Assembly: GCA_947499555.1 (NCBI GenBank)
Contig: CANMOU010000001.1
Location: forward strand, 1,514,165-1,578,164
Origin: an uncultured Roseovarius sp.
Lineage (GTDB): Bacteria > Pseudomonadota > Alphaproteobacteria > Rhodobacterales > Rhodobacteraceae
Length of the DNA: 64,000 nucleotides
Direction of reading: 5' to 3'
Shown here: in pieces, positions 1 to 64,000 of the stretch
Numbering within the stretch: the first letter of the stretch is position 1
How the letters are laid out: every line of letters starts with the position of its first letter
Notes under the pieces: generated by a model
Databases searched by the model: none
What the model saw: only the letters and a program-made list of their open reading frames with translations
Told to the model about the DNA's origin: nothing
Program-made: the position numbers and the translations under genes

Positions 1-204
1 ATGCAACTGGGCCTGCCCTCGACCGCCACGCCCCATGCCATGCGCCACAGCTTTGCCACGCATCTGCTCAACGCAGGCGGCGATCTGCGCGCCATTCAGG
101 AACTTCTGGGACATGCGTCGCTTTCGACAACACAGGCCTACACGGCGGTAGACACCACCCGCTTGATGGAGGTCTATGCGCAAACCCATCCGCGTGCAAA
201 ATGA
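1..204 (+). CDS. xerC: XerC-type tyrosine recombinase, C-terminal fragment (5' cut by window edge)
   Basis: Only the last 67 codons are inside the window. They carry the end of the tyrosine recombinase catalytic domain: [12 protein letters not shown] supplies the His-x-x-Arg pair, [16 protein letters not shown] supplies the conserved LGH motif and the position of the catalytic tyrosine (Tyr48 here). XerC acts with XerD at dif to resolve chromosome dimers. The first ATG seen is almost certainly internal, since the family is about 300 residues. The stop overlaps the start of the next gene by 4 bases (ATGA), so the two are probably co-transcribed. XerD or an integrase cannot be excluded from the fragment alone. 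Confidence 0.85.
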
Positions 205-716
205 GCGAAGGCGATCCAGATATTCACGAGCTGATCTGGGAAGAGGACCTTGACAGGTTGACGCGCCTTCTCGATCAAAACCCCAATCTCGCTCAAGATA
301 CAGATGTGATGCTCTACGCGGTTCAGGCCGGATCGCCCGAGATAATGAGCCTGATGATCTCACGGGGTGCACCGGTGCGGATCAAAGTCGATGACGGATT
401 TCCCCTGCTTCATATCGCCGTTGATCGGCCGCGTGATACCCTGCCTGGCAAGAAGCGTTTCAACCACGATGCGCTTGTCGTCTTGCTCAAGGCCGGATCC
501 GATATGCATGAACGCGGCATGAATGACTGGACCCCGCTGCACCGTGCCGCCGCCATTGGCGATCTGGAGGCTTGCCGCATTCTCATGGATCATGGCGCCG
601 ACAGATCTGCCCGAACCGAAATCGACCATTACGCAACCCCAGAGGAAGAAGCACGACATTTGGGGGAACACGCAGCGGCCGATTTCGTGCGCGACTACCA
701 ACCAAAGAGCCGCTGA
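201..716 (+). CDS. Ankyrin repeat protein
   Basis: A 171-residue protein with ankyrin-type repeats. The clearest is near residues 106-135 ([31 protein letters not shown]), preceded by [11 protein letters not shown] around residue 68 and a degenerate N-terminal repeat near residues 10-55. No signal peptide or membrane segment is visible, so it is probably a cytoplasmic protein-binding scaffold. It starts inside the stop of the recombinase gene, which suggests translational coupling. The partner and role cannot be read from sequence. Confidence 0.75.
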
Positions 717-848
717 GACGCGAGATAGCTGGCGCCGACACAAACCTCAAGCAAACGTGAGGAGTTCTGATTGGCTTGCCGGGTATGGATCGTGACAGGG
801 TGCCCACGGATTTATTGCCGATAAGGCAGGAATTGAAGGAGCTCCCCA

Positions 849-1430
849 ATGATCCGCAAGCTAGCCATTGCCGCAGCATTCATGTCTTTTGCCGGTACCG
901 CCAGCGCCGAAGACTGCGCGGCACTCACTGTCGAAGATGCGTTTGATCTAGATGATGCCGCCATCGCAGGCCTTTACGAATGCCTCGGCGCGAAAATGGC
1001 CGAAGGCTATGCTGCAGAAGGCGACGAAATCGGCAGCACCTATCGCAGCTGGACCGCATCACAAACAGCAGGTGCCGTTCAGGGTGCACATGGCAAACGT
1101 GTTCTCTTTACCTATGCCAACGATATTGCCGCAGAGCAGTATCTGAAATTCGAGGAAGAAGGCTTTGAAATGCCAGTGGGTTCAATCCTCGCCAAAGAGT
1201 CCATTTCGATCTCGACCAAGAAGAAGCAAGCCCGTCCCGGCCCACTTTTCATCATGACCAAGGTTGGCACTGACGAAGCGCCCGACACAAAAGGCTGGCT
1301 CTATGCGGGGCTGCAGCCGAACGGCAAGGTCATGAAGGTCAAGCAAAGCTTTTGCCATGACTGCCACGTCGGCTGGGAAGCCCAGGACGCTCTGGCTTAC
1401 CCGGTCGAGGAATACCGCGTCAGCCAATAA
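849..1430 (+). CDS. Cytochrome P460-like periplasmic haem protein
   Basis: A 193-residue protein with a signal peptide (residues 1-20, ending TASA) and a single haem-attachment motif near the C-terminus, C169-H-D-C172-H173, in the context SFCHDCHVGWEAQDALAYP. This layout, a beta-rich domain of about 150 residues followed by a C-terminal CxxCH, matches the cytochrome P460 family, whose founding members oxidise hydroxylamine and whose relatives (cytochrome c'-beta) bind NO. No nitrification gene is near, so the substrate is unknown; detoxification of small nitrogen species is a family-based guess. The start is supported by an AAGGAG sequence about 7 bases upstream, and a hairpin terminator follows the stop. 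Confidence 0.8.
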   Translation: MIRKLAIAAAFMSFAGTASAEDCAALTVEDAFDLDDAAIAGLYECLGAKMAEGYAAEGDEIGSTYRSWTASQTAGAVQGAHGKRVLFTYANDIAAEQYLKFEEEGFEMPVGSILAKESISISTKKKQARPGPLFIMTKVGTDEAPDTKGWLYAGLQPNGKVMKVKQSFCHDCHVGWEAQDALAYPVEEYRVSQ

Positions 1431-1458
1431 GCCAAATTGGCATTAAGACCACATCAAG

Positions 1459-1485
1459 CCGCGCCGGATCTTTCGGCGCGGTTTT
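1459..1485 (+). terminator. Rho-independent terminator after the P460-like gene
   Basis: An 8-bp perfect stem CCGCGCCG / CGGCGCGG with a 7-base loop is followed directly by TTTT. It lies 28 bases after the stop of the haem protein gene and before pcs. Confidence 0.8.
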
Positions 1486-1524
1486 GCATTTGCATCGGTT
1501 GGCGCGATAGCCCATGAGGGTCGC

Positions 1525-2223
1525 ATGACAACCCGACTAAAAGCGCTTGGTGTTCATCTGTTGACCGCGACAGGGGCTGTTTTCGCCATGCTTGCCATGC
1601 TCGCCGCTGTGGACGAGAAATGGAGCCTGATGTTTCTGTGGCTTGTTGTCGCCTTCATGGTGGACGGTATCGATGGCCCGCTCGCGCGCAAGTACCACGT
1701 CAAGTCCAACGCACCGCAGTTTGACGGTGTGCTGCTGGACCTGATCATAGATTACTTGACTTACGTTTTCATCCCCGCCTTCGCGCTTTTCAAATCTGGG
1801 CTCTTGCCGGGTTGGACAGGGTGGTTTGCCATCATCGTAATCACCTTTGCCAGCGCGATGTACTTTGCTGACACTCGCATGAAAACAAAGGATAATTCCT
1901 TTTCCGGCTTCCCCGGGTGCTGGAACATGCTGGTGCTTGTCCTGTTTGCCATTGAGCCAAATTTCTGGGTGTCGCTTGGCCTTGTCTCCATCCTGGCCGT
2001 GGCCATGTTTATTCCGCTGAAATTCGTCCACCCCGTGCGCACAGCACGCTGGCGGCCATTGACCCTACCCATGGCCCTTGCCTGGACGTTTTTCGCTGGC
2101 TGGGCCGCATGGGTGGATTTCCACCCCGAAAGCTGGGCGCATTGGGGCCTTGTCGTGACAAGCATTTACCTGACCCTTGCTGGCATTGCGCAACAGATCA
2201 TCCCGGCCCGCAAAAGAGGCTAG
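1525..2223 (+). CDS. pcs: Phosphatidylcholine synthase (CDP-diacylglycerol:choline)
   Basis: A 232-residue integral membrane enzyme that makes phosphatidylcholine from CDP-diacylglycerol and free choline. The CDP-alcohol phosphotransferase signature appears at residues 52-78 with the spacing DGx2ARx12Gx3Dx3D, the longer form found in bacterial Pcs rather than the x8 spacing of most family members. Several hydrophobic segments follow (FIPAFALF, WFAIIVITFAS, MLVLVLFAI, LVSILAVAMFIP), consistent with a polytopic protein. Its 3' end overlaps the convergent ogt gene by four bases. Pcs is typical of Rhizobiales and Rhodobacterales. Confidence 0.92.
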   Translation: MTTRLKALGVHLLTATGAVFAMLAMLAAVDEKWSLMFLWLVVAFMVDGIDGPLARKYHVKSNAPQFDGVLLDLIIDYLTYVFIPAFALFKSGLLPGWTGWFAIIVITFASAMYFADTRMKTKDNSFSGFPGCWNMLVLVLFAIEPNFWVSLGLVSILAVAMFIPLKFVHPVRTARWRPLTLPMALAWTFFAGWAAWVDFHPESWAHWGLVVTSIYLTLAGIAQQIIPARKRG

Positions 2224-2687
2224 ATCAAGAGGCTGGCTGCTCCTTCATGGCGCAACAGCCAGACCTTGTCCTCAATACCGCCCGATCCCGAAAACCCGCC
2301 AAGGCTGGTTGCGCCAAGAACCCGGTGACAGGGAATGATGATCGGGATCGGATTGCCGCCGCACGCCGCGCCAATCGCCTGCGCCGGGGCCTCGCACAGC
2401 TTTGCCAGATCACCATAGGTGCGTGTCTCGCCAAAAGGGATGTCGCGCATCGCCGCGCAAACCTGTTTTTGAAACGCCGAGCCTGACACGGCCACCGGCA
2501 GGTCAAAAACTTCAAGCTTGCCGGAAAAATATGCCACCATCTGTGCCAGCGCGTCCTGCAGAAGCGGATCGGAGACCTCGGGCTCCTCTTGTGGCGCAAT
2601 CCTGCCCCATCGCACCCGCGTGACAGCCCCCGCCTCGCAGGTGATCCGCACATTGCCTAATTCGGTGGAAACAGTTCCCTTTGCCAT
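2220..2687 (-). CDS. ogt: Methylated-DNA--[protein]-cysteine S-methyltransferase
   Basis: A DNA-repair suicide enzyme that transfers O6-alkyl groups from guanine to its own cysteine. The active-site motif IPCHRVLG is present, together with the upstream helix-turn-helix part (PFGETRTYGDLAKLC) and the terminal GSGGIEDKVWLLRHE region. I chose the ATG at 2687 because GGAG lies 8 bases upstream; a GTG at 2696 overlapping the OmpA stop would add three residues. Length 155 residues, normal for the short Ogt type without an Ada regulatory domain. Last gene of a five-gene reverse operon. Confidence 0.92.
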   Translation of the reverse strand: MAKGTVSTELGNVRITCEAGAVTRVRWGRIAPQEEPEVSDPLLQDALAQMVAYFSGKLEVFDLPVAVSGSAFQKQVCAAMRDIPFGETRTYGDLAKLCEAPAQAIGAACGGNPIPIIIPCHRVLGATSLGGFSGSGGIEDKVWLLRHEGAASLLI

Positions 2688-2692
2688 CGCGG

Positions 2693-3646
2693 TCACTCCG
2701 TGTTCAAAAGCACCGCCTCAACCCGGCGATTGGCCTCCCGGCCCTCGGGGGTAAGGTTGCTCGCAATCGGCGCAAGATAGGCCACACCACCCGCTTCAAG
2801 CTGGCCAACAGAAATCCCGTATTCCTCGATCAGCCGGTCCCGCACCGCCTCGGCGCGCTGTTGTGAGAGGCTCTGGTTTGGCGCAAGCCCGCCCACCGTA
2901 TCGGTATGGCCAACAAGCGCCACGCGCCGCGTCTCATCCGCGTCAAGGAAGCGCGCTAAAGTGGCCAATGTCTCATAGGGGCCGGGTCCAAGCGACACAG
3001 AGCCACTTTCAAAATCCAAATCCGCAAGGACAACATGGCCCGCCGATTGCAATCTCTCGATAAGCCCCTCCTCCGGTCTTTCGTCCGAGGGCCCCGGAAT
3101 CGCAGCCGGGGCCACGCTCAGGCTTGGCGCGCTTTCCCCAGTCTGCGTCACCCGCGAAACCTGCAGATAACCAAGCGCGCCAACCTGACTGACCAAAAGC
3201 ATGACATAGCTGGGACCAGCTTCACCCGCATCGGATTTGGCCGACAGATACCGGTAGTCAAAAAGATCCACATACATATCCGGCGCAGGTATCACGTTGA
3301 TCTGATAGCGAAAATCGAAGCCACCGCAATCCTGCGCGGCACAGTCGAGGATAATCTCGTATCCCGCTGCCACCACCTGTTCACGCAGGGGCTGCATGAT
3401 CTGCAAGGGCGTCAGGCCCGGGGCATTGAATTGCCAGGCTTGCTCAACACGCTTGCCTTCAACTTCCGTTGACGGAACGCGGGCGCCATCGAAAGGTCCG
3501 TTTGGCACGAAACTGCTCGTGGCCTCATGGGTCACTTCCCGGTTCAGGCTGGCACTCGGCGGCAGCACAAGCTCGATCGCGCCGGCCACGCCTGCCAAGA
3601 CGAAGGCGAGCGCGAAGGTCATCGAGAAAAGCGCGCGACTGCCCAT
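2693..3646 (-). CDS. OmpA-family outer membrane/peptidoglycan-binding protein
   Basis: A 317-residue exported protein: N-terminal hydrophobic segment (residues 6-23) followed by a unique region of about 160 residues, then a C-terminal OmpA-like peptidoglycan-binding domain (about residues 205-315). The domain shows the conserved LxGHTDTVG motif and NQSLSQQRAEAVRDRLIEEYG followed by EGREANRRVEAVL. It probably anchors the envelope to peptidoglycan. It lies 7 bases downstream of the peroxidase-related gene. The N-terminal half resembles no domain I recognise. Confidence 0.85.
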   Translation of the reverse strand: MGSRALFSMTFALAFVLAGVAGAIELVLPPSASLNREVTHEATSSFVPNGPFDGARVPSTEVEGKRVEQAWQFNAPGLTPLQIMQPLREQVVAAGYEIILDCAAQDCGGFDFRYQINVIPAPDMYVDLFDYRYLSAKSDAGEAGPSYVMLLVSQVGALGYLQVSRVTQTGESAPSLSVAPAAIPGPSDERPEEGLIERLQSAGHVVLADLDFESGSVSLGPGPYETLATLARFLDADETRRVALVGHTDTVGGLAPNQSLSQQRAEAVRDRLIEEYGISVGQLEAGGVAYLAPIASNLTPEGREANRRVEAVLLNTE

Positions 3647-3653
3647 GACCGAC

Positions 3654-4229
3654 TTACCGCGCCTGCGCGTGATAGTCTGGGTTGGGCTGCATCCCGGTCG
3701 CGCTCGCCACGCGGTTGGTCATATTGAAAAACCCGGCCACCGAAGCGATGTCCCAGATATCGCGATCACTGAACCCGGCATCGCGCAGGGCAGCACGATC
3801 CGCCTCTGTGGTCTCGGACGAGGCTTTGGTGATCTTTTCGGCAAAGCTTAACATCGCCGTCTGACGTGCATCCAGATCCGCCGCGCGCCAGTTCATCACC
3901 ATCGCCTCCCCCAGTTCGGGCTGGCCCGACAGCGCCCGCACCGCGGCTCCATGCGCCACCTGGCAATACCAGCAGCGGTTGATCGAGCTGACCACAACGG
4001 CGATCATCTCGCGTTCCAGCTTGCTCAGCCCGCTGTCAGCCAGCATCAGGTCGTTATACATCGCGGTGAATGTGCTTAGCTTTTCAACGTCAAAGGCATA
4101 GGCCTTCAGCACATTGGGGATCATGCCCAGCTTCTCTTGGCAGATGTCGAAATACTTCTGTGTGTCCTCGGGAAGCGGGTCAACCATGGGCAGGTCAAGT
4201 GCAGTCGGGGAAGACGGGGATGTCGTCAC
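3654..4229 (-). CDS. Peroxidase-related carboxymuconolactone decarboxylase-like protein
   Basis: A 191-residue AhpD/CMD-fold protein. The redox signature lies in EREMIAVVVSSINRCWYCQV, giving the CxxCxxxH pattern that uses a cysteine pair to reduce hydroperoxides in AhpD relatives. The GTG at 4229 is chosen because GAAGG lies upstream and the codon follows the GNAT stop by 5 bases; the frame is open further but would run back into the GNAT gene. The family matches the uncharacterised peroxidase-related enzymes (TIGR01926-like). It sits in an operon with CinA-like, GNAT, OmpA and Ogt genes, consistent with a general damage-response set. Confidence 0.85.
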   Translation of the reverse strand: MTTSPSSPTALDLPMVDPLPEDTQKYFDICQEKLGMIPNVLKAYAFDVEKLSTFTAMYNDLMLADSGLSKLEREMIAVVVSSINRCWYCQVAHGAAVRALSGQPELGEAMVMNWRAADLDARQTAMLSFAEKITKASSETTEADRAALRDAGFSDRDIWDIASVAGFFNMTNRVASATGMQPNPDYHAQAR

Positions 4230-4234
4230 GAAAG

Positions 4235-4963
4235 TCAGCCTTCTTTGATACGGTAATGATACTGTCCCACAACCGTCATCCCGAGGGAAGAGTAGAGCGC
4301 ATTGGCCGCCACGTTGGCCTTCGTGCAAAGAACGGCGAGATGCGTGGCCCCCTGTTTGGCCGCCCAGAAAGCGCCATGCCGGGTCAGATATCGCCCCATG
4401 CCGCGCCCTCGATGCACTTCGAGAACCTCCAGCGCGTGGATCATGGCGATACCGTCGTGAATCGCCACGAACCCGGTCGCAGCGGGCCGCGCGTTGTCGC
4501 GTCCGAAAAGCGCAGTTTTAGCTCCTTTGACACGCCTCATCACGTCAATGCGGGCTGGCCCGATGCCGCCAGCCGCCCAGATATCCGCCTGAATGGCCAA
4601 GGGCGGCCAAATGTCAAAGCTGGTCACAGGCGGCGGGCGTTCTGTCATCACGTGCGCAAGCTCGCAGACATAAAGATTGACCGGATCGATTACCGCATAG
4701 CCTGCCGCGTCCAGCAGCGCATCAAGCGCCGCCTCTCCGTCGCGGATCATGAAAAGCGGTGTCTGGCCAAGCGCGCGCATCGCGTCTTCCGCTGTTTTCA
4801 GGTCCTCCTGCACGACGGCCCGCGTCGCGGTTGCCGCCGAAACGCGCTTGCCGCCTCCCAGCCCGTCCCGCACCGCCCAGGGCGCGACCAGCCGCACAGA
4901 TGCCGAAGGCCAAGTCTGCTCCGTCACTTCGTAAAGCGTCTGAACATCCGGCAAGGCACTCAT
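4235..4963 (-). CDS. GNAT family N-acetyltransferase
   Basis: A 242-residue protein whose C-terminal half (about residues 150-240) is a GNAT domain: the acetyl-CoA binding signature is HRGRGMGRYLTRHG (RxxGxG), followed by AVLCTKANVAANALYSSLGM, the typical beta5/alpha4 stretch, and a terminal YHYRIKE strand. The N-terminal half is degenerate and may be a second, inactive GNAT fold. The substrate is unknown. Its start overlaps the stop of the CinA-like gene (ATGA), indicating translational coupling. Confidence 0.85.
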   Translation of the reverse strand: MSALPDVQTLYEVTEQTWPSASVRLVAPWAVRDGLGGGKRVSAATATRAVVQEDLKTAEDAMRALGQTPLFMIRDGEAALDALLDAAGYAVIDPVNLYVCELAHVMTERPPPVTSFDIWPPLAIQADIWAAGGIGPARIDVMRRVKGAKTALFGRDNARPAATGFVAIHDGIAMIHALEVLEVHRGRGMGRYLTRHGAFWAAKQGATHLAVLCTKANVAANALYSSLGMTVVGQYHYRIKEG

Positions 4964-5682
4964 GGCGCAAAGATCTCCTGCAATTCCGCCATGGCCTGAT
5001 CAACCGCCACTTCATCCTGGCCCCGGACCACCACGTTTGAGCCAAAGACGCCATCGCGTTGAAACGGGTAGGAGCCGAAGCTTAGCGCGGGATACCGAGC
5101 GGCCAATTCGCCTAACGGACCTGCGATATCGCCCTCGCCCCGCATCACGTCCAGCGCCCGCGACAAAACCGGTGCCCCGCCTGTAAGCTGCGGCAAAAGC
5201 CCGGCCACCATCGCCTCGAAGATCTTCGGCACGCCGGCTATCACATGCACATTACCAAGGCTGAACCCCGGGGCGCCACTCACCGGGTTCTCGATAAGCG
5301 TCGCCCCTTCAGGAATGCGCGCCATGCGCAACCGCGCCACGTTCAGTTCCAGATCCTGCCGGTCATAATGCGCCTGAAGGATCGCGCGGGCATCCGCCCT
5401 GACATCTATGGTAACGCCAAATGCGCGCGCCACATTATCTGCGGTGATATCGTCATGCGTGGGACCAATGCCGCCCGAGGTAAAGACATGCGAATATGCG
5501 GCGCGCAGCGCGTTGACCGCCGCCACGATCGCGTCTGGCTCATCCGCGACCACCCGCATTTCACGCAGATCAATCCCATGTGCCGTCAGCGCGACAGCGA
5601 GATAATGCATATTTGCATCCCGTGTCCGCCCGGACAGGATTTCATCACCGATCACCAGCATGGCCGCAGTGGGGTTGGACAT
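4960..5682 (-). CDS. CinA-like molybdopterin-binding domain protein
   Basis: A 240-residue protein made only of the MoaB/Mog-like molybdopterin-binding domain found at the N-terminus of CinA. Visible motifs are LVIGDEILSGRTRDAN at the start and FTSGGIGPTHDDITADNVA, the MPT-binding loop. The C-terminal PncC nicotinamide-nucleotide amidase domain of full CinA (about 410 residues) is absent, so this is the short form common in alphaproteobacteria. First gene of the reverse operon running to ogt, and divergent from sfsA with a 49-base gap. Confidence 0.88.
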   Translation of the reverse strand: MSNPTAAMLVIGDEILSGRTRDANMHYLAVALTAHGIDLREMRVVADEPDAIVAAVNALRAAYSHVFTSGGIGPTHDDITADNVARAFGVTIDVRADARAILQAHYDRQDLELNVARLRMARIPEGATLIENPVSGAPGFSLGNVHVIAGVPKIFEAMVAGLLPQLTGGAPVLSRALDVMRGEGDIAGPLGELAARYPALSFGSYPFQRDGVFGSNVVVRGQDEVAVDQAMAELQEIFAP

Positions 5683-5731
5683 CTCAGAACTCGCCTTGTC
5701 TCATTCCTCTGCCCGGTATAGGCCTCCGCCC

Positions 5732-6469
5732 ATGCGCTTTCAAACCCCTCTTGAACCCGCCACGCTCCTGCGCCGCTACAAACGTTTCCTCGCTGACATC
5801 CGGCTGACGGACGGGCGCGAGGTGACCGCCCATTGCGCCAATCCCGGCTCGATGATGGGTCTGGCCGAGCCCGGCGCGAAGATCTGGGTCGAGCCGAATG
5901 ATGATCCCAAAAAGAAACTCAAATTCGGCTGGCGGCTCGTCGACCATGAAAATGGCCATTTCACCGGCGTGGACACCAGCCTGCCCAACAAAGCACTCAA
6001 AGCCGCGCTCTCAGGCCGCACCATCCCCGAACTCGCCGCCTATGACACCGTTCTGCCCGAGCAGGTCTATGGCGAGAAAAGCCGCATCGACTTCCTGCTG
6101 CGTGGCGCAGGCCTTCCAGACGCGTATGTCGAAGTCAAATCTGTCACCTTGATGCGCCAATCCGGTGTGGCCGAGTTTCCCGACAGCGTCACGGCACGCG
6201 GCGCCAAACACCTTGGCGAACTGGCTCAAATAGCGGCCCAGGGCCGCCGCGCGGTGCTTTTTTATCTCGTGCAACGCACCGATTGCAGCACTGTCACCGT
6301 GGCCGCCGATCTCGACCCCGCCTATGCCAGAGCGCTACAAGACGCCGCGGCGTCCGGGGTTGAAATCCTCGCATATGGCACGCACATATCGCCCTTGTCC
6401 GTGGAGATCGGAAAGAAGTTACCGGTCTGTGACCCGCAGACACTGGCGCTTTCGCGCTTTTCGCCCTAA
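5732..6469 (+). CDS. sfsA: Sugar fermentation stimulation protein homologue SfsA
   Basis: A 245-residue protein with the SfsA hallmarks: RFLADIRLTDGREVTAHCANPGSM near residue 20 and the PD-(D/E)XK-like nuclease core YGEKSRIDFLL ... DAYVEVKSVTL (Asp, then E-V-K). SfsA was named for maltose gene stimulation in E. coli but has a nuclease-like fold; its real role is unclear. The ATG at 5732 gives the usual family length; the frame opens further upstream into the divergent promoter, which I reject. Confidence 0.9.
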   Translation: MRFQTPLEPATLLRRYKRFLADIRLTDGREVTAHCANPGSMMGLAEPGAKIWVEPNDDPKKKLKFGWRLVDHENGHFTGVDTSLPNKALKAALSGRTIPELAAYDTVLPEQVYGEKSRIDFLLRGAGLPDAYVEVKSVTLMRQSGVAEFPDSVTARGAKHLGELAQIAAQGRRAVLFYLVQRTDCSTVTVAADLDPAYARALQDAAASGVEILAYGTHISPLSVEIGKKLPVCDPQTLALSRFSP

Positions 6470-6500
6470 TTTCAAGGGCAATTGAGTTGAGGATATTGGC

Positions 6501-7316
6501 TTGAACGAACAGCACCGTGGCAGATTGACACGCGATGGCATCCGCATTCACGAGACTGCGGATTTTGCTGGTATGCACAAGGCCGGGGCGCTCGCTGCGC
6601 GAATACTCGATGACATCGCCGATCATGTCTATGTCGGTCAAACCACCGGCGAGTTGGATCGGCTGATCGAGGACATGATCAACGCAGCCGAGGCGAAATC
6701 CGCCACCATCGGCTACAAGGGCTACAAACACGCAAGCTGCATCAGCGTCAATCACGTGGTCTGTCACGGCATTCCGGGCGACAAGAAGCTCAAGGATGGC
6801 GATATCCTGAACATCGACGTGACTGTTATCCTGGATGGCTGGTACGGCGACACCTCCCGCATGTATGTCGCCGGTCGGCGCAGCCGCAAAATCGAACGGC
6901 TCATTCAGGTGACTCACGATTCCCTGATGAAAGGCATTGAGGCAGTCAAACCCGGCAACACCTTCGGGGATATCGGCCACGCCATTCAGTCCTATGTAGA
7001 AGGCCACCGTATGAGTGTTGTACGTGATTTTTGCGGTCACGGGTTGGGCCGGGTGTTCCACGCCCCGCCCAACGTGCTACATTACGGGCGCGCAGGCACA
7101 GGGTTCGTACTCGAAGAAGGCATGTTCTTCACCATCGAACCCATGGTCAATCTCGGTCGCCCCGAAACCAAGATTCTTGCCGATGACTGGACGGCTGTGA
7201 CCCGCGACAAATCCCTCTCGGCGCAGTTCGAACATTCCATTGGCGTCACGGCAGACGGTTTTGAGATCTTCACCCTGTCGCCCGGCAACCGGTTCCACCC
7301 GACCTGGACGGATTGA
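6501..7316 (+). CDS. map: Methionine aminopeptidase, type I
   Basis: A 271-residue M24A metallopeptidase that removes the initiator methionine. The five metal ligands are in the expected places: NIDVTVILDGWYGDTSRM gives the two aspartates, CGHGLGRVFH the histidine, FFTIEPMV and AQFEHSIGVT the two glutamates. SCISVNHVVCHGIP is the substrate-pocket motif. It uses a TTG start at 6501 preceded by GAGGATATTGGC. It lies 31 bases after sfsA and is probably co-transcribed. Confidence 0.95.
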   Translation: MNEQHRGRLTRDGIRIHETADFAGMHKAGALAARILDDIADHVYVGQTTGELDRLIEDMINAAEAKSATIGYKGYKHASCISVNHVVCHGIPGDKKLKDGDILNIDVTVILDGWYGDTSRMYVAGRRSRKIERLIQVTHDSLMKGIEAVKPGNTFGDIGHAIQSYVEGHRMSVVRDFCGHGLGRVFHAPPNVLHYGRAGTGFVLEEGMFFTIEPMVNLGRPETKILADDWTAVTRDKSLSAQFEHSIGVTADGFEIFTLSPGNRFHPTWTD

Positions 7317-7391
7317 TCCAAGCCACCCCGGCTTCTTTCTTGTCAAAAATACCCTAGCACCAAAGCCCGTCACAGGCGCGTCGCTCGCCCT

Positions 7392-8552
7392 TTACGTGCC
7401 CTTGCCTAACACCCGCTGGATCAGCACCACGATCCCCCCGGCCAAAAGGCCCCAGACCGCGCCGCCAAGCCCCATCACGGCCACGCCAGATGCTGTGATC
7501 ACAAATGTGATCACAGAGGCTTCCCGAAACTCTGCATCCTCCAGCGCCGCTGCGGTCGATCCGGCAAAAACACCAAGAAGCGCGAGCCCCGCAATCGTCG
7601 GCAGGACAACCGAAGGTGCAAGGGCCGCAAACGCCGTGATCGCCCCGGCGAAAAGCCCCAGAGCGCAGTAAAGCACCCCCGCCACAGCCGCCGACCAGAA
7701 CCGTTGCGCCCGGTCGGGATGGCTGTCCTCGCTGGCACACATTGCTGCGGTGATTGCCGCAAGACATGTGGCCGGTGCGCCAAAAGGCCCAGAGATCACG
7801 CTAAAGCCGCCAACGGCTGCCAGCATCGGGCCCGATCGCGGCGCATAGCCATAGCTGCGCATCACCGCGAGCCCGGGGATGTTTTGCGTGGCCATCGTGA
7901 CGATGAAAAGCGGCACGCCAATGCCCAGCACGGCCGGTATTGAAAAGACCGGGGTGGTCCAGATGGCCTCCGGCACCACCGAGGCGGGCCCATAGGCCGC
8001 CAGATCGCCGTGGAAAACGACGCTGAGCGCCGCCACCGCCACGGCACCCGGCACCGCCATTAGCTTGTTGATCCGCCCCAGCGCAAACCAGATCAGCACA
8101 ATAGGCGCCACCACGAGAGGGTCCGCCACCATCGAAGTGATCGGCAAGATGACAATCGGCAGCAAAACACCTCCCAGCATGGCCTGTGCCAAGGGCGTCG
8201 GAATGGCCGCGGCAAGCCGCCCAAGCGGTTGCCAAAGCCCTGAAATCACGGTCAAAGCACCTGCGACAATGAACCCGGCTACAGCCCCGGCAAACCCCGC
8301 CTCCACTGGCGCTGTCACGGCAAGAAACGCAGCCCCCGGCGTGGACCAGGCCACCGAGGCCGGAATGCGGTCGGCAAGGCTCAGAACAAGACCTGCCAGA
8401 CCCATCGCAATCGCGGCAGTCATCAACCCCGATGCGGCCTGTTCAGAGCTGGCCCCGACAGCAGTAATCCCCTGCAGCAATATGGGAAAAGAGCTGAAGA
8501 ACCCCACCATTGCCACGACAAACCCGGTGGATATGGTCTGGATGGGTGGCAT
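7392..8552 (-). CDS. benE: BenE-family benzoate/H+ symporter
   Basis: A 386-residue membrane protein, almost entirely hydrophobic with about 11-12 transmembrane segments and no signal peptide. The start PPIQTISTGFVVAMVGFFSS and the motifs SWSTPGAAFLAV-like (VAWSTPGAAFLAVTAP) and GPFGAPATCLAAITAAMC fit the BenE family of aromatic acid:proton symporters. No benzoate-degrading gene is near, so the substrate is uncertain; many BenE relatives in heterotrophs are orphans. Confidence 0.85.
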   Translation of the reverse strand: MPPIQTISTGFVVAMVGFFSSFPILLQGITAVGASSEQAASGLMTAAIAMGLAGLVLSLADRIPASVAWSTPGAAFLAVTAPVEAGFAGAVAGFIVAGALTVISGLWQPLGRLAAAIPTPLAQAMLGGVLLPIVILPITSMVADPLVVAPIVLIWFALGRINKLMAVPGAVAVAALSVVFHGDLAAYGPASVVPEAIWTTPVFSIPAVLGIGVPLFIVTMATQNIPGLAVMRSYGYAPRSGPMLAAVGGFSVISGPFGAPATCLAAITAAMCASEDSHPDRAQRFWSAAVAGVLYCALGLFAGAITAFAALAPSVVLPTIAGLALLGVFAGSTAAALEDAEFREASVITFVITASGVAVMGLGGAVWGLLAGGIVVLIQRVLGKGT

Positions 8553-8712
8553 GGGTTGGTCTTTCCGTGGGAACTCAGATCAGGCTTATCCCGGTCTCCG
8601 CAATTTGAAAAGTCACAGCTGAACTATGTCCATAGGGCGGGTTTCAGCCCGGCAACCCCGCGTCTCGGTTTGGCGTGGTGAAACCCCGCGCTACGGCAAA
8701 ACCCATTCGGTA

Positions 8713-8733
8713 GGGTGGGTTTTCAACCCACCC
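8713..8733 (-). terminator. Perfect hairpin at the end of ileS
   Basis: GGGTGGGTT / AACCCACCC, a 9-bp perfect stem with a 3-base loop, begins two bases beyond the ileS stop on the reverse strand. A related GC-rich stretch with GGGCGGGTTTCAGCCCGG lies at 8636-8654, so this may be one unit of a dispersed intergenic repeat rather than a classical terminator; the U-tract is poor. Confidence 0.5.
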
Positions 8734-8735
8734 CA

Positions 8736-11700
8736 TCATTCCCACACATCACCAAGCGCCGCATTGCACCGCCCACAAGTGCCCGGATGCGCATGGCGGC
8801 CCACATCGGGCAGGATCTTCCAGCACCGCTGACATTTCTCGCCATCGGCCTTCTGGAACACCACAGTCACCCCATCCACCTCCGGCAGGCGGAACGCCTC
8901 CGCCGGGCTGGGATCACCGGTCAAAGACACGGCAGACGTGATGCAAATATCCTCAAAAGCGACCGATTTGAGCACGCCAAGCAGCGCCTCATCGCGCACA
9001 TGCACCGTTGGGGCCGCCTCCAAAGACGCGCCAATCACCTTATCGGTTCGCTGCACTTCCAAAGCCGCTGTGACCACGCGCCGCGCGCGCCGGATCTCGG
9101 CCCATTTCGCCGCCAGTGGCTCATCCAGCCAGTCTTTCGGCGTCTCGGGAATATCCTCCAGATGGACGGAACTCTCCTCGCCTGGGAACCGCTCCAGCCA
9201 GACCTCTTCCATGGTAAAGACCAGCACCGGCGCAAGCCAGGTGGTCAGCCGGTGGAACAGGATGTCCATCACCGTGCGCGCCGCGCGCCGCTCTGCCGTG
9301 TCGCCATCGCAATAGAGCACATCCTTACGGATATCGAAGTAAAACGCGCTGAGTTCTACGGTGCAGAAGTTGAACAGTGCCTGAAACACCCCTTGGAAAT
9401 CATAAGCCGAATAGCCCGTTCGCACCCGGTGATCGAGCTCCGCGAGACGGTGCAACACCCAACGCTCCAATTCCGGCATCTCCGACGGCTCAACGCGATC
9501 ACTCTCGCCGAAATGGCTCAGCGCCCCGAGCATAAACCGCATCATGTTGCGCAACCGGCGATAGCTGTCGGCGGTCCCTTTCAGGATCTCCGGCCCGATG
9601 CGCTGGTCATTGGTGTAATCGGTCTGCGCCACCCAAAGTCGCAGAATATCCGCGCCGTATTGCTTCACGACCTCCTCGGGCACAATCGTGTTGTCCAGGG
9701 ATTTGGACATCTTGTTACCCTTCTCATCAAGCGTGAACCCGTGGGTCAGCACGCCCCGATAAGGTGCGCGTCCGATGGTGCCACAGGCCTGCAGCATGGA
9801 GGAATGAAACCACCCGCGATGCTGGTCGGTGCCCTCCAGATATAGGTCCGCCAGACCATCCTCAGAGCCATCTTCCCGATCCCGCAGCACAAAGGCATGG
9901 GTCGAACCACTATCGAACCACACGTCTAGAATATCGTCGACCTTGTCCCACTCATCGGGGTTGTAATCATTGCCAAGAAACCGCTCCTTCGCACCGGGCT
10001 TGTACCAGGCATCGGCACCCTCTTCCTCAAACGCATCGAGAATCCGCGCATTCACCGCCTCATCCCGCAAGAGGTAATCCGGATCGGTCGGCAAAGCCCC
10101 CTTCTTGGTGAAGCATGTCAAAGGCACACCCCAGGCCCGCTGCCGCGACAGCACCCAGTCGGGCCGCGCCTCGATCATCGAATAAAGCCGGTTGCGCCCG
10201 GTCTTGGGCGTCCATTCCACCAGCGCGTCGATGGATTTTAGCGCCCGCTCCCGGATCGTCGCGCCGAACTCATCCTGCCCATCACCCACAACCTTATCCA
10301 CGGCCGCAAACCATTGCGGCGTGTTGCGATAGATGATCGGCGCCTTGGAGCGCCAGGAATGCGGGTAAGAGTGCTTGATCTTGCCCCGCGCCAGAAGCCC
10401 GCCGACCTCAACCAGCTTGTTGATGACCGCGGTATTGGCATCCCCCTCCTTGCCTTTGCGGCTCAGGATATAGGTGCCGCCAAAGAACGGCAGATCCGGG
10501 CGGAAAGATCCGTCATCCATCACGTTATAGGTGATGACCTGCTCCAGCATGCCCAGATCACGGTAAAGCTCATATTCCTCCATCCCGTGGGACGGAGCGC
10601 AATGGACAAACCCCGTGCCTTCTTCGTCGGTAACAAAGTCAGCCGCGCGGAAATCGCGGAGGTCGTCCCATTCGCCATTGGACCCTTCGGAACCTGCGAG
10701 GGGGTGAGAAAGCGAAAGGCTGGACAACTCATCCGCACTCACATCCCGTACCCGCGTCCACTGCCCGTCTTCCAGACGCGCACGGGTCATCACATCACCC
10801 GCCAGCTTGTCTGCAAGGATGAACTTATCACCCACAGAAGCCCAGCATTCCTCGGGCGTACCTGTGACTTCGTAAAGGCCATAGGAGATGTCCGCTCCAT
10901 AGACGACCGCCTTGTTGGACGGGATGGTCCAGGGAGTTGTGGTCCAGATGACAACGCTTGCGCCGATCAAATCTTCGCTGATTTGGGGTCTGATAGGGTT
11001 CTGCTGAGCTTCAGAAGAAGATTGGAACTTAATCCCTTCGCTCGACCAAAACTCGGCATCAACAACCCCAAACTTCACCCAAACTGTAAAGCTCTCCTTG
11101 TCATGGTACTCCACCTCCGCCTCGGCCAGCGCGGTCTGCTCAATGGGCGACCACATCACCGGCTTTGACCCCTGATAGAGTGTCCCATTCATCAGGAATT
11201 TCTGGAATTCCTCCGCGATGATCCGCTCGGACCGGTAATCCATCGTGATATAGGGCTTCGACCAGCGCCCGGTCACACCCAGCCGCTTGAACTCCTCACG
11301 CTGGATGTCGATCCAGCCCTCGGCGAACTTCCGGCATTCCTGCCGGAAATCGACCACGTCCACCTGATCCTTGTTCTGCCCCTTGGCGCGGTATTGTTCT
11401 TCGATCTTCCACTCGATGGGAAGCCCGTGACAATCCCAGCCCGGGATATAGCGCGCATCACGGCCCATCATCTGCTGGGACCGCACCACCATGTCCTTCA
11501 GGATCTTGTTGAGCGCATGCCCGATATGCAGATGCCCGTTCGCATAGGGCGGTCCATCATGCAGCGTGAACGGCTCCCGTCCTTCCGCCTTGTCGCGCAA
11601 ACGCTTGTAAACACGCAGCTTATTCCACCGCTCAAGCCAGTCCGGCTCGCGCTTGGGCAGGCCCGCGCGCATCGGAAACTCGGTCTGCGGCAGGTTCAGC

Positions 11701-11744
11701 GTGTCTTTGTAATCGGGTGTCGTATCGGTCGTGTCGGCGCACAT
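8736..11744 (-). CDS. ileS: Isoleucyl-tRNA synthetase
   Basis: A 1002-residue class I aminoacyl-tRNA synthetase that charges tRNA-Ile. The HIGH motif is in PPYANGHLHIGHALNKILKD (about residue 65), the KMSKS motif is in GNKMSKSLDN, and the C-terminus carries a zinc finger CQRCW ... CGRCN. WDCHGLPIEWKIE and the editing-domain region TTPWTIPSNKAV are also clear. The start at 11744 (MCADTTDT...) is chosen over an upstream in-frame ATG because the N-terminal extension looks non-coding. The long editing domain insertion means several long antisense open frames lie inside this gene; none is credible. Confidence 0.97.
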   Translation of the reverse strand: MCADTTDTTPDYKDTLNLPQTEFPMRAGLPKREPDWLERWNKLRVYKRLRDKAEGREPFTLHDGPPYANGHLHIGHALNKILKDMVVRSQQMMGRDARYIPGWDCHGLPIEWKIEEQYRAKGQNKDQVDVVDFRQECRKFAEGWIDIQREEFKRLGVTGRWSKPYITMDYRSERIIAEEFQKFLMNGTLYQGSKPVMWSPIEQTALAEAEVEYHDKESFTVWVKFGVVDAEFWSSEGIKFQSSSEAQQNPIRPQISEDLIGASVVIWTTTPWTIPSNKAVVYGADISYGLYEVTGTPEECWASVGDKFILADKLAGDVMTRARLEDGQWTRVRDVSADELSSLSLSHPLAGSEGSNGEWDDLRDFRAADFVTDEEGTGFVHCAPSHGMEEYELYRDLGMLEQVITYNVMDDGSFRPDLPFFGGTYILSRKGKEGDANTAVINKLVEVGGLLARGKIKHSYPHSWRSKAPIIYRNTPQWFAAVDKVVGDGQDEFGATIRERALKSIDALVEWTPKTGRNRLYSMIEARPDWVLSRQRAWGVPLTCFTKKGALPTDPDYLLRDEAVNARILDAFEEEGADAWYKPGAKERFLGNDYNPDEWDKVDDILDVWFDSGSTHAFVLRDREDGSEDGLADLYLEGTDQHRGWFHSSMLQACGTIGRAPYRGVLTHGFTLDEKGNKMSKSLDNTIVPEEVVKQYGADILRLWVAQTDYTNDQRIGPEILKGTADSYRRLRNMMRFMLGALSHFGESDRVEPSEMPELERWVLHRLAELDHRVRTGYSAYDFQGVFQALFNFCTVELSAFYFDIRKDVLYCDGDTAERRAARTVMDILFHRLTTWLAPVLVFTMEEVWLERFPGEESSVHLEDIPETPKDWLDEPLAAKWAEIRRARRVVTAALEVQRTDKVIGASLEAAPTVHVRDEALLGVLKSVAFEDICITSAVSLTGDPSPAEAFRLPEVDGVTVVFQKADGEKCQRCWKILPDVGRHAHPGTCGRCNAALGDVWE

Positions 11745-11992
11745 CGGATGCGTCCTTTTCGTCGTCAGGTGTCTTGGAAAATCAGGGGGCGGCGCGGAGT
11801 TCCAAACGCCTTGTCCCGGCGGCTCACGTCTCTCAGAGCGCCGGGCATATAATTCGAATAATGATGGCCTGTGCATACATCATGAGGCGGTTATAGGCAG
11901 GGGCGAAGGTGGGGGCAAGAATGAATGCGGGGGCTTGAAAAGAGCAAAAGCCGTTCTGCGAACCCCCAGCCCGGAATCAAGCGCGAAGCGCG

Positions 11993-12131
11993 CCGGGCCA
12001 GCGACGGCCCGTCCGGCGGGCTGGCGCTTTGTCAACGCACGTGCTCAAGTCGGATCGAAGAGGGTTCTGGCAGCCATAAACGACACAGAACATCTGTAAG
12101 AGCGCCATCCCACGGGCCGCCGCTGGCCCGG
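11993..12131. repeat. Inverted repeat pair between the GST and ileS genes
   Basis: The 388-base gap 11745-12132 contains no gene. It holds a 20-base GC-rich sequence at 11993-12012 and its inverted copy at 12112-12131, matching at 19 of 20 positions. The right arm ends one base from the GST stop codon. The left arm is also part of its own hairpin, with GCCAGC (11998-12003) facing GCTGGC further on. The pair may act as a terminator for the GST gene, or be a REP-like dispersed repeat; the ileS promoter must also lie here but no clear -35/-10 is visible. Confidence 0.6.
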
Positions 12132-12132
12132 C

Positions 12133-12750
12133 TTAGCCCCCATACACCGTCCGCACACTCTCCCGCTCCGCCACCGCACCCGCAATCCGCGCCACGTTCG
12201 GAAACGCCCCCAACTTCGGATGCGCCTTGGCCTCACTCAACCACGTCGTCAGCATGTAAAGATAAATATCCGCGGCACTGAACGTCTCCCCCAGAACCCA
12301 GGGCCCGTCACCAATCTGCGCGTCAATAACTCCCCAGCTTTCCCGCAACCGCCGGCATCCCCGTCGCGCTGCATCGTCCTGTAGTGCCGCATCCTCCACA
12401 AACCGGTCCGGATAATAGGTCTGCTGATACGCGGTCTGAACGGTGTTGGAAAAATAGACCAACGTCTGCAGGAACACCCCGCGCTCCGCTGCATCCACCG
12501 CAGGCGCCAACACGGCCTCAGGGTGACGATCACACAGATACACAGTGATTGCCGCCGCCTCATACATCGCCCCGCCGTCCCAGAGCAGAACCGGCACCCA
12601 GCCATTCGGATTGACTGCCAGCTGCTGTGCCGGGCGCGGTATGTCTCGGTCAATCGAAGTGTCGAGCAGCTCATACGGCACACCGATCTCTTCCAAGAGC
12701 ACCCGCACCCCCATCGAAGCACTGCCATCGGCATAATAGAGTTTGTACAT
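12133..12750 (-). CDS. Glutathione S-transferase family protein
   Basis: A 205-residue GST: N-terminal thioredoxin fold (YKLYYADGSASMGVRVLLEE, with the cis-Pro motif in NGWVPVLLWDGGAMYEAAAI) and an all-helical C-terminal domain (FSAADIYLYMLTTWLSEAKAH supplies the N-cap aspartate motif). The serine in GSAS is the likely glutathione-activating residue. I use the ATG at 12750; an ATG four codons upstream is possible. Divergent from the PPOX flavoprotein across a 55-base gap. Substrate unknown. Confidence 0.88.
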   Translation of the reverse strand: MYKLYYADGSASMGVRVLLEEIGVPYELLDTSIDRDIPRPAQQLAVNPNGWVPVLLWDGGAMYEAAAITVYLCDRHPEAVLAPAVDAAERGVFLQTLVYFSNTVQTAYQQTYYPDRFVEDAALQDDAARRGCRRLRESWGVIDAQIGDGPWVLGETFSAADIYLYMLTTWLSEAKAHPKLGAFPNVARIAGAVAERESVRTVYGG

Positions 12751-12805
12751 CGGGCCCCTCATCGGTCAGACTATTCCTGACCAAACTCTCACGCAAAGAA
12801 CCACC

Positions 12806-13435
12806 ATGTACCAGCCCAAAGACATCGTCACCTCCATCGACCAGATCTATGCCGACATGCGCCGCCCCTATGACAGCCAGGTGGGTAAATTTATCGACCA
12901 TGTGGATGACATCGTGCGTGTTTGGATCGAGAACTCCACCTTCCTGACCATGGCCACGGTCGACAAAGCGGGCAACATGGATGTCTCGCCCAAAGGCGAC
13001 CCGGCGGGGTTTGTCAAAGTGCTTGACCGCAAGACGCTGGCTATCCCCGACCGACCCGGCAATCACCGCTATGACGGGTTTCAGAACATTTTCGAGACCG
13101 GGCGTGTGGGGTTGATCTTTTTCGTGCCGCACCGGACCGAGGTCGTCCGCGTTAACGGAAGCGCGGTGGTTATCCGCGACATGGACGTGCGAGAGCAATG
13201 CGCCATCAAAGGCCGCGTGCCGGATTTCGCCGTCATCGTGACCGTGGAAGAGGCGTTTTATCACTGCGGCAAGGCGGTGATCCGCTCTCGCCTTTGGCAG
13301 GCGGATGCTCATCCCAAGCCCGACCTTCCCACTTATGCCGAGGCGCTGATTGCCCATGGCGAGTTGGAGACTGATTTCGACGAGCTGACGGCCCATTTGC
13401 GCAACAATGAAGAAAACCGTCTTTACGACGAATGA
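12806..13435 (+). CDS. Pyridoxamine 5'-phosphate oxidase-family FMN protein
   Basis: A 209-residue split-barrel flavoprotein. FLTMATVDKAGNMDVSPKGD (about residues 47-66) is the FMN-binding core seen in the MSMEG_1061-type PPOX subfamily, followed by IPDRPGNHRYDGFQNIFE and VGLIFFVP. This subfamily is short of the PdxH substrate residues, so it is more likely a general FMN/F420-type oxidoreductase than PdxH. The ATG at 12806 matches the family start; the frame is open upstream only into the divergent GST promoter. Confidence 0.85.
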   Translation: MYQPKDIVTSIDQIYADMRRPYDSQVGKFIDHVDDIVRVWIENSTFLTMATVDKAGNMDVSPKGDPAGFVKVLDRKTLAIPDRPGNHRYDGFQNIFETGRVGLIFFVPHRTEVVRVNGSAVVIRDMDVREQCAIKGRVPDFAVIVTVEEAFYHCGKAVIRSRLWQADAHPKPDLPTYAEALIAHGELETDFDELTAHLRNNEENRLYDE

Positions 13436-13477
13436 AGCCGCCGCCCGCTGCATTAAACCGCGTTAATAGCGACATCC

Positions 13478-13521
13478 GCACCGACGCAATACCGACGTAA
13501 TACCGACGTGATACCGACATG
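13478..13521. repeat. Four tandem 11-bp repeats (core ACCGAC)
   Basis: Four head-to-tail 11-base units read GCACCGACGCA, ATACCGACGTA, ATACCGACGTG and ATACCGACATG, with a fifth weaker copy (ATAGCGACATC) at 13466-13476. They lie in the convergent gap between the PPOX gene and the reductase fusion. The period is close to one DNA helical turn. Confidence 0.8.
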
Positions 13522-13565
13522 CGGTTTTCCCGCAAAATCAGCGTGTTAACCCTGATTCTCGGCTG

Positions 13566-15176
13566 TCAGGCGTTGACATGCTCCCAAACCTTGGAAATCA
13601 CCACGGATCCCTCGCCCACGGCCGAGGCCACCCGCTTGACCGACCCGGCCCTCACATCGCCCACAGCGAAGATGCCAGGCGCAGACGTCGCATAAGGAGA
13701 GTCTGCTCCAACCTCCTTGCCGGTCATCACAAACCCGGCCTCATCAAGGCTCACCAGGCCTGACAGCCAGTCAGTGTTTGGTGCCGCACCCACCATGATG
13801 AAAAGCGCCCTTGTGGGCGCTTCCCGCTCTACTCCCTGGCCTTTCAGGGTCAGGGCCTCAAGTTGGTTTTCCCCCTTTAAAGCAGAGACTTGCGTCTGAT
13901 AATGGATCGTGATCCGAGGGTCTGCCTCAAGGCGGCTCGAGAGATAGTCGGACATGCTATGGGCCAGGCTTTCCCCGCGCACAAGAAGGTGCACATGATT
14001 GGCGCTGCGCGACAGATACATGGCGGCCTGCCCTGCCGAATTGCCCCCGCCAATCACATACACATCTGTGTTCCGGCAATAGCGCGCTTCGGTCTCGGTC
14101 GCCGCGTAATACACACCCGCGCCCTCCAGCTCTTCCAGACACTCCAAGGGCAGTCGGCGGTATTGAACACCAGTGGCCACAACCACCGCCCGCGCGCAGG
14201 TTTTCTTATTGTTATCAAAGGTTACGCAATAGGTTCCGTCATCCAGCCTTTCCAGAGACCGAGCCCGAACCGGCATCGCAAAGCGGGTGCCAAACTTCAT
14301 CGCCTGCACCTCCCCACGCCACACGAGATCTCCGCCGGAAATCCCGGTCGGGAAGCCCATGTAATTCTCAATCCGGCTTGACGTACCGGCCTGCCCGCCT
14401 ATCGCGGTATCTTCCACCACCAGCGCCGTCAGACCTTCCGCCCCGGCATAGACCGCTGCGGCAACACCTGCCGGGCCACCACCGACGATCAGCACGTCAA
14501 ACACCTCGCCTTCCGCCAACTCAAGACACAGCCCAAACTCTTCGGCGATCTTGGCAGGTGTGGGGTTTTCAATGACCTTGTTTTTCCCAATGATAACAGC
14601 AGGTTTATCTGCCGGAATTCGACAGACATCCGCCTCCTCCTGAGCTTCATCGGAACTGAGATCGACCGATCGGAAGGGCAGTTTGTTGCGGGCGGCGAAG
14701 GAAGCGATGCGCCGAATATCGCGATCCTGATCGGCGCCGATCAATACAAGTGCACTGCTTGATTCATCCACCATACGGCGGCGACGCGCGGCAAAAACGG
14801 TGATGATAATATCGCTCATCTCCGGGATCTCTGACATAAGGCGCAGCATGTCCTCCCGGTCCACGGCAAGGATCTTGACGTCTTCAATTGCCTGAAGCGG
14901 CATGATGAAACGCCCGCCACTCAGAAATGATATGTCGCCAAGAAATTGAGTGGGGCCAATGTTGTGCGGCAGAAAAGGCTTGCGCGTTCGGGGATCCAGC
15001 ACCTCGATCCGACCTTTGAGAACATACATGAAGCGGTTCATTTCATCGCCGATTTCTTCGACAATCTCCCCTTTCTTGAACGTAATGACTTCACCCACGG
15101 CGTGAAGGGCTTCCACATGCGAGTCATGCAGCGGCGTGCGCTGCATCTGTGCCAGATCAGGGGCAAGTCGTTCCAT
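13566..15176 (-). CDS. Cyclic nucleotide-binding domain fused to thioredoxin reductase-like flavoprotein
   Basis: A 536-residue fusion. Residues about 20-140 form a CRP-type cyclic nucleotide-binding domain (EEIGDEMNRFMYVLKGRIEVLD ... FLGDISFLSGG). A linker with a thioredoxin-like look follows, then a two-dinucleotide-fold reductase (FAD site VGGGPAGVAAAVYAG, NAD(P) site VIGGGNSAGQAAMYLSR, C-terminal GIFAVGDVRAGSVKRVASAVGEG). The usual redox pair CxxC of thioredoxin reductase is replaced by AATE in VYYAATETEARYC, so it cannot reduce thioredoxin in the standard way. Start ATG at 15176 has AGGAG six bases upstream. Divergent from a truncated haemoglobin gene. Confidence 0.88.
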   Translation of the reverse strand: MERLAPDLAQMQRTPLHDSHVEALHAVGEVITFKKGEIVEEIGDEMNRFMYVLKGRIEVLDPRTRKPFLPHNIGPTQFLGDISFLSGGRFIMPLQAIEDVKILAVDREDMLRLMSEIPEMSDIIITVFAARRRRMVDESSSALVLIGADQDRDIRRIASFAARNKLPFRSVDLSSDEAQEEADVCRIPADKPAVIIGKNKVIENPTPAKIAEEFGLCLELAEGEVFDVLIVGGGPAGVAAAVYAGAEGLTALVVEDTAIGGQAGTSSRIENYMGFPTGISGGDLVWRGEVQAMKFGTRFAMPVRARSLERLDDGTYCVTFDNNKKTCARAVVVATGVQYRRLPLECLEELEGAGVYYAATETEARYCRNTDVYVIGGGNSAGQAAMYLSRSANHVHLLVRGESLAHSMSDYLSSRLEADPRITIHYQTQVSALKGENQLEALTLKGQGVEREAPTRALFIMVGAAPNTDWLSGLVSLDEAGFVMTGKEVGADSPYATSAPGIFAVGDVRAGSVKRVASAVGEGSVVISKVWEHVNA

Positions 15177-15288
15177 GGCATTCTCCTGTCTTGGTCGCTT
15201 CACTTAGGCTTAGCGCCATTGGAACAGGTGGCAACGCCTGACGGTGCCAGAGATTGCAAATCCGTATGCATTTGGTCAAACTTTGGTC

Positions 15289-15723
15289 ATGAACACCAGC
15301 CTGCCACCCCGCTTCGACATCACCCGCGCTGAAATTGAGCGCGTCGTCGCGGCCTTCTATGAGGCCTGCCGCGCCCATCCCGGGTTGGGGCCGGTCTTTG
15401 CCATGCATGTGTCGGATTGGGACGCACATGAGGCCAAGGTGGCCGATTTCTGGGCCGGAACGATTTTGCATGAGCGCGGCTACAGCGGAAACGCGCTTGA
15501 GGCGCATGTGAACGCGGGGAATGTCCAGCCGGGGATGTTTTCGACCTGGCTGGATTTGTTCGACAATGTGCTGAAGGCCGAGCTGTCACCGCAGAAGGCC
15601 GCCGCGTGGTCTGCCCTGACGCACCGGATCGGGAAAACCTTGCGTGCTGGTGTGGTTGAGCGAAACACCTTGGAAGACGGCATTCCTAACCTGGGAAAAA
15701 CAGGCTTTTCTTCAAAAACTTAG
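15289..15723 (+). CDS. Group III truncated haemoglobin
   Basis: A 144-residue single-domain globin of the short 2-on-2 type. The pattern DITRAEIERVVAAFYEACRAHPGLGPVFAMHV (helices A-B/C-E) and the proximal-side stretch DFWAGTILHERGYSGNALEAHV fit group III (P-type) truncated haemoglobins, which bind O2/NO. No Shine-Dalgarno is visible before the ATG at 15289; instead two direct copies of TTTGGTCA precede and touch the start. Its stop overlaps the stop of the convergent TIGR01620-type gene. The divergent cyclic-nucleotide-domain reductase suggests a shared redox/NO-related role (inference). Confidence 0.85.
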   Translation: MNTSLPPRFDITRAEIERVVAAFYEACRAHPGLGPVFAMHVSDWDAHEAKVADFWAGTILHERGYSGNALEAHVNAGNVQPGMFSTWLDLFDNVLKAELSPQKAAAWSALTHRIGKTLRAGVVERNTLEDGIPNLGKTGFSSKT

Positions 15724-16718
15724 CCCTTGGAGAACAACCCGGTCAAAGCCCGCTGAACAAGCCGCGTCACCGAGGGGCGCTTGGCGACGGAAAAGGGCAA
15801 CGGTCGACACACCTCCATCGCTGCGACACCCACGCGCGCGGTCAGGGCGCCGTTCACGATCCCTTCACCGAACCGTCTCGACAGTTTGGACAGAACGCCA
15901 CCACCGGCAACCGCCCCGACAAGATCATCTCCAATTGCAACGGCGCCCGTCGCCACCAGATGGGTCATCACAGCGCGCGCCAGCCGCCAGCTGCCCAGTG
16001 TGCCCGACCGCCCGCCGTAGATTTCCGCGATACGCCGGATCATCCGCAGATTGGCTGTAAGTGCCGCGATCACATCGGCGAATGCCAAGGGCACCACGGC
16101 GGTGACCATCGCAACTTGCCGCGCTGCCGCTTCGATCTCGCGGGCCGCCGCCAGATCGAGGGGGTTCAAGATCTCCGTCTCCGCAAGCCCAAGAAGGCCC
16201 GCCGCATCCATCTGATCTGCTTCAAGCGACTGCACCCGGTCCCGTCCCCAACGCACATCCTCCCGACCAGCGTAAAGCCTGTCGAGGTCCCGCAAGACGC
16301 CCCGCGCCTCACCCAAGTCTGATGTGGCCAGCGCGGTTTCTGCACGGCGATGGAGACGGTCGATCCGTGCCAGCCTTGCAAAGGCCGCAAGCTCTCGCAA
16401 CACGAGCGCCAGACAAACGGCGGCGAACGCGATGATGAGGCCGGTGACAGCATAGCCAAGCACAGGGTTCTGAGCGAGGAGGCTTGTCACGAAATCCCAG
16501 GCAGAAATCGACACGACCGCCCCCAACAAGCTTAGCAGTAGCCCCCAGAAAAGTCGGGACAGCCGCGAAGGACGCCGCGCCGCCAGTGTCGCGATTGTGT
16601 GCATCGCACGGCCCTCGGGCGCAGCAACGGGCGCTGCATCCGGAACCGGAGGGACATCAGTGGGGCTTGGGGCCTTTGCGTCACCCTCTAAATCGAAAAG
16701 AACCGGACCTTTGCTCAT
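15720..16718 (-). CDS. TIGR01620/YcjF-type membrane protein (DUF697)
   Basis: A 332-residue membrane protein. A proline-rich N-terminus is followed by two transmembrane segments (LFWGLLLSLLGAVVSISAW near residue 53 and VTGLIIAFAAVCLALVL near residue 85), a charged helical region, then a DUF697 domain (LAFADVIAALTANLRMIRRIAEIYGG ... LSRRFGEGIVNGALTARVGVAAMEVCRPLPF). This family always accompanies YcjX-type GTPases, which is the case here: YcjX, GNAT and this gene overlap as an operon. The start at 16718 forms an ATGA overlap with the GNAT gene. Function in envelope stress is suspected only. Confidence 0.88.
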   Translation of the reverse strand: MSKGPVLFDLEGDAKAPSPTDVPPVPDAAPVAAPEGRAMHTIATLAARRPSRLSRLFWGLLLSLLGAVVSISAWDFVTSLLAQNPVLGYAVTGLIIAFAAVCLALVLRELAAFARLARIDRLHRRAETALATSDLGEARGVLRDLDRLYAGREDVRWGRDRVQSLEADQMDAAGLLGLAETEILNPLDLAAAREIEAAARQVAMVTAVVPLAFADVIAALTANLRMIRRIAEIYGGRSGTLGSWRLARAVMTHLVATGAVAIGDDLVGAVAGGGVLSKLSRRFGEGIVNGALTARVGVAAMEVCRPLPFSVAKRPSVTRLVQRALTGLFSKG

Positions 16719-17125
16719 GACAAGCTCCTGCGCTCGGGTGGCCAGACCATGAGGATATCCGACTGACCCCTGCCTTCGCGGCGTTTCTCCACAAATCCAT
16801 GGCGCGAATAAAACCGGCGCGCCTCGCGGTTGGTCTGGCGGACCCAGAGATCTATGGCGCCTGTCTGCATCTGCGCTTCCTGAAGCAGAATGCGCCCGAT
16901 GCCCGAGCCCTGCGCACGCGGATGCACATAAAGTGCATGCAACCGTCCGGCATCGCGCATGACAAATCCCGCCGGACCAGAGGCATCCGCAATCAACCTC
17001 ACCCAGCCGCGCATCGTCGCCTTGAGCATAACCCAAAGGTCTGAGGTACCGTCTGACGGATGGTGCGCCCACAAGATGCGCAAGAGCCAGGGCACATGCC
17101 AGATTTGGGCAACTTGCGATGTCAT
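16715..17125 (-). CDS. GNAT family N-acetyltransferase
   Basis: A 136-residue minimal GNAT. The acetyl-CoA loop is HPRAQGSGIGRILLQEA (about residue 72), followed by LWVRQTNREARRFYSRHGFVE. It lies between the YcjX-type and TIGR01620-type genes, overlapping both by four bases (ATGA on each side), so all three should be made together. The substrate is unknown. Confidence 0.88.
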   Translation of the reverse strand: MTSQVAQIWHVPWLLRILWAHHPSDGTSDLWVMLKATMRGWVRLIADASGPAGFVMRDAGRLHALYVHPRAQGSGIGRILLQEAQMQTGAIDLWVRQTNREARRFYSRHGFVEKRREGRGQSDILMVWPPERRSLS

Positions 17126-18549
17126 AGCCGGTCTCCGATCAAGAATTGCAGTGCCTTATCCAGCCGGATATGGGGTGGCCCCTCCCCCGGCTTGAGCGTC
17201 AGAGATGCCGGAGCAAACGTCATGACCTCATACTCGGCTTGCAGCCATTTTTCGGCCCCATCACGTGCTGGGTTAAGGATCTTTCCAGGATCATCGGGGA
17301 GTTTGCCGGGAAAAAAGGCCGCCTGCTTGCCCCGCTTGCCGGTTTTTGTCAGAAGCGTGCCTCGCACGCAGTTGAGCGTGTCTCCATCATGCGCCCGTGT
17401 CTCTTCCGTCGTGGCCCGGACCGAAGCCAGCGCCAACGCGGCGGTCTGAGCCCCGGCAAAATCGGCCCTGTCGCGCGCATCCCGCAAAAGCGCCTCGGTG
17501 ATTGCAGTCAGCTGCGCGTGTTGAGTGTGATGCAGGTGGTCTGCCTTGGTTGTCGCAAAAAGGATCTTATCCACCCGGCGCCCCAGGAAAATGCGGCTCA
17601 GGAAGGCATTGGTCCCGGGTCGGAATGCGGCGAGAATATCGCGCATGGCCCGGCGCATATCCTCGACCGCCTGTGGCCCGGCATGAATTGCCCCAAGCGC
17701 GTCCACCAAAACCACCTGCCGGTCGATCCGCGCAAAATGATCTCGAAAGAACGGCTTCACCACGTGAGATTTGTAGCTTTCAAATCGCCGCTCGAATTCC
17801 CGCCAGAGAGATTTGCGCGCCGATGAGGCCGGTTTGGGCAAGGGCGCGAAAGTCAGGACGGGTGAACCGGCAAGATCTCCGGGCAGAAGAAAGCGGCCAG
17901 GCGTGCAATCCGACAGACCTGCAGCGCGCGCCTTCGCCAGGTACCCGGTGTAGCTTTTCGCCAATTCCTGCGCTGTCCCTTCCTTGAGCCGGTCGCTTGG
18001 GTTCTGCGTGCGCATGAGATCAAGATAGGCCTTGGCCTCGGGCCTTGGTTCGATACGGCCAAGCGTGTCGTCGGACCATTCGGCGAAACTCTTGTCCAGC
18101 AAGGCAAGGTCGAGCAACCATTCTCCGGGGTAGTCCACAATATCCAGATGTACCGTTCGTGGCCCCTGCAACCCGCCCAAAAGTCCCGATGGGCGTACCC
18201 GAAGCGACAGGCGCAGCTCCGAGATGGCACGCGTGCTCTCGGGCCAATGTGGCTGGTCCGCAGTCAGTGCGCCAAGATGTGTCTCATAGTCAAACCGGGG
18301 CAGCGTGTCATTGGGTTGAGGCTGCAGATATGCCGCTGTTATCCGCCCATCAGCCGCAGCAAGAAGCCCGGGCATTCGGCCGCGGTCCATCAGATTGGCG
18401 ACCAGTGAGGTGATAAAGACGGTCTTTCCTGCCCGGCTCAGCCCGGTCACACCCAGCCGGATGACCGGTTCGCGAAACAAGGCCGAAAAAGTGCCGCCCA
18501 CGCTGTCAAGCCCGCGCGTGACGCCGTCTGCGATCGTGGTGATAACCAA
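17122..18549 (-). CDS. ycjX: YcjX-family GTPase (DUF463)
   Basis: A 475-residue P-loop NTPase: Walker A GVTGLSRAGKTVFITSLVAN near residue 35, a DxxG-like stretch DIVDYPGEW, and the guanine-specificity-like FATTKADHL around residue 310. The C-terminus TLKPGEGPPHIRLDKALQFLIGD is typical of the family. I place the start at a TTG (18549) because AAAGGGGG lies about 7 bases upstream and the protein then begins LVITTIADGVTRG, as expected; ATG codons at 18594 and 18627 have no ribosome-binding site. First gene of a three-gene operon, divergent from truA. Confidence 0.88.
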   Translation of the reverse strand: MVITTIADGVTRGLDSVGGTFSALFREPVIRLGVTGLSRAGKTVFITSLVANLMDRGRMPGLLAAADGRITAAYLQPQPNDTLPRFDYETHLGALTADQPHWPESTRAISELRLSLRVRPSGLLGGLQGPRTVHLDIVDYPGEWLLDLALLDKSFAEWSDDTLGRIEPRPEAKAYLDLMRTQNPSDRLKEGTAQELAKSYTGYLAKARAAGLSDCTPGRFLLPGDLAGSPVLTFAPLPKPASSARKSLWREFERRFESYKSHVVKPFFRDHFARIDRQVVLVDALGAIHAGPQAVEDMRRAMRDILAAFRPGTNAFLSRIFLGRRVDKILFATTKADHLHHTQHAQLTAITEALLRDARDRADFAGAQTAALALASVRATTEETRAHDGDTLNCVRGTLLTKTGKRGKQAAFFPGKLPDDPGKILNPARDGAEKWLQAEYEVMTFAPASLTLKPGEGPPHIRLDKALQFLIGDRL

Positions 18550-18696
18550 TGACTGCCCCCTTTCGCCTAAAGATAGGGCCAGCTCACCGGGCATGCCAGA
18601 GGCAAGTCGGGGGGGAATTTTGGGCATTTACGTATCTGCACTGGCGAACGATGGCGGGGATTGTGCGCAGGCAGGATCGCAGGCTAAAAGCCCGCC

Positions 18697-19467
18697 ATGC
18701 CACGCTACGCCTTGAAAATAGAATATAATGGAGCGCCCTTTGCTGGGTGGCAGAGACAGGCCGACCAGCCATCAGTTCAAGGGGCCATAGAAGCCGCGCT
18801 TGCCAAACTGCAGCCGGGGGCCCACACGATTGCGGCGGCCGGGCGAACCGATGCGGGCGTTCATGCGTTGGCGCAGGTCGCGCATTGCGACCTGGCCAAG
18901 GCTTGGGAACCGTTTCGTCTTTCCGAGGCGCTCAATCACCACCTCAAACCGCTGCCTGTCGCGGTCTTGAACTGCGCCGCGGTGAACGCCGACTGGCATG
19001 CTCGCTTTTCTGCGGTTGAGCGACGGTATCTGTTTCGCATGCTCATGCGCAGGGCCCCTGCGACGCATGATGCAGGCCAGGTCTGGCAAGTGCCTGCTAA
19101 TCTGGATGTCGATGCGATGCGAGAGGGAGCAGCCTATCTCGTGGGGCACCACGATTTCACAACTTTTCGCTCAAGCATCTGCCAGGCCCAAAGCCCGTTG
19201 AAAACGCTTGATATGATCGACATTGAGCGGATCAACGGCCTCAGCGGCCCGGAGGTGCAGTTTCGGCTGCGGGCACGCTCGTTTCTGCACAATCAGGTGC
19301 GCAGCATCGTCGGCACCCTGGAGCGCGTTGGCCGTGGCGCCTGGTCACCAAAAGATGTCAGCACCGCTCTGAAGGCCTGCGATCGCGCCGCCTGCGGCCC
19401 GGTCTGCCCCCCCCAAGGCCTTTATCTTGCTGCAGTCGAATACCCTGAAGACCCGTTCGCCGATTAA
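18697..19467 (+). CDS. truA: tRNA pseudouridine(38-40) synthase
   Basis: A 256-residue enzyme that isomerises U38-U40 in the tRNA anticodon stem-loop. The catalytic aspartate sits in [20 protein letters not shown], preceded by [13 protein letters not shown] at the N-terminus and followed by [19 protein letters not shown] near the C-terminus, all TruA signatures. Length is standard. The tRNA-Arg gene follows 41 bases later on the same strand. Confidence 0.95.
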
Positions 19468-19508
19468 GCTTTGATCTTGTCTTCGCAGGCCGCTAAACCA
19501 CGGTCAGC

Positions 19509-19585
19509 GGTCCCGTAGCTCAACTGGATAGAGCAGCTGACTTCTAATCAGCAGGTTGAGGGTTCGAGTCCTTCCGGGATCGCCA
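19509..19585 (+). tRNA. tRNA-Arg (anticodon TCT)
   Basis: A 77-base cloverleaf: acceptor GGTCCCG pairs with CGGGATC (one G-U pair), D-arm TAGCTCAACTGGATAGAGCA, anticodon arm GCTGA-CTTCTAA-TCAGC with TCT at 19543-19545, T-arm with GGTTCGAGTCC, and an encoded 3' GCCA. It reads AGA codons. Confidence 0.97.
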
Positions 19586-19890
19586 GCAAAACCCATAACT
19601 TAAAGGACGTAAAGCGCCGCTTTCTTAGTCTTGGCTAACACATTTTTTGCTTGAGATTTTTTTCAAACACGCGAGCCAGATAGTTAGGACGGGCGGAAAG
19701 CGGAAGTTTTCTGTAGGTGCGAAAACATATGTTAGCGCTTGCGAAACGGACATTCGAAACGCGTAAAGTGTCCTGGCTTGGTTGCGTCGCCGAATACCGC
19801 ATCTAATTTTAAAGCTGCTTCGCATTCAAGCTTCAAGTCACACTAAAGCAATACCCGGGTGCAAGACTGGGCGGAGACATGGAATCTGCC
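19586..19890. other. Gene-free stretch between tRNA-Arg and the catabolic island
   Basis: This 305-base interval is visibly AT-richer than its neighbours and has no frame with coding character. A 66-codon reverse frame (19625-19825) has no ribosome-binding site and no recognisable motif. It lies 3' of both the tRNA and the convergent aminotransferase gene. I see no attachment-site repeat of the tRNA 3' end here. Confidence 0.6.
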
Positions 19891-21261
19891 TTACGACAAC
19901 ACGCGTTCAATCGCCAGTCTGGTTTTGCCAACGATTTCATCCGCCTCGGCTTCGCTGAGGCAAAATGGTGGGGCAAACCCGATGATGTCGCCTTGGGGCA
20001 TCGCCCGGGCGATTACGCCCATATCTGACATGGCGGCGGCTATATGAGGACCAACTTTGTCGACAGGATCAAAGAACGCACGTTCTTCACATTCGCGCAC
20101 CAGTTCGACGGCGCATAACATGCCCTCTCCGCGCACCTCTCCCACATGTGGATGATCGGCCAGCGCATCTTTCATGTGCACTGTCAAATAGCGCCCAACC
20201 GCACCGGCATTGGTGATCAGGTCAAGCGCATCAAGCAGTTTCAGATTGGCAACCCCGGCGGCGGCTCCAATCGGGTGTGCGGAATAGGTCCATCCATGTC
20301 CGATTGGGCCATTTTCATCCGTGCCTTGCTCCAACACACGCCACATCCGGTCACTCACAATACTGCCTGACAGGGGCGCGTAGGCGCTGGTCAGCCCCTT
20401 GGCGATGGTGATGAGATCGGGTTTGATCCCGTAGTGATCCGAACCAAACATGCTACCCAGACGTCCAAAACCTGTCACGACCTCATCAGCGATCAACAGG
20501 ATATCATGCTTGTCGAGAACCGCTTGAATGGCGGGCCAATACCCTTCAGGCGGCGGGACAATCCCGCCTGTACCCAAAACCGGCTCACCGATAAAGGCGG
20601 CGATGGTATCAGCACCCTCCTGTGCGATGAGGTCTTCCAGCTTGGTAACGCAATGGGCCACGAATTCAGCTTCGGTTTGGTCCTGGTCAGCCCGGCGGAA
20701 GTAATACGGGGCTTCTGTGTGAACGACCTGGCCCAAAGGCAGATCAAATTTCTTGTGAAAGAGCTCCAGACCCGTCAGCGAGCCGGTCATCAGCCCCGAG
20801 CCATGATATCCACGCCAGCGGCTGATGATCTTCTTCTTTTCGGGACGTCCCAAGATGTTGTTGTAATACCAGATCAGCTTGATGTTCGTCTCGTTCGCGT
20901 CACTGCCCGACAGTCCAAAATAGACTTTACTCATATGCTCAGGGGCGCGATCCAGGATCATCTTGGAGAGGGTGATACTGGCCTCGGTCCCATGCCCGAC
21001 ATAGGCGTGGTAATAGGCCAATTCCTTGGCTTGCTCGGCGATCGCTTCGGCAATTTCCGGGCGACCATAGCCCACATTCACACAATAAAGACCGGCAAAG
21101 GCATCCAGATGTTCATGACCCGCGCGATCTACGATATAACATCCCGACCCGCCGGTGATCACTCGCTGAGCCAGATCACCTCGGGCAAACTCCGCCAGAT
21201 GGGTTGAGGGATGGAAAAAGTTTTCGCGATCCCATTGCTCCAGCAGATCATTTTTCAGCAT
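19891..21261 (-). CDS. Class III pyridoxal-phosphate aminotransferase
   Basis: A 456-residue fold-type I, class III aminotransferase. [23 protein letters not shown] and [17 protein letters not shown] are cofactor and substrate-pocket motifs, [19 protein letters not shown] holds the PLP-binding aspartate, and [17 protein letters not shown] holds the Schiff-base lysine. The family moves amino groups from omega-amines such as diaminobutyrate, GABA, putrescine or taurine. As the last gene of the reverse arm of the island it would fit the place of DoeD, the diaminobutyrate transaminase of ectoine breakdown, but substrate cannot be told from sequence. The gap to the EutC-like gene is 84 bases. Confidence 0.88.
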
Positions 21262-21345
21262 CTTTGAAACTCCCTGTCCCTCTTAGGGCCTCTTTGTTGA
21301 ACCTTGACGGGCATGCGCCCCTCAAGAGCCGCTCAAATATGTGTG

Positions 21346-22338
21346 TCAGCTCTTGATTGTCGTGCCATTCCCAGCGACCTCCGCCCTCTGGCGCGCCAGC
21401 GTTGCAACGGCCGTGTCCTGCACACCGGTTCCAGTCAGATCGCAAACGGTCAGGCTGCTTGTCGCGTCGTAGGATGGCAACGCTCCTGTGATCACGTCGC
21501 CAAGCTCCTGATACGGTGCGTCACCTGGCACAAGACCGGCGGCAATTGCGGCGCGCAGCTCGCCAAGAACTTTGGTCTGGGACAAGCGGTCCGGCACATA
21601 GTGATCCGCCGCAGCAATCAGCGCCGGATCAATTTCGCATTTGTTGTCCTGATCAGAGCCAATGGCGATCACTAGTTGACCCTGTTTGAGGTGTCCCTTC
21701 AGGACGAGCGGCGCTTTTGAAGGGGTCGTGGTGACGATCATATCTGCCGCTTGGGTCGCTTCGCTGATTTTTTGAGCGACGGATGCATCGACGCTTAACT
21801 CATTCGCAATGTCCTGTGCCGCGTCCTGAGCCTTTTCGGCGTCGCGTGCCCAAACCGTCACATGGCTGAGCGGACGCACCAGATGAATGGCTTCTGCTTG
21901 TAACCGGGCCTGCGCGCCGGCGCCGATGACACACAGACGAGAGGCCTCCGCGCGTGCCAGGTGGCGGGCGGCCACTGCACCTGCCGCGGCGGTGCGAACC
22001 TCGGTCAGATAGCCGTTGTCCAGCAGCACCGCCTCGACCTGTCCGGTTTTGGCCGAAAAGACGACCATGATGCCATTTGTCGACGGCAAGCCCATGGACG
22101 GATTATCATAAAATCCCGGAGACATCTTGACGGTAAAGCTCTCGGCCCCATGGATATGGGCGGTTTTGATATCAATCTCACCGTTGTTTTCGTGAATGCC
22201 CATAGACACGATTGGTGGCATTTCCACGCTACCACCGGCCAGAGCAGCAAAACCTTGTTCGATGCAATCAACAAGCGACAGATCCAGCGGCACCAGCGCC
22301 CGCAGTTCGGTTTCGGTCAATATCTTGATATCAGGCAT
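21346..22338 (-). CDS. eutC: EutC-like ornithine cyclodeaminase/mu-crystallin family protein
   Basis: A 330-residue NAD(P)-binding protein of the ornithine cyclodeaminase family: MPPIVSMGIHENNGEIDIKTAHI near residue 45, PSMGLPSTNGIMVVFSAKTG near residue 82, and Rossmann motif VIGAGAQARLQAEAI near residue 128. In hydroxyectoine users the homologue EutC is paired with the EutB dehydratase. Here the EutB-like gene is directly upstream and overlaps the start by 8 bases, so the pairing is kept. Start at 22338 (MPDIKILTETELRAL) preferred; a longer frame into eutB is rejected. Delta1-pyrroline-type or imine reduction is the family chemistry; exact substrate inferred. Confidence 0.82.
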   Translation of the reverse strand: MPDIKILTETELRALVPLDLSLVDCIEQGFAALAGGSVEMPPIVSMGIHENNGEIDIKTAHIHGAESFTVKMSPGFYDNPSMGLPSTNGIMVVFSAKTGQVEAVLLDNGYLTEVRTAAAGAVAARHLARAEASRLCVIGAGAQARLQAEAIHLVRPLSHVTVWARDAEKAQDAAQDIANELSVDASVAQKISEATQAADMIVTTTPSKAPLVLKGHLKQGQLVIAIGSDQDNKCEIDPALIAAADHYVPDRLSQTKVLGELRAAIAAGLVPGDAPYQELGDVITGALPSYDATSSLTVCDLTGTGVQDTAVATLARQRAEVAGNGTTIKS

Positions 22339-23323
22339 TGTTTTCCCCCGCCGTGACGTCCACATCCTCGCCAGATACAATTCGGTGATGCAACGCCATG
22401 TCAATGTTTCCACCGCTCAACAGCAGTGCGGTTTCGCCATCGGGTCTCACTTTGCCTGCAAGCAGGGCCGCAATACCGACCGAGCCTGACCCTTCAATAA
22501 TCTGGTGTTCATGCCAATAGGCATGACGGATTGCGGCGGCAATCTCTACCTCGCTGACCAAAACGATGTCGTCCACCAAATCCCGCGTCATTTGAAACGT
22601 GTAGGCATTATCAAGCCCAATGCCCCCACCCAGACTGTCCGCCAGGGTCGAAAGCTCTGGCACCATGATCGGTTTGCCAGCTTTCTGGCAGGCATACATG
22701 GCCGCACCACGCTCCATCGAGACACCGATGACGCGGATATCGGGACTACGCGCCTTTAACGCGGCGGCGACGCCAGAAACCAAACCTCCGCCGGAAAGCT
22801 GCACCAGAACGGTGGACAAGTCGGGCACATCCTCAATAAGCTCCAGACCAAGCGTGCCTTGCCCGGCAATGATGTCGGGGTGATCAAAGGGCGGGATCAT
22901 CGTCATCCCGTCTTCTGCCACTAACCGGTCCACTTCGATCTGCGCGTCATCCTGGCTTTGCCCGATGATGCGGACCTCTGCGCCCTGGGCGCGAATTCCG
23001 TCGATCTTGTTTTGCGGTACCAGTTGGGACATGGCCACAATGCAGCGCACGTCGTTTTGCCGGGCCGCAAAGGCCAGACCACGTCCATGGTTGCCCGTGG
23101 ACACACCGACCACACCTTTCGCGCGCTGATCATCTGACAGGTTCAGAATGGCATTTGTCGCACCACGGATTTTGAACGATCCTGTGCGCTGCTGGTGCTC
23201 CAGTTTCAGATGCACCGGGACGCCCGCTGTCGTGCTCAGGCTTTCGGAGTGTTCGGTTCTGGTGCGATGAATTGTGCTGGCAATTCGGGCTTGCGCTGCC
23301 TCGATATCTGCAACACCGATCAT
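22331..23323 (-). CDS. eutB: EutB-like threonine/serine dehydratase family enzyme
   Basis: A 330-residue fold-type II PLP enzyme. The Schiff-base lysine is in RTGSFKIRGATNAI (about residue 53), GVSTGNHGRGLAFAARQN is the cofactor region, and QLSGGGLVSGVAAALK is the phosphate-binding glycine loop. It belongs to the threonine dehydratase group that includes EutB, the hydroxyectoine utilisation dehydratase, which removes water/ammonia from a beta-hydroxy amino acid. The overlap with the EutC-like gene downstream and with the Rieske gene upstream (4 bases) shows tight coupling. Start at 23323 (MIGVADIEAAQARI). Confidence 0.82.
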   Translation of the reverse strand: MIGVADIEAAQARIASTIHRTRTEHSESLSTTAGVPVHLKLEHQQRTGSFKIRGATNAILNLSDDQRAKGVVGVSTGNHGRGLAFAARQNDVRCIVAMSQLVPQNKIDGIRAQGAEVRIIGQSQDDAQIEVDRLVAEDGMTMIPPFDHPDIIAGQGTLGLELIEDVPDLSTVLVQLSGGGLVSGVAAALKARSPDIRVIGVSMERGAAMYACQKAGKPIMVPELSTLADSLGGGIGLDNAYTFQMTRDLVDDIVLVSEVEIAAAIRHAYWHEHQIIEGSGSVGIAALLAGKVRPDGETALLLSGGNIDMALHHRIVSGEDVDVTAGENNA

Positions 23324-24495
23324 TCTGCCACCTTGGAAGCGGGAGCCGCTGGCGCTGTGAGCATCCTTGCCAGATAGCGTTGGAATTCCCAAATGGTCTG
23401 CTCTTTTGGTGAGAGGCGCCCCGGCTGCGCCGACAGGGCCGCGGCATTACGCGCGATGGCCGACGTGATTGGTTTGTCCTCGTCATTGATCGCGTGAAAG
23501 CTGGCCTTCAGCTCGTCCACACGCTCGTCAAATTCCGCGCCTTGCGGCATGGCGTCAGGGTGAACATCAACGCCCCAAAAGACGCGCACTTTGTCCGTTT
23601 CAACCGGCATCAGGGACATCCAGAACGTCCGCTCGGCCGACACAGACGCCATCTGCGCCGGAAACGCGCCAAAGAGCGGCACGCTGTTGACCTCATCCTC
23701 GGTCAACTTCGGATTGGGGTTTGCCATTGCTTCGCTATATTCAAACGCCACGCCGGGATTTCGCCCTTGTGTATATAGGCAATAGCCCGGACCGCCGGTC
23801 ACGACATGGGCGTGTTGGGTGGGTAGAACTGGCTCAACAGTTTTGCTGTGCACGGCAAACAAGTGGTAAGGCTCCATGAAATTCTGAAAGAGAATTTTCC
23901 AGTTGGTGTCCCAAATTTCATCAACCCGAAACAAGGTGCGATAACTCTCGACATCATAGTTGGCCAGAAGCTCTGTCAAAGGCGCCAATCGCGGCGCCAA
24001 AGGCTTTGCCAAAGGGTCGAGATTGACGTAAACCCAGCCCAGCCATTCTTCGACGGCGAATTGCGGCAAATGACAGTCTCTCTTGTCGAAGTTGTCCCGC
24101 ATATGGGCCGCCCCGATCAGCTGGCCATCCAATGTGTAGGTCCAGGCATGGTAGGGACAGGTGATTTTGCCACCAATGGTACCCTCGCCCTCAAGCAGAC
24201 TCATCATCCGGTGGCGGCAAATATTGGACATTGCGCGCAACACACCATCATGGTCGCGCAGGATGATGACCTCATCGCGGCTGATGGTCATCACCCGGTA
24301 ATCGCCGGGCTGTTCGAACTCATCCGAACGACCCACACAAATCCATTCCCGATTGAAGATCACATCCCGTTCCAGTTCGAGAAACGCCTGCGATGTATAG
24401 ACTTGGGGTGGTGTCGCCTCGGACTGATCTTCGGGCAAAGAGGCATTCGCGGACACCGCATCGAGCAATTCGGAAAGTGGCATATTGGGCTGCAT
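23320..24495 (-). CDS. Rieske non-haem iron oxygenase, alpha subunit
   Basis: A 391-residue ring-hydroxylating-type oxygenase. The Rieske cluster ligands are C93-R-H95 and C113-P-Y-H116 (CRHRMMSLL ... ITCPYHAWTYTLDG). The mononuclear iron site is in NWKILFQNFMEPYHLFAVH, with H211 and H216. This subgroup is the one that includes betaine, carnitine and stachydrine monooxygenases that N-demethylate or cleave small quaternary amines, as well as others; which one cannot be told. No reductase gene is in the window, so electrons must come from a partner elsewhere. Not part of the standard ectoine pathway. Confidence 0.88.
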   Translation of the reverse strand: MQPNMPLSELLDAVSANASLPEDQSEATPPQVYTSQAFLELERDVIFNREWICVGRSDEFEQPGDYRVMTISRDEVIILRDHDGVLRAMSNICRHRMMSLLEGEGTIGGKITCPYHAWTYTLDGQLIGAAHMRDNFDKRDCHLPQFAVEEWLGWVYVNLDPLAKPLAPRLAPLTELLANYDVESYRTLFRVDEIWDTNWKILFQNFMEPYHLFAVHSKTVEPVLPTQHAHVVTGGPGYCLYTQGRNPGVAFEYSEAMANPNPKLTEDEVNSVPLFGAFPAQMASVSAERTFWMSLMPVETDKVRVFWGVDVHPDAMPQGAEFDERVDELKASFHAINDEDKPITSAIARNAAALSAQPGRLSPKEQTIWEFQRYLARMLTAPAAPASKVAE

Positions 24496-24511
24496 GACAG
24501 GACCTCAATCG

Positions 24512-25711
24512 CTAGGTTTGGCGCGCGTGAGACAATCGCGTCGTGAGCTTGCGCAGAAAATCCAACCCCTGCGCCAGTTCTTCGACTTCAATATATTCAT
24601 CGGCCTTGTGGGCCCGGCTGATGTCGCCGGGACCAAAGACGACGGTCGAATAATCGGCATCACTGAAATACCCCGCATCAGTCCCGAATGAAACCACACC
24701 GGTGTCGTTCAACCCCGTAATCGCGCTCACAAATTCCGCCGCACGCGCTGCGTTGCGATCATCAAGCGGCGGAACGGCGATTTCGGTAATTATCCGGATC
24801 TCCGCCGTGTCGCAGACGGCCCGCATAGCTGGCAGGATGTCCTGTGCGGCAAAGGCTTCGATCTCGGAAATCGCAAGGGATCCGTCCTCGCCCGGCATCG
24901 GACGGTATTCCCAATCGAAGTTGCACCAACCGGCAGTCGCGTTTCGGGCCGCGCCACCTTCTATCGTGCCAACATTGAAGGTGGGGTAAGGCGGGCTGTA
25001 AAACGACCCTTTGACAGGGCTGGCCGCACGTTGCGCGTTCATTTCTTCGATCTTCGAGATCAGTTTCATCGCCGCCGAGATTGCGTTGACGCCTCGCCTT
25101 GGGTCGCAAGAATGCGCCTCTTGCCCTTTGATTTCCGTGCGCATCTCATAGCCGCCCTTATGGCCGGTCACGATCTTCATCTGCGTCGGTTCGCCGACAA
25201 TGACGATCTCGGGGCGATAGGCAAACCCCGACAGGCTTTCGAGCAGGACGGGCATCCCCAGCCCGCCGGTTTCCTCGTCAAAGGTAAATGCGATATGAAT
25301 TGGCTTGGTCAGGGGTGCGGCTTTGAACACAGGCACCGAGGCCAGAACACAGGCCAGAAACCCCTTCATATCAACCGAACCGCGTCCATAAAGCCTGTTG
25401 CCTTTGCGGGTCAGCTTGAAAGGATCGCTGGACCAGTCCTGACCCTCTACCGGGACAACATCTGTATGTCCGTTCAAGACGACCCCGCCGTCGATTTCTG
25501 GCCCTATCGTCGCGAAGATGTTCGCGCGCTCTTTTGTCTCGTCAAAACTCAGAGTGGATGAAATGCCATGCTGTGTCAGATAATCCTGAATATACCCGAC
25601 AATACCATGGGTCGGGCGGCCCGAAACGCTCTCAAAGCCCACCAGAGCCTCAAGAATATCTATGGCCGCATCCAGTGTTTGGGGCAGGACTGCATCCTCA
25701 GACGGCATCAT
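24512..25711 (-). CDS. ArgE/DapE-type M20 amidohydrolase (acetylornithine deacetylase-like)
   Basis: A 399-residue zinc peptidase of family M20. Metal-site motifs are VVLNGHTDVVPVEG (His, Asp), YGRGSVDMKGFLA (bridging Asp), FTFDEETGGLGM (Glu-Glu), and FGPGDISRAHKADEYIEV (His). ArgE-type members cleave N-acyl groups from amino acids such as N-acetylornithine. In this island it could deacylate an N-acyl diamino acid, the job done by the unrelated AspA-type deacetylase DoeB/EutE in known ectoine pathways; this is inference. Two ATG codons (25711, 25708) both overlap the GntR stop. Confidence 0.85.
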   Translation of the reverse strand: MMPSEDAVLPQTLDAAIDILEALVGFESVSGRPTHGIVGYIQDYLTQHGISSTLSFDETKERANIFATIGPEIDGGVVLNGHTDVVPVEGQDWSSDPFKLTRKGNRLYGRGSVDMKGFLACVLASVPVFKAAPLTKPIHIAFTFDEETGGLGMPVLLESLSGFAYRPEIVIVGEPTQMKIVTGHKGGYEMRTEIKGQEAHSCDPRRGVNAISAAMKLISKIEEMNAQRAASPVKGSFYSPPYPTFNVGTIEGGAARNATAGWCNFDWEYRPMPGEDGSLAISEIEAFAAQDILPAMRAVCDTAEIRIITEIAVPPLDDRNAARAAEFVSAITGLNDTGVVSFGTDAGYFSDADYSTVVFGPGDISRAHKADEYIEVEELAQGLDFLRKLTTRLSHARQT

Positions 25712-26406
25712 GGTTCGGCCAGCAGTCGACCAAGAAGGGTCAACATCCGCTGAAGATCGATGCTGCGGTAGTGCCCAACACTGCGAATGTCATTGTCCAC
25801 CATGGCCGCCCGGATTTCTTCTAACTCGTTGAGCTGACCGGCATGCGCCTTGTCCCAACCGAACTGAGGAAGAAACGTGTACCAAATGCGCGCCACCCGG
25901 TAATACATCAGCTCGGTGATCTCACAGAGCGGCGCATTGCCCGTCAGATTGGACAGTAACTGTTGCAGATCATTCGCGATGAGGGCCAGTTCATCAAAGG
26001 ACCCTGTTTTGTCGGCCAGATTCCGGGTGCGGTTAACCAACGCGTCTATCGTAGCGATATGATCCGGCGTGATTTCAACCGGCGACAGCTCTCCCATCAT
26101 TTCAGCCAGACGTTTGCGCAGGTCATAAATCTGTTTGAAGGTCTTCAGATCAATGTCGGTCACCATTGTGCCAACGCCATTCTTGATCGTCACCAGCCCC
26201 ATGAACTCAAGCCGGTGAAAGACCCGGCGGATCGGTGTGCGGCTGATACCGAACTCTTTGGCCAGCGCCCCCTCGCTCAGCACGGTTCCGGGTGGATAGG
26301 TCAACAGGCAGATCCGGTCCCGCAACTCGCAATAGATCCGGTCAAACCGTTCAGCGCCGGTTTCGTCTTCTGATACGGCAATAGCCGTCTCGGCTATTTT
26401 GACCAT
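25708..26406 (-). CDS. GntR-family transcriptional regulator (FCD type)
   Basis: A 232-residue regulator: winged helix-turn-helix at residues about 20-90 (TVLSEGALAKEFGISRTPIRRVFHRLEFMGLVTIKNGVGTMV) and a C-terminal all-helical ligand-binding FCD-like domain with possible metal-binding histidines (Asn/His in NDIRSVGHYRSIDLQ). It is first in the reverse arm and lies opposite the EutA-like gene across a 125-base gap that contains the palindrome CTGTATACAG. It is unrelated to EnuR, the MocR-type regulator of most ectoine clusters. Confidence 0.88.
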   Translation of the reverse strand: MVKIAETAIAVSEDETGAERFDRIYCELRDRICLLTYPPGTVLSEGALAKEFGISRTPIRRVFHRLEFMGLVTIKNGVGTMVTDIDLKTFKQIYDLRKRLAEMMGELSPVEITPDHIATIDALVNRTRNLADKTGSFDELALIANDLQQLLSNLTGNAPLCEITELMYYRVARIWYTFLPQFGWDKAHAGQLNELEEIRAAMVDNDIRSVGHYRSIDLQRMLTLLGRLLAEP

Positions 26407-26513
26407 CGGCTTCCCCCGGTTGAGGTTTCTGCGTTTCGCGCGATTGCATTGTGCGCGGAGTCATCTCCCATTGACACGACTCAGCTTTAGGGGCGAGCAT
26501 AGCTAAAATCAAG

Positions 26514-26523
26514 CTGTATACAG
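26514..26523. promoter_or_regulatory. Candidate GntR operator in the divergent promoter
   Basis: A perfect 10-base palindrome CTGTATACAG lies 8 bases before the ATG of the EutA-like gene. Palindromes with a TGTATACA core are typical of FadR/FCD-type GntR proteins, and the GntR gene is divergent here. A TTGACA hexamer occurs at 26471-26476 but without a well-spaced -10. Confidence 0.5.
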
Positions 26524-26531
26524 GCTATGCC

Positions 26532-27323
26532 ATGACAGATGTCTTCCAAACAGCGGAAACGACAAGGTTTCAAAGCACTTCGGTCTGCGATGACATTGCG
26601 CTTGATGAGGGCACTGGGAAGTATCGGATCGGGCTGATCGTTCTCAGCAACGATTACACGGTTGAACGCGATTTCATGAACATGCGGCCAAACAATGATG
26701 TCGCGATATTTACCACACGGATTGCTAACACACCCGACTGCAACGTCCACTCCTTGCGGAAAATGGCACCAGGGATTGCAGACGCGGCAAAGCTTTTGGT
26801 GCCGGAGGGGCACCTGAGCACAATTGCCTACGCGTGCACATCAGGCTCTGTGGTGATCGGCTATGAAGCCATTTGCACCCACATCAATTCCGTTCGTCCC
26901 GAAGCAACCTGCATCACACCGATCACCGCATCGCTGGCCGCACTTGATGCGTTTGGGGCACAAAAGCTTGCGGTTCTGACGCCCTATGTGGATGAGGTCA
27001 ATGCGGTCATTGCCGACTATCTGCGAGCCGCGGGCAAGCAGATCTGCGCCTTTTCGTCATTTCTTATCGAAGACAACGAAGACATGGCTGCTCTCACCGG
27101 TGAGGCGATTTTCCAGGCGGCCGTAAAGTCCGACAGACCCGAGGCAGATGCCCTGTTCATTTCCTGCACTGCGATCCGCGCGGTCGAGGTTATCGACCGG
27201 ATAGAACAAGCCTTGGGCAAACCGGTTGTCACTGCCAATCAGGCCATGTTCTGGCAGACCCTTCGGGCTGCGGGCTGTGACGCCAGCGTAGAGGGCTATG
27301 GCAAGTTGTTGCGTCAGTTTTAG
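26532..27323 (+). CDS. eutA: EutA-like Asp/Glu racemase-superfamily protein
   Basis: A 263-residue protein of the Asp/Glu racemase, maleate isomerase and arylmalonate decarboxylase superfamily. The two catalytic cysteines are in AYACTSGSVVIGYE (about residue 100) and LFISCTAIRAVEVID (about residue 218); YRIGLIVLSNDYTVERDF opens the first subdomain. The hydroxyectoine gene eutA encodes a member of this group thought to act on the stereocentre of the hydroxylated substrate. It is first in the forward arm. Maleate isomerase is the main alternative; the neighbouring eutB/eutC/doeA homologues favour a EutA-like role. Confidence 0.78.
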   Translation: MTDVFQTAETTRFQSTSVCDDIALDEGTGKYRIGLIVLSNDYTVERDFMNMRPNNDVAIFTTRIANTPDCNVHSLRKMAPGIADAAKLLVPEGHLSTIAYACTSGSVVIGYEAICTHINSVRPEATCITPITASLAALDAFGAQKLAVLTPYVDEVNAVIADYLRAAGKQICAFSSFLIEDNEDMAALTGEAIFQAAVKSDRPEADALFISCTAIRAVEVIDRIEQALGKPVVTANQAMFWQTLRAAGCDASVEGYGKLLRQF

Positions 27324-27344
27324 CCGGGTTTTTGGGAGCATGCG

Positions 27345-28226
27345 ATGAACCACAATGAGATATTGTCCAACCCTCCTCGGGTTCTCAGCCAGGACGAGCG
27401 GTCCTTTTATTTCGAACAAGGCTACGTCGTAAAAGAGAAGGCTGTCGGACAGGATTGGCTGGATCGACTGAATGCGGCCATGGCGGCCCTGGTAGAGACA
27501 ACTCGCAGCATGACATGCTCAACCCAGACCTATGATCTGGACGCGGGCCACACAGCCGAAAACCCCAGACTGCGCCGCATTGCCTATCTCGATGATCTCG
27601 ATCCGGTGTTCTGGGACTTTTGCAAGGATTCACCCCTCACTGATCTGGCCGCTGATCTGCTTGGTCCGAACGTCCGGTTTCGCGAATGCATGATTAACTT
27701 CAAATGGGCCGGGGGCGGTCAGGAGGTTAAGTGGCATCAGGATTTTCCCTTCTACCCGCTGACCAATACGACTGTGGCGCAGTTCCTTGTCTGTCTCAAC
27801 GATGTTGGCCCCGATCAAGGCCCTTTGCAGGTTGTCCCCAAAAGCCATGAGGGGCCGTTCTATGACCACTATGATCAGGACGACAATTGGCTGGGCTACA
27901 TCCAGGACGACAAGCTGGCCGAGGCAGGGCTGGACACGGCGGTGGACTTAACCGGACCTGCAGGCACAATCACCGTGCATCACTGCGCGACCTTGCACGC
28001 CTCTCGCGCTAATCTGAGCAAGCTGGGTCGCCCGGTGCTGATTGTCACCTACTGCGCCTGCGACGCGGTTGGATACACAGCCGTGACCTATCCCTCGTCG
28101 AACTGCCTCAAGGTCGTGCGCGGCCAGGAAACGAAATTCGCCCGGCTGGAGCCGATGAACATGCGCATGCCACCAGATTGGTCCGATGGCTACACCTCCA
28201 TCTTTGACCATCAGGAAGAGGCCTAA
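27345..28226 (+). CDS. Phytanoyl-CoA dioxygenase-family 2-oxoglutarate/Fe(II) oxygenase (first of two)
   Basis: A 293-residue PhyH-family protein. The iron triad is H131-x-D133 (VKWHQDFPFYPL) and H218 (HHCATLHASRANLS), and the 2-oxoglutarate arginine is R229, exactly 11 residues after the distal histidine as in human PhyH. It lacks the ectoine hydroxylase EctD signature around its WHxD motif, so it is not EctD. It may hydroxylate or oxidatively dealkylate a small substrate early in the pathway. It is separated from the EutA-like gene by 21 bases and from the DoeA-like gene by 3. Confidence 0.85.
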   Translation: MNHNEILSNPPRVLSQDERSFYFEQGYVVKEKAVGQDWLDRLNAAMAALVETTRSMTCSTQTYDLDAGHTAENPRLRRIAYLDDLDPVFWDFCKDSPLTDLAADLLGPNVRFRECMINFKWAGGGQEVKWHQDFPFYPLTNTTVAQFLVCLNDVGPDQGPLQVVPKSHEGPFYDHYDQDDNWLGYIQDDKLAEAGLDTAVDLTGPAGTITVHHCATLHASRANLSKLGRPVLIVTYCACDAVGYTAVTYPSSNCLKVVRGQETKFARLEPMNMRMPPDWSDGYTSIFDHQEEA

Positions 28227-28229
28227 ACT

Positions 28230-29405
28230 ATGGCACCACCGTTTTCCCGCGAAGAATACGCGGACCGACTGACCCGCGTCCGAAATGCCATGCAGTCTAA
28301 AGAGCTGGATGCCCTAGTGATTGGTGATCCGACCAATATCAACTGGCTGACGGGATATGATGCCTGGTCGTTCTACACCCCGCAGATCATGGTGGTCGGT
28401 CTGGAGCTTAACCCAACCTGGATGGGTCGTGAAATGGATGCGGGAGCGGCGGCATTTACAACGTATTTACCACCCGAACAGTTGGTTCCCTTCCCCGAGA
28501 CGCATGTGCAACAGGCAGAGTTTCACGCCGCTCAGTATATGGGCGACTGGATGAAATCGAAGGGGCTGAATCGCAAGCGCATCGGTTATGAAAGTGACGT
28601 CTATTTCCTGACGCCGGCGGCGGTCGGGCATTTGATGGGCCGCTTGCCTGACAGCGACTGGAGCGATTGTGGCTTGCTCGTGAACTGGCAACGCCTGACC
28701 AAGAGCCCCGCTGAGATAGCAATGCTGCAACAGGCTTCGGTCATTGCGGGCAAAGCCATGCAGACGGCCTATGACGGCGTGCGACCGGGGGTGCGGCAAT
28801 GCGATCTGATGGCGGATGTCGTGGCCGCTCAGATTCGCGGCACGCCGGAGTTTGGCGGGGACCAAACCGCCCTGCACCCGCTGGTTCTCGCCGGAGAGGC
28901 GGCCTCGACCGCCCATCCGATGTGGACCGATGTGCCGTTTGAGAAGGACCAGACCATCGCCTTTGAGCTGGGCGGGTGTCGCAAACGCTACAATGCGGGC
29001 CTGGCGCGCACTGTGCATCTGGGCGAGCCACCAAAGATATTGATGGACACCGCCAAAGCCGTGGGCGAAGGCATGGATGAAGTTCTATCCGCCATGAAGG
29101 CCGGGGCACTGTGCTGTGATGTACATGCCGCATGGCAGGCGGTTCTGGATCAATACGGTCTCGAGAAGAAAAGCCGCATCGGCTATTCGATTGGTCTTGG
29201 GTATTCGCCAGACTGGGGCGAGCACACGATCAGCTTCCGTCCCGATGACAGCACCGTACTGCCGGAAAACGCCGTGGTGCATATCATTTTGGGGATGTGG
29301 ATGGACGGCTGGGGCATGGAATTGAGCGAGACAATCCATGTGCGCGCCAATGATGCAGTGTGCCTCACGCAATTCCCGCGCGACGTTCACGTGATCGACG
29401 TGTGA
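28230..29405 (+). CDS. doeA: DoeA/EutD-like ectoine hydrolase (M24 family, metal-free type)
   Basis: A 391-residue creatinase-fold protein. Segments such as NWLTGYDAWSFYTPQ, LLVNWQRLTKSPAEIAML, AFELGGCRKRYNAGLARTVH and PDWGEHTISFRPDD match the ectoine hydrolase DoeA/EutD closely. The aspartates that bind metal in M24 peptidases are replaced (E246 and G258 in FELGGC...AGLART) as in ectoine hydrolase and creatinase; E246 sits where the catalytic glutamate of Halomonas EutD is expected. The enzyme would open a tetrahydropyrimidine or similar C-N ring. Whether the substrate is ectoine itself is open, because the rest of the cluster differs from standard ones. Confidence 0.8.
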   Translation: MAPPFSREEYADRLTRVRNAMQSKELDALVIGDPTNINWLTGYDAWSFYTPQIMVVGLELNPTWMGREMDAGAAAFTTYLPPEQLVPFPETHVQQAEFHAAQYMGDWMKSKGLNRKRIGYESDVYFLTPAAVGHLMGRLPDSDWSDCGLLVNWQRLTKSPAEIAMLQQASVIAGKAMQTAYDGVRPGVRQCDLMADVVAAQIRGTPEFGGDQTALHPLVLAGEAASTAHPMWTDVPFEKDQTIAFELGGCRKRYNAGLARTVHLGEPPKILMDTAKAVGEGMDEVLSAMKAGALCCDVHAAWQAVLDQYGLEKKSRIGYSIGLGYSPDWGEHTISFRPDDSTVLPENAVVHIILGMWMDGWGMELSETIHVRANDAVCLTQFPRDVHVIDV

Positions 29406-29418
29406 AAGGAAAAAAGAC

Positions 29419-30246
29419 ATGGGAAAAAAGCTCACCCAAGCCCAGACCGACGCCTTCCACCGGGATGGGTTCGTTTCTCCCATAGATGTATTCTCCGAGG
29501 CCGAGGCCCTGCGCCTGCGCAAGGAACTTGAAGCCGCCGAGGCAAAATGGCCCGAAGCTTTTCAGGGGGCTGCGCGCAACAACGCGCATCTGAACCTGAT
29601 GTGTCTAGATGAGATCGTGCACAACCCGGTGCTTGTGGATGCAATTGAGGATCTCATCGGGCCTGACATCCTCAACTATGGAACGGTATTGTTCATCAAA
29701 GAACCCAACGATCCGGGCTTTGTCAGCTGGCATCAGGACGCACGTTACATGGGGTTGGAACCTCATGTCGGCATCACCGCCTGGGTCGCTCTGACAGAGG
29801 CCAATGATGAGAATGGCTGCATGCAGATGATCCCCGGCAGCCACGGAGAGATCAGAGACCACAACGACACGTTTGGCGAAGAAAACATCCTGACGCGCGG
29901 GCAAGAAGTAGAGAACGTGGATGCAAGCACGGCTGTGTCCACGGCCTTGCGCCCCGGTCAGATGTCGATTCACAGCGCCCGGGTCATTCACAGTTCACAA
30001 CCCAACCGCAGCAATGACCGGCGCATCGGCTTTGTCATTCAGCCTTTCATGCCCCCCCATGTGCAGCAGATGATCACACCAACAGGCGCGCAACTTGTAA
30101 GGGGCAGCGATCCGTTTGGAAACTTTGAACACCTGCCCCGTCCCACATCCGATATGGATCCCAGTGATATCAAAAAACGCGATTGGGTGAATGAAACCTG
30201 GTCAGACATCCTCTATCATGGCGCCAAGATGCGACGAGATTATTAG
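29419..30246 (+). CDS. Phytanoyl-CoA dioxygenase-family 2-oxoglutarate/Fe(II) oxygenase (second of two)
   Basis: A 275-residue PhyH-family protein with H105-x-D107 (FVSWHQDARYMGL), distal H191 (RVIHSSQPNRSNDRRIG) and 2-oxoglutarate arginine R202, again 11 residues apart. The phrase GCMQMIPGSHG is the conserved double-stranded beta-helix turn. It is only distantly similar to the first PhyH protein of the island, so the two probably act on different intermediates. AAAGGAAAAAAGAC precedes the ATG. Last gene of the forward arm. Confidence 0.85.
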   Translation: MGKKLTQAQTDAFHRDGFVSPIDVFSEAEALRLRKELEAAEAKWPEAFQGAARNNAHLNLMCLDEIVHNPVLVDAIEDLIGPDILNYGTVLFIKEPNDPGFVSWHQDARYMGLEPHVGITAWVALTEANDENGCMQMIPGSHGEIRDHNDTFGEENILTRGQEVENVDASTAVSTALRPGQMSIHSARVIHSSQPNRSNDRRIGFVIQPFMPPHVQQMITPTGAQLVRGSDPFGNFEHLPRPTSDMDPSDIKKRDWVNETWSDILYHGAKMRRDY

Positions 30247-30305
30247 TAAGGCGAATGAACGTTCGGCCTGCACCCATCGCAAGCAGCCTTTGAGAGAAAG
30301 TCAAA

Positions 30306-30494
30306 GTGCCACAAAACATCCGGAAAACCGCGGTTATACCGGGCGATGGTCTCGGGAAAGAAACGGTGATGAGCCGCATCGGCGTGGACCGAAGAGTGGT
30401 CCGCATGCCCGGCAATATGCAGCTGGGTGGCATCCGCCTTGGTGACAGTATCGGAGCGACAGCGCCGGCCCGTGTCTCTGACGAGTTGAACTAA
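30306..30494 (+). pseudogene. Remnant of an isopropylmalate/tartrate dehydrogenase-type gene (N-terminus)
   Basis: A GTG-started frame of 62 codons opens with RKTAVIPGDGLGKETVM, the first beta-strand and nucleotide loop of the isocitrate/isopropylmalate/tartrate dehydrogenase family (AVIPGDGIGKEV). After about 22 residues the similarity stops and the frame ends; family members are 340-360 residues. It is therefore a decayed fragment, not a working gene. The reverse frame over the same bases also looks partly protein-like, so the call rests on this one motif. Confidence 0.55.
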
Positions 30495-30538
30495 AAGCAA
30501 CTTGTGGCGCTAATCGATGATCTGACACCGCAGATCGG

Positions 30539-30838
30539 TTATACTTTGTCACGTTGCCTGGTCTGGTTCGGCCAACGGTTAAAGTCGTCCTTTACTTGGT
30601 TAACGTCTTTCGATTTCCCCCACCGCTGACCATCAGAATACTGTGCTGATTTGTAAGCACATCCGTTCGTTGTGTCGTATGGAAACACTTCCCAGCCGAG
30701 ATTCTTCGCATACCATTGCGCGGTGGGGGAAATCGAAAAACACACATTGTTTTCAATGCCCCTGTTTTGGTCATGGGGGCAAATTAACAGATTGTTTTGA
30801 TTGGAAGATATGGAGCCCTTCCAGGATCGCCATGACAC
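30539..30838 (-). pseudogene. Remnant of a phage-type bifunctional primase-polymerase (N-terminal fragment)
   Basis: A 99-codon reverse frame contains AQWYAKNLGWEVFPYDTT, then YKSAQYSDGQRWGKSKDVNQ and DDFNRWP (about residues 40-90), which together resemble the N-terminal start of the prim-pol domain found in prophages and plasmids. The frame stops just where the family continues with the active site, so only about 55 residues remain. It lies in the convergent junction between two catabolic operons and points to past integration of a mobile element. The stretch before residue 39 is not recognisable. Confidence 0.55.
30608..30738. repeat. 19-bp perfect inverted repeat spanning 131 bases
   Basis: TTTCGATTTCCCCCACCGC at 30608-30626 returns as its exact reverse complement at 30720-30738. 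The left arm encodes the RWGKSK motif of the prim-pol remnant, while the right arm interrupts that frame just before the conserved AQWYAK stretch, so the repeat looks like a rearrangement scar rather than a transposon end. Confidence 0.85.
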
Positions 30839-30882
30839 ATCAGGCCTTTGACAAGGCCGAGCTGGAACAGAGCAGTACCGTC

Positions 30883-32073
30883 TTACATCAGCGCCTCAAA
30901 GAGCGCGCGCGTGTTCGACGCCGTCATCTCAACAGGATTGCCTCCGGTGCTTGGATCCCGCAATGCCGCATCGACAAGGCTGTCAATATCGGGGTCTTTG
31001 ACACCCAGCTCTGTCAAAGTTTTTGGTATGCTCATCGCAGCGTTAAGCTTGTCCACATAGCGGCAAAACCCGTCGAACCCTCCGTCTATATCGAGATAGG
31101 CCGCGACCGACGCGAACCGGTCTCTGATGGCATCGGCATTGAATTTCAGGACGGCAGGCATGCAGACCGCGTTGGTTGTTCCGTGATGCGTATGATGCAT
31201 CGCGCCAATAGGATGGCTAAGTGCGTGGATTGCCCCGAGGCCTTTTTGAAAGGCCGTCGCCCCCATCGCCGCAGCGCTCATCATGTTCGCGCGTGCTTCG
31301 ATATCTGTGCCATCCTCGTACGCCCGGGGCAGATAGTCCTTTACGAGGCGCATTCCTTCCAGCGCGATGCCCTGGCTCATTGGGTGATAATGCGGCGAGC
31401 TATAGGCCTCGACACAATGCGCAAAAGCGTCAAGACCGGTGCCAGCGGTGATGAACCTCGGCATGCCAACGGTCAGCTCCGGATCGGCAATGACCACGGC
31501 AGGGAGCATTTTGGGATAGAAGATAATCTTCTTTTCCTGGCTGGCAGAATTTGTGATCACACTTGCGCGCCCCACCTCCGAACCAGTGCCGGCTGTGGTC
31601 GGCACCGCCACAACAGGCGCAATACCGTCCGGATTGGCGCGGGTCCACCAATCGCCGATATCCTCAAAATCCCAGATCGGTCGGGTTTGGCCGGCCATGA
31701 ACGCAATCACTTTGCCAAGATCAAGACCTGAGCCACCGCCGAAGGCGATGACGCCGTCAAAACCACCTTCGCGGTAGGCTTGCACCCCGGCCTCGGCATT
31801 CTTGTCTGTCGGGTTTGGATCAACTTCAGCAAATAGCGCCTTGCCCAGCCCGGCCTTGTCCAGCAATGACAACGTGCGGGTTGTGATCTCGTTCTCAGCA
31901 AGGCCCCTGTCCGTTACCAATAGGGGCTTTTTTATGCCAGCCGCTAAGCAGGCATCGGCAATCTCGGCAATACGCCCTGCGCCAAAACGGATTGGGTTGG
32001 GGTAGCTCCAGTTCGCGGTCAGTGTCATGGCATCACCTTCTTCCAGATATGGGGCGTTCTGTGTCTCATTCAT
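30883..32073 (-). CDS. Iron-containing (group III) alcohol dehydrogenase
   Basis: A 396-residue Fe-ADH. FGGGSGLDLGKVIAFM is the NAD(P) loop, PTTAGTGSEVGRASVIT the conserved hinge, and the iron ligands are in GTGLDAFAHCVEAYSS (Asp, His) and IHALSHPIGAMHHTHHGTTNA (two His). It would reduce an aldehyde or oxidise an alcohol made by the upstream genes. ATG at 32073 overlaps the ligase stop (ATGA); an internal ATG at 32028 with AGAAGG upstream gives the more usual N-terminus (MTLTANWSYPNPIRFG). Last gene of the reverse operon starting at the amidohydrolase. Confidence 0.9.
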   Translation of the reverse strand: MNETQNAPYLEEGDAMTLTANWSYPNPIRFGAGRIAEIADACLAAGIKKPLLVTDRGLAENEITTRTLSLLDKAGLGKALFAEVDPNPTDKNAEAGVQAYREGGFDGVIAFGGGSGLDLGKVIAFMAGQTRPIWDFEDIGDWWTRANPDGIAPVVAVPTTAGTGSEVGRASVITNSASQEKKIIFYPKMLPAVVIADPELTVGMPRFITAGTGLDAFAHCVEAYSSPHYHPMSQGIALEGMRLVKDYLPRAYEDGTDIEARANMMSAAAMGATAFQKGLGAIHALSHPIGAMHHTHHGTTNAVCMPAVLKFNADAIRDRFASVAAYLDIDGGFDGFCRYVDKLNAAMSIPKTLTELGVKDPDIDSLVDAALRDPSTGGNPVEMTASNTRALFEALM

Positions 32074-33428
32074 GCTTTCTCGAAACCACGGGCAATTTCC
32101 CAGTCGGTCACGACGCGATCAAATTCTTCCTGCTCCCATTCTGCCGCGCGTGTGTAATGGTCGATGACGTAATCGCCCATGGCCTCGCGGAGCATTCTGG
32201 ATTGGCGCAGACTTACAGTTGCGGCGCGCAATGTGTTGGGGATCTCCGGCACGGTGGTGTCTTCATACATGTCGCCAGTCGCAGCCGGGGCGAGGTCGCG
32301 CTCTTCTTCAATACCTTTCAACCCGGCGGCCAATAGCGCGGCCTGCGTCAGATACGGATTGATGTCCGAGCCGGGAATGCGGCACTCGATCCGCACCGAG
32401 CTGGTGTCTGCACCGCATAGCCGAAACCCGGCCGTGCGGTTATCGACGGACCAGGCCGATTTGGTCGGCGCGAAGGTGCCTTTGACAAAGCGCTTATAGG
32501 AATTGATGTATGGCGCGAAGAAATAGGTACAATCTGCGGCATAAGCGATCAGACCCGCCACAAAATGGCGCATGGTTTGTGACATGCCATATTCGCCTTC
32601 TGGGTCATGAAATACATTCTTTCCATCGGCCCAGAGCGACATATGCACATGGCTAGCGCTGCCCACACGGTCATGATGCCATTTTGGCAGGAAACTTGCG
32701 GAATGACCCTGCTGCCAAGCGATTTCCTTGGTGGCATGTTTCGCAATCGTATGGTGATCGGCACAGGCAAGTGCCGCGGCATATTTGATGTTAAGCTCTT
32801 CCTGGCCCACCTCGGCTTCACCTTTCGAATTCTCAATGGGCACCCCGGCGGCATAGAGGTAATTGCGCAAGGGGCGCATCACATACTCTTCCTTGGTGGT
32901 CTGCAGGATGTGGTAATCCTCGTTATAAGGCCCCAGCGTCGCTAGGTCGCGGTAGTTTTCGGCGCGCAACTCATCGAGGGGCTTCTTGAACAGGAAAAAC
33001 TCAAGCTCGGTGGCCATCATCGGTGTTAGGCCATGCTTGGCTAGCCGTGCAATTTGCTCTTTCAGGATCTGGCGTGGCGCATGGGGCACTGGGGCATGTG
33101 TGTGATGATCGAGAATATCGCAAAGCACCATCGCCGTACCTTCCAGCCAAGGCATGGGCCGCAGGGTGCTCAGATCGGGCTTCATCACATAGTCGCCGTA
33201 ACCTGCCTGCCAACTGGTCGACGCATAGCCATCGGGCGTCGCCATCTCCAGATCAGTGGCCAAGAGGTAATTGCAGCAATGCGTCTCTTCATGACCGCTT
33301 TCGAGGAAGTTTGAGACGTGAAACCGCTTGCCCATCAAACGGCCTTGCATATCCACGAGACAGACAAGAACGGTGTCGATTTCACCCGACGCCGCTGCGG
33401 CCTTCAATGTATCAAAAGAGAGGGTCAT
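32070..33428 (-). CDS. Glutamine synthetase-family gamma-glutamyl ligase
   Basis: A 452-residue GS-fold enzyme. Metal and ATP motifs: TELEFFLFKK (Glu), GEAEVGQEELNIKYAAAL (Glu pair), SASHVHMSLW (His), YINSYKRFVKG (Asn/Arg region), VRIECRIPGSDINPYL (Glu, Arg). It is shorter than and differs from GlnA in the adenylylation loop; the resemblance is to PuuA/GlnA4-like enzymes that join glutamate to an amine (putrescine, ethanolamine, methylamine). Amine acceptor unknown. It sits between dctP and the Fe-ADH in one operon; a gamma-glutamylated route of amine breakdown is plausible. Confidence 0.85.
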   Translation of the reverse strand: MTLSFDTLKAAAASGEIDTVLVCLVDMQGRLMGKRFHVSNFLESGHEETHCCNYLLATDLEMATPDGYASTSWQAGYGDYVMKPDLSTLRPMPWLEGTAMVLCDILDHHTHAPVPHAPRQILKEQIARLAKHGLTPMMATELEFFLFKKPLDELRAENYRDLATLGPYNEDYHILQTTKEEYVMRPLRNYLYAAGVPIENSKGEAEVGQEELNIKYAAALACADHHTIAKHATKEIAWQQGHSASFLPKWHHDRVGSASHVHMSLWADGKNVFHDPEGEYGMSQTMRHFVAGLIAYAADCTYFFAPYINSYKRFVKGTFAPTKSAWSVDNRTAGFRLCGADTSSVRIECRIPGSDINPYLTQAALLAAGLKGIEEERDLAPAATGDMYEDTTVPEIPNTLRAATVSLRQSRMLREAMGDYVIDHYTRAAEWEQEEFDRVVTDWEIARGFEKA

Positions 33429-33463
33429 TCACTGCTGCCTAATATCTCAGAGTAGAAGGACGC

Positions 33464-33526
33464 GCCCTCGGAGCTTTCCCGAGGGCCTCCCATTTTCTGG
33501 ATGCCCCGGATTGGAGCCGGGGCATC
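33464..33526 (-). terminator. Two tandem hairpins between dctP and the ligase gene
   Basis: On the reverse strand, a 10-bp perfect stem GATGCCCCGG / CCGGGGCATC (33500-33526) starts 7 bases after the dctP stop, followed by an 8-bp stem GCCCTCGG / CCGAGGGC (33464-33486). Neither has a U-tract, so they more likely stabilise the dctP message or cause partial termination than end the operon fully. Confidence 0.65.
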
Positions 33527-33532
33527 TGGAGA

Positions 33533-34564
33533 TCAGCCGTACCGATATGGTCGTCCGGCCTTTTGCATATCTGCGTTATATTTCCGGAAAATATCGACGA
33601 TCTTGGCCTTGGTCTCGGACTCCGCGGCGATCTCGTCCCAGAATTTGACGGCTGCCTCCTCGACCTGCGCCCATTCTTCGTCGGGGATTGAGGTCAGCTT
33701 CATCTTCGTGCCGTTCACACGCAGATTGGCCTCGCCGCCCCAATACCACCATTGACGGTAGTAGTGGCTTTGTTCCATGCAGACGCCCAGAAGCGCCTGA
33801 AGATCCTCGGGAAGCTCATTCCAGCGATCCATATTGGCAAAGAAATGACCGATCCAGGCACCAGAGATGTTGTTGGTCAGGAAGTAATCCGTCACATCCG
33901 CCCAACCCACAGTGTAGTCCTCGGTGATGCCGGACCAGGCGATGCCGTCAAGCTCACCGGTTTGCACCGCGACCTCGATGTCCTCCCAAGGCAAGGTGAC
34001 CGGCACCACACCAAACTGCGACAGGAAGCGGCCCGCCGTTGGGAAGGTAAAGACACGTTTGCCTTTGAGATCTTCAAGGCTGTTGATCGGGTCTTTGGTT
34101 GCGAAATGGCACGGGTCCCAGGCCCCTGCCGAGATATGCTTGACGCCGACCTTGGAATACTCGTCATCCCAGATTTCCTTTAGCCCGTACTGATTGAACA
34201 GAACCGGTACATCGAGCGAGTAGCGCGAGCCGAAGGGGAAATAGCCGCCAAAGACGGTGACTTCGGTCGGTGACGCCATGGAGTCGTCATCCGACTGCAC
34301 CGCGTCAATCGTGCCGCGTTGCATAGCCTGGAAAAGCTCTCCGGTTGGAACAAGCTGATCTGCGAAGAACAATTCGATCTGCATGCGGTCGCCCGCGATC
34401 TTGTTAAAAGTTTCAATCGCCGGAACAACAACCTCCGCCGCCAGGGCCGCACCTGCATAGGTTTGCATCCGCCAGGTGATGGTCGATTGAGCCAAAGCCG
34501 GTGTGGCAAGAGCGGCAGGCGCGGCAACAGCGGCGGCTTTGATAAACTTACGTCTTGTGGTCAT
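33533..34564 (-). CDS. dctP: TRAP transporter solute-binding protein (DctP type)
   Basis: A 343-residue periplasmic binding protein with a Tat-type signal (MTTRRKFIKAAAVAAPAAL, cleavage near ALAQ). FADQLVPTGELFQAMQRGTID, KDPINSLEDLKGKRVF and GELDGIAWSG are DctP-family motifs; the last normally includes the arginine region that binds a carboxylate. AAGGAG lies 8 bases before the ATG at 34564. It provides ligand specificity for DctQ and DctM encoded just upstream. The ligand is probably a carboxylate or amino-acid-like solute used by the surrounding enzymes. Confidence 0.9.
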   Translation of the reverse strand: MTTRRKFIKAAAVAAPAALATPALAQSTITWRMQTYAGAALAAEVVVPAIETFNKIAGDRMQIELFFADQLVPTGELFQAMQRGTIDAVQSDDDSMASPTEVTVFGGYFPFGSRYSLDVPVLFNQYGLKEIWDDEYSKVGVKHISAGAWDPCHFATKDPINSLEDLKGKRVFTFPTAGRFLSQFGVVPVTLPWEDIEVAVQTGELDGIAWSGITEDYTVGWADVTDYFLTNNISGAWIGHFFANMDRWNELPEDLQALLGVCMEQSHYYRQWWYWGGEANLRVNGTKMKLTSIPDEEWAQVEEAAVKFWDEIAAESETKAKIVDIFRKYNADMQKAGRPYRYG

Positions 34565-34618
34565 TTTGATGTCTCCTTGTTGGTACTCGATTGGTCTCAA
34601 TGCTTCTTTTGTTGATGA

Positions 34619-35944
34619 TTAATTTCCGTACACATATTGCGGCAGCCACAGAGCGATCTGCGGGAAAAGCATGATGACGGTGAGCGCCAGCACCATGACT
34701 GCGACAAAGGGGATGATAGAGCGGTAAATGTCGCCCAAGGTGATCTCGGGGGGCGACATGGCACGCATCAGAAAGAGGTTATAGCCGAAAGGCGGGGTCA
34801 TATAGGCGATCTGCGTGGTGATCGTGTATAGCACACCATACCAGATCAGATCGAAACCCAGTGACCCCACCAGCGGGATGTAAAGCGGCGCGACAATCAC
34901 CAGCATTGCCGTGTCGTCCAGGAAAGTGCCCATCAGGATAAAGCTCAGCTGCATCAGGATCAGGATCATCCAGGGGCTCAGGCCCAGCCGTTCAGTGAAA
35001 AGGCTCTCAATGGCCTTCACCGCACCCAGCCCGTCGAACACGGCACCAAATGCCAGGGCCGCCAAGATGATCCACATGAACATGCAGGTGATGCCAAGCG
35101 TGTTGCGCACGGAGGTTTCAAAAACCGTCCAAGTCATCCGGCCCTTGAGGACTGCCGCCAGAAAGGCCGTTATCGCGCCAATCGCCGAGCTTTCCACCAG
35201 CGATGTCCAGCCGTTCACAAACGGGATCATCATCGCGAAGAAAATCGCAAAGGGCAGCAACCCGGCCAAGAGCAGACGATATTTCTCGGCCATGGGCATT
35301 TGGCGTTCTTCTTCGGATAAGACCGGTCCGAGGCCGGGGTTCATGCGGCAGCGGATCGCGATGTAGATGATGAACATCGCCGCCATCATTAGGCCAGGTA
35401 TGATCCCGGCGAGCCAGAGCTGTCCAACAGGTTGACGTGCGATCATGGCGTAAAGGACCAGCACAACAGACGGTGGCACCAGGATACCAAGTGAGCTGCC
35501 CGCCTGGATAACCCCCGTCACCATGCGTTTGTCATAACCCCGGCGCAAAAGCTCGGGCAGCGCGATGGTGGCCCCGATGGCCATGCCTGCTACGCTAAGT
35601 CCGTTCATGGCCGAGATCAGCACCATTAGACCAATCGTGCCAATCGCCAAGCCGCCACGCAGTCCACCCATCCAGACATGGAACATGCGATATAGATCGT
35701 CGGCGATCCGGCTTTCAGAAAGGATGTAGCCCATGAAGACGAACATCGGCACCGTGAGCAGCGGATACCATCGCATAAGCTTGATCGACTGCGCAAAGGC
35801 AATGTCAAACCCGCCTCGGTCCCCCCACAAGGCCAGGGCCGCAATAACCGCAACAAAACCAATTGCGCCAAAGACTCTTTGCCCGCTGAACAAGAGCAAC
35901 ATCATGGTCGCGAACATGAGAAGGGCGATGACCTCGTAACTCAC
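34619..35944 (-). CDS. dctM: TRAP transporter large permease (DctM)
   Basis: A 441-residue membrane protein with about 12 transmembrane segments, the ion-coupled translocation subunit of the TRAP system. MNGLSVAGMAIGATIALPELLRRGYDKRMVTGVIQAGSSLGILVPPS and FLDDTAMLVIVAPLYIPL are the family motifs. Its start overlaps the DctQ stop (ATGA). Confidence 0.93.
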   Translation of the reverse strand: MSYEVIALLMFATMMLLLFSGQRVFGAIGFVAVIAALALWGDRGGFDIAFAQSIKLMRWYPLLTVPMFVFMGYILSESRIADDLYRMFHVWMGGLRGGLAIGTIGLMVLISAMNGLSVAGMAIGATIALPELLRRGYDKRMVTGVIQAGSSLGILVPPSVVLVLYAMIARQPVGQLWLAGIIPGLMMAAMFIIYIAIRCRMNPGLGPVLSEEERQMPMAEKYRLLLAGLLPFAIFFAMMIPFVNGWTSLVESSAIGAITAFLAAVLKGRMTWTVFETSVRNTLGITCMFMWIILAALAFGAVFDGLGAVKAIESLFTERLGLSPWMILILMQLSFILMGTFLDDTAMLVIVAPLYIPLVGSLGFDLIWYGVLYTITTQIAYMTPPFGYNLFLMRAMSPPEITLGDIYRSIIPFVAVMVLALTVIMLFPQIALWLPQYVYGN

Positions 35945-36513
35945 TGCACCGCCTCCTCACCGCGCAGGCGCAGGATGTCTTTGCAAAGCTCTGATGTCGC
36001 TTGTAGCAGCATCAGGATGATGCCGAAGCACATGACCGATTTGATGGGCCAGAGATACGGTCGCCAAATTGTGCGGCTGCGTTCCAGCGTTCCAACCGAC
36101 TTTTCGCCTGTCGCCAGATCGGCAAAAAACCCAACCGGGTTTGATCCAAAATGGCCCAGGGAATAAGCCGTGGAACTTAGCCCGCCCCAAAGCAACACAC
36201 CAAGATAGGTGATCAGGCATAGGACCATGATCGCATCCGTGGCCGCTTTGCGCCTGACCGACCAGTTCTCATAAAAAAGATCCATGCGCACATGAGATCC
36301 CATCTGGATCGCATAAGGCCCACCAAGGAAGAAGTAAGCGATCATCGAAAACTGGGCGACTTCCAGTGTCCACAGCGATGGTTGGTCGGAAAACTTGCTG
36401 ATGGTCGACCACAGGAGCACCGCCATCATGGCGAAAATCCCATACATGATGAACCGCCCCACATAGTAGTTGAAGGTGTCGACCCAGCGGATATAGGTGC
36501 GCATGACCGTCAT
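35941..36513 (-). CDS. dctQ: TRAP transporter small permease (DctQ)
   Basis: A 190-residue protein with four transmembrane segments (FIMYGIFAMMAVLLW, FSMIAYFFLGGPYAIQ, AIMVLCLITYLGVLLWGG, SVMCFGIILMLLQATSEL). The phrase GGPYAIQMGSHVRMD is the DctQ signature. It overlaps dctM downstream and the amidohydrolase upstream, so all four are translated together. Confidence 0.92.
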   Translation of the reverse strand: MTVMRTYIRWVDTFNYYVGRFIMYGIFAMMAVLLWSTISKFSDQPSLWTLEVAQFSMIAYFFLGGPYAIQMGSHVRMDLFYENWSVRRKAATDAIMVLCLITYLGVLLWGGLSSTAYSLGHFGSNPVGFFADLATGEKSVGTLERSRTIWRPYLWPIKSVMCFGIILMLLQATSELCKDILRLRGEEAVQ

Positions 36514-37286
36514 GATGCGCGACCGCCATGGCGGGGGCTTTGCACGGTCTCCAGTGCCTGCCCAATCCAGCGCGTCAGTGTCTCTCCCATTGCCTGGCAG
36601 TTCTCGGGCGTGGAGATAAGATCGCTCCTGACTTCAATCATCACGTTCAGCAGGTCCCTGCGCATCCCTTGTCTTTTTAGGGTATGCGTCACGCCATCAG
36701 CCGGGCCATAGGGCTCATTTCGCCGGACCTCATATCCGCAAGCCACGTTGAGAAGAGCATCTGCGAGCCGCGCATCGTCGTCATGCAAGATGCCAATCTC
36801 CACGTCCCGCTTTTCACCGTGAAAAATGGGCGTGAAACTATGCACAGTGACCAAGACCGGTGCCGACTTGCGCTCAGACAGGGCTTGCCTGACCGCCTTT
36901 TCAAATGGTCTGTAAAATATCTCCGTTCTGGCACGACGTGCCTCATCAGAAAGACACTGATTTCCAGGTATCTCATAGACCTCGCTCACAGCAGGGATCG
37001 CACTGGCGGCTTCGGGCGGGCGATTGCAATCATAGACCAAGCGCGAGACACAGCCCGCGACAAGCACCGCATCGAGGCTTTGCGACATCGCTTTCGCCGT
37101 GTCCAACGCACCCGGATCCCAGGCGATATGGCTGCGTGCCGCCTCTGGGTCGAGGCCGAGATTGTTGAAGTTTGCCGGGATGAACGGACTGGCATGCTCG
37201 CAGACCAGAACAACGTCATGCGAACCAACTGGATTGATCACGTCAACCACCGTGCCCATGACATTTGTTGTAACGGCATCGATCAT
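36510..37286 (-). CDS. N-formylglutamate amidohydrolase-family enzyme
   Basis: A 258-residue zinc hydrolase of the HutG/FGase family. DVVLVCEHASPFIPANFNNLG (about residue 18) and LVTVHSFTPIFHGEKRDVEIGIL hold the conserved E-H and H-S-F motifs, and SRLVYDCNRPPEA and PYGPADGVTHTL are further family blocks. It releases formate (or another acyl group) from an N-formyl amino acid. No other hut gene is present, so the substrate may be an N-formyl or N-acyl intermediate of the pathway this operon serves. ATG at 37286 has GGAGG upstream; a longer frame into the divergent promoter is rejected. Confidence 0.87.
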   Translation of the reverse strand: MIDAVTTNVMGTVVDVINPVGSHDVVLVCEHASPFIPANFNNLGLDPEAARSHIAWDPGALDTAKAMSQSLDAVLVAGCVSRLVYDCNRPPEAASAIPAVSEVYEIPGNQCLSDEARRARTEIFYRPFEKAVRQALSERKSAPVLVTVHSFTPIFHGEKRDVEIGILHDDDARLADALLNVACGYEVRRNEPYGPADGVTHTLKRQGMRRDLLNVMIEVRSDLISTPENCQAMGETLTRWIGQALETVQSPRHGGRAS

Positions 37287-37351
37287 CCCGCCCTCCACTG
37301 AAGATTTTTCTTCAAGGCCCTCATAGCTGTCAAATGTTTTTTGATGAATTA

Positions 37352-37378
37352 TTTTACATCCTCCGCCATTATGTAAAA
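37352..37378. promoter_or_regulatory. Candidate RpiR operator (inverted repeat)
   Basis: TTTTACAT at 37352-37359 and ATGTAAAA at 37371-37378 form perfect 8-base inverted arms 11 bases apart, midway in the 134-base gap between the amidohydrolase and the divergent RpiR gene. The centre-to-centre distance is about two helical turns, suiting a dimeric regulator. Confidence 0.6.
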
Positions 37379-37420
37379 AATCGCCCATGTGCTGGGCACT
37401 TGATCTTTGAAAGGTTTGGC

Positions 37421-38284
37421 GTGAGCACGAACACGGTTGCCGAAAAGCTCGAATTGCGGTCAAGCGAGCTCACGCGCTCTGAACGCCAGCTTTGCGATGT
37501 CATCTTGCAAAACTATCCCGCCTCTGGCCTTGGAACGATCACCTCGCTGGCTGAAGCGGCGGAAGTATCCACGCCTACGGTGGCACGGCTTGTTCAGAAA
37601 CTCGGTTTTTCCGGCTTTCCCGGCTTCCAACGAGCTTTGCGTGCTGAGTTGAATGAAAAAATATCCAGCCCGCTGACAAAGCGTGCCTCATGGGTCGATG
37701 ATGCACCCGAGGATCATATCCTGAATCGCTTCACCAAGGCGGTCATCGACAATATCGGCCAGTCGATGGCAAAGATTGACCCGAAAGAGTTTGCGCTTTG
37801 CTGTGATCTGATTGGTGATCCGTCTCGCAAGGTCTATGTGATTGGCGGGCGGATCACGCGCACGCTGGCAGACTACTTTTTCCTGCATCTTCAGGTCATC
37901 CGGGATGACGTTGTCCAGATCACCTCTAGCTCAAATGCGTGGCCGCATTACCTTCTTGATCTGAAAGCAAATGATATTGTCGTCATTTTCGATATCAGGC
38001 GGTACGAGAACGGCACTTTGAAGCTGGCGAAGATGGCGCGCGAAAGAGGTGCAGAGATCATTCTTTTTTCGGATCAGTGGATGTCTCCGGTCGCGGAGCA
38101 TGCAACAGTTTCGTATTCAAGCCATATCGCCGTGCCATCCGCGTGGGATTCGAACCTGACGCTTATGTTGATGTCAGAGATCGTCATCGCAGAAGTTCAG
38201 GAACGGGATTGGGAACATACTCAGTCACGTATGGAGGCACTTGAGGACATGTTTGACAGAACCAAGCTTTTCCGGAAATTCTAA
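37421..38284 (+). CDS. RpiR/MurR-family transcriptional regulator
   Basis: A 287-residue regulator: N-terminal helix-turn-helix of the RpiR type (LTRSERQLCDVILQNYPASG ... TSLAEAAEVSTPTVARLVQKLGFSGFPGFQRALRAEL) and a C-terminal SIS domain (about residues 125-260; KVYVIGGRITRTLADYFFLHLQ, DIVVIFDIRRYENGTLKLAKMARERGAEIILFSDQ). SIS domains normally bind phosphosugars, but roseobacter members often control amine or amino acid uptake operons. GTG start at 37421 has AAAGG upstream. It is divergent from the amidohydrolase/TRAP operon and convergent with potC, so it may control either. Confidence 0.88.
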   Translation: MSTNTVAEKLELRSSELTRSERQLCDVILQNYPASGLGTITSLAEAAEVSTPTVARLVQKLGFSGFPGFQRALRAELNEKISSPLTKRASWVDDAPEDHILNRFTKAVIDNIGQSMAKIDPKEFALCCDLIGDPSRKVYVIGGRITRTLADYFFLHLQVIRDDVVQITSSSNAWPHYLLDLKANDIVVIFDIRRYENGTLKLAKMARERGAEIILFSDQWMSPVAEHATVSYSSHIAVPSAWDSNLTLMLMSEIVIAEVQERDWEHTQSRMEALEDMFDRTKLFRKF

Positions 38285-38305
38285 TTGTTCGGCATTCCCG
38301 ACGGC

Positions 38306-39160
38306 TTATCGCTTTGCGTTCTGGAAGAGCAAAGAGATGAGCCCGATCGCGGCAGAAACAACAATAAGCAACAAAGAAACCGCGTTCAGCACCGGGGTCG
38401 AGCCTTGCTTGAGCTTGTCGAACATCGTGATGGTCAGCGGCGACTCTGATCCGACCAGCATCAGTGTGGTATTGAAGTTTTCGAAGCTCATCAGCACGGA
38501 GACAATTGCGGACGCGACGATAGCCGGGAAAAGAAATGGCAAGGTGATCTGACGGATGGCCCCCCACTGACTGGCACCAAGGTTGAGCGCGGCCTCTTCA
38601 AGGCTTGGATCGAATTTCTGTAGGCGGGCGGAAATGACAAGCGTGGCGAAGGTGGCAATGAAGGAAAACTGTCCAAGGATCACCAGAAGCAATCCGGGCC
38701 TGAGGCTGTCAAACCAAAGACCCGTCGCATCCTCTAGCGTGTTGGCCACGCTGCTTGAGAAGACCAGAATTGAAATGCCAAGGATCACGCCCGGAATGAT
38801 CAGCGGCAAGAGCATGAGCATGTAAAGAAGCGCCTTGCCGCGAAATTCATGGCGGACAAAAAGAAAGGCGTTGCAGATTCCCACCGCCACCGCCAAACCT
38901 GCAACCCAGACCGCAACAAATGCCGATGTTCCAATGGCGCGCAGGATGGATCGCTCATTGAACACACCGATGAACGGGGCGTCTGTGCCAAAAAACCAAG
39001 CCAGCGTGAAGCCTTCCCAGGGCAGTGATGGGAAGACACTGTTGTTGAACGCAAAGACGCAGACCACCGACAAGGGCAGCGCAAGGTAGATGAAAAACGC
39101 AACCACATAGGCGCGGTAGCACCATTTGGTGATGTTGGATTGGGGCACCGTTGGGATCAT
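38306..39160 (-). CDS. potC: Spermidine/putrescine-type ABC permease (PotC)
   Basis: A 284-residue inner-membrane permease with six transmembrane segments. The EAA loop reads LEEAALNLGASQWGAIRQITLPFLFPAI (about residues 185-212), as in PotC/YdcV proteins. One base separates it from potB. Last gene of the potD-A-B-C operon. Confidence 0.92.
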   Translation of the reverse strand: MIPTVPQSNITKWCYRAYVVAFFIYLALPLSVVCVFAFNNSVFPSLPWEGFTLAWFFGTDAPFIGVFNERSILRAIGTSAFVAVWVAGLAVAVGICNAFLFVRHEFRGKALLYMLMLLPLIIPGVILGISILVFSSSVANTLEDATGLWFDSLRPGLLLVILGQFSFIATFATLVISARLQKFDPSLEEAALNLGASQWGAIRQITLPFLFPAIVASAIVSVLMSFENFNTTLMLVGSESPLTITMFDKLKQGSTPVLNAVSLLLIVVSAAIGLISLLFQNAKR

Positions 39161-39161
39161 C

Positions 39162-40025
39162 TCAGCGCCCCATCGTGTTGGACAGCGATTGGCGGGAAAG
39201 CTTCAAGCCAAAGAAGACCATTGCCGACGAGAGCGCCAGAAGCAGGAACCCAAATGCAGATCCCAGTTCCCAGTTAAACCGCGTGATGAACTGAGTGTAG
39301 ATCATTCCGGTGAACCACAGGCTGTCCTTGCCGCCCAAAAGGATCGGGGTGAGGTAGTTTCCAAGAGACAACATGAACACCACGATGCAGCCCGAAACGA
39401 TGCCCGGCATCGCGTGCGGAATGACGATTTCACGCATGACAGAAAGGCTTGTGCCTCCCAGATCGTAACCAGCTTCGATCAGGCTGTCGTCAAGGCTGTC
39501 GAGGGTCGTGACCAACGGCACCACCATGAAAAGGATCGAGGTATAAACCAGCCCCACCATGATGGCCGCGTCGTTATAGAGAAATTCGATTGGCCCGGAG
39601 GTAAGGCCGACATACTGCAGAAAGTTCGAGAAAACGCCGGTTTCGCGAAGCAGGATCATCCAGCCATACGTGCGGACCAGTTCTGACACCCAGAAGGGTA
39701 TCATGCACATCAGAAAGAGCGTTGTTTTCGTGCGCCCCTTGGTGAGCTTCGCAATGTAATAGGCAATCGGAAACCCGAGAATGAGTGTCAGGGCGGTTGC
39801 CAGCATCGACATGATCGCCGTGCGCGCAAAGGTCCGCCAATAAAGCGGCTCGGTAAAGAACGCGGCGTAGTTTCCAAACCCTATCTCATACTCGCGCACC
39901 CCCACCTTTTCCGAGACCGAGACGACGAAAAGGCCGATATGCGGCAATATGATTAAGAGAAACAGCCACAAGAGCAGCGGAGCCAGCAGAAGAAGAAGGC
40001 CAAGCCGAGAGGCATCCCGCGACAT
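39162..40025 (-). CDS. potB: Spermidine/putrescine-type ABC permease (PotB)
   Basis: A 287-residue permease with six predicted membrane spans and the EAA loop LIEAGYDLGGTSLSVMREIVIPHAMPGI. Its ATG at 40025 overlaps the potA stop by one base (TGATG), the usual coupling arrangement. The frame extends nine codons further into potA, which I reject. Confidence 0.92.
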   Translation of the reverse strand: MSRDASRLGLLLLLAPLLLWLFLLIILPHIGLFVVSVSEKVGVREYEIGFGNYAAFFTEPLYWRTFARTAIMSMLATALTLILGFPIAYYIAKLTKGRTKTTLFLMCMIPFWVSELVRTYGWMILLRETGVFSNFLQYVGLTSGPIEFLYNDAAIMVGLVYTSILFMVVPLVTTLDSLDDSLIEAGYDLGGTSLSVMREIVIPHAMPGIVSGCIVVFMLSLGNYLTPILLGGKDSLWFTGMIYTQFITRFNWELGSAFGFLLLALSSAMVFFGLKLSRQSLSNTMGR

Positions 40026-41134
40026 CAAGATGACCTTTCGACCAGATAGCAACGGGCTTTGCTCGGGTGCCAGCCGACGAAGACGCTGTCGCCTTCGTGC
40101 AAATCCGAAAAAGCGCCAGTTTGAGGCAAGGCGACAGTAAGCGTTGCCCCGAAAGCGGTGTCTTTCAGGGTCACCATGCTGTTGGCCCCGTTGAAAAGAA
40201 CCGACGTGACCACTCCGGCAGTGACGTTCTGATCGTCGTCAAAACTATCCTCGGTTTTGCTCAACTCAATCGCTTCCGGTCTCAGGAAGACCTCGACGTT
40301 TTGACCTTCCGCAATATCGGAACCCACGCCTTCGACCGTGATCTTTGCGCCCGACTCTGGTTCAAGCGACAGGGTCGATCCGCCTTTGCCAGTGACTTTC
40401 GCTTTGAACCGGTTTGCCTCTCCCACGAAGCCCGCCACGAAAGCCGTCGCAGGGGCATGATATATGTCGTGCGGGGTGCCGATCTGCTCAAACCGCCCAT
40501 GATTCATCACAGCGACATTGTCGCTCATGACCAGGGCCTCGGATTGATCATGAGTGATGTAGACGAAGGTCGTGTTGAATTCGTGCTGCAATGCCTTGAG
40601 TTCGATCTTCATATGTTCGCGCAGCTTGAGATCAAGCGCACCAAGAGGTTCGTCAAGCAAAAGGACATCCGGTTCGAGCACCATGCACCGGGCTATCGCG
40701 ACGCGTTGTTTCTGACCGCCCGAAAGCTGATCTACGCGGCGGTCGGTGATACCGGGCAGCCCGACGCGTGCAAGCACCTCTTCGACACGTGTTTTGATCT
40801 CGGACCGACCGACGCCGCGCTGACGCAGGCCAAAGCCAACATTCTCGCCAATACTCATCGTGGGGAAAAGCGCCAGATGTTGAAAGACCATGGAAACCGG
40901 ACGCTTGTTCGGCGGCACCCCGATCATGGAATTGCCCTTGATCAGAAGTTCGCCCCCAGTCGGCGTTTGGAACCCAGCGACCATACGCAGAAGCGTCGTC
41001 TTTCCGCAGCCCGAAGGCCCAAGGATTGAAAAGAACGACCCTTGCGGCACCTCGAAACTGACATGATCGACCGCGCGGAAGCGATCAAAATCCTTGACCA
41101 GATCACGACAGACAAGATCGGGGGCTTCCGTCAT
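40025..41134 (-). CDS. potA: Spermidine/putrescine-type ABC ATPase (PotA)
   Basis: A 369-residue ATPase: Walker A LGPSGCGKTTLL, signature LSGGQKQRVAIARCM, Walker B VLLLDEPLGALDL, and switch histidine in VYITHDQSEAL. The C-terminal 120 residues form a TOBE regulatory domain (VEVFLRPEAIELS). It energises PotBC import of a polyamine-like solute. Confidence 0.94.
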   Translation of the reverse strand: MTEAPDLVCRDLVKDFDRFRAVDHVSFEVPQGSFFSILGPSGCGKTTLLRMVAGFQTPTGGELLIKGNSMIGVPPNKRPVSMVFQHLALFPTMSIGENVGFGLRQRGVGRSEIKTRVEEVLARVGLPGITDRRVDQLSGGQKQRVAIARCMVLEPDVLLLDEPLGALDLKLREHMKIELKALQHEFNTTFVYITHDQSEALVMSDNVAVMNHGRFEQIGTPHDIYHAPATAFVAGFVGEANRFKAKVTGKGGSTLSLEPESGAKITVEGVGSDIAEGQNVEVFLRPEAIELSKTEDSFDDDQNVTAGVVTSVLFNGANSMVTLKDTAFGATLTVALPQTGAFSDLHEGDSVFVGWHPSKARCYLVERSS

Positions 41135-41155
41135 GGCACGTCCGCATTAGTGGAT

Positions 41156-41180
41156 AAAAAAGGGCGCCCGGTGGCGCCCT
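41156..41180 (-). terminator. Intra-operon terminator between potD and potA
   Basis: On the reverse strand an 8-bp perfect stem AGGGCGCC / GGCGCCCT with a 4-base loop is followed by a run of five or more T. It lies between the potD stop and the potA start, so it should cut most transcripts after potD and give more binding protein than ATPase and permease. Confidence 0.85.
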
Positions 41181-41200
41181 CTTGAGAATTAAGCGATCAA

Positions 41201-42262
41201 TCAATTAGCCGCGTTGACGCGATCAAGCGTTGCACCCTCAAGTGCCTCAAGCCCTGCAGGCACCGGCGGATACCATTTGATATTGTCAATCGCTTCCTGA
41301 TCAAAGCTGCCCTGGTAGCGGGCCTTGAGATCCGCGCTGACACCGGCGTCACCATCAACCGCCGCCGTGAAATTACCGGCAGTGTTGGTGATCATCGCAG
41401 CAATGTCAGGCCGCATTACGAAGTTGATCCAATCATATGCGGCATCATCAGCGCGACCGCGGGCTGGTAGTGCGAAGGTATCGATCCAGCCAAGCGCGCC
41501 AGATTCAGGTGCCACGAAGGTGATATCGGGGTTGTCGGCATTGAGCTGCCAGCCGCCCGTATCCCACGCCATCGAGGCAACAACTTCTCCTGAGCGGAGC
41601 AGGTTCTTGATCTCATCCCCACCTTCCCAATACGTCTTCACGTTGGGCTTGCACTCGGTCAGCTTGGCTTCAACCTGATCAAGAATGCCCTGATAGGCAT
41701 CCGTGTCGGAATAAGCAGAAAATGGATCGAGCCCCATAGAGTAAGCGAACCCGATCAGGGTTGGGCGTTTGAGGCGGTAAGAAACCTTGCCGGACACCGA
41801 CGCATCGCAAAGGTCTGTGTAATCCTTCACATCGCCGGCCGCTGCGGTGTTCACAACAAGCCCGCTGGTTCCCCAGACATGGGGTAGCCCATATACCTCA
41901 CCTTCGTAGGTGGTGTTGCCTGCCGTCGCCTCGAGCATGGACGGGATGAATAGGTCGGATTGCACGCGCGACATGTCGATGGGTTTGTAAATCCCGAATT
42001 CCTCTTGCGCGCTGGTGATCCGGTCCTGGCTTGGCTGCGCCAAATCGAACCCACCACCATTTGTCGCACGAAGCTTGGCGATCATCTCTTCATTGTTGGA
42101 CGTGGTCACCTCGACGGTATGACCGGTCTCTTCTTCGAACTTTGCGATTACGTCTTCCGGCGCATAGCCGCCCCATGTGAGCAGTCGGAGCGTTTCGGCC
42201 TGCGCCCCGGAAACCGCGAAAGACAAAGCGAATGCGACGGTTGAAACAGCTTTGATATGCAT
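41201..42262 (-). CDS. potD: Spermidine/putrescine-type ABC solute-binding protein (PotD)
   Basis: A 353-residue periplasmic protein with a Sec signal (HIKAVSTVAFALSFAVSGAQ, cleavage after AQA). TLRLLTWGGYAPEDVIAKFEEETG is the PotD/PotF opening, and GYAPEDVIAKF, YGLPHVWGTSGLVVNT and WYPPVPAGLEAL are family blocks. AGAGGGTGG precedes the ATG at 42262. The polyamine-binding acidic residues are not certain from sequence alone, so related cationic solutes are possible. First gene of the operon. Confidence 0.92.
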   Translation of the reverse strand: MHIKAVSTVAFALSFAVSGAQAETLRLLTWGGYAPEDVIAKFEEETGHTVEVTTSNNEEMIAKLRATNGGGFDLAQPSQDRITSAQEEFGIYKPIDMSRVQSDLFIPSMLEATAGNTTYEGEVYGLPHVWGTSGLVVNTAAAGDVKDYTDLCDASVSGKVSYRLKRPTLIGFAYSMGLDPFSAYSDTDAYQGILDQVEAKLTECKPNVKTYWEGGDEIKNLLRSGEVVASMAWDTGGWQLNADNPDITFVAPESGALGWIDTFALPARGRADDAAYDWINFVMRPDIAAMITNTAGNFTAAVDGDAGVSADLKARYQGSFDQEAIDNIKWYPPVPAGLEALEGATLDRVNAAN

Positions 42263-42378
42263 TGAAAAATCCACCCTCTTGAATTGCAGCTTTGATCATT
42301 TAGCGCCGCAAATTTGCATAAGTCCATCCCGGATATGCCAGATCTGTAACAGAACAATGACCGGGAAAGCGTGGTGAC

Positions 42379-42411
42379 TTGCCCCTCGAACAAAAAGAAC
42401 ATATCAAGAAC
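42379..42411 (+). promoter_or_regulatory. SOS promoter with LexA box before the radical SAM/UdgX operon
   Basis: GAACATATCAAGAAC at 42397-42411 is a perfect GAAC-N7-GAAC, the LexA box of alphaproteobacteria (GTTC-N7-GTTC on the other strand). A possible promoter overlaps it: TTGCCC at 42379-42384, a 17-base spacer and TATCAA at 42402-42407. The predicted transcript start falls on or beside the ATG at 42414 and no Shine-Dalgarno is visible, so the message may be leaderless. A third GAAC lies at 42388-42391. Confidence 0.75.
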
Positions 42412-42413
42412 AT

Positions 42414-43649
42414 ATGGCAAGATATTCAATCGATCAGAAGCTGGCAATCCTATCGGATGCGGCAAAATATGATGCCTCTTGCGCCTCTTCCGGCTCAACC
42501 CGCAGAGACAGCCGAGATGGCAAAGGGCTTGGTTCAAATGAAGGGTCCGGTATCTGCCACGCTTATGCACCTGATGGGCGCTGCATCAGCCTTCTGAAGA
42601 TCCTGATGACCAATTTCTGCATCTATGATTGCGCCTATTGCATCAACCGCGTTTCCTCGAACGTAAGGCGCGCACGGTTCAGTGTCGATGAGGTGGTGAG
42701 ACTGACGATAGAATTCTATCGCAGGAACTATATTGAGGGCTTGTTCCTGTCGTCAGGGATCATTCGGTCTCCGGATGCAACGATGGAGGATATGGTTAGA
42801 ATCGCGCGCAAACTTCGTGAAGAGGAAAATTTCCGCGGTTATATTCATCTCAAGACAATCCCCGATGCCGCGCCAGAGCTTATCGAAGAAGCTGGGCGTT
42901 TGGCGGACCGGCTTTCCATCAATGTTGAATTGCCCACCGATGCGTCCGTAAAAAAGCATGCTCCGGAAAAGAACCCTGAACAAATCCGCCGCGCCATGGC
43001 CGATGTGCGGCTGAGACGCCAGGCGGCGCGTGACAAGACACATACAGGGCGCAAGGCGCCACGATTTGCGCCAGCGGGGCAATCCACTCAGGTCATCATC
43101 GGCGCAGATGACGCAAACGATACGACAATCCTTCGGCAATCGACCCGGCTTTATGGCGGTTACGGCCTGAAACGTGTTTACTATTCCGCCTTCTCGCCGA
43201 TCCCCGACGCGACTGCGCGTCTGCCGCTTGTCAGCCCGCCCCTGCAGCGCGAGCATCGGCTTTATCAGGCAGACTGGCTCTTGCGGTTTTATGATTTCGA
43301 ACTTGATGAAATCACCGAAGCCACGACTGACGGAAATCTCGATCTTGACGTTGATCCCAAGCTCGCCTGGGCACTGGCCAATCGCGCGCGGTTTCCCGTC
43401 GATGTGAACACAGCGCCAAAAGAGCTTTTGCTGCGCGTCCCGGGGTTTGGGATAAAGTCCGTCAATCGCATCCTGAGCACCCGGCGACATCGAAAGCTTC
43501 GCTATGAGGACTTGTTGAGGATCGGCGCGTTGATGAAAAATGCGCGCCCCTTCATAACCGTGTTGGGGTGGAGCCCCGGCGCCCTGACGGATCGTGCCGA
43601 CCTGCGAGCGCTCTTTGCACCCCCGCCCGAGCAGCTGCGCCTGCTATGA
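42414..43649 (+). CDS. Radical SAM protein linked to UdgX (putative DNA repair/modification)
   Basis: A 411-residue radical SAM enzyme. The [4Fe-4S] ligands are C69, C73 and C76 (NFCIYDCAYCINR). A C-terminal helix-hairpin-helix (RVPGFGIKSVNRILSTRRHRKL) suggests it touches DNA. The opening KLAILSDAAKYDASCASSGS is typical of TIGR03916-type proteins, described as a radical SAM partner of a uracil-DNA-glycosylase-like gene, and indeed the UdgX gene follows with an ATGA overlap. The chemical reaction is not known. Confidence 0.9.
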   Translation: MARYSIDQKLAILSDAAKYDASCASSGSTRRDSRDGKGLGSNEGSGICHAYAPDGRCISLLKILMTNFCIYDCAYCINRVSSNVRRARFSVDEVVRLTIEFYRRNYIEGLFLSSGIIRSPDATMEDMVRIARKLREEENFRGYIHLKTIPDAAPELIEEAGRLADRLSINVELPTDASVKKHAPEKNPEQIRRAMADVRLRRQAARDKTHTGRKAPRFAPAGQSTQVIIGADDANDTTILRQSTRLYGGYGLKRVYYSAFSPIPDATARLPLVSPPLQREHRLYQADWLLRFYDFELDEITEATTDGNLDLDVDPKLAWALANRARFPVDVNTAPKELLLRVPGFGIKSVNRILSTRRHRKLRYEDLLRIGALMKNARPFITVLGWSPGALTDRADLRALFAPPPEQLRLL

Positions 43650-45091
43650 CAGCAAAAGTTATTCTGCCTCGGATTGGCACGGATGCCGCGTTCCGGCATG
43701 CGGCCCGCGCGTTTTCGACCAACGATGTTCCGCCAGAGGCCCTGCATTTCTGTGACAAGGCGGAGATGACCGGGCTTTTTGATGCTGATATCGCCATACC
43801 ACAGCCCCGGGGCGAGCTGCGGTTGCCCAAGTCATTTGTCGCACTGACAAACGCTGCTGTCTGGCACACCGATGCGGACAGGTTTGATCGGCTCTATGCC
43901 TTTCTTTGGCGCGTGCGGGACAAACCATCACTGATACAGGATCGTGGAGACGCCGCCCTGGCTCAGCTTCGGCGGATGGAAAAGGCAGTGCACCGGTGCC
44001 AGCATAAGATGAAGGCCTTTGTACGGTTCCGAGAAATCGGTGAGGTTGATGCAAAAAGACGTAGCTTTGCGGCCTGGTTCGAGCCCACACATCATACCGT
44101 CGAACCAACGGCGCAATTTTTCATGCGGCGTTTCGCCGATATGGATTGGCGTATCGTGACACCGGATGTGACAGCGATTTTTGAGGCGGGACGCATCCGG
44201 TTCGAGCTTGATCATCCAAGACCATCATTACCCACTGATGCCAATGAGGCGCTGTGGACGACGTATTTCAAGAATATTTTCAATCCAGCCCGCCTTAAGG
44301 TGAAGGCGATGACATCAGAAATGCCCAAGAAATATTGGCACAACATGCCAGAGGCCACGGCCATCCCCGAACTGATCTCCACCGCACCTGCCCACGCACG
44401 AGAGATGGCCAAGGCCGCCCCGACGCTTGCCCCACCGCGCGCTGTGAAGGTGCAAGAGGCTGCCGAAAAACATCAGCATTGGGAGCGATCAAGAGAGGGT
44501 ATGCATGCAGCGCTTGCCGACTGCTCTCGATGTCCGCTCCACGCGCACGCAACACAACCCGTCCCGGGCGCAGGCCCCGAAACGGCGCGTCTGATGATTG
44601 TCGGTGAGCAGCCCGGCGATATTGAAGACCTGACAGGTACGCCTTTCGCGGGCCCTTCTGGTCAGCTTTTGAACAGCGCGCTTAGGGCGGCAGGCCTCGC
44701 ACGGGAGCAGATTTACCTGACGAACGCAGTTAAGCATTTCAAATTTCAGGTGCGCGGCAAGCGGCGCGTTCATCAGCGCCCAAGCGCTGTCGAAATCGAG
44801 AAATGCAGATGGTGGCTGAAGACCGAAATCGCCAATGTATCGCCAGAGCTTATTGTCGTTCTTGGGGCGACTGCAGCATTGGCCGTCACCGGGGATGGAC
44901 AGAAGATCTTGTCTCGTCGAGGACAAATCGAACAGGGCAAGAACGGGGTGCCGGTGATTGTCTCTCTGCATCCAGCGCATGTCTTGCGAAACCCAAACGC
45001 GGAAGAAAAGGCGCAGCTGCGGCAGTTTCTGGTGAGCGATTTGAGCCAAGCCAGCCTATGGCTAGAGGCCAATCTAAAGGGTGCATCTTAA
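43646..45091 (+). CDS. udgX: UdgX-family uracil-DNA glycosylase with N-terminal DUF4130 domain
   Basis: A 481-residue two-domain protein. Residues about 1-260 match the TIGR03915/DUF4130 region found with the radical SAM partner (FLWRVRDKPSLIQDRGDAAL, HKMKAFVRFREIG). Residues about 285-480 are a family 4-like uracil-DNA glycosylase: VGEQPGDIEDLTGTPFAGPSG (motif 1, near residue 318), IVVLGATAALAVTG, and SLHPAHVLR (motif 2). The loop K372-R-R-V-H376 is the UdgX signature (usually KRRIH) whose histidine bonds covalently to the uracil site. Start overlaps the stop of the radical SAM gene. Confidence 0.93.
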   Translation: MTAKVILPRIGTDAAFRHAARAFSTNDVPPEALHFCDKAEMTGLFDADIAIPQPRGELRLPKSFVALTNAAVWHTDADRFDRLYAFLWRVRDKPSLIQDRGDAALAQLRRMEKAVHRCQHKMKAFVRFREIGEVDAKRRSFAAWFEPTHHTVEPTAQFFMRRFADMDWRIVTPDVTAIFEAGRIRFELDHPRPSLPTDANEALWTTYFKNIFNPARLKVKAMTSEMPKKYWHNMPEATAIPELISTAPAHAREMAKAAPTLAPPRAVKVQEAAEKHQHWERSREGMHAALADCSRCPLHAHATQPVPGAGPETARLMIVGEQPGDIEDLTGTPFAGPSGQLLNSALRAAGLAREQIYLTNAVKHFKFQVRGKRRVHQRPSAVEIEKCRWWLKTEIANVSPELIVVLGATAALAVTGDGQKILSRRGQIEQGKNGVPVIVSLHPAHVLRNPNAEEKAQLRQFLVSDLSQASLWLEANLKGAS

Positions 45092-45415
45092 TTGGCAGGC
45101 CGTCGCAGCAGTGAACTGGTCGGCTGAATGAGACAGTGCACGCGCAAACGACACGCTCGACCTCTTTGAGAGCAAAGTGCTTGTTCAGACACGATTGATC
45201 AGATTGCCACGCCCGGCTCGGCGACAAATTCAACGTAGACAGGAATAATATTGCCACCCAGCGCGTAAGGGGATCGAAACCAGTGGTTGGAGTGTGTAAT
45301 GCTGACGTTGCAAGTAAGCCGAACTGAAAGATATCAATCGCATCGGTCATCGCTTGCGTCCGCGCCCTCTGCGGCGATGAATTGGTGTGCTTTCAGTCCG
45401 ATACGGGAAGTGAAT
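45092..45415. other. Gene-free stretch upstream of the ECF sigma gene
   Basis: This 324-base interval has no frame with coding character apart from the upstream extension of the sigma factor frame. No clear hairpin terminator follows udgX. It must contain the sigma operon promoter, but I see no confident -35/-10, including no obvious ECF-type GGAAC...CGTT pair. Confidence 0.5.
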
Positions 45416-45919
45416 TTGTCTCAAGACCTGAAAAAACAGCTGATCGCCATGCTTCCCCGCCTCCGACGGTTTGCACGGACAATGACCCGGTCCGCCACTG
45501 AGGCGGATGATCTGGTGCAGGAGGCTTGTCTGCGCGCCTTAAGCCGGTCAGATCAATGGAATCCGGATCATCCGCTGGATCGCTGGGTATTTCGGATCAC
45601 GCGAAATCTTTGGATCAGCGAATTGAGAAAACGCCAGGTTCGGTTGGGACAAGGCCATGTGCCCGCCGAAGAGACCAGCGAACTGGTGAACCGTGATACG
45701 GGCGAAGAGACGATGGCGGCCACTCAACTCAAAGGGAAAATCGCCGCCCTGCCGCAGGATCTGTCCGCTGTTCTTCTGCTGGTGTCGGTTGAGGGCTATA
45801 GCTATGCCGAAACAGCAGAGCTTATGGAAATTCCGATCGGCACTGTCATGAGCCGTGTTCACCGTGCGCGCAAACTCTTGGCCAAAGAGATCGCTGAACC
45901 TGTGGGAGCAGACCGATGA
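45416..45919 (+). CDS. RNA polymerase ECF-type sigma factor
   Basis: A 167-residue sigma-70 family protein with only regions 2 and 4. Region 2: MLPRLRRFARTMTRSATEADDLVQEACLRALSR ... DRWVFRITRNLWISELRKRQ; region 4: LPQDLSAVLLLVSVEGYSYAETAELMEIPIGTVMSRVHRARKLL. I place the start at a TTG (45416) five bases after GGGAAG; a GTG two codons earlier and ATGs further up are in frame. It is followed by its probable anti-sigma gene with an ATGA overlap. Confidence 0.9.
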   Translation: MSQDLKKQLIAMLPRLRRFARTMTRSATEADDLVQEACLRALSRSDQWNPDHPLDRWVFRITRNLWISELRKRQVRLGQGHVPAEETSELVNRDTGEETMAATQLKGKIAALPQDLSAVLLLVSVEGYSYAETAELMEIPIGTVMSRVHRARKLLAKEIAEPVGADR

Positions 45920-46689
45920 CACGCGACCACGAAAAACTTAGCGCGTTTCTGGATGGCGAGCTTTCGCCCGAAGAAACACGCGAGATTGAGCTGGCGTTGG
46001 AGAGCAGCGCTGAGATGCGTGAGGAACTTGAAAGCCTTATGGCCTCGGATCGTGCCGCGCAGGACGAATTTGCAGCGATGTTGGACGAACCTGTGCCGAT
46101 CGAACTTGCCAGTAAGGTCGAAAATGCGCCCGTGCTTTCGGCAGCAAATAGCCCAAGCAAACCAAGCTCATTCACGTGGCTGACCGCAATCGCAGCTTGC
46201 CTTGCGTTGATAATCGGTGGTGCGGGCGGATATCTTGCAGGCTCAACCAATAACACACAGCTGGCTTCGGCCCCCGGATGGCTTGAAGATATTGCCGACT
46301 ATCATCGGGTCTACGCCGGTCAGGAACGCCATCTTGTCGAAGTGGCTGCCAGCGAAGCGGATCATATCGAAACCTGGCTTACCAAGACGGTTGGGGCCCG
46401 CGTTAAGATTCCGGACTTGTCGCAACATGGATTGACGTTTCGCGGTGCCCGCTTGCTGGTGGCCGCCGGAAAGCCCGTATCGCAACTCATGTTCACCGAC
46501 GAGTTGGGGCAAGTTGTGGCACTGTGCCTGATACAAACAGATACCCCGGCTGACGGTTTCACGCAGCGAACCATCGACGGGTTTGAGATGATAAGTTGGG
46601 GTGGCGCGAACGCTAATTTCGTCATTGTCGGCGACGAAGGTCGAGCTGATCTGAAAGAGATTGCCCAGACGGCCGCTGTTGATGCCTGA
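45916..46689 (+). CDS. Membrane anti-sigma factor
   Basis: A 257-residue protein: N-terminal anti-sigma helices (EKLSAFLDGELSPEETREIELAL, about residues 5-60), one transmembrane segment at residues about 95-113 (WLTAIAACLALIIGGAGGYLAG), and a periplasmic domain of about 145 residues. It has no zinc-binding HxxxCxxC motif, so it is not the ZAS type. It should hold the preceding sigma factor at the membrane until an envelope signal releases it. The signal is unknown. Confidence 0.85.
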   Translation: MTRDHEKLSAFLDGELSPEETREIELALESSAEMREELESLMASDRAAQDEFAAMLDEPVPIELASKVENAPVLSAANSPSKPSSFTWLTAIAACLALIIGGAGGYLAGSTNNTQLASAPGWLEDIADYHRVYAGQERHLVEVAASEADHIETWLTKTVGARVKIPDLSQHGLTFRGARLLVAAGKPVSQLMFTDELGQVVALCLIQTDTPADGFTQRTIDGFEMISWGGANANFVIVGDEGRADLKEIAQTAAVDA

Positions 46690-46817
46690 GCGCAAGGGGC
46701 CTTTAAGCTCTTACTTCTAAAAGGCTTTTCCTTGCCCAGCCAAGGGCCGCTCAATAGCTCCGGATTTTCAGAAAACCGAGAGGCTCAAAACCGTCAGAAA
46801 TTTGAATTGATTTTTCC

Positions 46818-46835
46818 CTACCATCTGATAGGTAG
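46818..46835. promoter_or_regulatory. Candidate TetR operator upstream of the GST-cupin operon
   Basis: CTACCATCTGATAGGTAG has 5-base inverted arms CTACC/GGTAG around an ATCTGAT core, 33 bases before the ATG of the GST gene. The TetR gene is last in this four-gene set, so self-control through this site is likely. Confidence 0.5.
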
Positions 46836-46867
46836 TTTCCCAATAACAACTTCTTGGGAGCAAAATT

Positions 46868-47488
46868 ATGAGAGTTTACGACATCGAGGGTTTTCCAAAT
46901 CCAGCCCGCGTCCGCATTGCGCTGGCGGAAAAAGGTGCGACAGAACATGTTGAGTTTGTACCTGTTGACGTGATGGCGGGCGAGCACCGCTCCGAAGCCT
47001 TCCGGGCCAAAAACCCTGACGCGGCGGTCCCCTGTCTGGAACTGTCCGACGGCACCTGTATCTCTCAATGCACCGCGATCACCGAATACATCGACAACAG
47101 CTTCGATGGCCCGTCACTCACTGGCGAAACAGCCAAGGAGCGGGCGCAAATCTCTATGATGAACCTGCGCGCCGAACAAGGGCTGCTGAACGCGGTTGGA
47201 ACATATTTTCACCATGCAACACCGGGTTTGGGACCTGACCTCGAAACATGTCAGAATGCCGAATGGGGCCAGAAGCAAAAAGATGTCGCCTTGAACACGA
47301 TGGCCTATCTGGACACCGTGCTCCAAGATCAGGAATACTTGGCCGGGGATCACTTCTCGGTTGCCGATATCACGGCTTTCGCGGGGCTGGTCTTTGCCGA
47401 TTTAGCCAAGATTGACATTCCGCAGGACCTGTCGAACCTCATTGGCTGGCGTGCAAAAGTCGGATCACGGCCCAGCATTGCCGCTTAA
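46868..47488 (+). CDS. Glutathione S-transferase family protein
   Basis: A 206-residue GST. N-terminal thioredoxin-like domain ([22 protein letters not shown], with the Pro of [21 protein letters not shown] in the cis-Pro position) and a helical C-terminal domain ending [22 protein letters not shown]. The catalytic position carries Asn/Pro (FPNPARV), resembling the beta/theta-like bacterial GSTs. TTGGGAGC precedes the ATG. First gene of a cluster with a cupin, an amine oxidase and a TetR regulator, which suggests inducible handling of a reactive compound. Confidence 0.9.
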
Positions 47489-47517
47489 TCGCGAAGCGAA
47501 TTGAAGAGGAAAGTTCG

Positions 47518-48186
47518 ATGGAACTGAATGCAGATTTCTCACAGCGTGTCCTTGTCCACTCAGATGCAGTGGAATGGAAAGCCTCGCCGATGCCGGGCGT
47601 CGAACGGCGCATGCTTGACCGAATTGGTGGAGAAGTCGCGCGCGCCACCACCATTGTGCGGTATGCGCCAAACTCCAAATTCTCGGCGCATACACACACC
47701 GGCGGCGAGGAATTCATTGTCTTGGACGGTGTCTTCCAAGACGAGCATGGTGACTTTCCCGCCGGAACCTACGTAAGAAATCCACCGACATCGCAGCACA
47801 CGCCTGGATCAGAAGATGGGTGCACGATCTTTGTTAAACTCTGGCAGTTCGACATGGACGACCGGATCCAATTCCGGAAGGACATGGAAGGCGAATTGCC
47901 CGCAGCCGTCGATGGCGTTGCAACCGCCGAGTTGCACCGCGATGCGCGGGAGATGGTTACGTTCAGCCAACTCGAACCCGCTGCGATCCTGTCTTCCAAT
48001 GTGGCTGGCGGTGCCGAGTTGCTGGTGATTGACGGCTCTCTTGAGGAAAGCGACGATACGCTTGTCAAAGGGTCGTGGCTACGCGTGCCAGATGGCACAG
48101 CCATTTCCGCGAAAGCCGGACCGGAAGGCGCGAAGGTTTGGATGAAGACCGGGCACATCATTCATGCAAGGGCACCTGCAGCGTAG
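47518..48186 (+). CDS. ChrR-like cupin protein
   Basis: A 222-residue double cupin. The first barrel holds the metal site H-T-H-T-G-G-E-E-F (about residues 60-68) and a later histidine in [10 protein letters not shown]; the second barrel (about residues 130-215) lacks the histidines. This is the fold of the C-terminal domain of ChrR anti-sigma factors, but the N-terminal zinc anti-sigma domain is missing, so it is not itself an anti-sigma factor. It follows the GST gene by 29 bases. Probable role: metal-dependent enzyme or sensor for an oxidised compound (inference). Confidence 0.82.
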
Positions 48187-48265
48187 TGAGAGACGGTCAA
48201 TTTCAGTTTCCCGACGAGAGGCGCGAGCGACAGATTTGCGCCTCTTGTGACGTGAGGGCCTCAAC

Positions 48266-49339
48266 ATGCAGACGCTGATTGTTGGCGGCGGTCTTTGTGG
48301 ATTGTCGCTTGCCGATGCGCTTGAAAAACAGGGGCAAGATTACCTTCTTGTTGAAGGGCGTTCCCGCTTCGGGGGGCGCATCCTCACCCAAAAACATGAT
48401 TTCTGCGACTTTGACCTAGGGCCCGCTTGGTTTTGGCCCGGGCAGCCACGTATTGCAGCACTGATTGACCGGTTCGATTTCAAGGTGAGTGAACAATACG
48501 CGAAAGGGGCATCCATTTTTCAAGAGCCCAGCGGCCAAACTCATCTCGGCCGTGACTACGGGTCGATGCAAGGCTCCTGGCGCCTCTCGGGTGGGCTGCA
48601 GCAGCTGACGGATTCCCTTGCAGAAGGCTTGCCGGACGATCGAAAAAGACTGAAGACCGAGGTCACGCAACTCGGTGCAAGTCCAGAAGGTGTTGTCGCC
48701 ACGCTCCGATCCGGCGGGACAATCGCAACGGACCGTGTCGTCTTGGCGGTGCCACCTCGATTGGCTGCGGGACTGGTGTTCAACCCCCAACTGCCCACTA
48801 AGGTGCAGACCGCTTTGCAAGAGACACCCACCTGGATGGCAGGTCAGGCCAAGGCGGTGGTTGTCTATGATCGACCGTTCTGGCGCGAGATGGGTCTGTC
48901 CGGCGACGCCATCAGCCGTCGGGGTCCTCTTGTCGAAATACATGATGCCACTCCGGCAGGTGAAACATCCTACGCCCTTTTTGGCTTCATCGGCATTCCT
49001 CCTCAGGCACACCGGGATGAGAAATCCTTGAAAGCGAAAGTTATCGATCAACTGATCGAGCTTTTCGGCCCAAGTGCAGCGACGCCTGTTGACGTTCTTT
49101 TTAAGGACTGGGCCAGTGATCCGCTTACCTCTACCTCCGCTGATTTGCAGCCGCTTTTTGCGCACCCGGTTTATGGACCGCCTGAGGCACTTCAAGGTAT
49201 CTGGCAAGACAGATTGATCTTCAGCGGAACGGAAACGGCTCCTGAATTTGGTGGTTTCCTGGAAGGAGCGCTGGAGGCGGCCGAGATAACACGATATGCC
49301 CTGAACATCCTGAGAGAGGACGCACCAAATGCCGGTTGA
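48266..49339 (+). CDS. FAD-dependent flavin monoamine oxidase-like protein
   Basis: A 357-residue flavoprotein: ADP-binding TLIVGGGLCGLSLADALEKQG at the start, then the GG-doublet motif GRSRFGGRILTQ, and a C-terminal FAD contact IFSGTETAPEFGGFLEGALEAAE. This arrangement is that of amine oxidases and protoporphyrinogen oxidases. It is shorter than typical MAO (about 450), so the substrate domain is reduced. It overlaps the TetR gene start by 11 bases. Confidence 0.87.
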   Translation: MQTLIVGGGLCGLSLADALEKQGQDYLLVEGRSRFGGRILTQKHDFCDFDLGPAWFWPGQPRIAALIDRFDFKVSEQYAKGASIFQEPSGQTHLGRDYGSMQGSWRLSGGLQQLTDSLAEGLPDDRKRLKTEVTQLGASPEGVVATLRSGGTIATDRVVLAVPPRLAAGLVFNPQLPTKVQTALQETPTWMAGQAKAVVVYDRPFWREMGLSGDAISRRGPLVEIHDATPAGETSYALFGFIGIPPQAHRDEKSLKAKVIDQLIELFGPSAATPVDVLFKDWASDPLTSTSADLQPLFAHPVYGPPEALQGIWQDRLIFSGTETAPEFGGFLEGALEAAEITRYALNILREDAPNAG

Positions 49340-49895
49340 TACCAAAACCGCTCTTCTTGACTCAGCTGAACGGGTTGCGCGGGAGCGGGGGTTTGACGGG
49401 TTCAGCTATGCCGATCTGGCGGACGACGTTGGCATCCGGAAAGCAAGCATTCACCATCATTTCCCGACCAAGGCGGCGCTGGCCCTTGCCCTAATGCGGC
49501 GATACGCCGACAGGATTGCGCATGCCTGCGCGACGATAAGCACATCCGGGTTGTCAGGAGGTGACCAGTTGCGCGAACTGATCAATGTATACCGGGCAGC
49601 GTTAAAAGACGGCCACAGTTTGTGCCTTTGCGTATCATTTTCCATTAGCGCGGAACACCTGCCCGAAGATGTCATCGCGCAGATGGTGGCATTTCGTCAA
49701 AATGTCACGGCATGGCTCGAAGATGTTTTTGCCAACGGGCAAAGCGATGGCTCGATTATAGGCGTAAAGGATCCAAAACATGAGGCGGCGGCAGCGTTAC
49801 CTTTGCTAGAGGGTGCACAGCTTGCGGCACGCGCGGAAGGCACGCCAGAGACCTTTGACAGGGCACTCGCCGCCCTAAATTCGCGGATCGCTTAG
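49329..49895 (+). CDS. TetR-family transcriptional regulator
   Basis: A 188-residue regulator. N-terminal helix-turn-helix: TALLDSAERVARERGFDGFSYADLADDVGIRKASIHHHFPTKAAL. The C-terminal domain has SLCLCVSFSISAEHLPEDV, a cysteine pair that could sense electrophiles as in NemR-type repressors (inference). It overlaps the amine oxidase gene and probably represses the GST-cupin-oxidase operon through the palindrome at 46818. Confidence 0.88.
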   Translation: MPVDTKTALLDSAERVARERGFDGFSYADLADDVGIRKASIHHHFPTKAALALALMRRYADRIAHACATISTSGLSGGDQLRELINVYRAALKDGHSLCLCVSFSISAEHLPEDVIAQMVAFRQNVTAWLEDVFANGQSDGSIIGVKDPKHEAAAALPLLEGAQLAARAEGTPETFDRALAALNSRIA

Positions 49896-49924
49896 CGTTT
49901 CGCCCCTTGGCATGGAGTGGTATT

Positions 49925-50980
49925 CTAGCCCGCCAACCTTTGCCCGTTTTCAGCGTCGAACAGATGGATCATGCCGGGCAGCGCGGCAAACCGCATGACC
50001 TGATTGGCCGTATCCAGCGTGTGTACACCCGGCAAACTGATTGTCACCTCGTCATCAGTCATATTCAGCCTGCCATGTAACAGCGTGTTCGCGCCCAAGG
50101 GCTCTGTCATTTGCACCCGGACCTCGAACGGCCCTGTGTCATCCTGAACAAAATGTTCGGGGCGCAAACCAAGCTTGACCGATCCATCAAACCCTTTGCC
50201 CCGGGCGATTGCAGACCCGGCTATCACAACCTCATTCGATCTGATCTCGGCGTCAAAAATGTTCATCGCTGGGCTGCCGATGAATTGTGCCGCAAAAAGC
50301 GTCCGCGGCGCCTCGTAGACCTCAAGCGGCGTGCCGATCTGTTCCGCAACGCCACCGTTCATGACGATCATTCGGTCTGCCATCGTCATAGCTTCAACCT
50401 GATCGTGGGTGACGTAGAGGGCGGTGATGCCAAGTTTCGATTGAAGTTCTTTGATCTCGAGACGCATCTGGACGCGGAGCTTGGCGTCAAGATTTGACAG
50501 CGGCTCATCAAAGAGAAAAACCGCCGGTTCCCGCACGATGGCGCGGCCCATGGCGACGCGCTGGCGCTGACCGCCCGAGAGTTGGCGGGGCTTGCGATCC
50601 AAGAGCGCTTCAAGCTGCAAGAGCCTGGCGGCGTCGTCGACCTTGGCATTGATCTGATCCTTCGGAAGACCCGCAATCTTGAGCCCGTAGCCCATGTTCT
50701 GGCGCACCGACATATGCGGGTAAAGCGCGTAGTTCTGAAACACCATGGCGATGTCGCGGTCCATCGGCTCTTTGTCATTGGCCCGCTCCCCGCCGATGAG
50801 AACATCGCCGGATGTCACGGTTTCAAGCCCCGCGACCATGCGCAGAAGCGTGGATTTTCCACACCCCGACGGGCCGACGATGACGATGAATTCGCCATCT
50901 GCGATTTCCATGTCGATGCCGTGGATCACATCCGTTGACCCAAAACTCTTCTTGATGTTGTCGAGAGTGACGGTGGCCAT
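49925..50980 (-). CDS. ugpC: Glycerol-3-phosphate/carbohydrate-type ABC ATPase (UgpC)
   Basis: A 351-residue ATPase: Walker [18 protein letters not shown], signature [15 protein letters not shown], Walker [14 protein letters not shown], switch histidine in [10 protein letters not shown], and a C-terminal TOBE/MalK-like domain ([18 protein letters not shown]). The UgpC/MalK family energises import of glycerol-3-phosphate or oligosaccharides. Last gene of a reverse operon with its permeases and binding protein. Confidence 0.92.
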
Positions 50981-50983
50981 GAG

Positions 50984-51841
50984 TTACTTCTCGCTATCGA
51001 CGAGGCCGCGGATAAAGAGCCGCTGCATGGAGATGACAACGATCACCGGCGGGATCATTGCGAGGATTGAAGTGGCCATGATGGTCGGCCAATGGGCAAA
51101 ATCGTCTCCGCTGGGGAACATCTGTTTGATGCCCATTACGATGGTGTTCATCTCCGGGTCGGTGGTGATGAGCAACGGCCACAAATATTGGTTCCAGCCA
51201 TAGATGAAAAGGATCACAAAGAGCGCCGCCACGTTCGTGCGGCTCATGGGCACGACGATGTCCCAGAAAAAGCGCATCGGGCTTGCCCCATCCACACGCG
51301 CGGCCTCGGCCAGTTCATCCGGGATGGTCAGAAAAAACTGTCGGAAGAGGAAGGTGGCTGTTGCCGAGGCGATGAGCGGGAAGATGAGGCCCGCGTAGCT
51401 GTTGAGCATGCCAAAGCCCGCGACGACCTCGAATGTGGGCACAATACGCACCTCCACCGGCAGCATAAGGGTCAGGAATATGAGCCAGAAGAAGGTCGTG
51501 CGCCCGGGAAAGCGAAAATAGACGATGGCGAAGGCCGAGAGGAGAGAAATGACGATCTTGCCCACGGCAATGCCCACGGCCATGACCATGGAATTCATCA
51601 GCATGGTCGCGACAGGCACGTTGATGCCAGAAAAGAGTGCATTTTTGTAATTGACCCAAAACTGGTCTCCGGGCCAGACGGGCATGGGCGGATTGGTGAT
51701 CTCTGGCTGGGTGACGGTTGAGGCCACAAAGGCCAGCCAGATGGGGAAGAAAATCACGAAGACGCCAAGGAGCATGAAAACATGAGAGAGCCACAGACCC
51801 ACGCCCCGCTTTTCCACCATACCGTGCACCTCACCCGCCAT
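50984..51841 (-). CDS. ugpE: Carbohydrate/glycerol-3-phosphate ABC permease (UgpE)
   Basis: A 285-residue permease with six membrane spans and the EAA loop ELAEAARVDGASPMRFFWDIVVPMSRTNVAAL. WLAFVASTVTQPEI and the terminal LFIRGLVDSEK are typical of UgpE. ATG at 51841 overlaps the UgpA stop by one base (TGATG); the longer frame into ugpA is rejected. Confidence 0.92.
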   Translation of the reverse strand: MAGEVHGMVEKRGVGLWLSHVFMLLGVFVIFFPIWLAFVASTVTQPEITNPPMPVWPGDQFWVNYKNALFSGINVPVATMLMNSMVMAVGIAVGKIVISLLSAFAIVYFRFPGRTTFFWLIFLTLMLPVEVRIVPTFEVVAGFGMLNSYAGLIFPLIASATATFLFRQFFLTIPDELAEAARVDGASPMRFFWDIVVPMSRTNVAALFVILFIYGWNQYLWPLLITTDPEMNTIVMGIKQMFPSGDDFAHWPTIMATSILAMIPPVIVVISMQRLFIRGLVDSEK

Positions 51842-52722
51842 CAGTAATGCACCCGCTTTTCGATGTATTTGAACTGAATGACCGTGAGCAGGCCCACGAC
51901 GATCAATAGGATCACGGATTGCGCCGAAGAGGATCCCAGATCCTGCCCGACAAAACCGTCCGAGAAGACCTTGTAGACAAGGATTGTCGTCGTCTGTTGC
52001 GGCCCGCCGCCGGTGATTGTGTGGATCACACCGAAGGTTTCGAAGAAAGCGTAGACGATGTTGACCACCAGCAGAAAGAAAGTAGTGGGCGACAAGAGCG
52101 GCAGGACAATTGTCCAAAACCTCCGCCAGAAGTGCGCGCCGTCAATTGCGGCCGCTTCGATTACCGAACGAGGAACCGCTTGTAACGCGGCAAAAAAGAA
52201 CAGGAAATTATAGCTGATCCGGCCCCAGGCAGACGCAACAACCACAAGGCCCATCGCCTCGCCACCATTGAGCACATGGTTCCAGTCGTAACCCAGCTGA
52301 CCCAGATACCACGACACCACGCCCACACGCGTGTTGAACATGAAAAGCCACAGCACCCCTGCGACCGCTGGCGCGACGGCGTAGGGCCAGATGAGCAAGG
52401 TGCGATAGACGCCAGAGCCTTTGATCAGACGGTCCGCGAGAACGGCCAGAAACAGCGCTGGAACCATGGAACAAAGCGTGACGAGGATGGAAAACACCGC
52501 CGTGGTCAAAAAGGACGCACGGTAGAATTTGTCATTGAGCAGAAATTCAAAATTTCCAAGACCCACGAACTGCGCAGAGAGGCCGAATGGATCAGGGATA
52601 AAGAGCGACTGCCAGATGGCCTGCCCCGCAGGGTAGAAGAAAAACACCGCCGAGATGATCACCTGCGGTGCGATCAGCGCAAGCGGCAAAAGCCAGCCAC
52701 GGAATGTGACGCGTTTTTCCAA
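51841..52722 (-). CDS. ugpA: Carbohydrate/glycerol-3-phosphate ABC permease (UgpA)
   Basis: A 293-residue permease with six membrane spans; the EAA loop is [56 protein letters not shown]-like opening ([14 protein letters not shown]) is UgpA-type. A strong hairpin separates it from the binding-protein gene upstream. Confidence 0.92.
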
Positions 52723-52736
52723 CGATGTCCCCCGAT

Positions 52737-52767
52737 CAAAAAAGGCGGGCCGTCTGGGCCCGCCTTT
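52737..52767 (-). terminator. Intra-operon terminator between ugpB and ugpA
   Basis: On the reverse strand an 11-bp perfect stem AAAGGCGGGCC / GGCCCGCCTTT with a 5-base loop ends in a run of six T. It follows the ugpB stop by 6 bases and should favour binding-protein expression over the permeases. Confidence 0.85.
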
Positions 52768-52773
52768 GTCTTG

Positions 52774-54087
52774 TCATTTATTGGCCGATTCAAACCGGCG
52801 GAGCAACGCATCGCCGCGTTCCTTGGCGCTGTCCATGGCCTCTTGGGCGGTTTTGTCACCGGACCAGATCGCCTCAAGCTCTTCGTCAATGATGCCACGG
52901 ATCTGGTCGAAGGATCCAAGGCGCAGGCCCTTGGAATTCGCAGTGGGTTCCTTGGCTGTCATCTGGATAACGGCAATGTCGGTGCCTGGGTTCTCGTCAT
53001 AGAACCCGGCCAAACGTGTGGCCTCACCCGCCGCTGCGGTGATCGGCAAGTAGCCCGTGTTCTGGTGCCAGGAGGCTTGCACATCGGAACTGGACAGGAA
53101 GCTCAGGAAAGCGCCTACGCCTTTGTATTCCTCGGCATCATGGCCTTCCATGACCCAGAGCGACGCCCCGCCGATAATGGTATTTTGCGGCGCGTTGCCA
53201 ACACCTTCCCAATAGGGCAAGGGACGGACGTCAAAGTCAAACTGCGCTTCGGCCTTGATGCCTGCGTAGCCTGCGGAGCTTTCGGTAAAGAGCGCGCACT
53301 CGCCTGCGCGGAAATTCGCCCCGCCTTCGTTGCGGCGGCCAGTATAGATGAATTTGCCGTCTTTGGCCCACTCGCCCATCGCTGTCAAATGCGCAACCTG
53401 AGCCTCGCCATTAAGCATCAGCTCAGTATCAAGCCCGGCGAACCCGTTGTCTTTCGACGCGAAAGGCACGTCGTGATAGGCCGAGAAGTTTTCAAGGTGG
53501 ATCCAGCTTTGCCAGGCCGTGACAAGCGGACATTCCGAGCCACCTGCCTTGAGTGCGTCCAGTGTTTCACCAACCTTCTGCCATGTGGACAGGTCAGTAT
53601 CGGGGTCGACACCGGCGGCTTCAAATGCGTCTCGGTTGACCCAAAGAACCGGTGTGGATGAGTTGAACGGCAGCGAGAGCATGTCGCCATCTGTCGTCGT
53701 GTAGTAACCTTTGACAGAACCGATATAGGCATCGGGATCAAACTCAGCGCCGCTATCTGCCATGACTTCATAGACGGGCTTGATCGCGCCCTGCGCGGAC
53801 ATCATTGTCGCCGTTCCAACTTCGAAAACCATCAAGATATGTGGCTGCTCTTGAGCACGGAAAGCTGCGATGCCCGCATTCAAGGTTTCCGAATAATTGC
53901 CTTTGTGGCTTTCAACCACGACGTAGTCGCTTTGACTTGCGTTGAATTCTTCCACCTGGGCTTTGACTAGCTCTCCCAAACGGCCAGTGAATGCATGCCA
54001 GAATTGAACCTCCGTCTCGGCATAGGCCACGATCGGACTCAGAATAGTTCCGGACAATGCCAGCCCGGCAATCAATGATTTTTTCAT
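52774..54087 (-). CDS. ugpB: Glycerol-3-phosphate/carbohydrate-type ABC solute-binding protein (UgpB)
   Basis: A 437-residue periplasmic protein with a Sec signal (MKKSLIAGLALSGTILSPIV, cleavage after AYA). ETEVQFWHAFTGRLGELVKAQVEEFNASQ is the UgpB opening and GGASLWVMEGHDAEEYKG the conserved hinge region. It delivers glycerol-3-phosphate or its diesters in UgpB proper; a carbohydrate is also possible. I use ATG 54087; the open frame upstream is not coding. Confidence 0.92.
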   Translation of the reverse strand: MKKSLIAGLALSGTILSPIVAYAETEVQFWHAFTGRLGELVKAQVEEFNASQSDYVVVESHKGNYSETLNAGIAAFRAQEQPHILMVFEVGTATMMSAQGAIKPVYEVMADSGAEFDPDAYIGSVKGYYTTTDGDMLSLPFNSSTPVLWVNRDAFEAAGVDPDTDLSTWQKVGETLDALKAGGSECPLVTAWQSWIHLENFSAYHDVPFASKDNGFAGLDTELMLNGEAQVAHLTAMGEWAKDGKFIYTGRRNEGGANFRAGECALFTESSAGYAGIKAEAQFDFDVRPLPYWEGVGNAPQNTIIGGASLWVMEGHDAEEYKGVGAFLSFLSSSDVQASWHQNTGYLPITAAAGEATRLAGFYDENPGTDIAVIQMTAKEPTANSKGLRLGSFDQIRGIIDEELEAIWSGDKTAQEAMDSAKERGDALLRRFESANK

Positions 54088-54226
54088 TTTTCCTCCCTTG
54101 CGCCTCCGTACGACGCGTCGTCTAATGGATTTTTTTGCACAGGTCGCGAACCGGATTTCGGGTTCAGACACGAAAAACGATACACACGACGGACTGGAAT
54201 TCAAGCGCTCTGCGCCGACGATGGTC

Positions 54227-55141
54227 TCAAAGGTCGACAATACCTCTGACGAAGCGTTCCCATTGAAAGACAAAGTCTTGCGCAAGTACGGATGGTGGCT
54301 TCTGCAAAGGTGTCACAATAGAATAGTCAAACGGTACAGATGGCGTAAAATCGGCAAAATGGATGACGCCTCTGTCTCCATGCAGCCGCCGGTAGCTTTC
54401 CGCGCTCATCACATCGACCACCGCGCAAATTTGTCCGGCTTCAATAAAGTGAAAGAGCGGCATAAAAAATTGCGCCCTGACTCGCACGTTGAACCGCGCG
54501 CCTGACTGAAGAAAGGCCCTTTCGGTGTCCTCGTAGACACGGTGCCCGTCGTGTAGCGTACCCATCGGCTGGTTATCGAGATCGATCGCTGAGATGCTTG
54601 ACCTGTCCGCAAGGCGATGATCTTGCCTGAGCGCAACGACGCAGTCGCGATCGATATGCACGGATTCAAAAAGATCCCTCCGCGCCTGATCGATCTTGAT
54701 ATCACAAAACCCCACATCGAAACTTTGAGCCGCGATCATGCTCAAGATCTGTGGAGAACTGCGGGTTGCCAACGTCACTTGCACATTTTCTTTTTCGGAA
54801 ATGAAGCCGCTCACAAATTCTGGCAGCAGGTAAGCGGAGGTGCCGGGCATGGCGGCCACCTTGATCGTCCCCCGCGCCCGATTGCGCAGTTCTGCAAGGT
54901 TTGAACTTGTCATTTCGAGCCGGTCGAGGATTTCGCTTGCCTCGGAAAGAAGATAGTGCGCCTCAGGCACGGGCGTAAGACGCCGCCCTTCGCGATGAAA
55001 CAACGCGACCCCCAGCGACGCTTCGAGCGCCTTGAGCGATGCGCTGACCGCTGGCTGCGTCCGATGAAGATTGCGCGCCGCGGCACTGACCGAGCCAGTC
55101 TTCATCACTTCACGAAAGACCGAGAGCTGCTGTAGGTTCAT
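54227..55141 (-). CDS. LysR-family transcriptional regulator
   Basis: A 304-residue LysR protein: helix-turn-helix MNLQQLSVFREVMKTGSVSAAARNLHRTQPAVSASLKALEASLGVALFHREGRRLTPV at residues 1-60 and a type 2 periplasmic-binding effector domain after residue 88. It is upstream of ugpB on the same strand (139-base gap) and divergent from the TAXI-TRAP operon (150-base gap with palindromes), so it may control either; divergence favours the TRAP operon. Confidence 0.9.
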   Translation of the reverse strand: MNLQQLSVFREVMKTGSVSAAARNLHRTQPAVSASLKALEASLGVALFHREGRRLTPVPEAHYLLSEASEILDRLEMTSSNLAELRNRARGTIKVAAMPGTSAYLLPEFVSGFISEKENVQVTLATRSSPQILSMIAAQSFDVGFCDIKIDQARRDLFESVHIDRDCVVALRQDHRLADRSSISAIDLDNQPMGTLHDGHRVYEDTERAFLQSGARFNVRVRAQFFMPLFHFIEAGQICAVVDVMSAESYRRLHGDRGVIHFADFTPSVPFDYSIVTPLQKPPSVLAQDFVFQWERFVRGIVDL

Positions 55142-55174
55142 AGAGGCATAATATAAACAAAATCTATGAAAACC

Positions 55175-55198
55175 ATAAAATTTGAAATTTGATTTTAT
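55175..55198. promoter_or_regulatory. Candidate LysR-type binding site in the divergent gap
   Basis: ATAAAAT (55175-55181) and ATTTTAT (55192-55198) are perfect inverted arms 10 bases apart, in an AT-rich stretch between lysR and the TAXI gene. CATAGA/TCTATG (55139-55144 and 55163-55168) is a second inverted pair next to the LysR start. LysR sites usually have an AT-rich T-N11-A dyad. Confidence 0.4.
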
Positions 55199-55291
55199 CT
55201 TTGGACTCGTTTCAAGATGAAAGGGTCAAAAACAAACCGCTTGGCTGACGTATCCCATGTCTGACCGGGCACAATCGGGGAGATTTAACTA

Positions 55292-56302
55292 ATGGGACTT
55301 TATGCAAAACTCACAGCGGCGGCTGTGGCAACGATGATGACCGCAGGCTTGGCCGCGGCGCAGGATCCCACGTTCTTTAGAATTGGAACGGGTAGCGCGG
55401 GCGGGACCTATTTCCCAATCGGGGGCACAATTGCGAACGGAATCTCGGCGCCTCCGGGCTCGCGTCCTTGTGACGAAGGTGGCCAGTGCGGTGTGCCAGG
55501 TCTGATCGCCATCGCTCAGTCAACAACGGCGTCCGTCTTCAACAACACTGCCGTGCAAAACGGAGAGCTTGAGGCCGGTCTGGCCGCGGCTGACGTGACG
55601 CGCTCCATGTATCTCGGGGAAGGCAAGTTCGACGGCAAGCCACATGAAAAACTACGTATCGTGGCGAACCTTTACCCGGAAGACCTGCATCTTGTAATGC
55701 CAAAGGGGTCATCCATCTCAAGCTTGAGTGATCTGGAAGGTAAGCGGGTCGGCATCGCCCAAGCGGGCTCTGGCACACAGGTGGCGGTCGAAATGATGCT
55801 CGCCGAGTGGGGAGTCACACGTGACAACATGGAAGAGGCTGAACTCAACAACAGCCAATCCGCAGAACGTCTCGCAGATGGTCAGCTTGACGCCTATTTC
55901 TATGCGGCAGGCTGGCCGGTCTCTGCCATGGTGCAGCTGTCGACCACCAAGGGTATGGAGCTTCACAGCTTCACCGATGAGGACCTCGCCAAGATTAACG
56001 AGATCATCCCGGCCTATATTCCTTCGGCCATTCCGGCAGGTGTCTATGAAGGTGTGGACTATGAGGTGAAAACACCAGCTGTGTCCGCGCTTCTGGTCGT
56101 GTCCTCGGACCTGAGCGAAGAACTCGTCTACGGCATCACAGCCGCGATGTGGAATGACAACACTCGCAAGCTGCTGGACAATGGCCATGCGAAGGGCAAG
56201 CAGATCACGCCCGACACAGCCCTTGATGGCATCGCGGCTCTGGGCGTGCCCCTGCACCCCGGCGCCGAGAAGTTCTACAAGGAAGCTGGTCTTCTAGAGT
56301 AA
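55292..56302 (+). CDS. TAXI-family TRAP solute-binding protein
   Basis: A 336-residue periplasmic protein with a Sec signal (LTAAAVATMMTAGLAAA). RIGTGSAGGTYFPIGGTIANGIS and GKRVGIAQAGSGTQVAVEMML are the TAXI (TRAP-associated extracytoplasmic immunogenic) family motifs. The C-terminus resembles TAXI proteins for glutamate and related acids, but ligand is not readable. Paired with the fused TRAP permease downstream. Confidence 0.9.
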   Translation: MGLYAKLTAAAVATMMTAGLAAAQDPTFFRIGTGSAGGTYFPIGGTIANGISAPPGSRPCDEGGQCGVPGLIAIAQSTTASVFNNTAVQNGELEAGLAAADVTRSMYLGEGKFDGKPHEKLRIVANLYPEDLHLVMPKGSSISSLSDLEGKRVGIAQAGSGTQVAVEMMLAEWGVTRDNMEEAELNNSQSAERLADGQLDAYFYAAGWPVSAMVQLSTTKGMELHSFTDEDLAKINEIIPAYIPSAIPAGVYEGVDYEVKTPAVSALLVVSSDLSEELVYGITAAMWNDNTRKLLDNGHAKGKQITPDTALDGIAALGVPLHPGAEKFYKEAGLLE

Positions 56303-56361
56303 GGTCAGGCCTCTTCCGACCTTACACGCCGGGCGGCGGGCGATCTTGAACTCGCCGCCCG
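56301..56361 (+). terminator. Two hairpins between the TAXI gene and its permease
   Basis: AAGGTC / GACCTT (56301-56323) and CGGGCGGCG / CGCCGCCCG (56330-56361) form stems in the 98-base gap. Without a clear U-tract they probably reduce read-through or protect the upstream message, raising binding-protein levels over the permease. Confidence 0.5.
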
Positions 56362-56400
56362 ACATCATCTCGCAAAATAAAGCTAAACGGGGGACATGAG

Positions 56401-58614
56401 ATGAGCGGTCCACAGACAGAAGACGTGCGCGAGCTTTCCGAGGAAGAACTGGCCGAAATCGAAAAGAAATACGACGAAGGAGCCGCAACCCGATCGGTGA
56501 CACCAGGCTTCGGCAAGTTCCTGCGTTACGTCGCGTTGACCTTCGCCGTCTATCACTATCTCACCGCCGGTTTCGCTCTACCGCCGGATTACTGGCACAT
56601 GGGCTGGCATCTCTGTGGTCTCTTCATCCTGACCTATTCTCTTTATCCGCTTGTCAAGACCAAGACGTCCTTTGATCTCAACACCGGTGCTTTGCGTCTA
56701 GGTGGCGTGCCGTTTCTTGACATTCTCTTGATGATCCTCGGCGTTGCCTCGGCGCTTTATCTGGGGCTTGCATGGCGGGGAATTGAGTGGCTCGGCATCG
56801 AAGAAATGACCTTCCGAATGGGCAATCCCAACGGCTATGATTTGCTCTTTGGTTGCGCCCTGATTGTGCTTGTACTGGATATCGCGCGCCGGACATTAGG
56901 TTGGATCCTGCCGCTCATCATCTGTGTATTTATCTCTTACGCGCTTCTGGGTCCCTACTTCCCCGGCCTGCTTCAGCATCCGGGCGTGAAGTTCAACACC
57001 TTTGTCAGTTCGATGTATTTCCCGCAGGAAGGGATATTTGGTGTGACTTTGTGGGTGGTCTCGACCATCGTTTTCCACTTTGTTCTTTTCGGCGTCATCG
57101 CACAACGAACCGGACTGGGACAGCTTTTCATCGACAATGCGACAATCCTTGCCGGCCGCTACACCGGGGGGCCCGCGAAAGTGTCCGTCGTATCCTCCGC
57201 CTTCTTCGGCACCATCTCTGGCAGCTCGGTGGCCAATACAGTGTCCACTGGCGCATTGACCATCCCCAATATGAAACGCCTTGGCTATCCCGGCCATTTC
57301 GCAGGTGGCGTGGAAGCGGCCGCTTCGGCAGGTGGACAGATCACCCCTCCCATTATGGGGGCGGCGGCATTCATCATGGCAGAGTTTCTGGAAGTGTCTT
57401 ACACGACGATCGTGATCGCCGCGATCTTCCCGGCGCTTCTGCACTATGTTGGCGTGTTTGCCGTGGTGCATCTGATGGCACGCAAACTGGGCCTCAAGGG
57501 TCTCGCAAAAGAAGCTTTGCCACGACTTGGTGCGGTCTGGCGCGATGGCTGGGCCAATATCGTTCCGCTAGTGGGCCTGCTCGTCGTACTGTTTTCGGGC
57601 TATACGCCATACATGTCCGCCTTTTGCGGCATTTCGCTTGCGATCATCACGGGCATGAGCCGGCTGAAAGAACCAGTCACGCTTGTCTATGCCGCAGCCT
57701 TCATTACTTTTGTGGTCTGGAAATATTTGGGCGGCGGGTTTGATCTGACCATGTCGGCTATTCTGATAGCGGGCGCGGTTTTGGCAACCCTCAACCCTCA
57801 GCGGCGTATCACCCTGAATGAGATGGCCGATACGTTTGAGACGGGTGTCAAATATGCCCTCGCGGTTGGCGCGGCGTCGGCCGCCGTGGGAATCGTCATC
57901 GGCGTGATCAACACGACCGGTGTCGGTTTCCGCATCGGCTTTATGGTCACTCAGGCCGCCTCAAACCTCGGCAACGACCTGATCTGGCTGTTCCAATTCG
58001 GCGCATATGAACTTTTCACAGTCGAAGACCTGACACTGTTCATCAGCCTCGTCTTTATCGCGCTGGCCTGCATCCTGATGGGGGCGGGCGTGCCGACAAC
58101 CGCGCTTTACATCATGCTTGTCTCTGTTGCGCAGCCTGCGCTTGCCCAGCTTGGCATTCCGCCGATCGCCAGTCATATGTTCGTGCTTTACTACGGCGTC
58201 GTGGCCGAGATCACGCCACCGGTCTGTACCTCGGCCTACGCAGCCGCTGCCATAGCCAATTCCAATCCGTTCCGCACAGGCATCTCCGCCTTCACTCTCG
58301 GGCTTGGCAAGGTGTTGGCACCTATGGCGTTTGTATATGCTCCGGTTCTCTTGTTCGTCTCTTCTACCGGCTTCGACCTATGGGAATTCACCTATACCGC
58401 AACTAGCTGCATCCTGGGCGTTGTCGCACTATCCACTTCGGTTGTTGGCTACTGGCTTGCCCCTATGGGCGCCGGGTATCGCTGGCTTATGGCCATTGCC
58501 GGGCTGATCTTCATTGCCCCCTCTCTACAGGCCGATCTTGTCGCACTGATCATCGCCGCCCCGGCTGTCATCAGCCAGCTCATTAAGCGACGGGGTGTCG
58601 CTCCAGCAATATGA
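56401..58614 (+). CDS. TRAP transporter fused permease (4TM/12TM)
   Basis: A 737-residue polytopic protein that joins the DctQ-like (first about 4 spans) and DctM-like (about 12 spans) parts in one chain, the form used with TAXI proteins. TGGPAKVSVVSSAFFGTISGSSVANTVSTGALTIPNMKRLGY and GQITPPIMGAAAFIMAEFL are signatures of the family. ATG at 56401 follows GGGGGAC. It forms an operon with the TAXI gene and, by overlap, the DadA-like gene. Confidence 0.93.
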   Translation: MSGPQTEDVRELSEEELAEIEKKYDEGAATRSVTPGFGKFLRYVALTFAVYHYLTAGFALPPDYWHMGWHLCGLFILTYSLYPLVKTKTSFDLNTGALRLGGVPFLDILLMILGVASALYLGLAWRGIEWLGIEEMTFRMGNPNGYDLLFGCALIVLVLDIARRTLGWILPLIICVFISYALLGPYFPGLLQHPGVKFNTFVSSMYFPQEGIFGVTLWVVSTIVFHFVLFGVIAQRTGLGQLFIDNATILAGRYTGGPAKVSVVSSAFFGTISGSSVANTVSTGALTIPNMKRLGYPGHFAGGVEAAASAGGQITPPIMGAAAFIMAEFLEVSYTTIVIAAIFPALLHYVGVFAVVHLMARKLGLKGLAKEALPRLGAVWRDGWANIVPLVGLLVVLFSGYTPYMSAFCGISLAIITGMSRLKEPVTLVYAAAFITFVVWKYLGGGFDLTMSAILIAGAVLATLNPQRRITLNEMADTFETGVKYALAVGAASAAVGIVIGVINTTGVGFRIGFMVTQAASNLGNDLIWLFQFGAYELFTVEDLTLFISLVFIALACILMGAGVPTTALYIMLVSVAQPALAQLGIPPIASHMFVLYYGVVAEITPPVCTSAYAAAAIANSNPFRTGISAFTLGLGKVLAPMAFVYAPVLLFVSSTGFDLWEFTYTATSCILGVVALSTSVVGYWLAPMGAGYRWLMAIAGLIFIAPSLQADLVALIIAAPAVISQLIKRRGVAPAI

Positions 58615-58618
58615 GACC

Positions 58619-59857
58619 ATGCAAGCGGATGTAACGATACTGGGTGCAGGCATTATCGGCATTTGCTCGGCACTCTCTCTGACCGAAAGGGGGGTCAAAG
58701 TTCACCTGGTGGACCGAGATTTCCCTGGTCAAGCCACCTCTTTTGGCAATGCCGGTGTGATCTCGCCATGGTCTATCGTGCCTCAATCCATGCCAGGGCT
58801 ATGGAAAAAGATCCCCGCATGGATACTGGCGCCCGATGGACCAATCTCTATCAAGCCAAGCTATGTACCGAAGCTCGCAGGATGGGGGCTACGGTTTTTA
58901 GCAAATGGCCGCACAGATCGGGTGCGTGCAGCCTCAACTGCAATGGAAATGCTAAATCGTGATTGCGTCACACTCTTCCGGCGGTATCTCGCGGGAACAG
59001 GACAGGAGGACCTGATCCGGGACAGCTATTACGTACACGTCTTCCGAAAAGCAAATGATGCTCATCTTGACAGCCTCGACACCCAACTTCGCAAGGAAGC
59101 CGGTGCAAACATTGAGCGAATTGGATCAGACGAATTGAAGGCACTGGAGCCGGATCTTTCCCGCGACTACCAGGCCGCAATCGTCATCAAGGATCAGGCA
59201 CGCGCGCTCTCACCAGGCCGGATTGGCAAAACGTTGACCGAAAAGTTCCTTCAGCAGGGCGGAACCTTTCGAAAAACCACGATCCACGCCATTCACCCGG
59301 CAGAGGGTGGCGGATGGACCTACATCACCGATGACGGAGCAAATCACGCATCAAAACTCGTTCTGTCCATGGGGGTCTGGTCTGCCAAACTCTTGAAACC
59401 CCTGGGGTTGCATGTGCCGCTACAATCTGAACGCGGCTACCACGTCTCGTTCAAGAAACCCGGGATCACACTGAACAATTCTATCCTCGACGTGGATATG
59501 AAATTTGTGGCTTCCAGCATGGAGGACGGGCTACGCGTCGCCGGCACTGCGGAATTTGCCGGACTCGACGCGCCGATCAATGAAAAGCGGCTCGCGAGCC
59601 TTGTCAAACTTGCCGGCCGTCTCTCGTCCGATCTTCGAACATCGGACTTCACCACCTGGTCCGGACAGCGCCCCAGTTTCCCAGATAGCCTGCCCTGTAT
59701 CGGAGAGGTCAAGAACCTCCCCAATCTGATAACCGCCTTCGGTCACAGCCACTATGGTCTCATGATGGCACCCAAAACCGGCCAGATCGTGGCAGATATC
59801 GCAACGCGCAGAAACACCAATACCGACCTCTCCGCCTTCCGCATTGAGCGGTTCTGA
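58619..59857 (+). CDS. DadA-like FAD-dependent D-amino acid dehydrogenase/oxidase
   Basis: A 412-residue flavoenzyme of the DAO/DadA family: ADP-binding VTILGAGIIGICSALSLTERG at residue 4, NAGVISPWSIVPQSMPGLW near residue 46, ERGYHVSF, and GHSHYGLMMAPKTGQIVADI at the C-terminus. The family oxidises D-amino acids or secondary amines such as sarcosine. Linked to a TAXI-TRAP importer, it probably consumes the imported solute. A GTG at 58595 overlapping the permease stop would add 8 residues; the ATG at 58619 is preferred. Confidence 0.87.
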   Translation: MQADVTILGAGIIGICSALSLTERGVKVHLVDRDFPGQATSFGNAGVISPWSIVPQSMPGLWKKIPAWILAPDGPISIKPSYVPKLAGWGLRFLANGRTDRVRAASTAMEMLNRDCVTLFRRYLAGTGQEDLIRDSYYVHVFRKANDAHLDSLDTQLRKEAGANIERIGSDELKALEPDLSRDYQAAIVIKDQARALSPGRIGKTLTEKFLQQGGTFRKTTIHAIHPAEGGGWTYITDDGANHASKLVLSMGVWSAKLLKPLGLHVPLQSERGYHVSFKKPGITLNNSILDVDMKFVASSMEDGLRVAGTAEFAGLDAPINEKRLASLVKLAGRLSSDLRTSDFTTWSGQRPSFPDSLPCIGEVKNLPNLITAFGHSHYGLMMAPKTGQIVADIATRRNTNTDLSAFRIERF

Positions 59858-60141
59858 TTGGGCAGGGCTTGCTGTTGCTGCACATGATTTGGCCCTGCTT
59901 GTTCTCGTATCGAGCTGCCGCCGACAAAGGCCCAAACACCCAATGCACACTCCAGGCGTTCGGATGAGCTCTGCAAAATTTTCGGATATTGGAGTGGTGC
60001 CCGGGGGCGGTGTTATAGCCTTATTTGAAAGCAACGACTTATCAGCTGGTGGGACACCTTTTCGTCCCACTATCTATTAGGTTTTTTCAGGAAACTGTCC
60101 CACCAACCAGCCGCTTTGTTAAACAGCAGCAGCTAACGCCT

Positions 60142-60807
60142 CTAGCGCTTGGTAAGCATGTGTTCTTCGAGCCAGTCAGTCAGCTTCTCACTCTCTTCAA
60201 TAGCTGCCATCAGTTGATCGCGTGAGACATGGACGGCCGGGTCAAGAAACGAGATTCTGGTCATCTCGGGATCACTGAACATGGCGCGATCATGCTCGCT
60301 CATGAAAAACAAGGTGCCGTGCCGCTCTCTGTCAGATTTCGAGTGCTTAACACGCATTGTCGTGATCTCGTCCGGATGTTGATCCCGGTTTCTTGCAAGT
60401 GTGACCTGCTCAATTATGCCGAGATTTGCAGGACAATCATCGCGGGAGATGCCCAGCACATCTTCGAAGCGTATCATATAGCCTTCAAGGAAGCCTTTTT
60501 TAAACGCTTTTCTCCTCGCGCCTTCCTCCCATCTTACACCGAGTTGTTGCTCCCATGTTATGAAGTAAAGCTGCAAGGACGGTGAGAGCATCGACAGGCA
60601 TGTCCGCCCAAGAACTTCGAGGGCTTCGGATGCTTCGATCCACTCGGTCAGATAAGGCGGCTCGGCATCCTCACTGTAGGGCGGGTTATCAAATGGCGGC
60701 TCTTGGTCTTCGATCGCCTTCATAGTCTGAGTGAATGGAGCGGCGGCGGAGTCATAGAACTGTCGAATGAAACGGGTTCGTTCTTTGAAGAAGAATAAGA
60801 CGTCCAT
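60142..60807 (-). CDS. Uncharacterised protein with HEPN-like R-x4-H motif, linked to Z1 defence genes
   Basis: A 221-residue, mostly helical, acidic protein with no signal or membrane segment. LARNRDQHPDE (residues 138-147) contains R139-N-R-D-Q-H144, the R-x4-H pattern of HEPN ribonucleases, in the middle of a helix as in that fold. I do not recognise the rest. It is the last gene of a reverse operon with a PD-(D/E)XK nuclease-like gene and a Z1 gene. Base use is visibly AT-richer than the core genome nearby. HEPN assignment is a hypothesis only. Confidence 0.6.
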   Translation of the reverse strand: MDVLFFFKERTRFIRQFYDSAAAPFTQTMKAIEDQEPPFDNPPYSEDAEPPYLTEWIEASEALEVLGRTCLSMLSPSLQLYFITWEQQLGVRWEEGARRKAFKKGFLEGYMIRFEDVLGISRDDCPANLGIIEQVTLARNRDQHPDEITTMRVKHSKSDRERHGTLFFMSEHDRAMFSDPEMTRISFLDPAVHVSRDQLMAAIEESEKLTDWLEEHMLTKR

Positions 60808-60827
60808 GTTGATCCTTTGCAGAGAGC

Positions 60828-61787
60828 CTAAGCCGCTCCGAACGACAGAATGGACATAGTTTCATTCTGTGACACTGGTTCGAGATCGGTCAGATCGACA
60901 TCGAACCGCACATTTTCGATAGGTGCGGCAACTGCAACATCAGGGACAGGCAATACCGCTGCATAATGAATTTTCAAAGATGACTGGTCAGGAAAAACAC
61001 CCAGTTTAAGCTCATTGCGGTAAAGGTCGCGCCCACCCTTCACAATGCACTGGTTGAAGAAATTCGCTCGAAGATCGGAGTCACTAAGCTGTCTGTAAAC
61101 CTCCTCCATGAGTTCGGCAGCCGTCCGGCCCGAACTAATTTCGACCACCAAGAGTGAAGCCACGTATACCTGAAAATCACCGTTTGGACGAAGCTGGTCG
61201 AGTGAGAACCGATGCTTTCTTCGAGAAAGCATGGTTGTCTTCGCTTCAAGAGCAAAGTGATCGGTCACGAAATCATATTTTGCGTTCTTACTTTGGCACC
61301 AGCTTTGAGCAGCGAGTTCAAGGTTACTGGACTGAGACAAAATATACAGTTCGCCCCATAGCCCTAGGATGTCTCCGATAGACTCGCCAATCAGTTTAAA
61401 CAGGTCAGCCAACTCCAAAATGCGCGAGGCAATATCTTTGTTGGAGTAAGGCGTGCGGCGTTCCCGAAAAGCCTCTTCAAGCAGGCGCAGCAACATCCGC
61501 GTAATGTCAGGATCATTCTCATTTAGTCGCACAACAGTATAAATGCCCGCAGAACGTGCGCCACTTGCTGAATCGATCTCACAACTACGCGAGAAATGAG
61601 CAGACACAGATCGAAGTTCTATGTCGTTTCGGGCATCGTCTCGCCGCGCTTTAAAAAGTAGCGACGGATAGGAGTCGCCGTCAACGGACAGCCAAAGAGA
61701 ATTATCATCGGTGATAGGCTGACCAAAGAGTTGGTCGCAGCCTTCGGGAAACGAGTTAACCAGTTCTGCGTAGGTTTCAAAGAGCAT
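60828..61787 (-). CDS. PD-(D/E)XK motif protein (DUF4420) of a Z1-type restriction-like system
   Basis: A 319-residue protein with the PD-(D/E)XK nuclease core: ILGLWGELYILSQSSN gives E146, KYDFVTDHFALEAKTT gives D172 and E181-A-K183. The family DUF4420 is known from clusters with Z1 superfamily II helicases, MORC/MutL-like ATPases and DNA methylases described as restriction-modification relatives. Here the Z1 gene is 6 bases upstream. The nuclease probably cuts foreign DNA (inference from family). Confidence 0.82.
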   Translation of the reverse strand: MLFETYAELVNSFPEGCDQLFGQPITDDNSLWLSVDGDSYPSLLFKARRDDARNDIELRSVSAHFSRSCEIDSASGARSAGIYTVVRLNENDPDITRMLLRLLEEAFRERRTPYSNKDIASRILELADLFKLIGESIGDILGLWGELYILSQSSNLELAAQSWCQSKNAKYDFVTDHFALEAKTTMLSRRKHRFSLDQLRPNGDFQVYVASLLVVEISSGRTAAELMEEVYRQLSDSDLRANFFNQCIVKGGRDLYRNELKLGVFPDQSSLKIHYAAVLPVPDVAVAAPIENVRFDVDLTDLEPVSQNETMSILSFGAA

Positions 61788-61793
61788 GACAGC

Positions 61794-62861
61794 CTACCTT
61801 TCGACCCATACGCGCTCCATCAGGTGGTCAGGAACATGCACGGCAAGTATCGGTACGTCCTTGATTGTCCTCTTCTTGTCTGCCGTCTGGATATCGTAAC
61901 GGTGGAGTTGGAAAGTTACTGTTTCGGCAGATATCAGCGCTCTGGCACCTGGATAGTTTGTCTTTTCGTTCTTACCCTGGAACAAGTTCTTAATCTTGGC
62001 CGGTTGTTTGTCACTTAAGGTACGAACTGCACTGACGCCCGACCATGGCCCTGACAGAACGTAAAAACTGCAGCGCATGTTGGCATCTTCGGTCGCCAGC
62101 CGTTCTAGCCCCATCATTAGAGCGGAATGCTGTAAGTTATCATCTGGCCATTTGTAGCGAAGCTGACCAATCTTCGGCAGCAAGTCAGCCAGCTTGATGT
62201 TATCGCCAAATGCTGGAACGATCTGCTTGTCGTTCCAACCGGCCTCAGCATAACTCATCAATTTCAAGTCGGAGATGATCTCGTCAACCAGTTCACGATT
62301 ATCTGAAACGATCTCTGTATCCTCAAATGGATGATCGGGTGTGATCCATCCGCCGCGCCCTTTTGACTGATACATTTCAAGGAGAATTACTGAGTTTCGT
62401 GTTGGTTTAAGACTTTGATCAAGAAAATATGTTCGTCGCCATTCCTTAAGGGTTTTACCTTTAGCCAGATGGGTACGGATCGATCCGCGAATGGATTCTT
62501 CATGCTTCACATAGTCGGTGAAGGCATCGACATTTTCAGACGTCAGGTAAATTCTGCAAAGACCGAGATAGCCGCGCTTATAACCGAAGAATCGTGCTCG
62601 TTGCTGAATATTGTCGGCGTTACCAACACCCGTTGAGCGCGGCATATAGCTTACGGTCAAGCCTTCAACCGTAAAGCCTCGATCAAGGCCGATACCGCCA
62701 ACCAGTATCCAACTGTACTCACCTTTCCAGTCCACTGTTGGGATGCGATTTTTCTCACGCGTGTTGAGTTCGACAACTGCGGTTTCCTCAATCGCATCAA
62801 AAAGAACTGACCTGATATCATCGAAGGTGAATACCGTGTCGTAGGTCTTGAACAGTTGTGT
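61794..62861 (-). pseudogene. Z1 domain protein, 5' part removed by IS insertion
   Basis: An uninterrupted frame of about 355 codons running from the IS edge to the stop at 61794. It contains the Z1 core: ILVGGIGLDRGFTVEGLTVS, followed by NADNIQQRARFFGYKRGYLG, equivalent to the GGnxLSRGlTlEGL and QMGRWFGYR motifs of the family. The N-terminal helicase-like part, usually 500 or more residues, is missing, and the first codons (TQLFKTYDTV) follow an in-frame stop lying in IS sequence. A GTG at 62735 could start a shorter product. The system is therefore most likely dead in this strain. Confidence 0.8.
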
Positions 62862-62943
62862 CTAACGTCAGCACCAATGGGACAGTTTAGGTCGATTTGA
62901 TAAGGGAGGGTTTCTGGCACATCGTAACCACCAAGGAGTGGAG

Positions 62944-63318
62944 ATGAGACAGAAACCCGGAACGCGAAAGAGCCACGGTGAGAAGGTCGTGAAGGACATC
63001 CGCCGTGCGACGCGCAAACAGTATTCTGCTGAAGAGAAGATCAGGATCGTGTTGGACGGCCTGAAGGGCGAGGACAGCATTGCCGAGCTGTGCCGCCGCG
63101 AGGGCATCGCCCAGAGCCTGTATTACAGCTGGTCGAAGGAGTTCCTTGAAGCTGGGAAGAAGCGCCTGGCCGGGGACACGGCGCGTGAGGCGACGTCCAA
63201 TGAGGTTAAAGGGCTTCGCCGTGAGGCACGGGACCTGAAAGAGGTCGTGGCCGAACAGGCCCTGGAACTACGCCTTCTCAAAAAAAGCATGATCGCGGAT
63301 GGGGACGACGACGTATGA
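62944..63318 (+). CDS. IS3-family transposase OrfA
   Basis: A 124-residue helix-turn-helix protein: QYSAEEKIRIVLDGLKGEDSIAELCRREGIAQSLYYSWSKEFLEAG, then a leucine-rich coiled-coil (LKEVVAEQALELRLLKKSM) used for dimerisation and contact with OrfB. AAGGAG lies 6 bases before the ATG at 62944. The stop overlaps the orfB start (ATGA). Confidence 0.92.
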   Translation: MRQKPGTRKSHGEKVVKDIRRATRKQYSAEEKIRIVLDGLKGEDSIAELCRREGIAQSLYYSWSKEFLEAGKKRLAGDTAREATSNEVKGLRREARDLKEVVAEQALELRLLKKSMIADGDDDV

Positions 63319-64000
63319 GGTATCCCGCATCCGAAAAACTGGAGATCATCCGTCTCGTCGAAGGCTCACACCTGCCGACGAAACGAACGCTGGATAAGCT
63401 CGGCATCCCCAGAACCACTTTCTACCGTTGGTACGACCGGTATCTGGCCGGTGGCCCTGAAGCGCTTGAGGATCGCAGTCCCAAGCCGTCGCGGGTCTGG
63501 AATCGCATTCCCCAGCCAGTTCGGGAGAGGGTCAAAGATCTGGCTCTGAAGGAAAGTGACCTATCGCCGCGTGAGTTGGCCGTGCAGTTCACTGACACGG
63601 AAAAGTATTTTGTGTCAGAGGCTTCGGTCTATCGTATCCTCAAATCCTACGACCTGATCACCAGTCCGGCCTATGTCGTTCTGTCGGCCGCAAACGAGTT
63701 CAAAGACAAGACAACGCGTCCCAACGAGCTCTGGCAGACCGACTTCACCTATCTGAAAGTGATCGGCTGGGGCTGGTTCTATCTCAGCACGATCCTCGAC
63801 GACTACAGCCGGTACATCATCGCCTGGAAGCTCTGCACGACGATGAGGTCGGGCGACGTGACCGACACGCTGGACCTGGCGTTGCAGGCATCGGGGTGTG
63901 ATCAGGCAACGGTCCTGCACAATCCGCGCCTGCTCAGCGACAATGGCTCGAGCTATATCTCTGGCGAACTGGCTGATTGGCTTGAAGATCAGCAGATGGA
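63315..64000 (+). CDS. IS3-family transposase OrfB (3' end outside window)
   Basis: At least 228 residues. An N-terminal helix-turn-helix (LPTKRTLDKLGIPRTTFYRWYDRYLAGG) precedes an HTH_21-like region and the rve integrase core: ELWQTDFTYLKV (first Asp), TILDDYSRYIIAW, and LLSDNGSSYISGEL (second Asp); the catalytic glutamate should follow just past the window. The start overlaps orfA (ATGA), so OrfB is probably made by re-initiation and may also be made as a frameshift fusion. Confidence 0.9.
   Translation, partial: MRYPASEKLEIIRLVEGSHLPTKRTLDKLGIPRTTFYRWYDRYLAGGPEALEDRSPKPSRVWNRIPQPVRERVKDLALKESDLSPRELAVQFTDTEKYFVSEASVYRILKSYDLITSPAYVVLSAANEFKDKTTRPNELWQTDFTYLKVIGWGWFYLSTILDDYSRYIIAWKLCTTMRSGDVTDTLDLALQASGCDQATVLHNPRLLSDNGSSYISGELADWLEDQQM

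What the first reader, a model, noticed from the sequence alone, without database searches (positions are those of the whole stretch)
19891..30246. Variant ectoine-type catabolic island with oxygenases not known from ectoine clusters
Seen: one divergent cluster of ten genes around a GntR regulator encodes homologues of EutA, EutB, EutC and DoeA/EutD and a class III aminotransferase, plus a Rieske oxygenase, an M20 deacylase and two PhyH dioxygenases. Known: described roseobacter/rhizobial clusters hold ueh/ehu transporters, eutABCDE, asnC, ssd and an aminotransferase, regulated by the MocR-type EnuR. Here the usual deacetylase (DoeB/EutE), EnuR, AsnC and transporter are missing and three oxygenases have been added. 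Inference: the substrate is a modified ectoine or another cyclic, N-substituted solute that needs oxidative trimming before ring hydrolysis.
Basis: partly seen in the sequence, partly recalled or inferred. Interest (0 to 1): 0.8.

Follow-up and report, generated by a model that had tools for sequence, protein, structure and literature searches.

The report
Oxidative variant of ectoine breakdown cluster
A marine bacterium carries ten tightly packed genes that look like the known pathway for eating the salt-protectant ectoine but with its own ring-opening enzyme and three oxygen-using enzymes, and rearranged relatives in other bacteria suggest it breaks down an unidentified, probably N-methylated, relative of hydroxyectoine.

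Summary
The ten genes are there as described (window 19891-30246): GntR-M20-Rieske-EutB-EutC-aminotransferase, divergent from EutA-PhyH1-DoeA-PhyH2, mostly overlapping or under 25 bases apart. All ten recur in three other Roseovarius-group genomes (EutB split in two of them); shorter versions occur elsewhere. The DoeA-like protein ('DoeA1') lies outside the characterised EutD clade (p-AU 0.0005; EutD model 391 against cut-off 613), while EutB, EutC and the aminotransferase group with copies that stand beside ordinary EutD. None of the four full-island genomes has a DoeB/EutE over cut-off, so M20 is the likely deacylase. Two rearranged relatives are informative. Type C (three genomes) keeps EutA, PhyH1, M20 and EutB beside a second hydrolase (DoeA2), with a dimethylglycine-dehydrogenase-like N-demethylase and no Rieske gene. 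Type B (three genomes, one contig cut) has no EutB/EutC; two hold an L-threonine aldolase. None of 21 loci holds both N-demethylase candidates. Best reading: an O2-dependent branch of ectoine-type catabolism that removes an N-methyl or similar group, opens the ring, deacylates, and ends in a beta-hydroxy-diamino acid of the hydroxyectoine kind. The substrate is not shown. Observation confirmed; interpretation partly supported; new variant of a known kind.

The parts
19891..21261 (-). class III aminotransferase (PRK07482 type), last gene of the left operon
   Evidence: 823 bits, cut-off 687; groups with aminotransferases that stand next to EutD in other Roseovarius-group genomes
21346..22338 (-). 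EutC-like imine reductase / ornithine-cyclodeaminase family (ORF listed from 22413)
   Evidence: PRK08291 473>408, TIGR02992 461.5<471.65; with EutC of L046 (EutB-EutC-EutD cluster), support 99
22331..23323 (-). EutB, PLP-dependent dehydratase (ORF listed from 23392)
   Evidence: TIGR02991 522>413; SFKIRGA and SGGGL motifs; in an 8-row set (97) with EutB of hydroxyectoine clusters
23320..24495 (-). Rieske non-haem iron oxygenase, nearest solved relative carnitine monooxygenase CntA
   Evidence: CxH-CxxH at 93, NWKILFQNFMEPYH-H at 198 with Glu as in CntA
24512..25711 (-). M20 N-acyl-amino-acid deacylase (acetylornithine-deacetylase-like), presumed substitute for EutE/DoeB
   Evidence: TIGR01892 363>297.7; 7rsf E 1e-51; no EutE over cut-off in the genome
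25708..26406 (-). GntR-FCD regulator (not MocR/EnuR)
26514..26524 (.). candidate operator CTGTATACAGG between GntR and EutA
   Evidence: present in all 6 Roseovarius-group intergenic regions aligned, CTGTGTACAGG in L058, not seen in L060; pattern CTGTRTACAGG once in the genome, the backward control also once
26532..27323 (+). EutA-like Asp/Glu-racemase-superfamily enzyme with two cysteines (C102, C212) at the places of those in ordinary EutA
   Evidence: clade of types A/B/C support 0.999
27345..28226 (+). PhyH1, Fe(II)/2-oxoglutarate dioxygenase; fold of amino-acid hydroxylases and EctD, no EctD signature
   Evidence: clade of types A/B/C support 0.992
28230..29405 (+). DoeA1, M24-family hydrolase related to ectoine hydrolase, separate clade; Glu246 aligns with Halomonas DoeA Glu255
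29419..30246 (+). PhyH2, second Fe(II)/2-oxoglutarate dioxygenase; nearest solved relative ThoJ (6zyk)
   Evidence: 126 bits, E 1.5e-35; name ThoJ

Best explanation
The island is an oxygen-dependent branch of ectoine-type catabolism. Shown: gene content, tight operon structure, conservation, family membership and two replacement patterns. Inferred: the Rieske oxygenase removes an N-methyl (or similar N-alkyl) group, with PhyH1 and PhyH2 adding one or two hydroxyls; DoeA1 opens the cyclic amidine-like ring through the conserved glutamate; M20 removes the N-acyl group in place of EutE; EutA adjusts stereochemistry; the resulting beta-hydroxy-diamino acid (hydroxyectoine's 3-hydroxy-2,4-diaminobutyrate or a close analogue) is dehydrated by EutB, reduced by EutC and transaminated by the class III aminotransferase towards aspartate. 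In two type B clusters an L-threonine aldolase would cut the same beta-hydroxy amino acid to glycine and an aldehyde; in type C clusters a dimethylglycine-dehydrogenase-like enzyme would do the N-demethylation. The substrate is therefore most likely an N-alkylated relative of (hydroxy)ectoine. The local GntR-FCD protein presumably controls both operons.
Against: No substrate, product or expression evidence. Enzyme families allow several chemistries: the Rieske match to CntA is only 133 bits, both PhyH proteins are far from characterised ones, and EutABC chemistry is itself unproven; one published proposal has EutABC act on the intact hydroxyectoine ring (PMC5924519, passage), not on the free amino acid. 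Threonine-aldolase replacement rests on two clusters of one type, and six of the nine Rieske loci are one genus; whole genomes were not searched for the missing partner. The M20 tree does not recover types A/B against C: type B joins C at 0.674. PhyH2 orthologues (77-79%) also stand in clusters with a betaine transporter or with a luciferase-like monooxygenase and a hydrolase, so PhyH2 is not specific to this pathway. DUF1989 and an AtzE-like amidase in AG-343-N19 could point to a guanidine- or urea-type substrate. No transporter is linked in the window.
Confidence: 0.5

Rival explanations
1. It is simply the host's cluster for ordinary ectoine/hydroxyectoine: M20 replaces EutE, and the oxygenases are accessories (for instance EctD-like hydroxylation so that all substrate flows through EutABC).
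Against: G028 (R. albus) and G052 hold a complete ordinary cluster with EutABCDE and TRAP transporter (L145, L045) and also island-type modules, so these are unlikely to be redundant. DoeA1 is outside the EutD clade, PhyH1 lacks the EctD signature, and the host has a EutD of the ordinary clade elsewhere (L051, 585 bits, just under the cut-off 613).
Confidence: 0.22
2. The substrate is an N-methylated amino acid or betaine without an ectoine-type ring (for instance an N-methylated imidazole amino acid); DoeA1 works as a creatinase-like or other C-N hydrolase.
For: M24 enzymes include creatinase (distant match 1chm). PhyH2's nearest solved relative ThoJ belongs to a family acting on bis-N-methylated histidine. 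PhyH2 orthologues stand with an OpuAC-type betaine transporter, a dimethylglycine-dehydrogenase-like enzyme, an M24 protein, EutA- and PhyH1-like genes in L062 and L065. An OpuA-type permease stands beside DoeA2 in G009.
Against: DoeA1 is far closer to ectoine hydrolase (305 bits) than to creatinase (30 bits), and it is coupled to hydroxyectoine-type EutB/EutC/AT.
Confidence: 0.18
3. The cluster makes rather than breaks down a modified amino acid (a small biosynthetic cluster with Rieske and 2-oxoglutarate oxygenases).
For: PhyH2 scores weakly against chlorinating enzymes (92 bits, cut-off 226) and is nearest to ThoJ, a natural-product enzyme; aldolase and oxygenase pairs are used in natural-product pathways (recalled).
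Against: No carrier protein, ligase or exporter among the ten genes; hydrolase-deacylase-dehydratase-reductase-aminotransferase logic is that of the catabolic cluster; the ABC transporter beside the AG-343-N19 cluster has a substrate-binding protein, an uptake type.
Confidence: 0.05

Closest known systems
[quoted passage not shown]
   Same: EutB, EutC, aminotransferase and an M24 hydrolase with the glutamate of Halomonas DoeA; a EutA homologue
   Different: DoeA1 in its own clade, EutA under cut-off, EutE replaced by M20, GntR-FCD in place of EnuR, no AsnC, Ssd or transporter in the island, three oxygenases added
putative eutD clusters of Bacillota with abgB-thrA-adh (PMC13188858)
   Same: no eutE, an amidohydrolase in its place, often a second eutD
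   Different: no Rieske or dioxygenase is mentioned in the main text (term search); different taxa, gene order and regulator (PucR)
quaternary-ammonium Rieske monooxygenases (CntA carnitine, GbcA glycine betaine)
   Same: Rieske and mononuclear iron motifs with a Glu where CntA has one
   Different: 133-136 bits only; no reductase gene in the island
dimethylglycine dehydrogenase/oxidase (type C clusters only)
   Same: nearly full-length FAD-GcvT architecture
   Different: not in the window; its substrate here is unknown
ThoJ/TsaJ histidine beta-hydroxylases of thioamitide biosynthesis (for PhyH2)
   Same: best solved match of PhyH2, 126 bits
   Different: those act on a peptide in a biosynthetic pathway; same function not tested
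EctD ectoine hydroxylase (for PhyH1)

Membership tests
ectoine/hydroxyectoine catabolic cluster | EutD/DoeA ectoine hydrolase (TIGR02993, cut-off 613) in the characterised clade | tested here: not met
   391 bits; separate clade, p-AU 0.0005 for DoeA1 plus canonical as one clade (group named after seeing an earlier tree)
ectoine/hydroxyectoine catabolic cluster | glutamate nucleophile of DoeA (Glu255, role recalled) | tested here: met
   invariant at window Glu246
ectoine/hydroxyectoine catabolic cluster | EutE/DoeB deacetylase (TIGR02994, cut-off 402.7) | tested here: not met
   best 60 bits in the whole genome
ectoine/hydroxyectoine catabolic cluster | EutB (TIGR02991) | tested here: met
   522.4 against 413.35; clade
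ectoine/hydroxyectoine catabolic cluster | EutC (TIGR02992) | tested here: inconclusive
   461.5 against 471.65, but PRK08291 passed and grouped with a EutC beside ordinary EutD
ectoine/hydroxyectoine catabolic cluster | EutA (TIGR02990) | tested here: not met
   234 against 318; both cysteines kept
ectoine/hydroxyectoine catabolic cluster | EnuR (MocR/GabR type) regulator in the cluster | tested here: not met
   GntR plus FCD domain, no aminotransferase domain; the rest of the genome was not searched for EnuR
ectoine/hydroxyectoine catabolic cluster | growth on ectoine or hydroxyectoine through these genes | not testable with these tools
   needs mutants
EctD ectoine hydroxylase (for PhyH1) | 17-residue signature FxWHSDFETWHxEDG(M/L)P | tested here: not met
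   PhyH1 has VKWHQDFPFYPL at this place (signature from PMC5924519); TIGR02408 50.6 against 336.5
quaternary-ammonium Rieske oxygenase | CxH-CxxH Rieske site and Glu in the NWKxxxxNxxExYH motif | tested here: met
quaternary-ammonium Rieske oxygenase | N-demethylation or C-N cleavage of a quaternary amine | not testable with these tools
   GbcA equivalog 136 against 670
beta-hydroxyaspartate cycle (BhcB/BhcD) | BhcB and BhcD equivalogs | tested here: not met
   211 against 550 and 165 against 500

The most novel reading that the evidence does not exclude
The island and its type B and C relatives are interchangeable builds of one undescribed aerobic pathway for a natural N-methylated hydroxyectoine-like osmolyte (or its cyclic guanidine analogue) in seawater, with two ring hydrolases (DoeA1, DoeA2), two alternative N-demethylases (Rieske, dimethylglycine-dehydrogenase-like) and two ways out (EutB/EutC or threonine aldolase).
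Probability: 0.3. Interest if true: 0.8.

Novelty: new variant of a known kind. Interest (0 to 1): 0.6.

Why it matters
If right, nature holds an ectoine-type compound that I found in no paper of the held library, and bacteria from Roseovarius to the single-cell genome AG-343-N19 (oceanic origin recalled) carry a dedicated, modular pathway for it. It also bears on an open question: the exact reactions of EutA, EutB and EutC are unknown (PMC8739950), with published proposals ranging from the intact hydroxyectoine ring (PMC5924519) to hydroxy-ADABA and hydroxy-DABA (PMC13188858). Clusters that have a threonine aldolase and no EutB/EutC favour a free beta-hydroxy-alpha-amino acid. It warns that DoeA-like proteins fall into at least three clades.

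Tried and rejected
Neighbouring genes 30883-38284 (iron alcohol dehydrogenase, glutamine-synthetase-like, TRAP transporter, N-formylglutamate-amidohydrolase-like, RpiR regulator) as part of the island: rejected, because the 8-9 kb read on the PhyH2 side of the full islands in L035-L037 do not hold them.

Island as a compositional or tRNA-inserted foreign element: GC 0.55-0.60, its right flank 0.53-0.58; a tRNA-Arg lies at 19509-19585 but no tRNA was found in any of 12 related loci. No conclusion on mobility.

A wider regulon through the operator: the pattern CTGTRTACAGG occurs once in the genome and its backward control also once, so no transporter was found this way; the orphan DoeA2 has no such site in the upstream stretch printed (by eye).

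DoeA1 and DoeA2 always occurring together: rejected; among 85 genus genomes a close DoeA2 (84-100%) is in 3 (G000, G052, G009), and 3 of the 4 full-island genomes lack it.

Spread of island PhyH1: besides the window's genome, 0 of 384 class, 1 of 393 family (65%, AG-343-N19; one more at 48% beside a TRAP transporter) and 0 of 397 phylum genomes had a close match (drawn samples, partly the same genomes, different E-limits). So the pathway is rare.

beta-hydroxyaspartate cycle and EctD membership: rejected (membership table). Literature: one held paper has ectoine, Rieske and phytanoyl-CoA dioxygenase together, on Novosphingobium genomes, seen in the listing only; no paper with an N-methyl-ectoine term among the 11 found (listing); 6ZYK not found; homarine and dimethylglycine-dehydrogenase searches showed nothing like this cluster in the top 10 of 214 and 12 of 25 (listings). 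These cover the held open papers only; the primary EutD paper was not held, so its active-site facts are recalled.

Structure models: PhyH1 was good; the Rieske model was poor (mean pLDDT 54) and was not used. Foldseek against the PDB was not run.
Full report
Observation. The window (G000:C1:1514165-1578164 of a 3.73-Mb genome) holds the ten genes at the stated places. Named relatives of the same genus group are Roseovarius (the contig lengths of L055, L056, L057 and L068 equal those of G008, G028, G027 and G052, from which I equate them). The family assignments hold, with these reservations: only EutB, the M20 enzyme and the aminotransferase clearly pass curated NCBIfam cut-offs; EutC passes one of two models; EutA and DoeA miss theirs; the PhyH, Rieske and GntR proteins match only distant NCBIfam models.

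Conservation. DoeA1 orthologues of 80% or more are in 8 of 120 genomes searched, the window's own included; all 8 are in its genus group (72 of the 120); the next match is 44%. The full set of ten is in the window, G032, G055 and G008 (EutB is in two pieces in G032 and G055). R. albus (L038) has seven, MMSF_3359 (L040) six, G052 (L039) DoeA1 and PhyH2, G046 (L041) DoeA1 alone. A PhyH2 scan of genome contigs gave 24 loci: 8 have DoeA1 next to PhyH2 and 6 of these the Rieske gene; L070 and L077 have DoeA1 in the locus but not adjacent; the other 14 carry PhyH2 in other or cut-off settings, among them a luciferase-like monooxygenase plus alpha/beta hydrolase (L061, L064, L066) and an OpuAC-type betaine transporter cluster (L062, L065).

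Type B. Anderseniella (L058), Neomegalonema (L060) and, on a short contig, Granulosicoccaceae (L067) carry Rieske, DoeA2, M20, DoeA1 and PhyH2; L058 and L060 also GntR and an L-threonine aldolase; EutA and PhyH1 are in L058 only; none has EutB or EutC in the stretch held. The aldolase misses two NCBIfam aldolase cut-offs but is a Beta_elim_lyase and matches solved L-threonine aldolases.

Type C. G052 (L141), G009 (L143-L144) and AG-343-N19 (L148-L070, which one search places in the window's family as G501) carry M20 and DoeA2 divergent from GntR, a dimethylglycine-dehydrogenase-like protein, a second EutB-like gene, EutA, PhyH1 and EutB; EutC is in G009 and AG-343-N19, the aminotransferase in AG-343-N19. 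AG-343-N19 also has PhyH2, DoeA1, DUF1989, an AtzE-like amidase and a peptide- or nickel-type ABC transporter with binding protein. Of the 21 loci tabulated, 9 have the Rieske gene, 6 the demethylase (L070 and L148 are one contig, L062 and L065 are betaine-type clusters), none both, 6 neither (some of these cut by contig ends). Whole genomes were not searched for the other one.

Trees. DoeA1 (12 rows) is a clade at 99, DoeA2 (6) at 100, canonical EutD with Halomonas 6TWK at 100 for 13 of 14 rows; DoeA1 plus canonical as one clade is rejected (p-AU 0.00045). Twelve of 49 rows, all of the canonical and DoeA1 groups, had been left out before that tree to thin it, and the outgroup branch is very long. 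The host's orphan gene at C1:805565 is a DoeA2. EutC groups with L046 (99), the aminotransferase with copies beside EutD (96), EutB in an 8-row set (97) that also holds three ordinary copies, L047 and type C; its place inside that set rests on forks of 86 and 92. PhyH1 and EutA of types A/B and C are each one supported clade (0.992, 0.999, FastTree). In M20, type C is a clade (0.999) but type B joins it weakly (0.674), so this tree does not show the same division.

Literature. PMC13188858 was seen in abstract, sections 3 and 8, part 1 of 2 of section 9, and term passages; PMC5924519, PMC8739950, PMC5320631 and PMC8153245 in passages. They state that EutD opens both ectoines, that EutE acts on the ectoine product and possibly on the hydroxylated one, that EutABC are needed for hydroxyectoine in R. 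pomeroyi, and that the EutABC reactions are proposals. PMC13188858 describes eutE-less clusters with an amidohydrolase and second eutD in Bacillota, the nearest published parallel that I found.

Reading. Two replacement patterns constrain the chemistry: Rieske against dimethylglycine-dehydrogenase-like enzyme suggests removal of N-methyl, and EutB/EutC against threonine aldolase suggests a beta-hydroxy-alpha-amino acid. With hydroxyectoine-type EutB/EutC/aminotransferase this points to hydroxyectoine-like carbon. Both patterns rest on few independent clusters and the second on two. I put 0.5 on this reading, 0.22 on an ordinary ectoine cluster, 0.18 on a non-ectoine N-methylated substrate, 0.05 on biosynthesis.

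Noticed in passing
window 30883-38284: A separate cluster: iron alcohol dehydrogenase, glutamine-synthetase-like protein, TRAP transporter, N-formylglutamate-amidohydrolase-like protein (name recalled) and RpiR regulator; no equivalog cut-off is passed by the five of these proteins scanned.
   Followed up: partly
L148 1203-20000 and L070 (AG-343-N19): About 20-gene cluster with three EutA-like, two PhyH1-like, two DoeA, one further M24, DUF1989, an AtzE-like amidase and an enolase-superfamily gene (name recalled) beside a peptide- or nickel-type ABC transporter.
   Followed up: partly
L062 340-10828, L065 434-10828: Another cluster type: OpuAC betaine ABC transporter, M24, GntR, PhyH1-like, EutA-like, dimethylglycine-dehydrogenase-like protein and PhyH2 (77-78% to the window's).
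   Followed up: partly
L061, L064, L066, also L075 and L076: PhyH2 near a luciferase-like monooxygenase and an alpha/beta hydrolase, from Roseovarius to Actinomycetota MAGs.
   Followed up: no
G000:C1:805565-806743 (L052 9063-10244): Orphan DoeA2 between housekeeping genes (lpxB- and mnmA-like, names recalled); close relatives only in G052 and G009 among 85 genus genomes.
   Followed up: partly
L035 16149-17209 and L036 3332-4392: EutB of the island is split into two overlapping ORFs at the same place in G032 and G055; M20 in L035 and PhyH1 in L036 are split too: frameshifts or assembly errors.
   Followed up: no
L079 and L080 (Shinella plasmids): M24 proteins 50% identical to DoeA1, sister clade to it, next to DUF1989 or EutA and an M20-type amidohydrolase.
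   Followed up: partly
L047 774-10737 (G014): An ABC transporter with a binding protein resembling that of AG-343-N19 stands directly upstream of EutB-EutC-EutD, an unusual transporter choice for an ectoine cluster.
   Followed up: no
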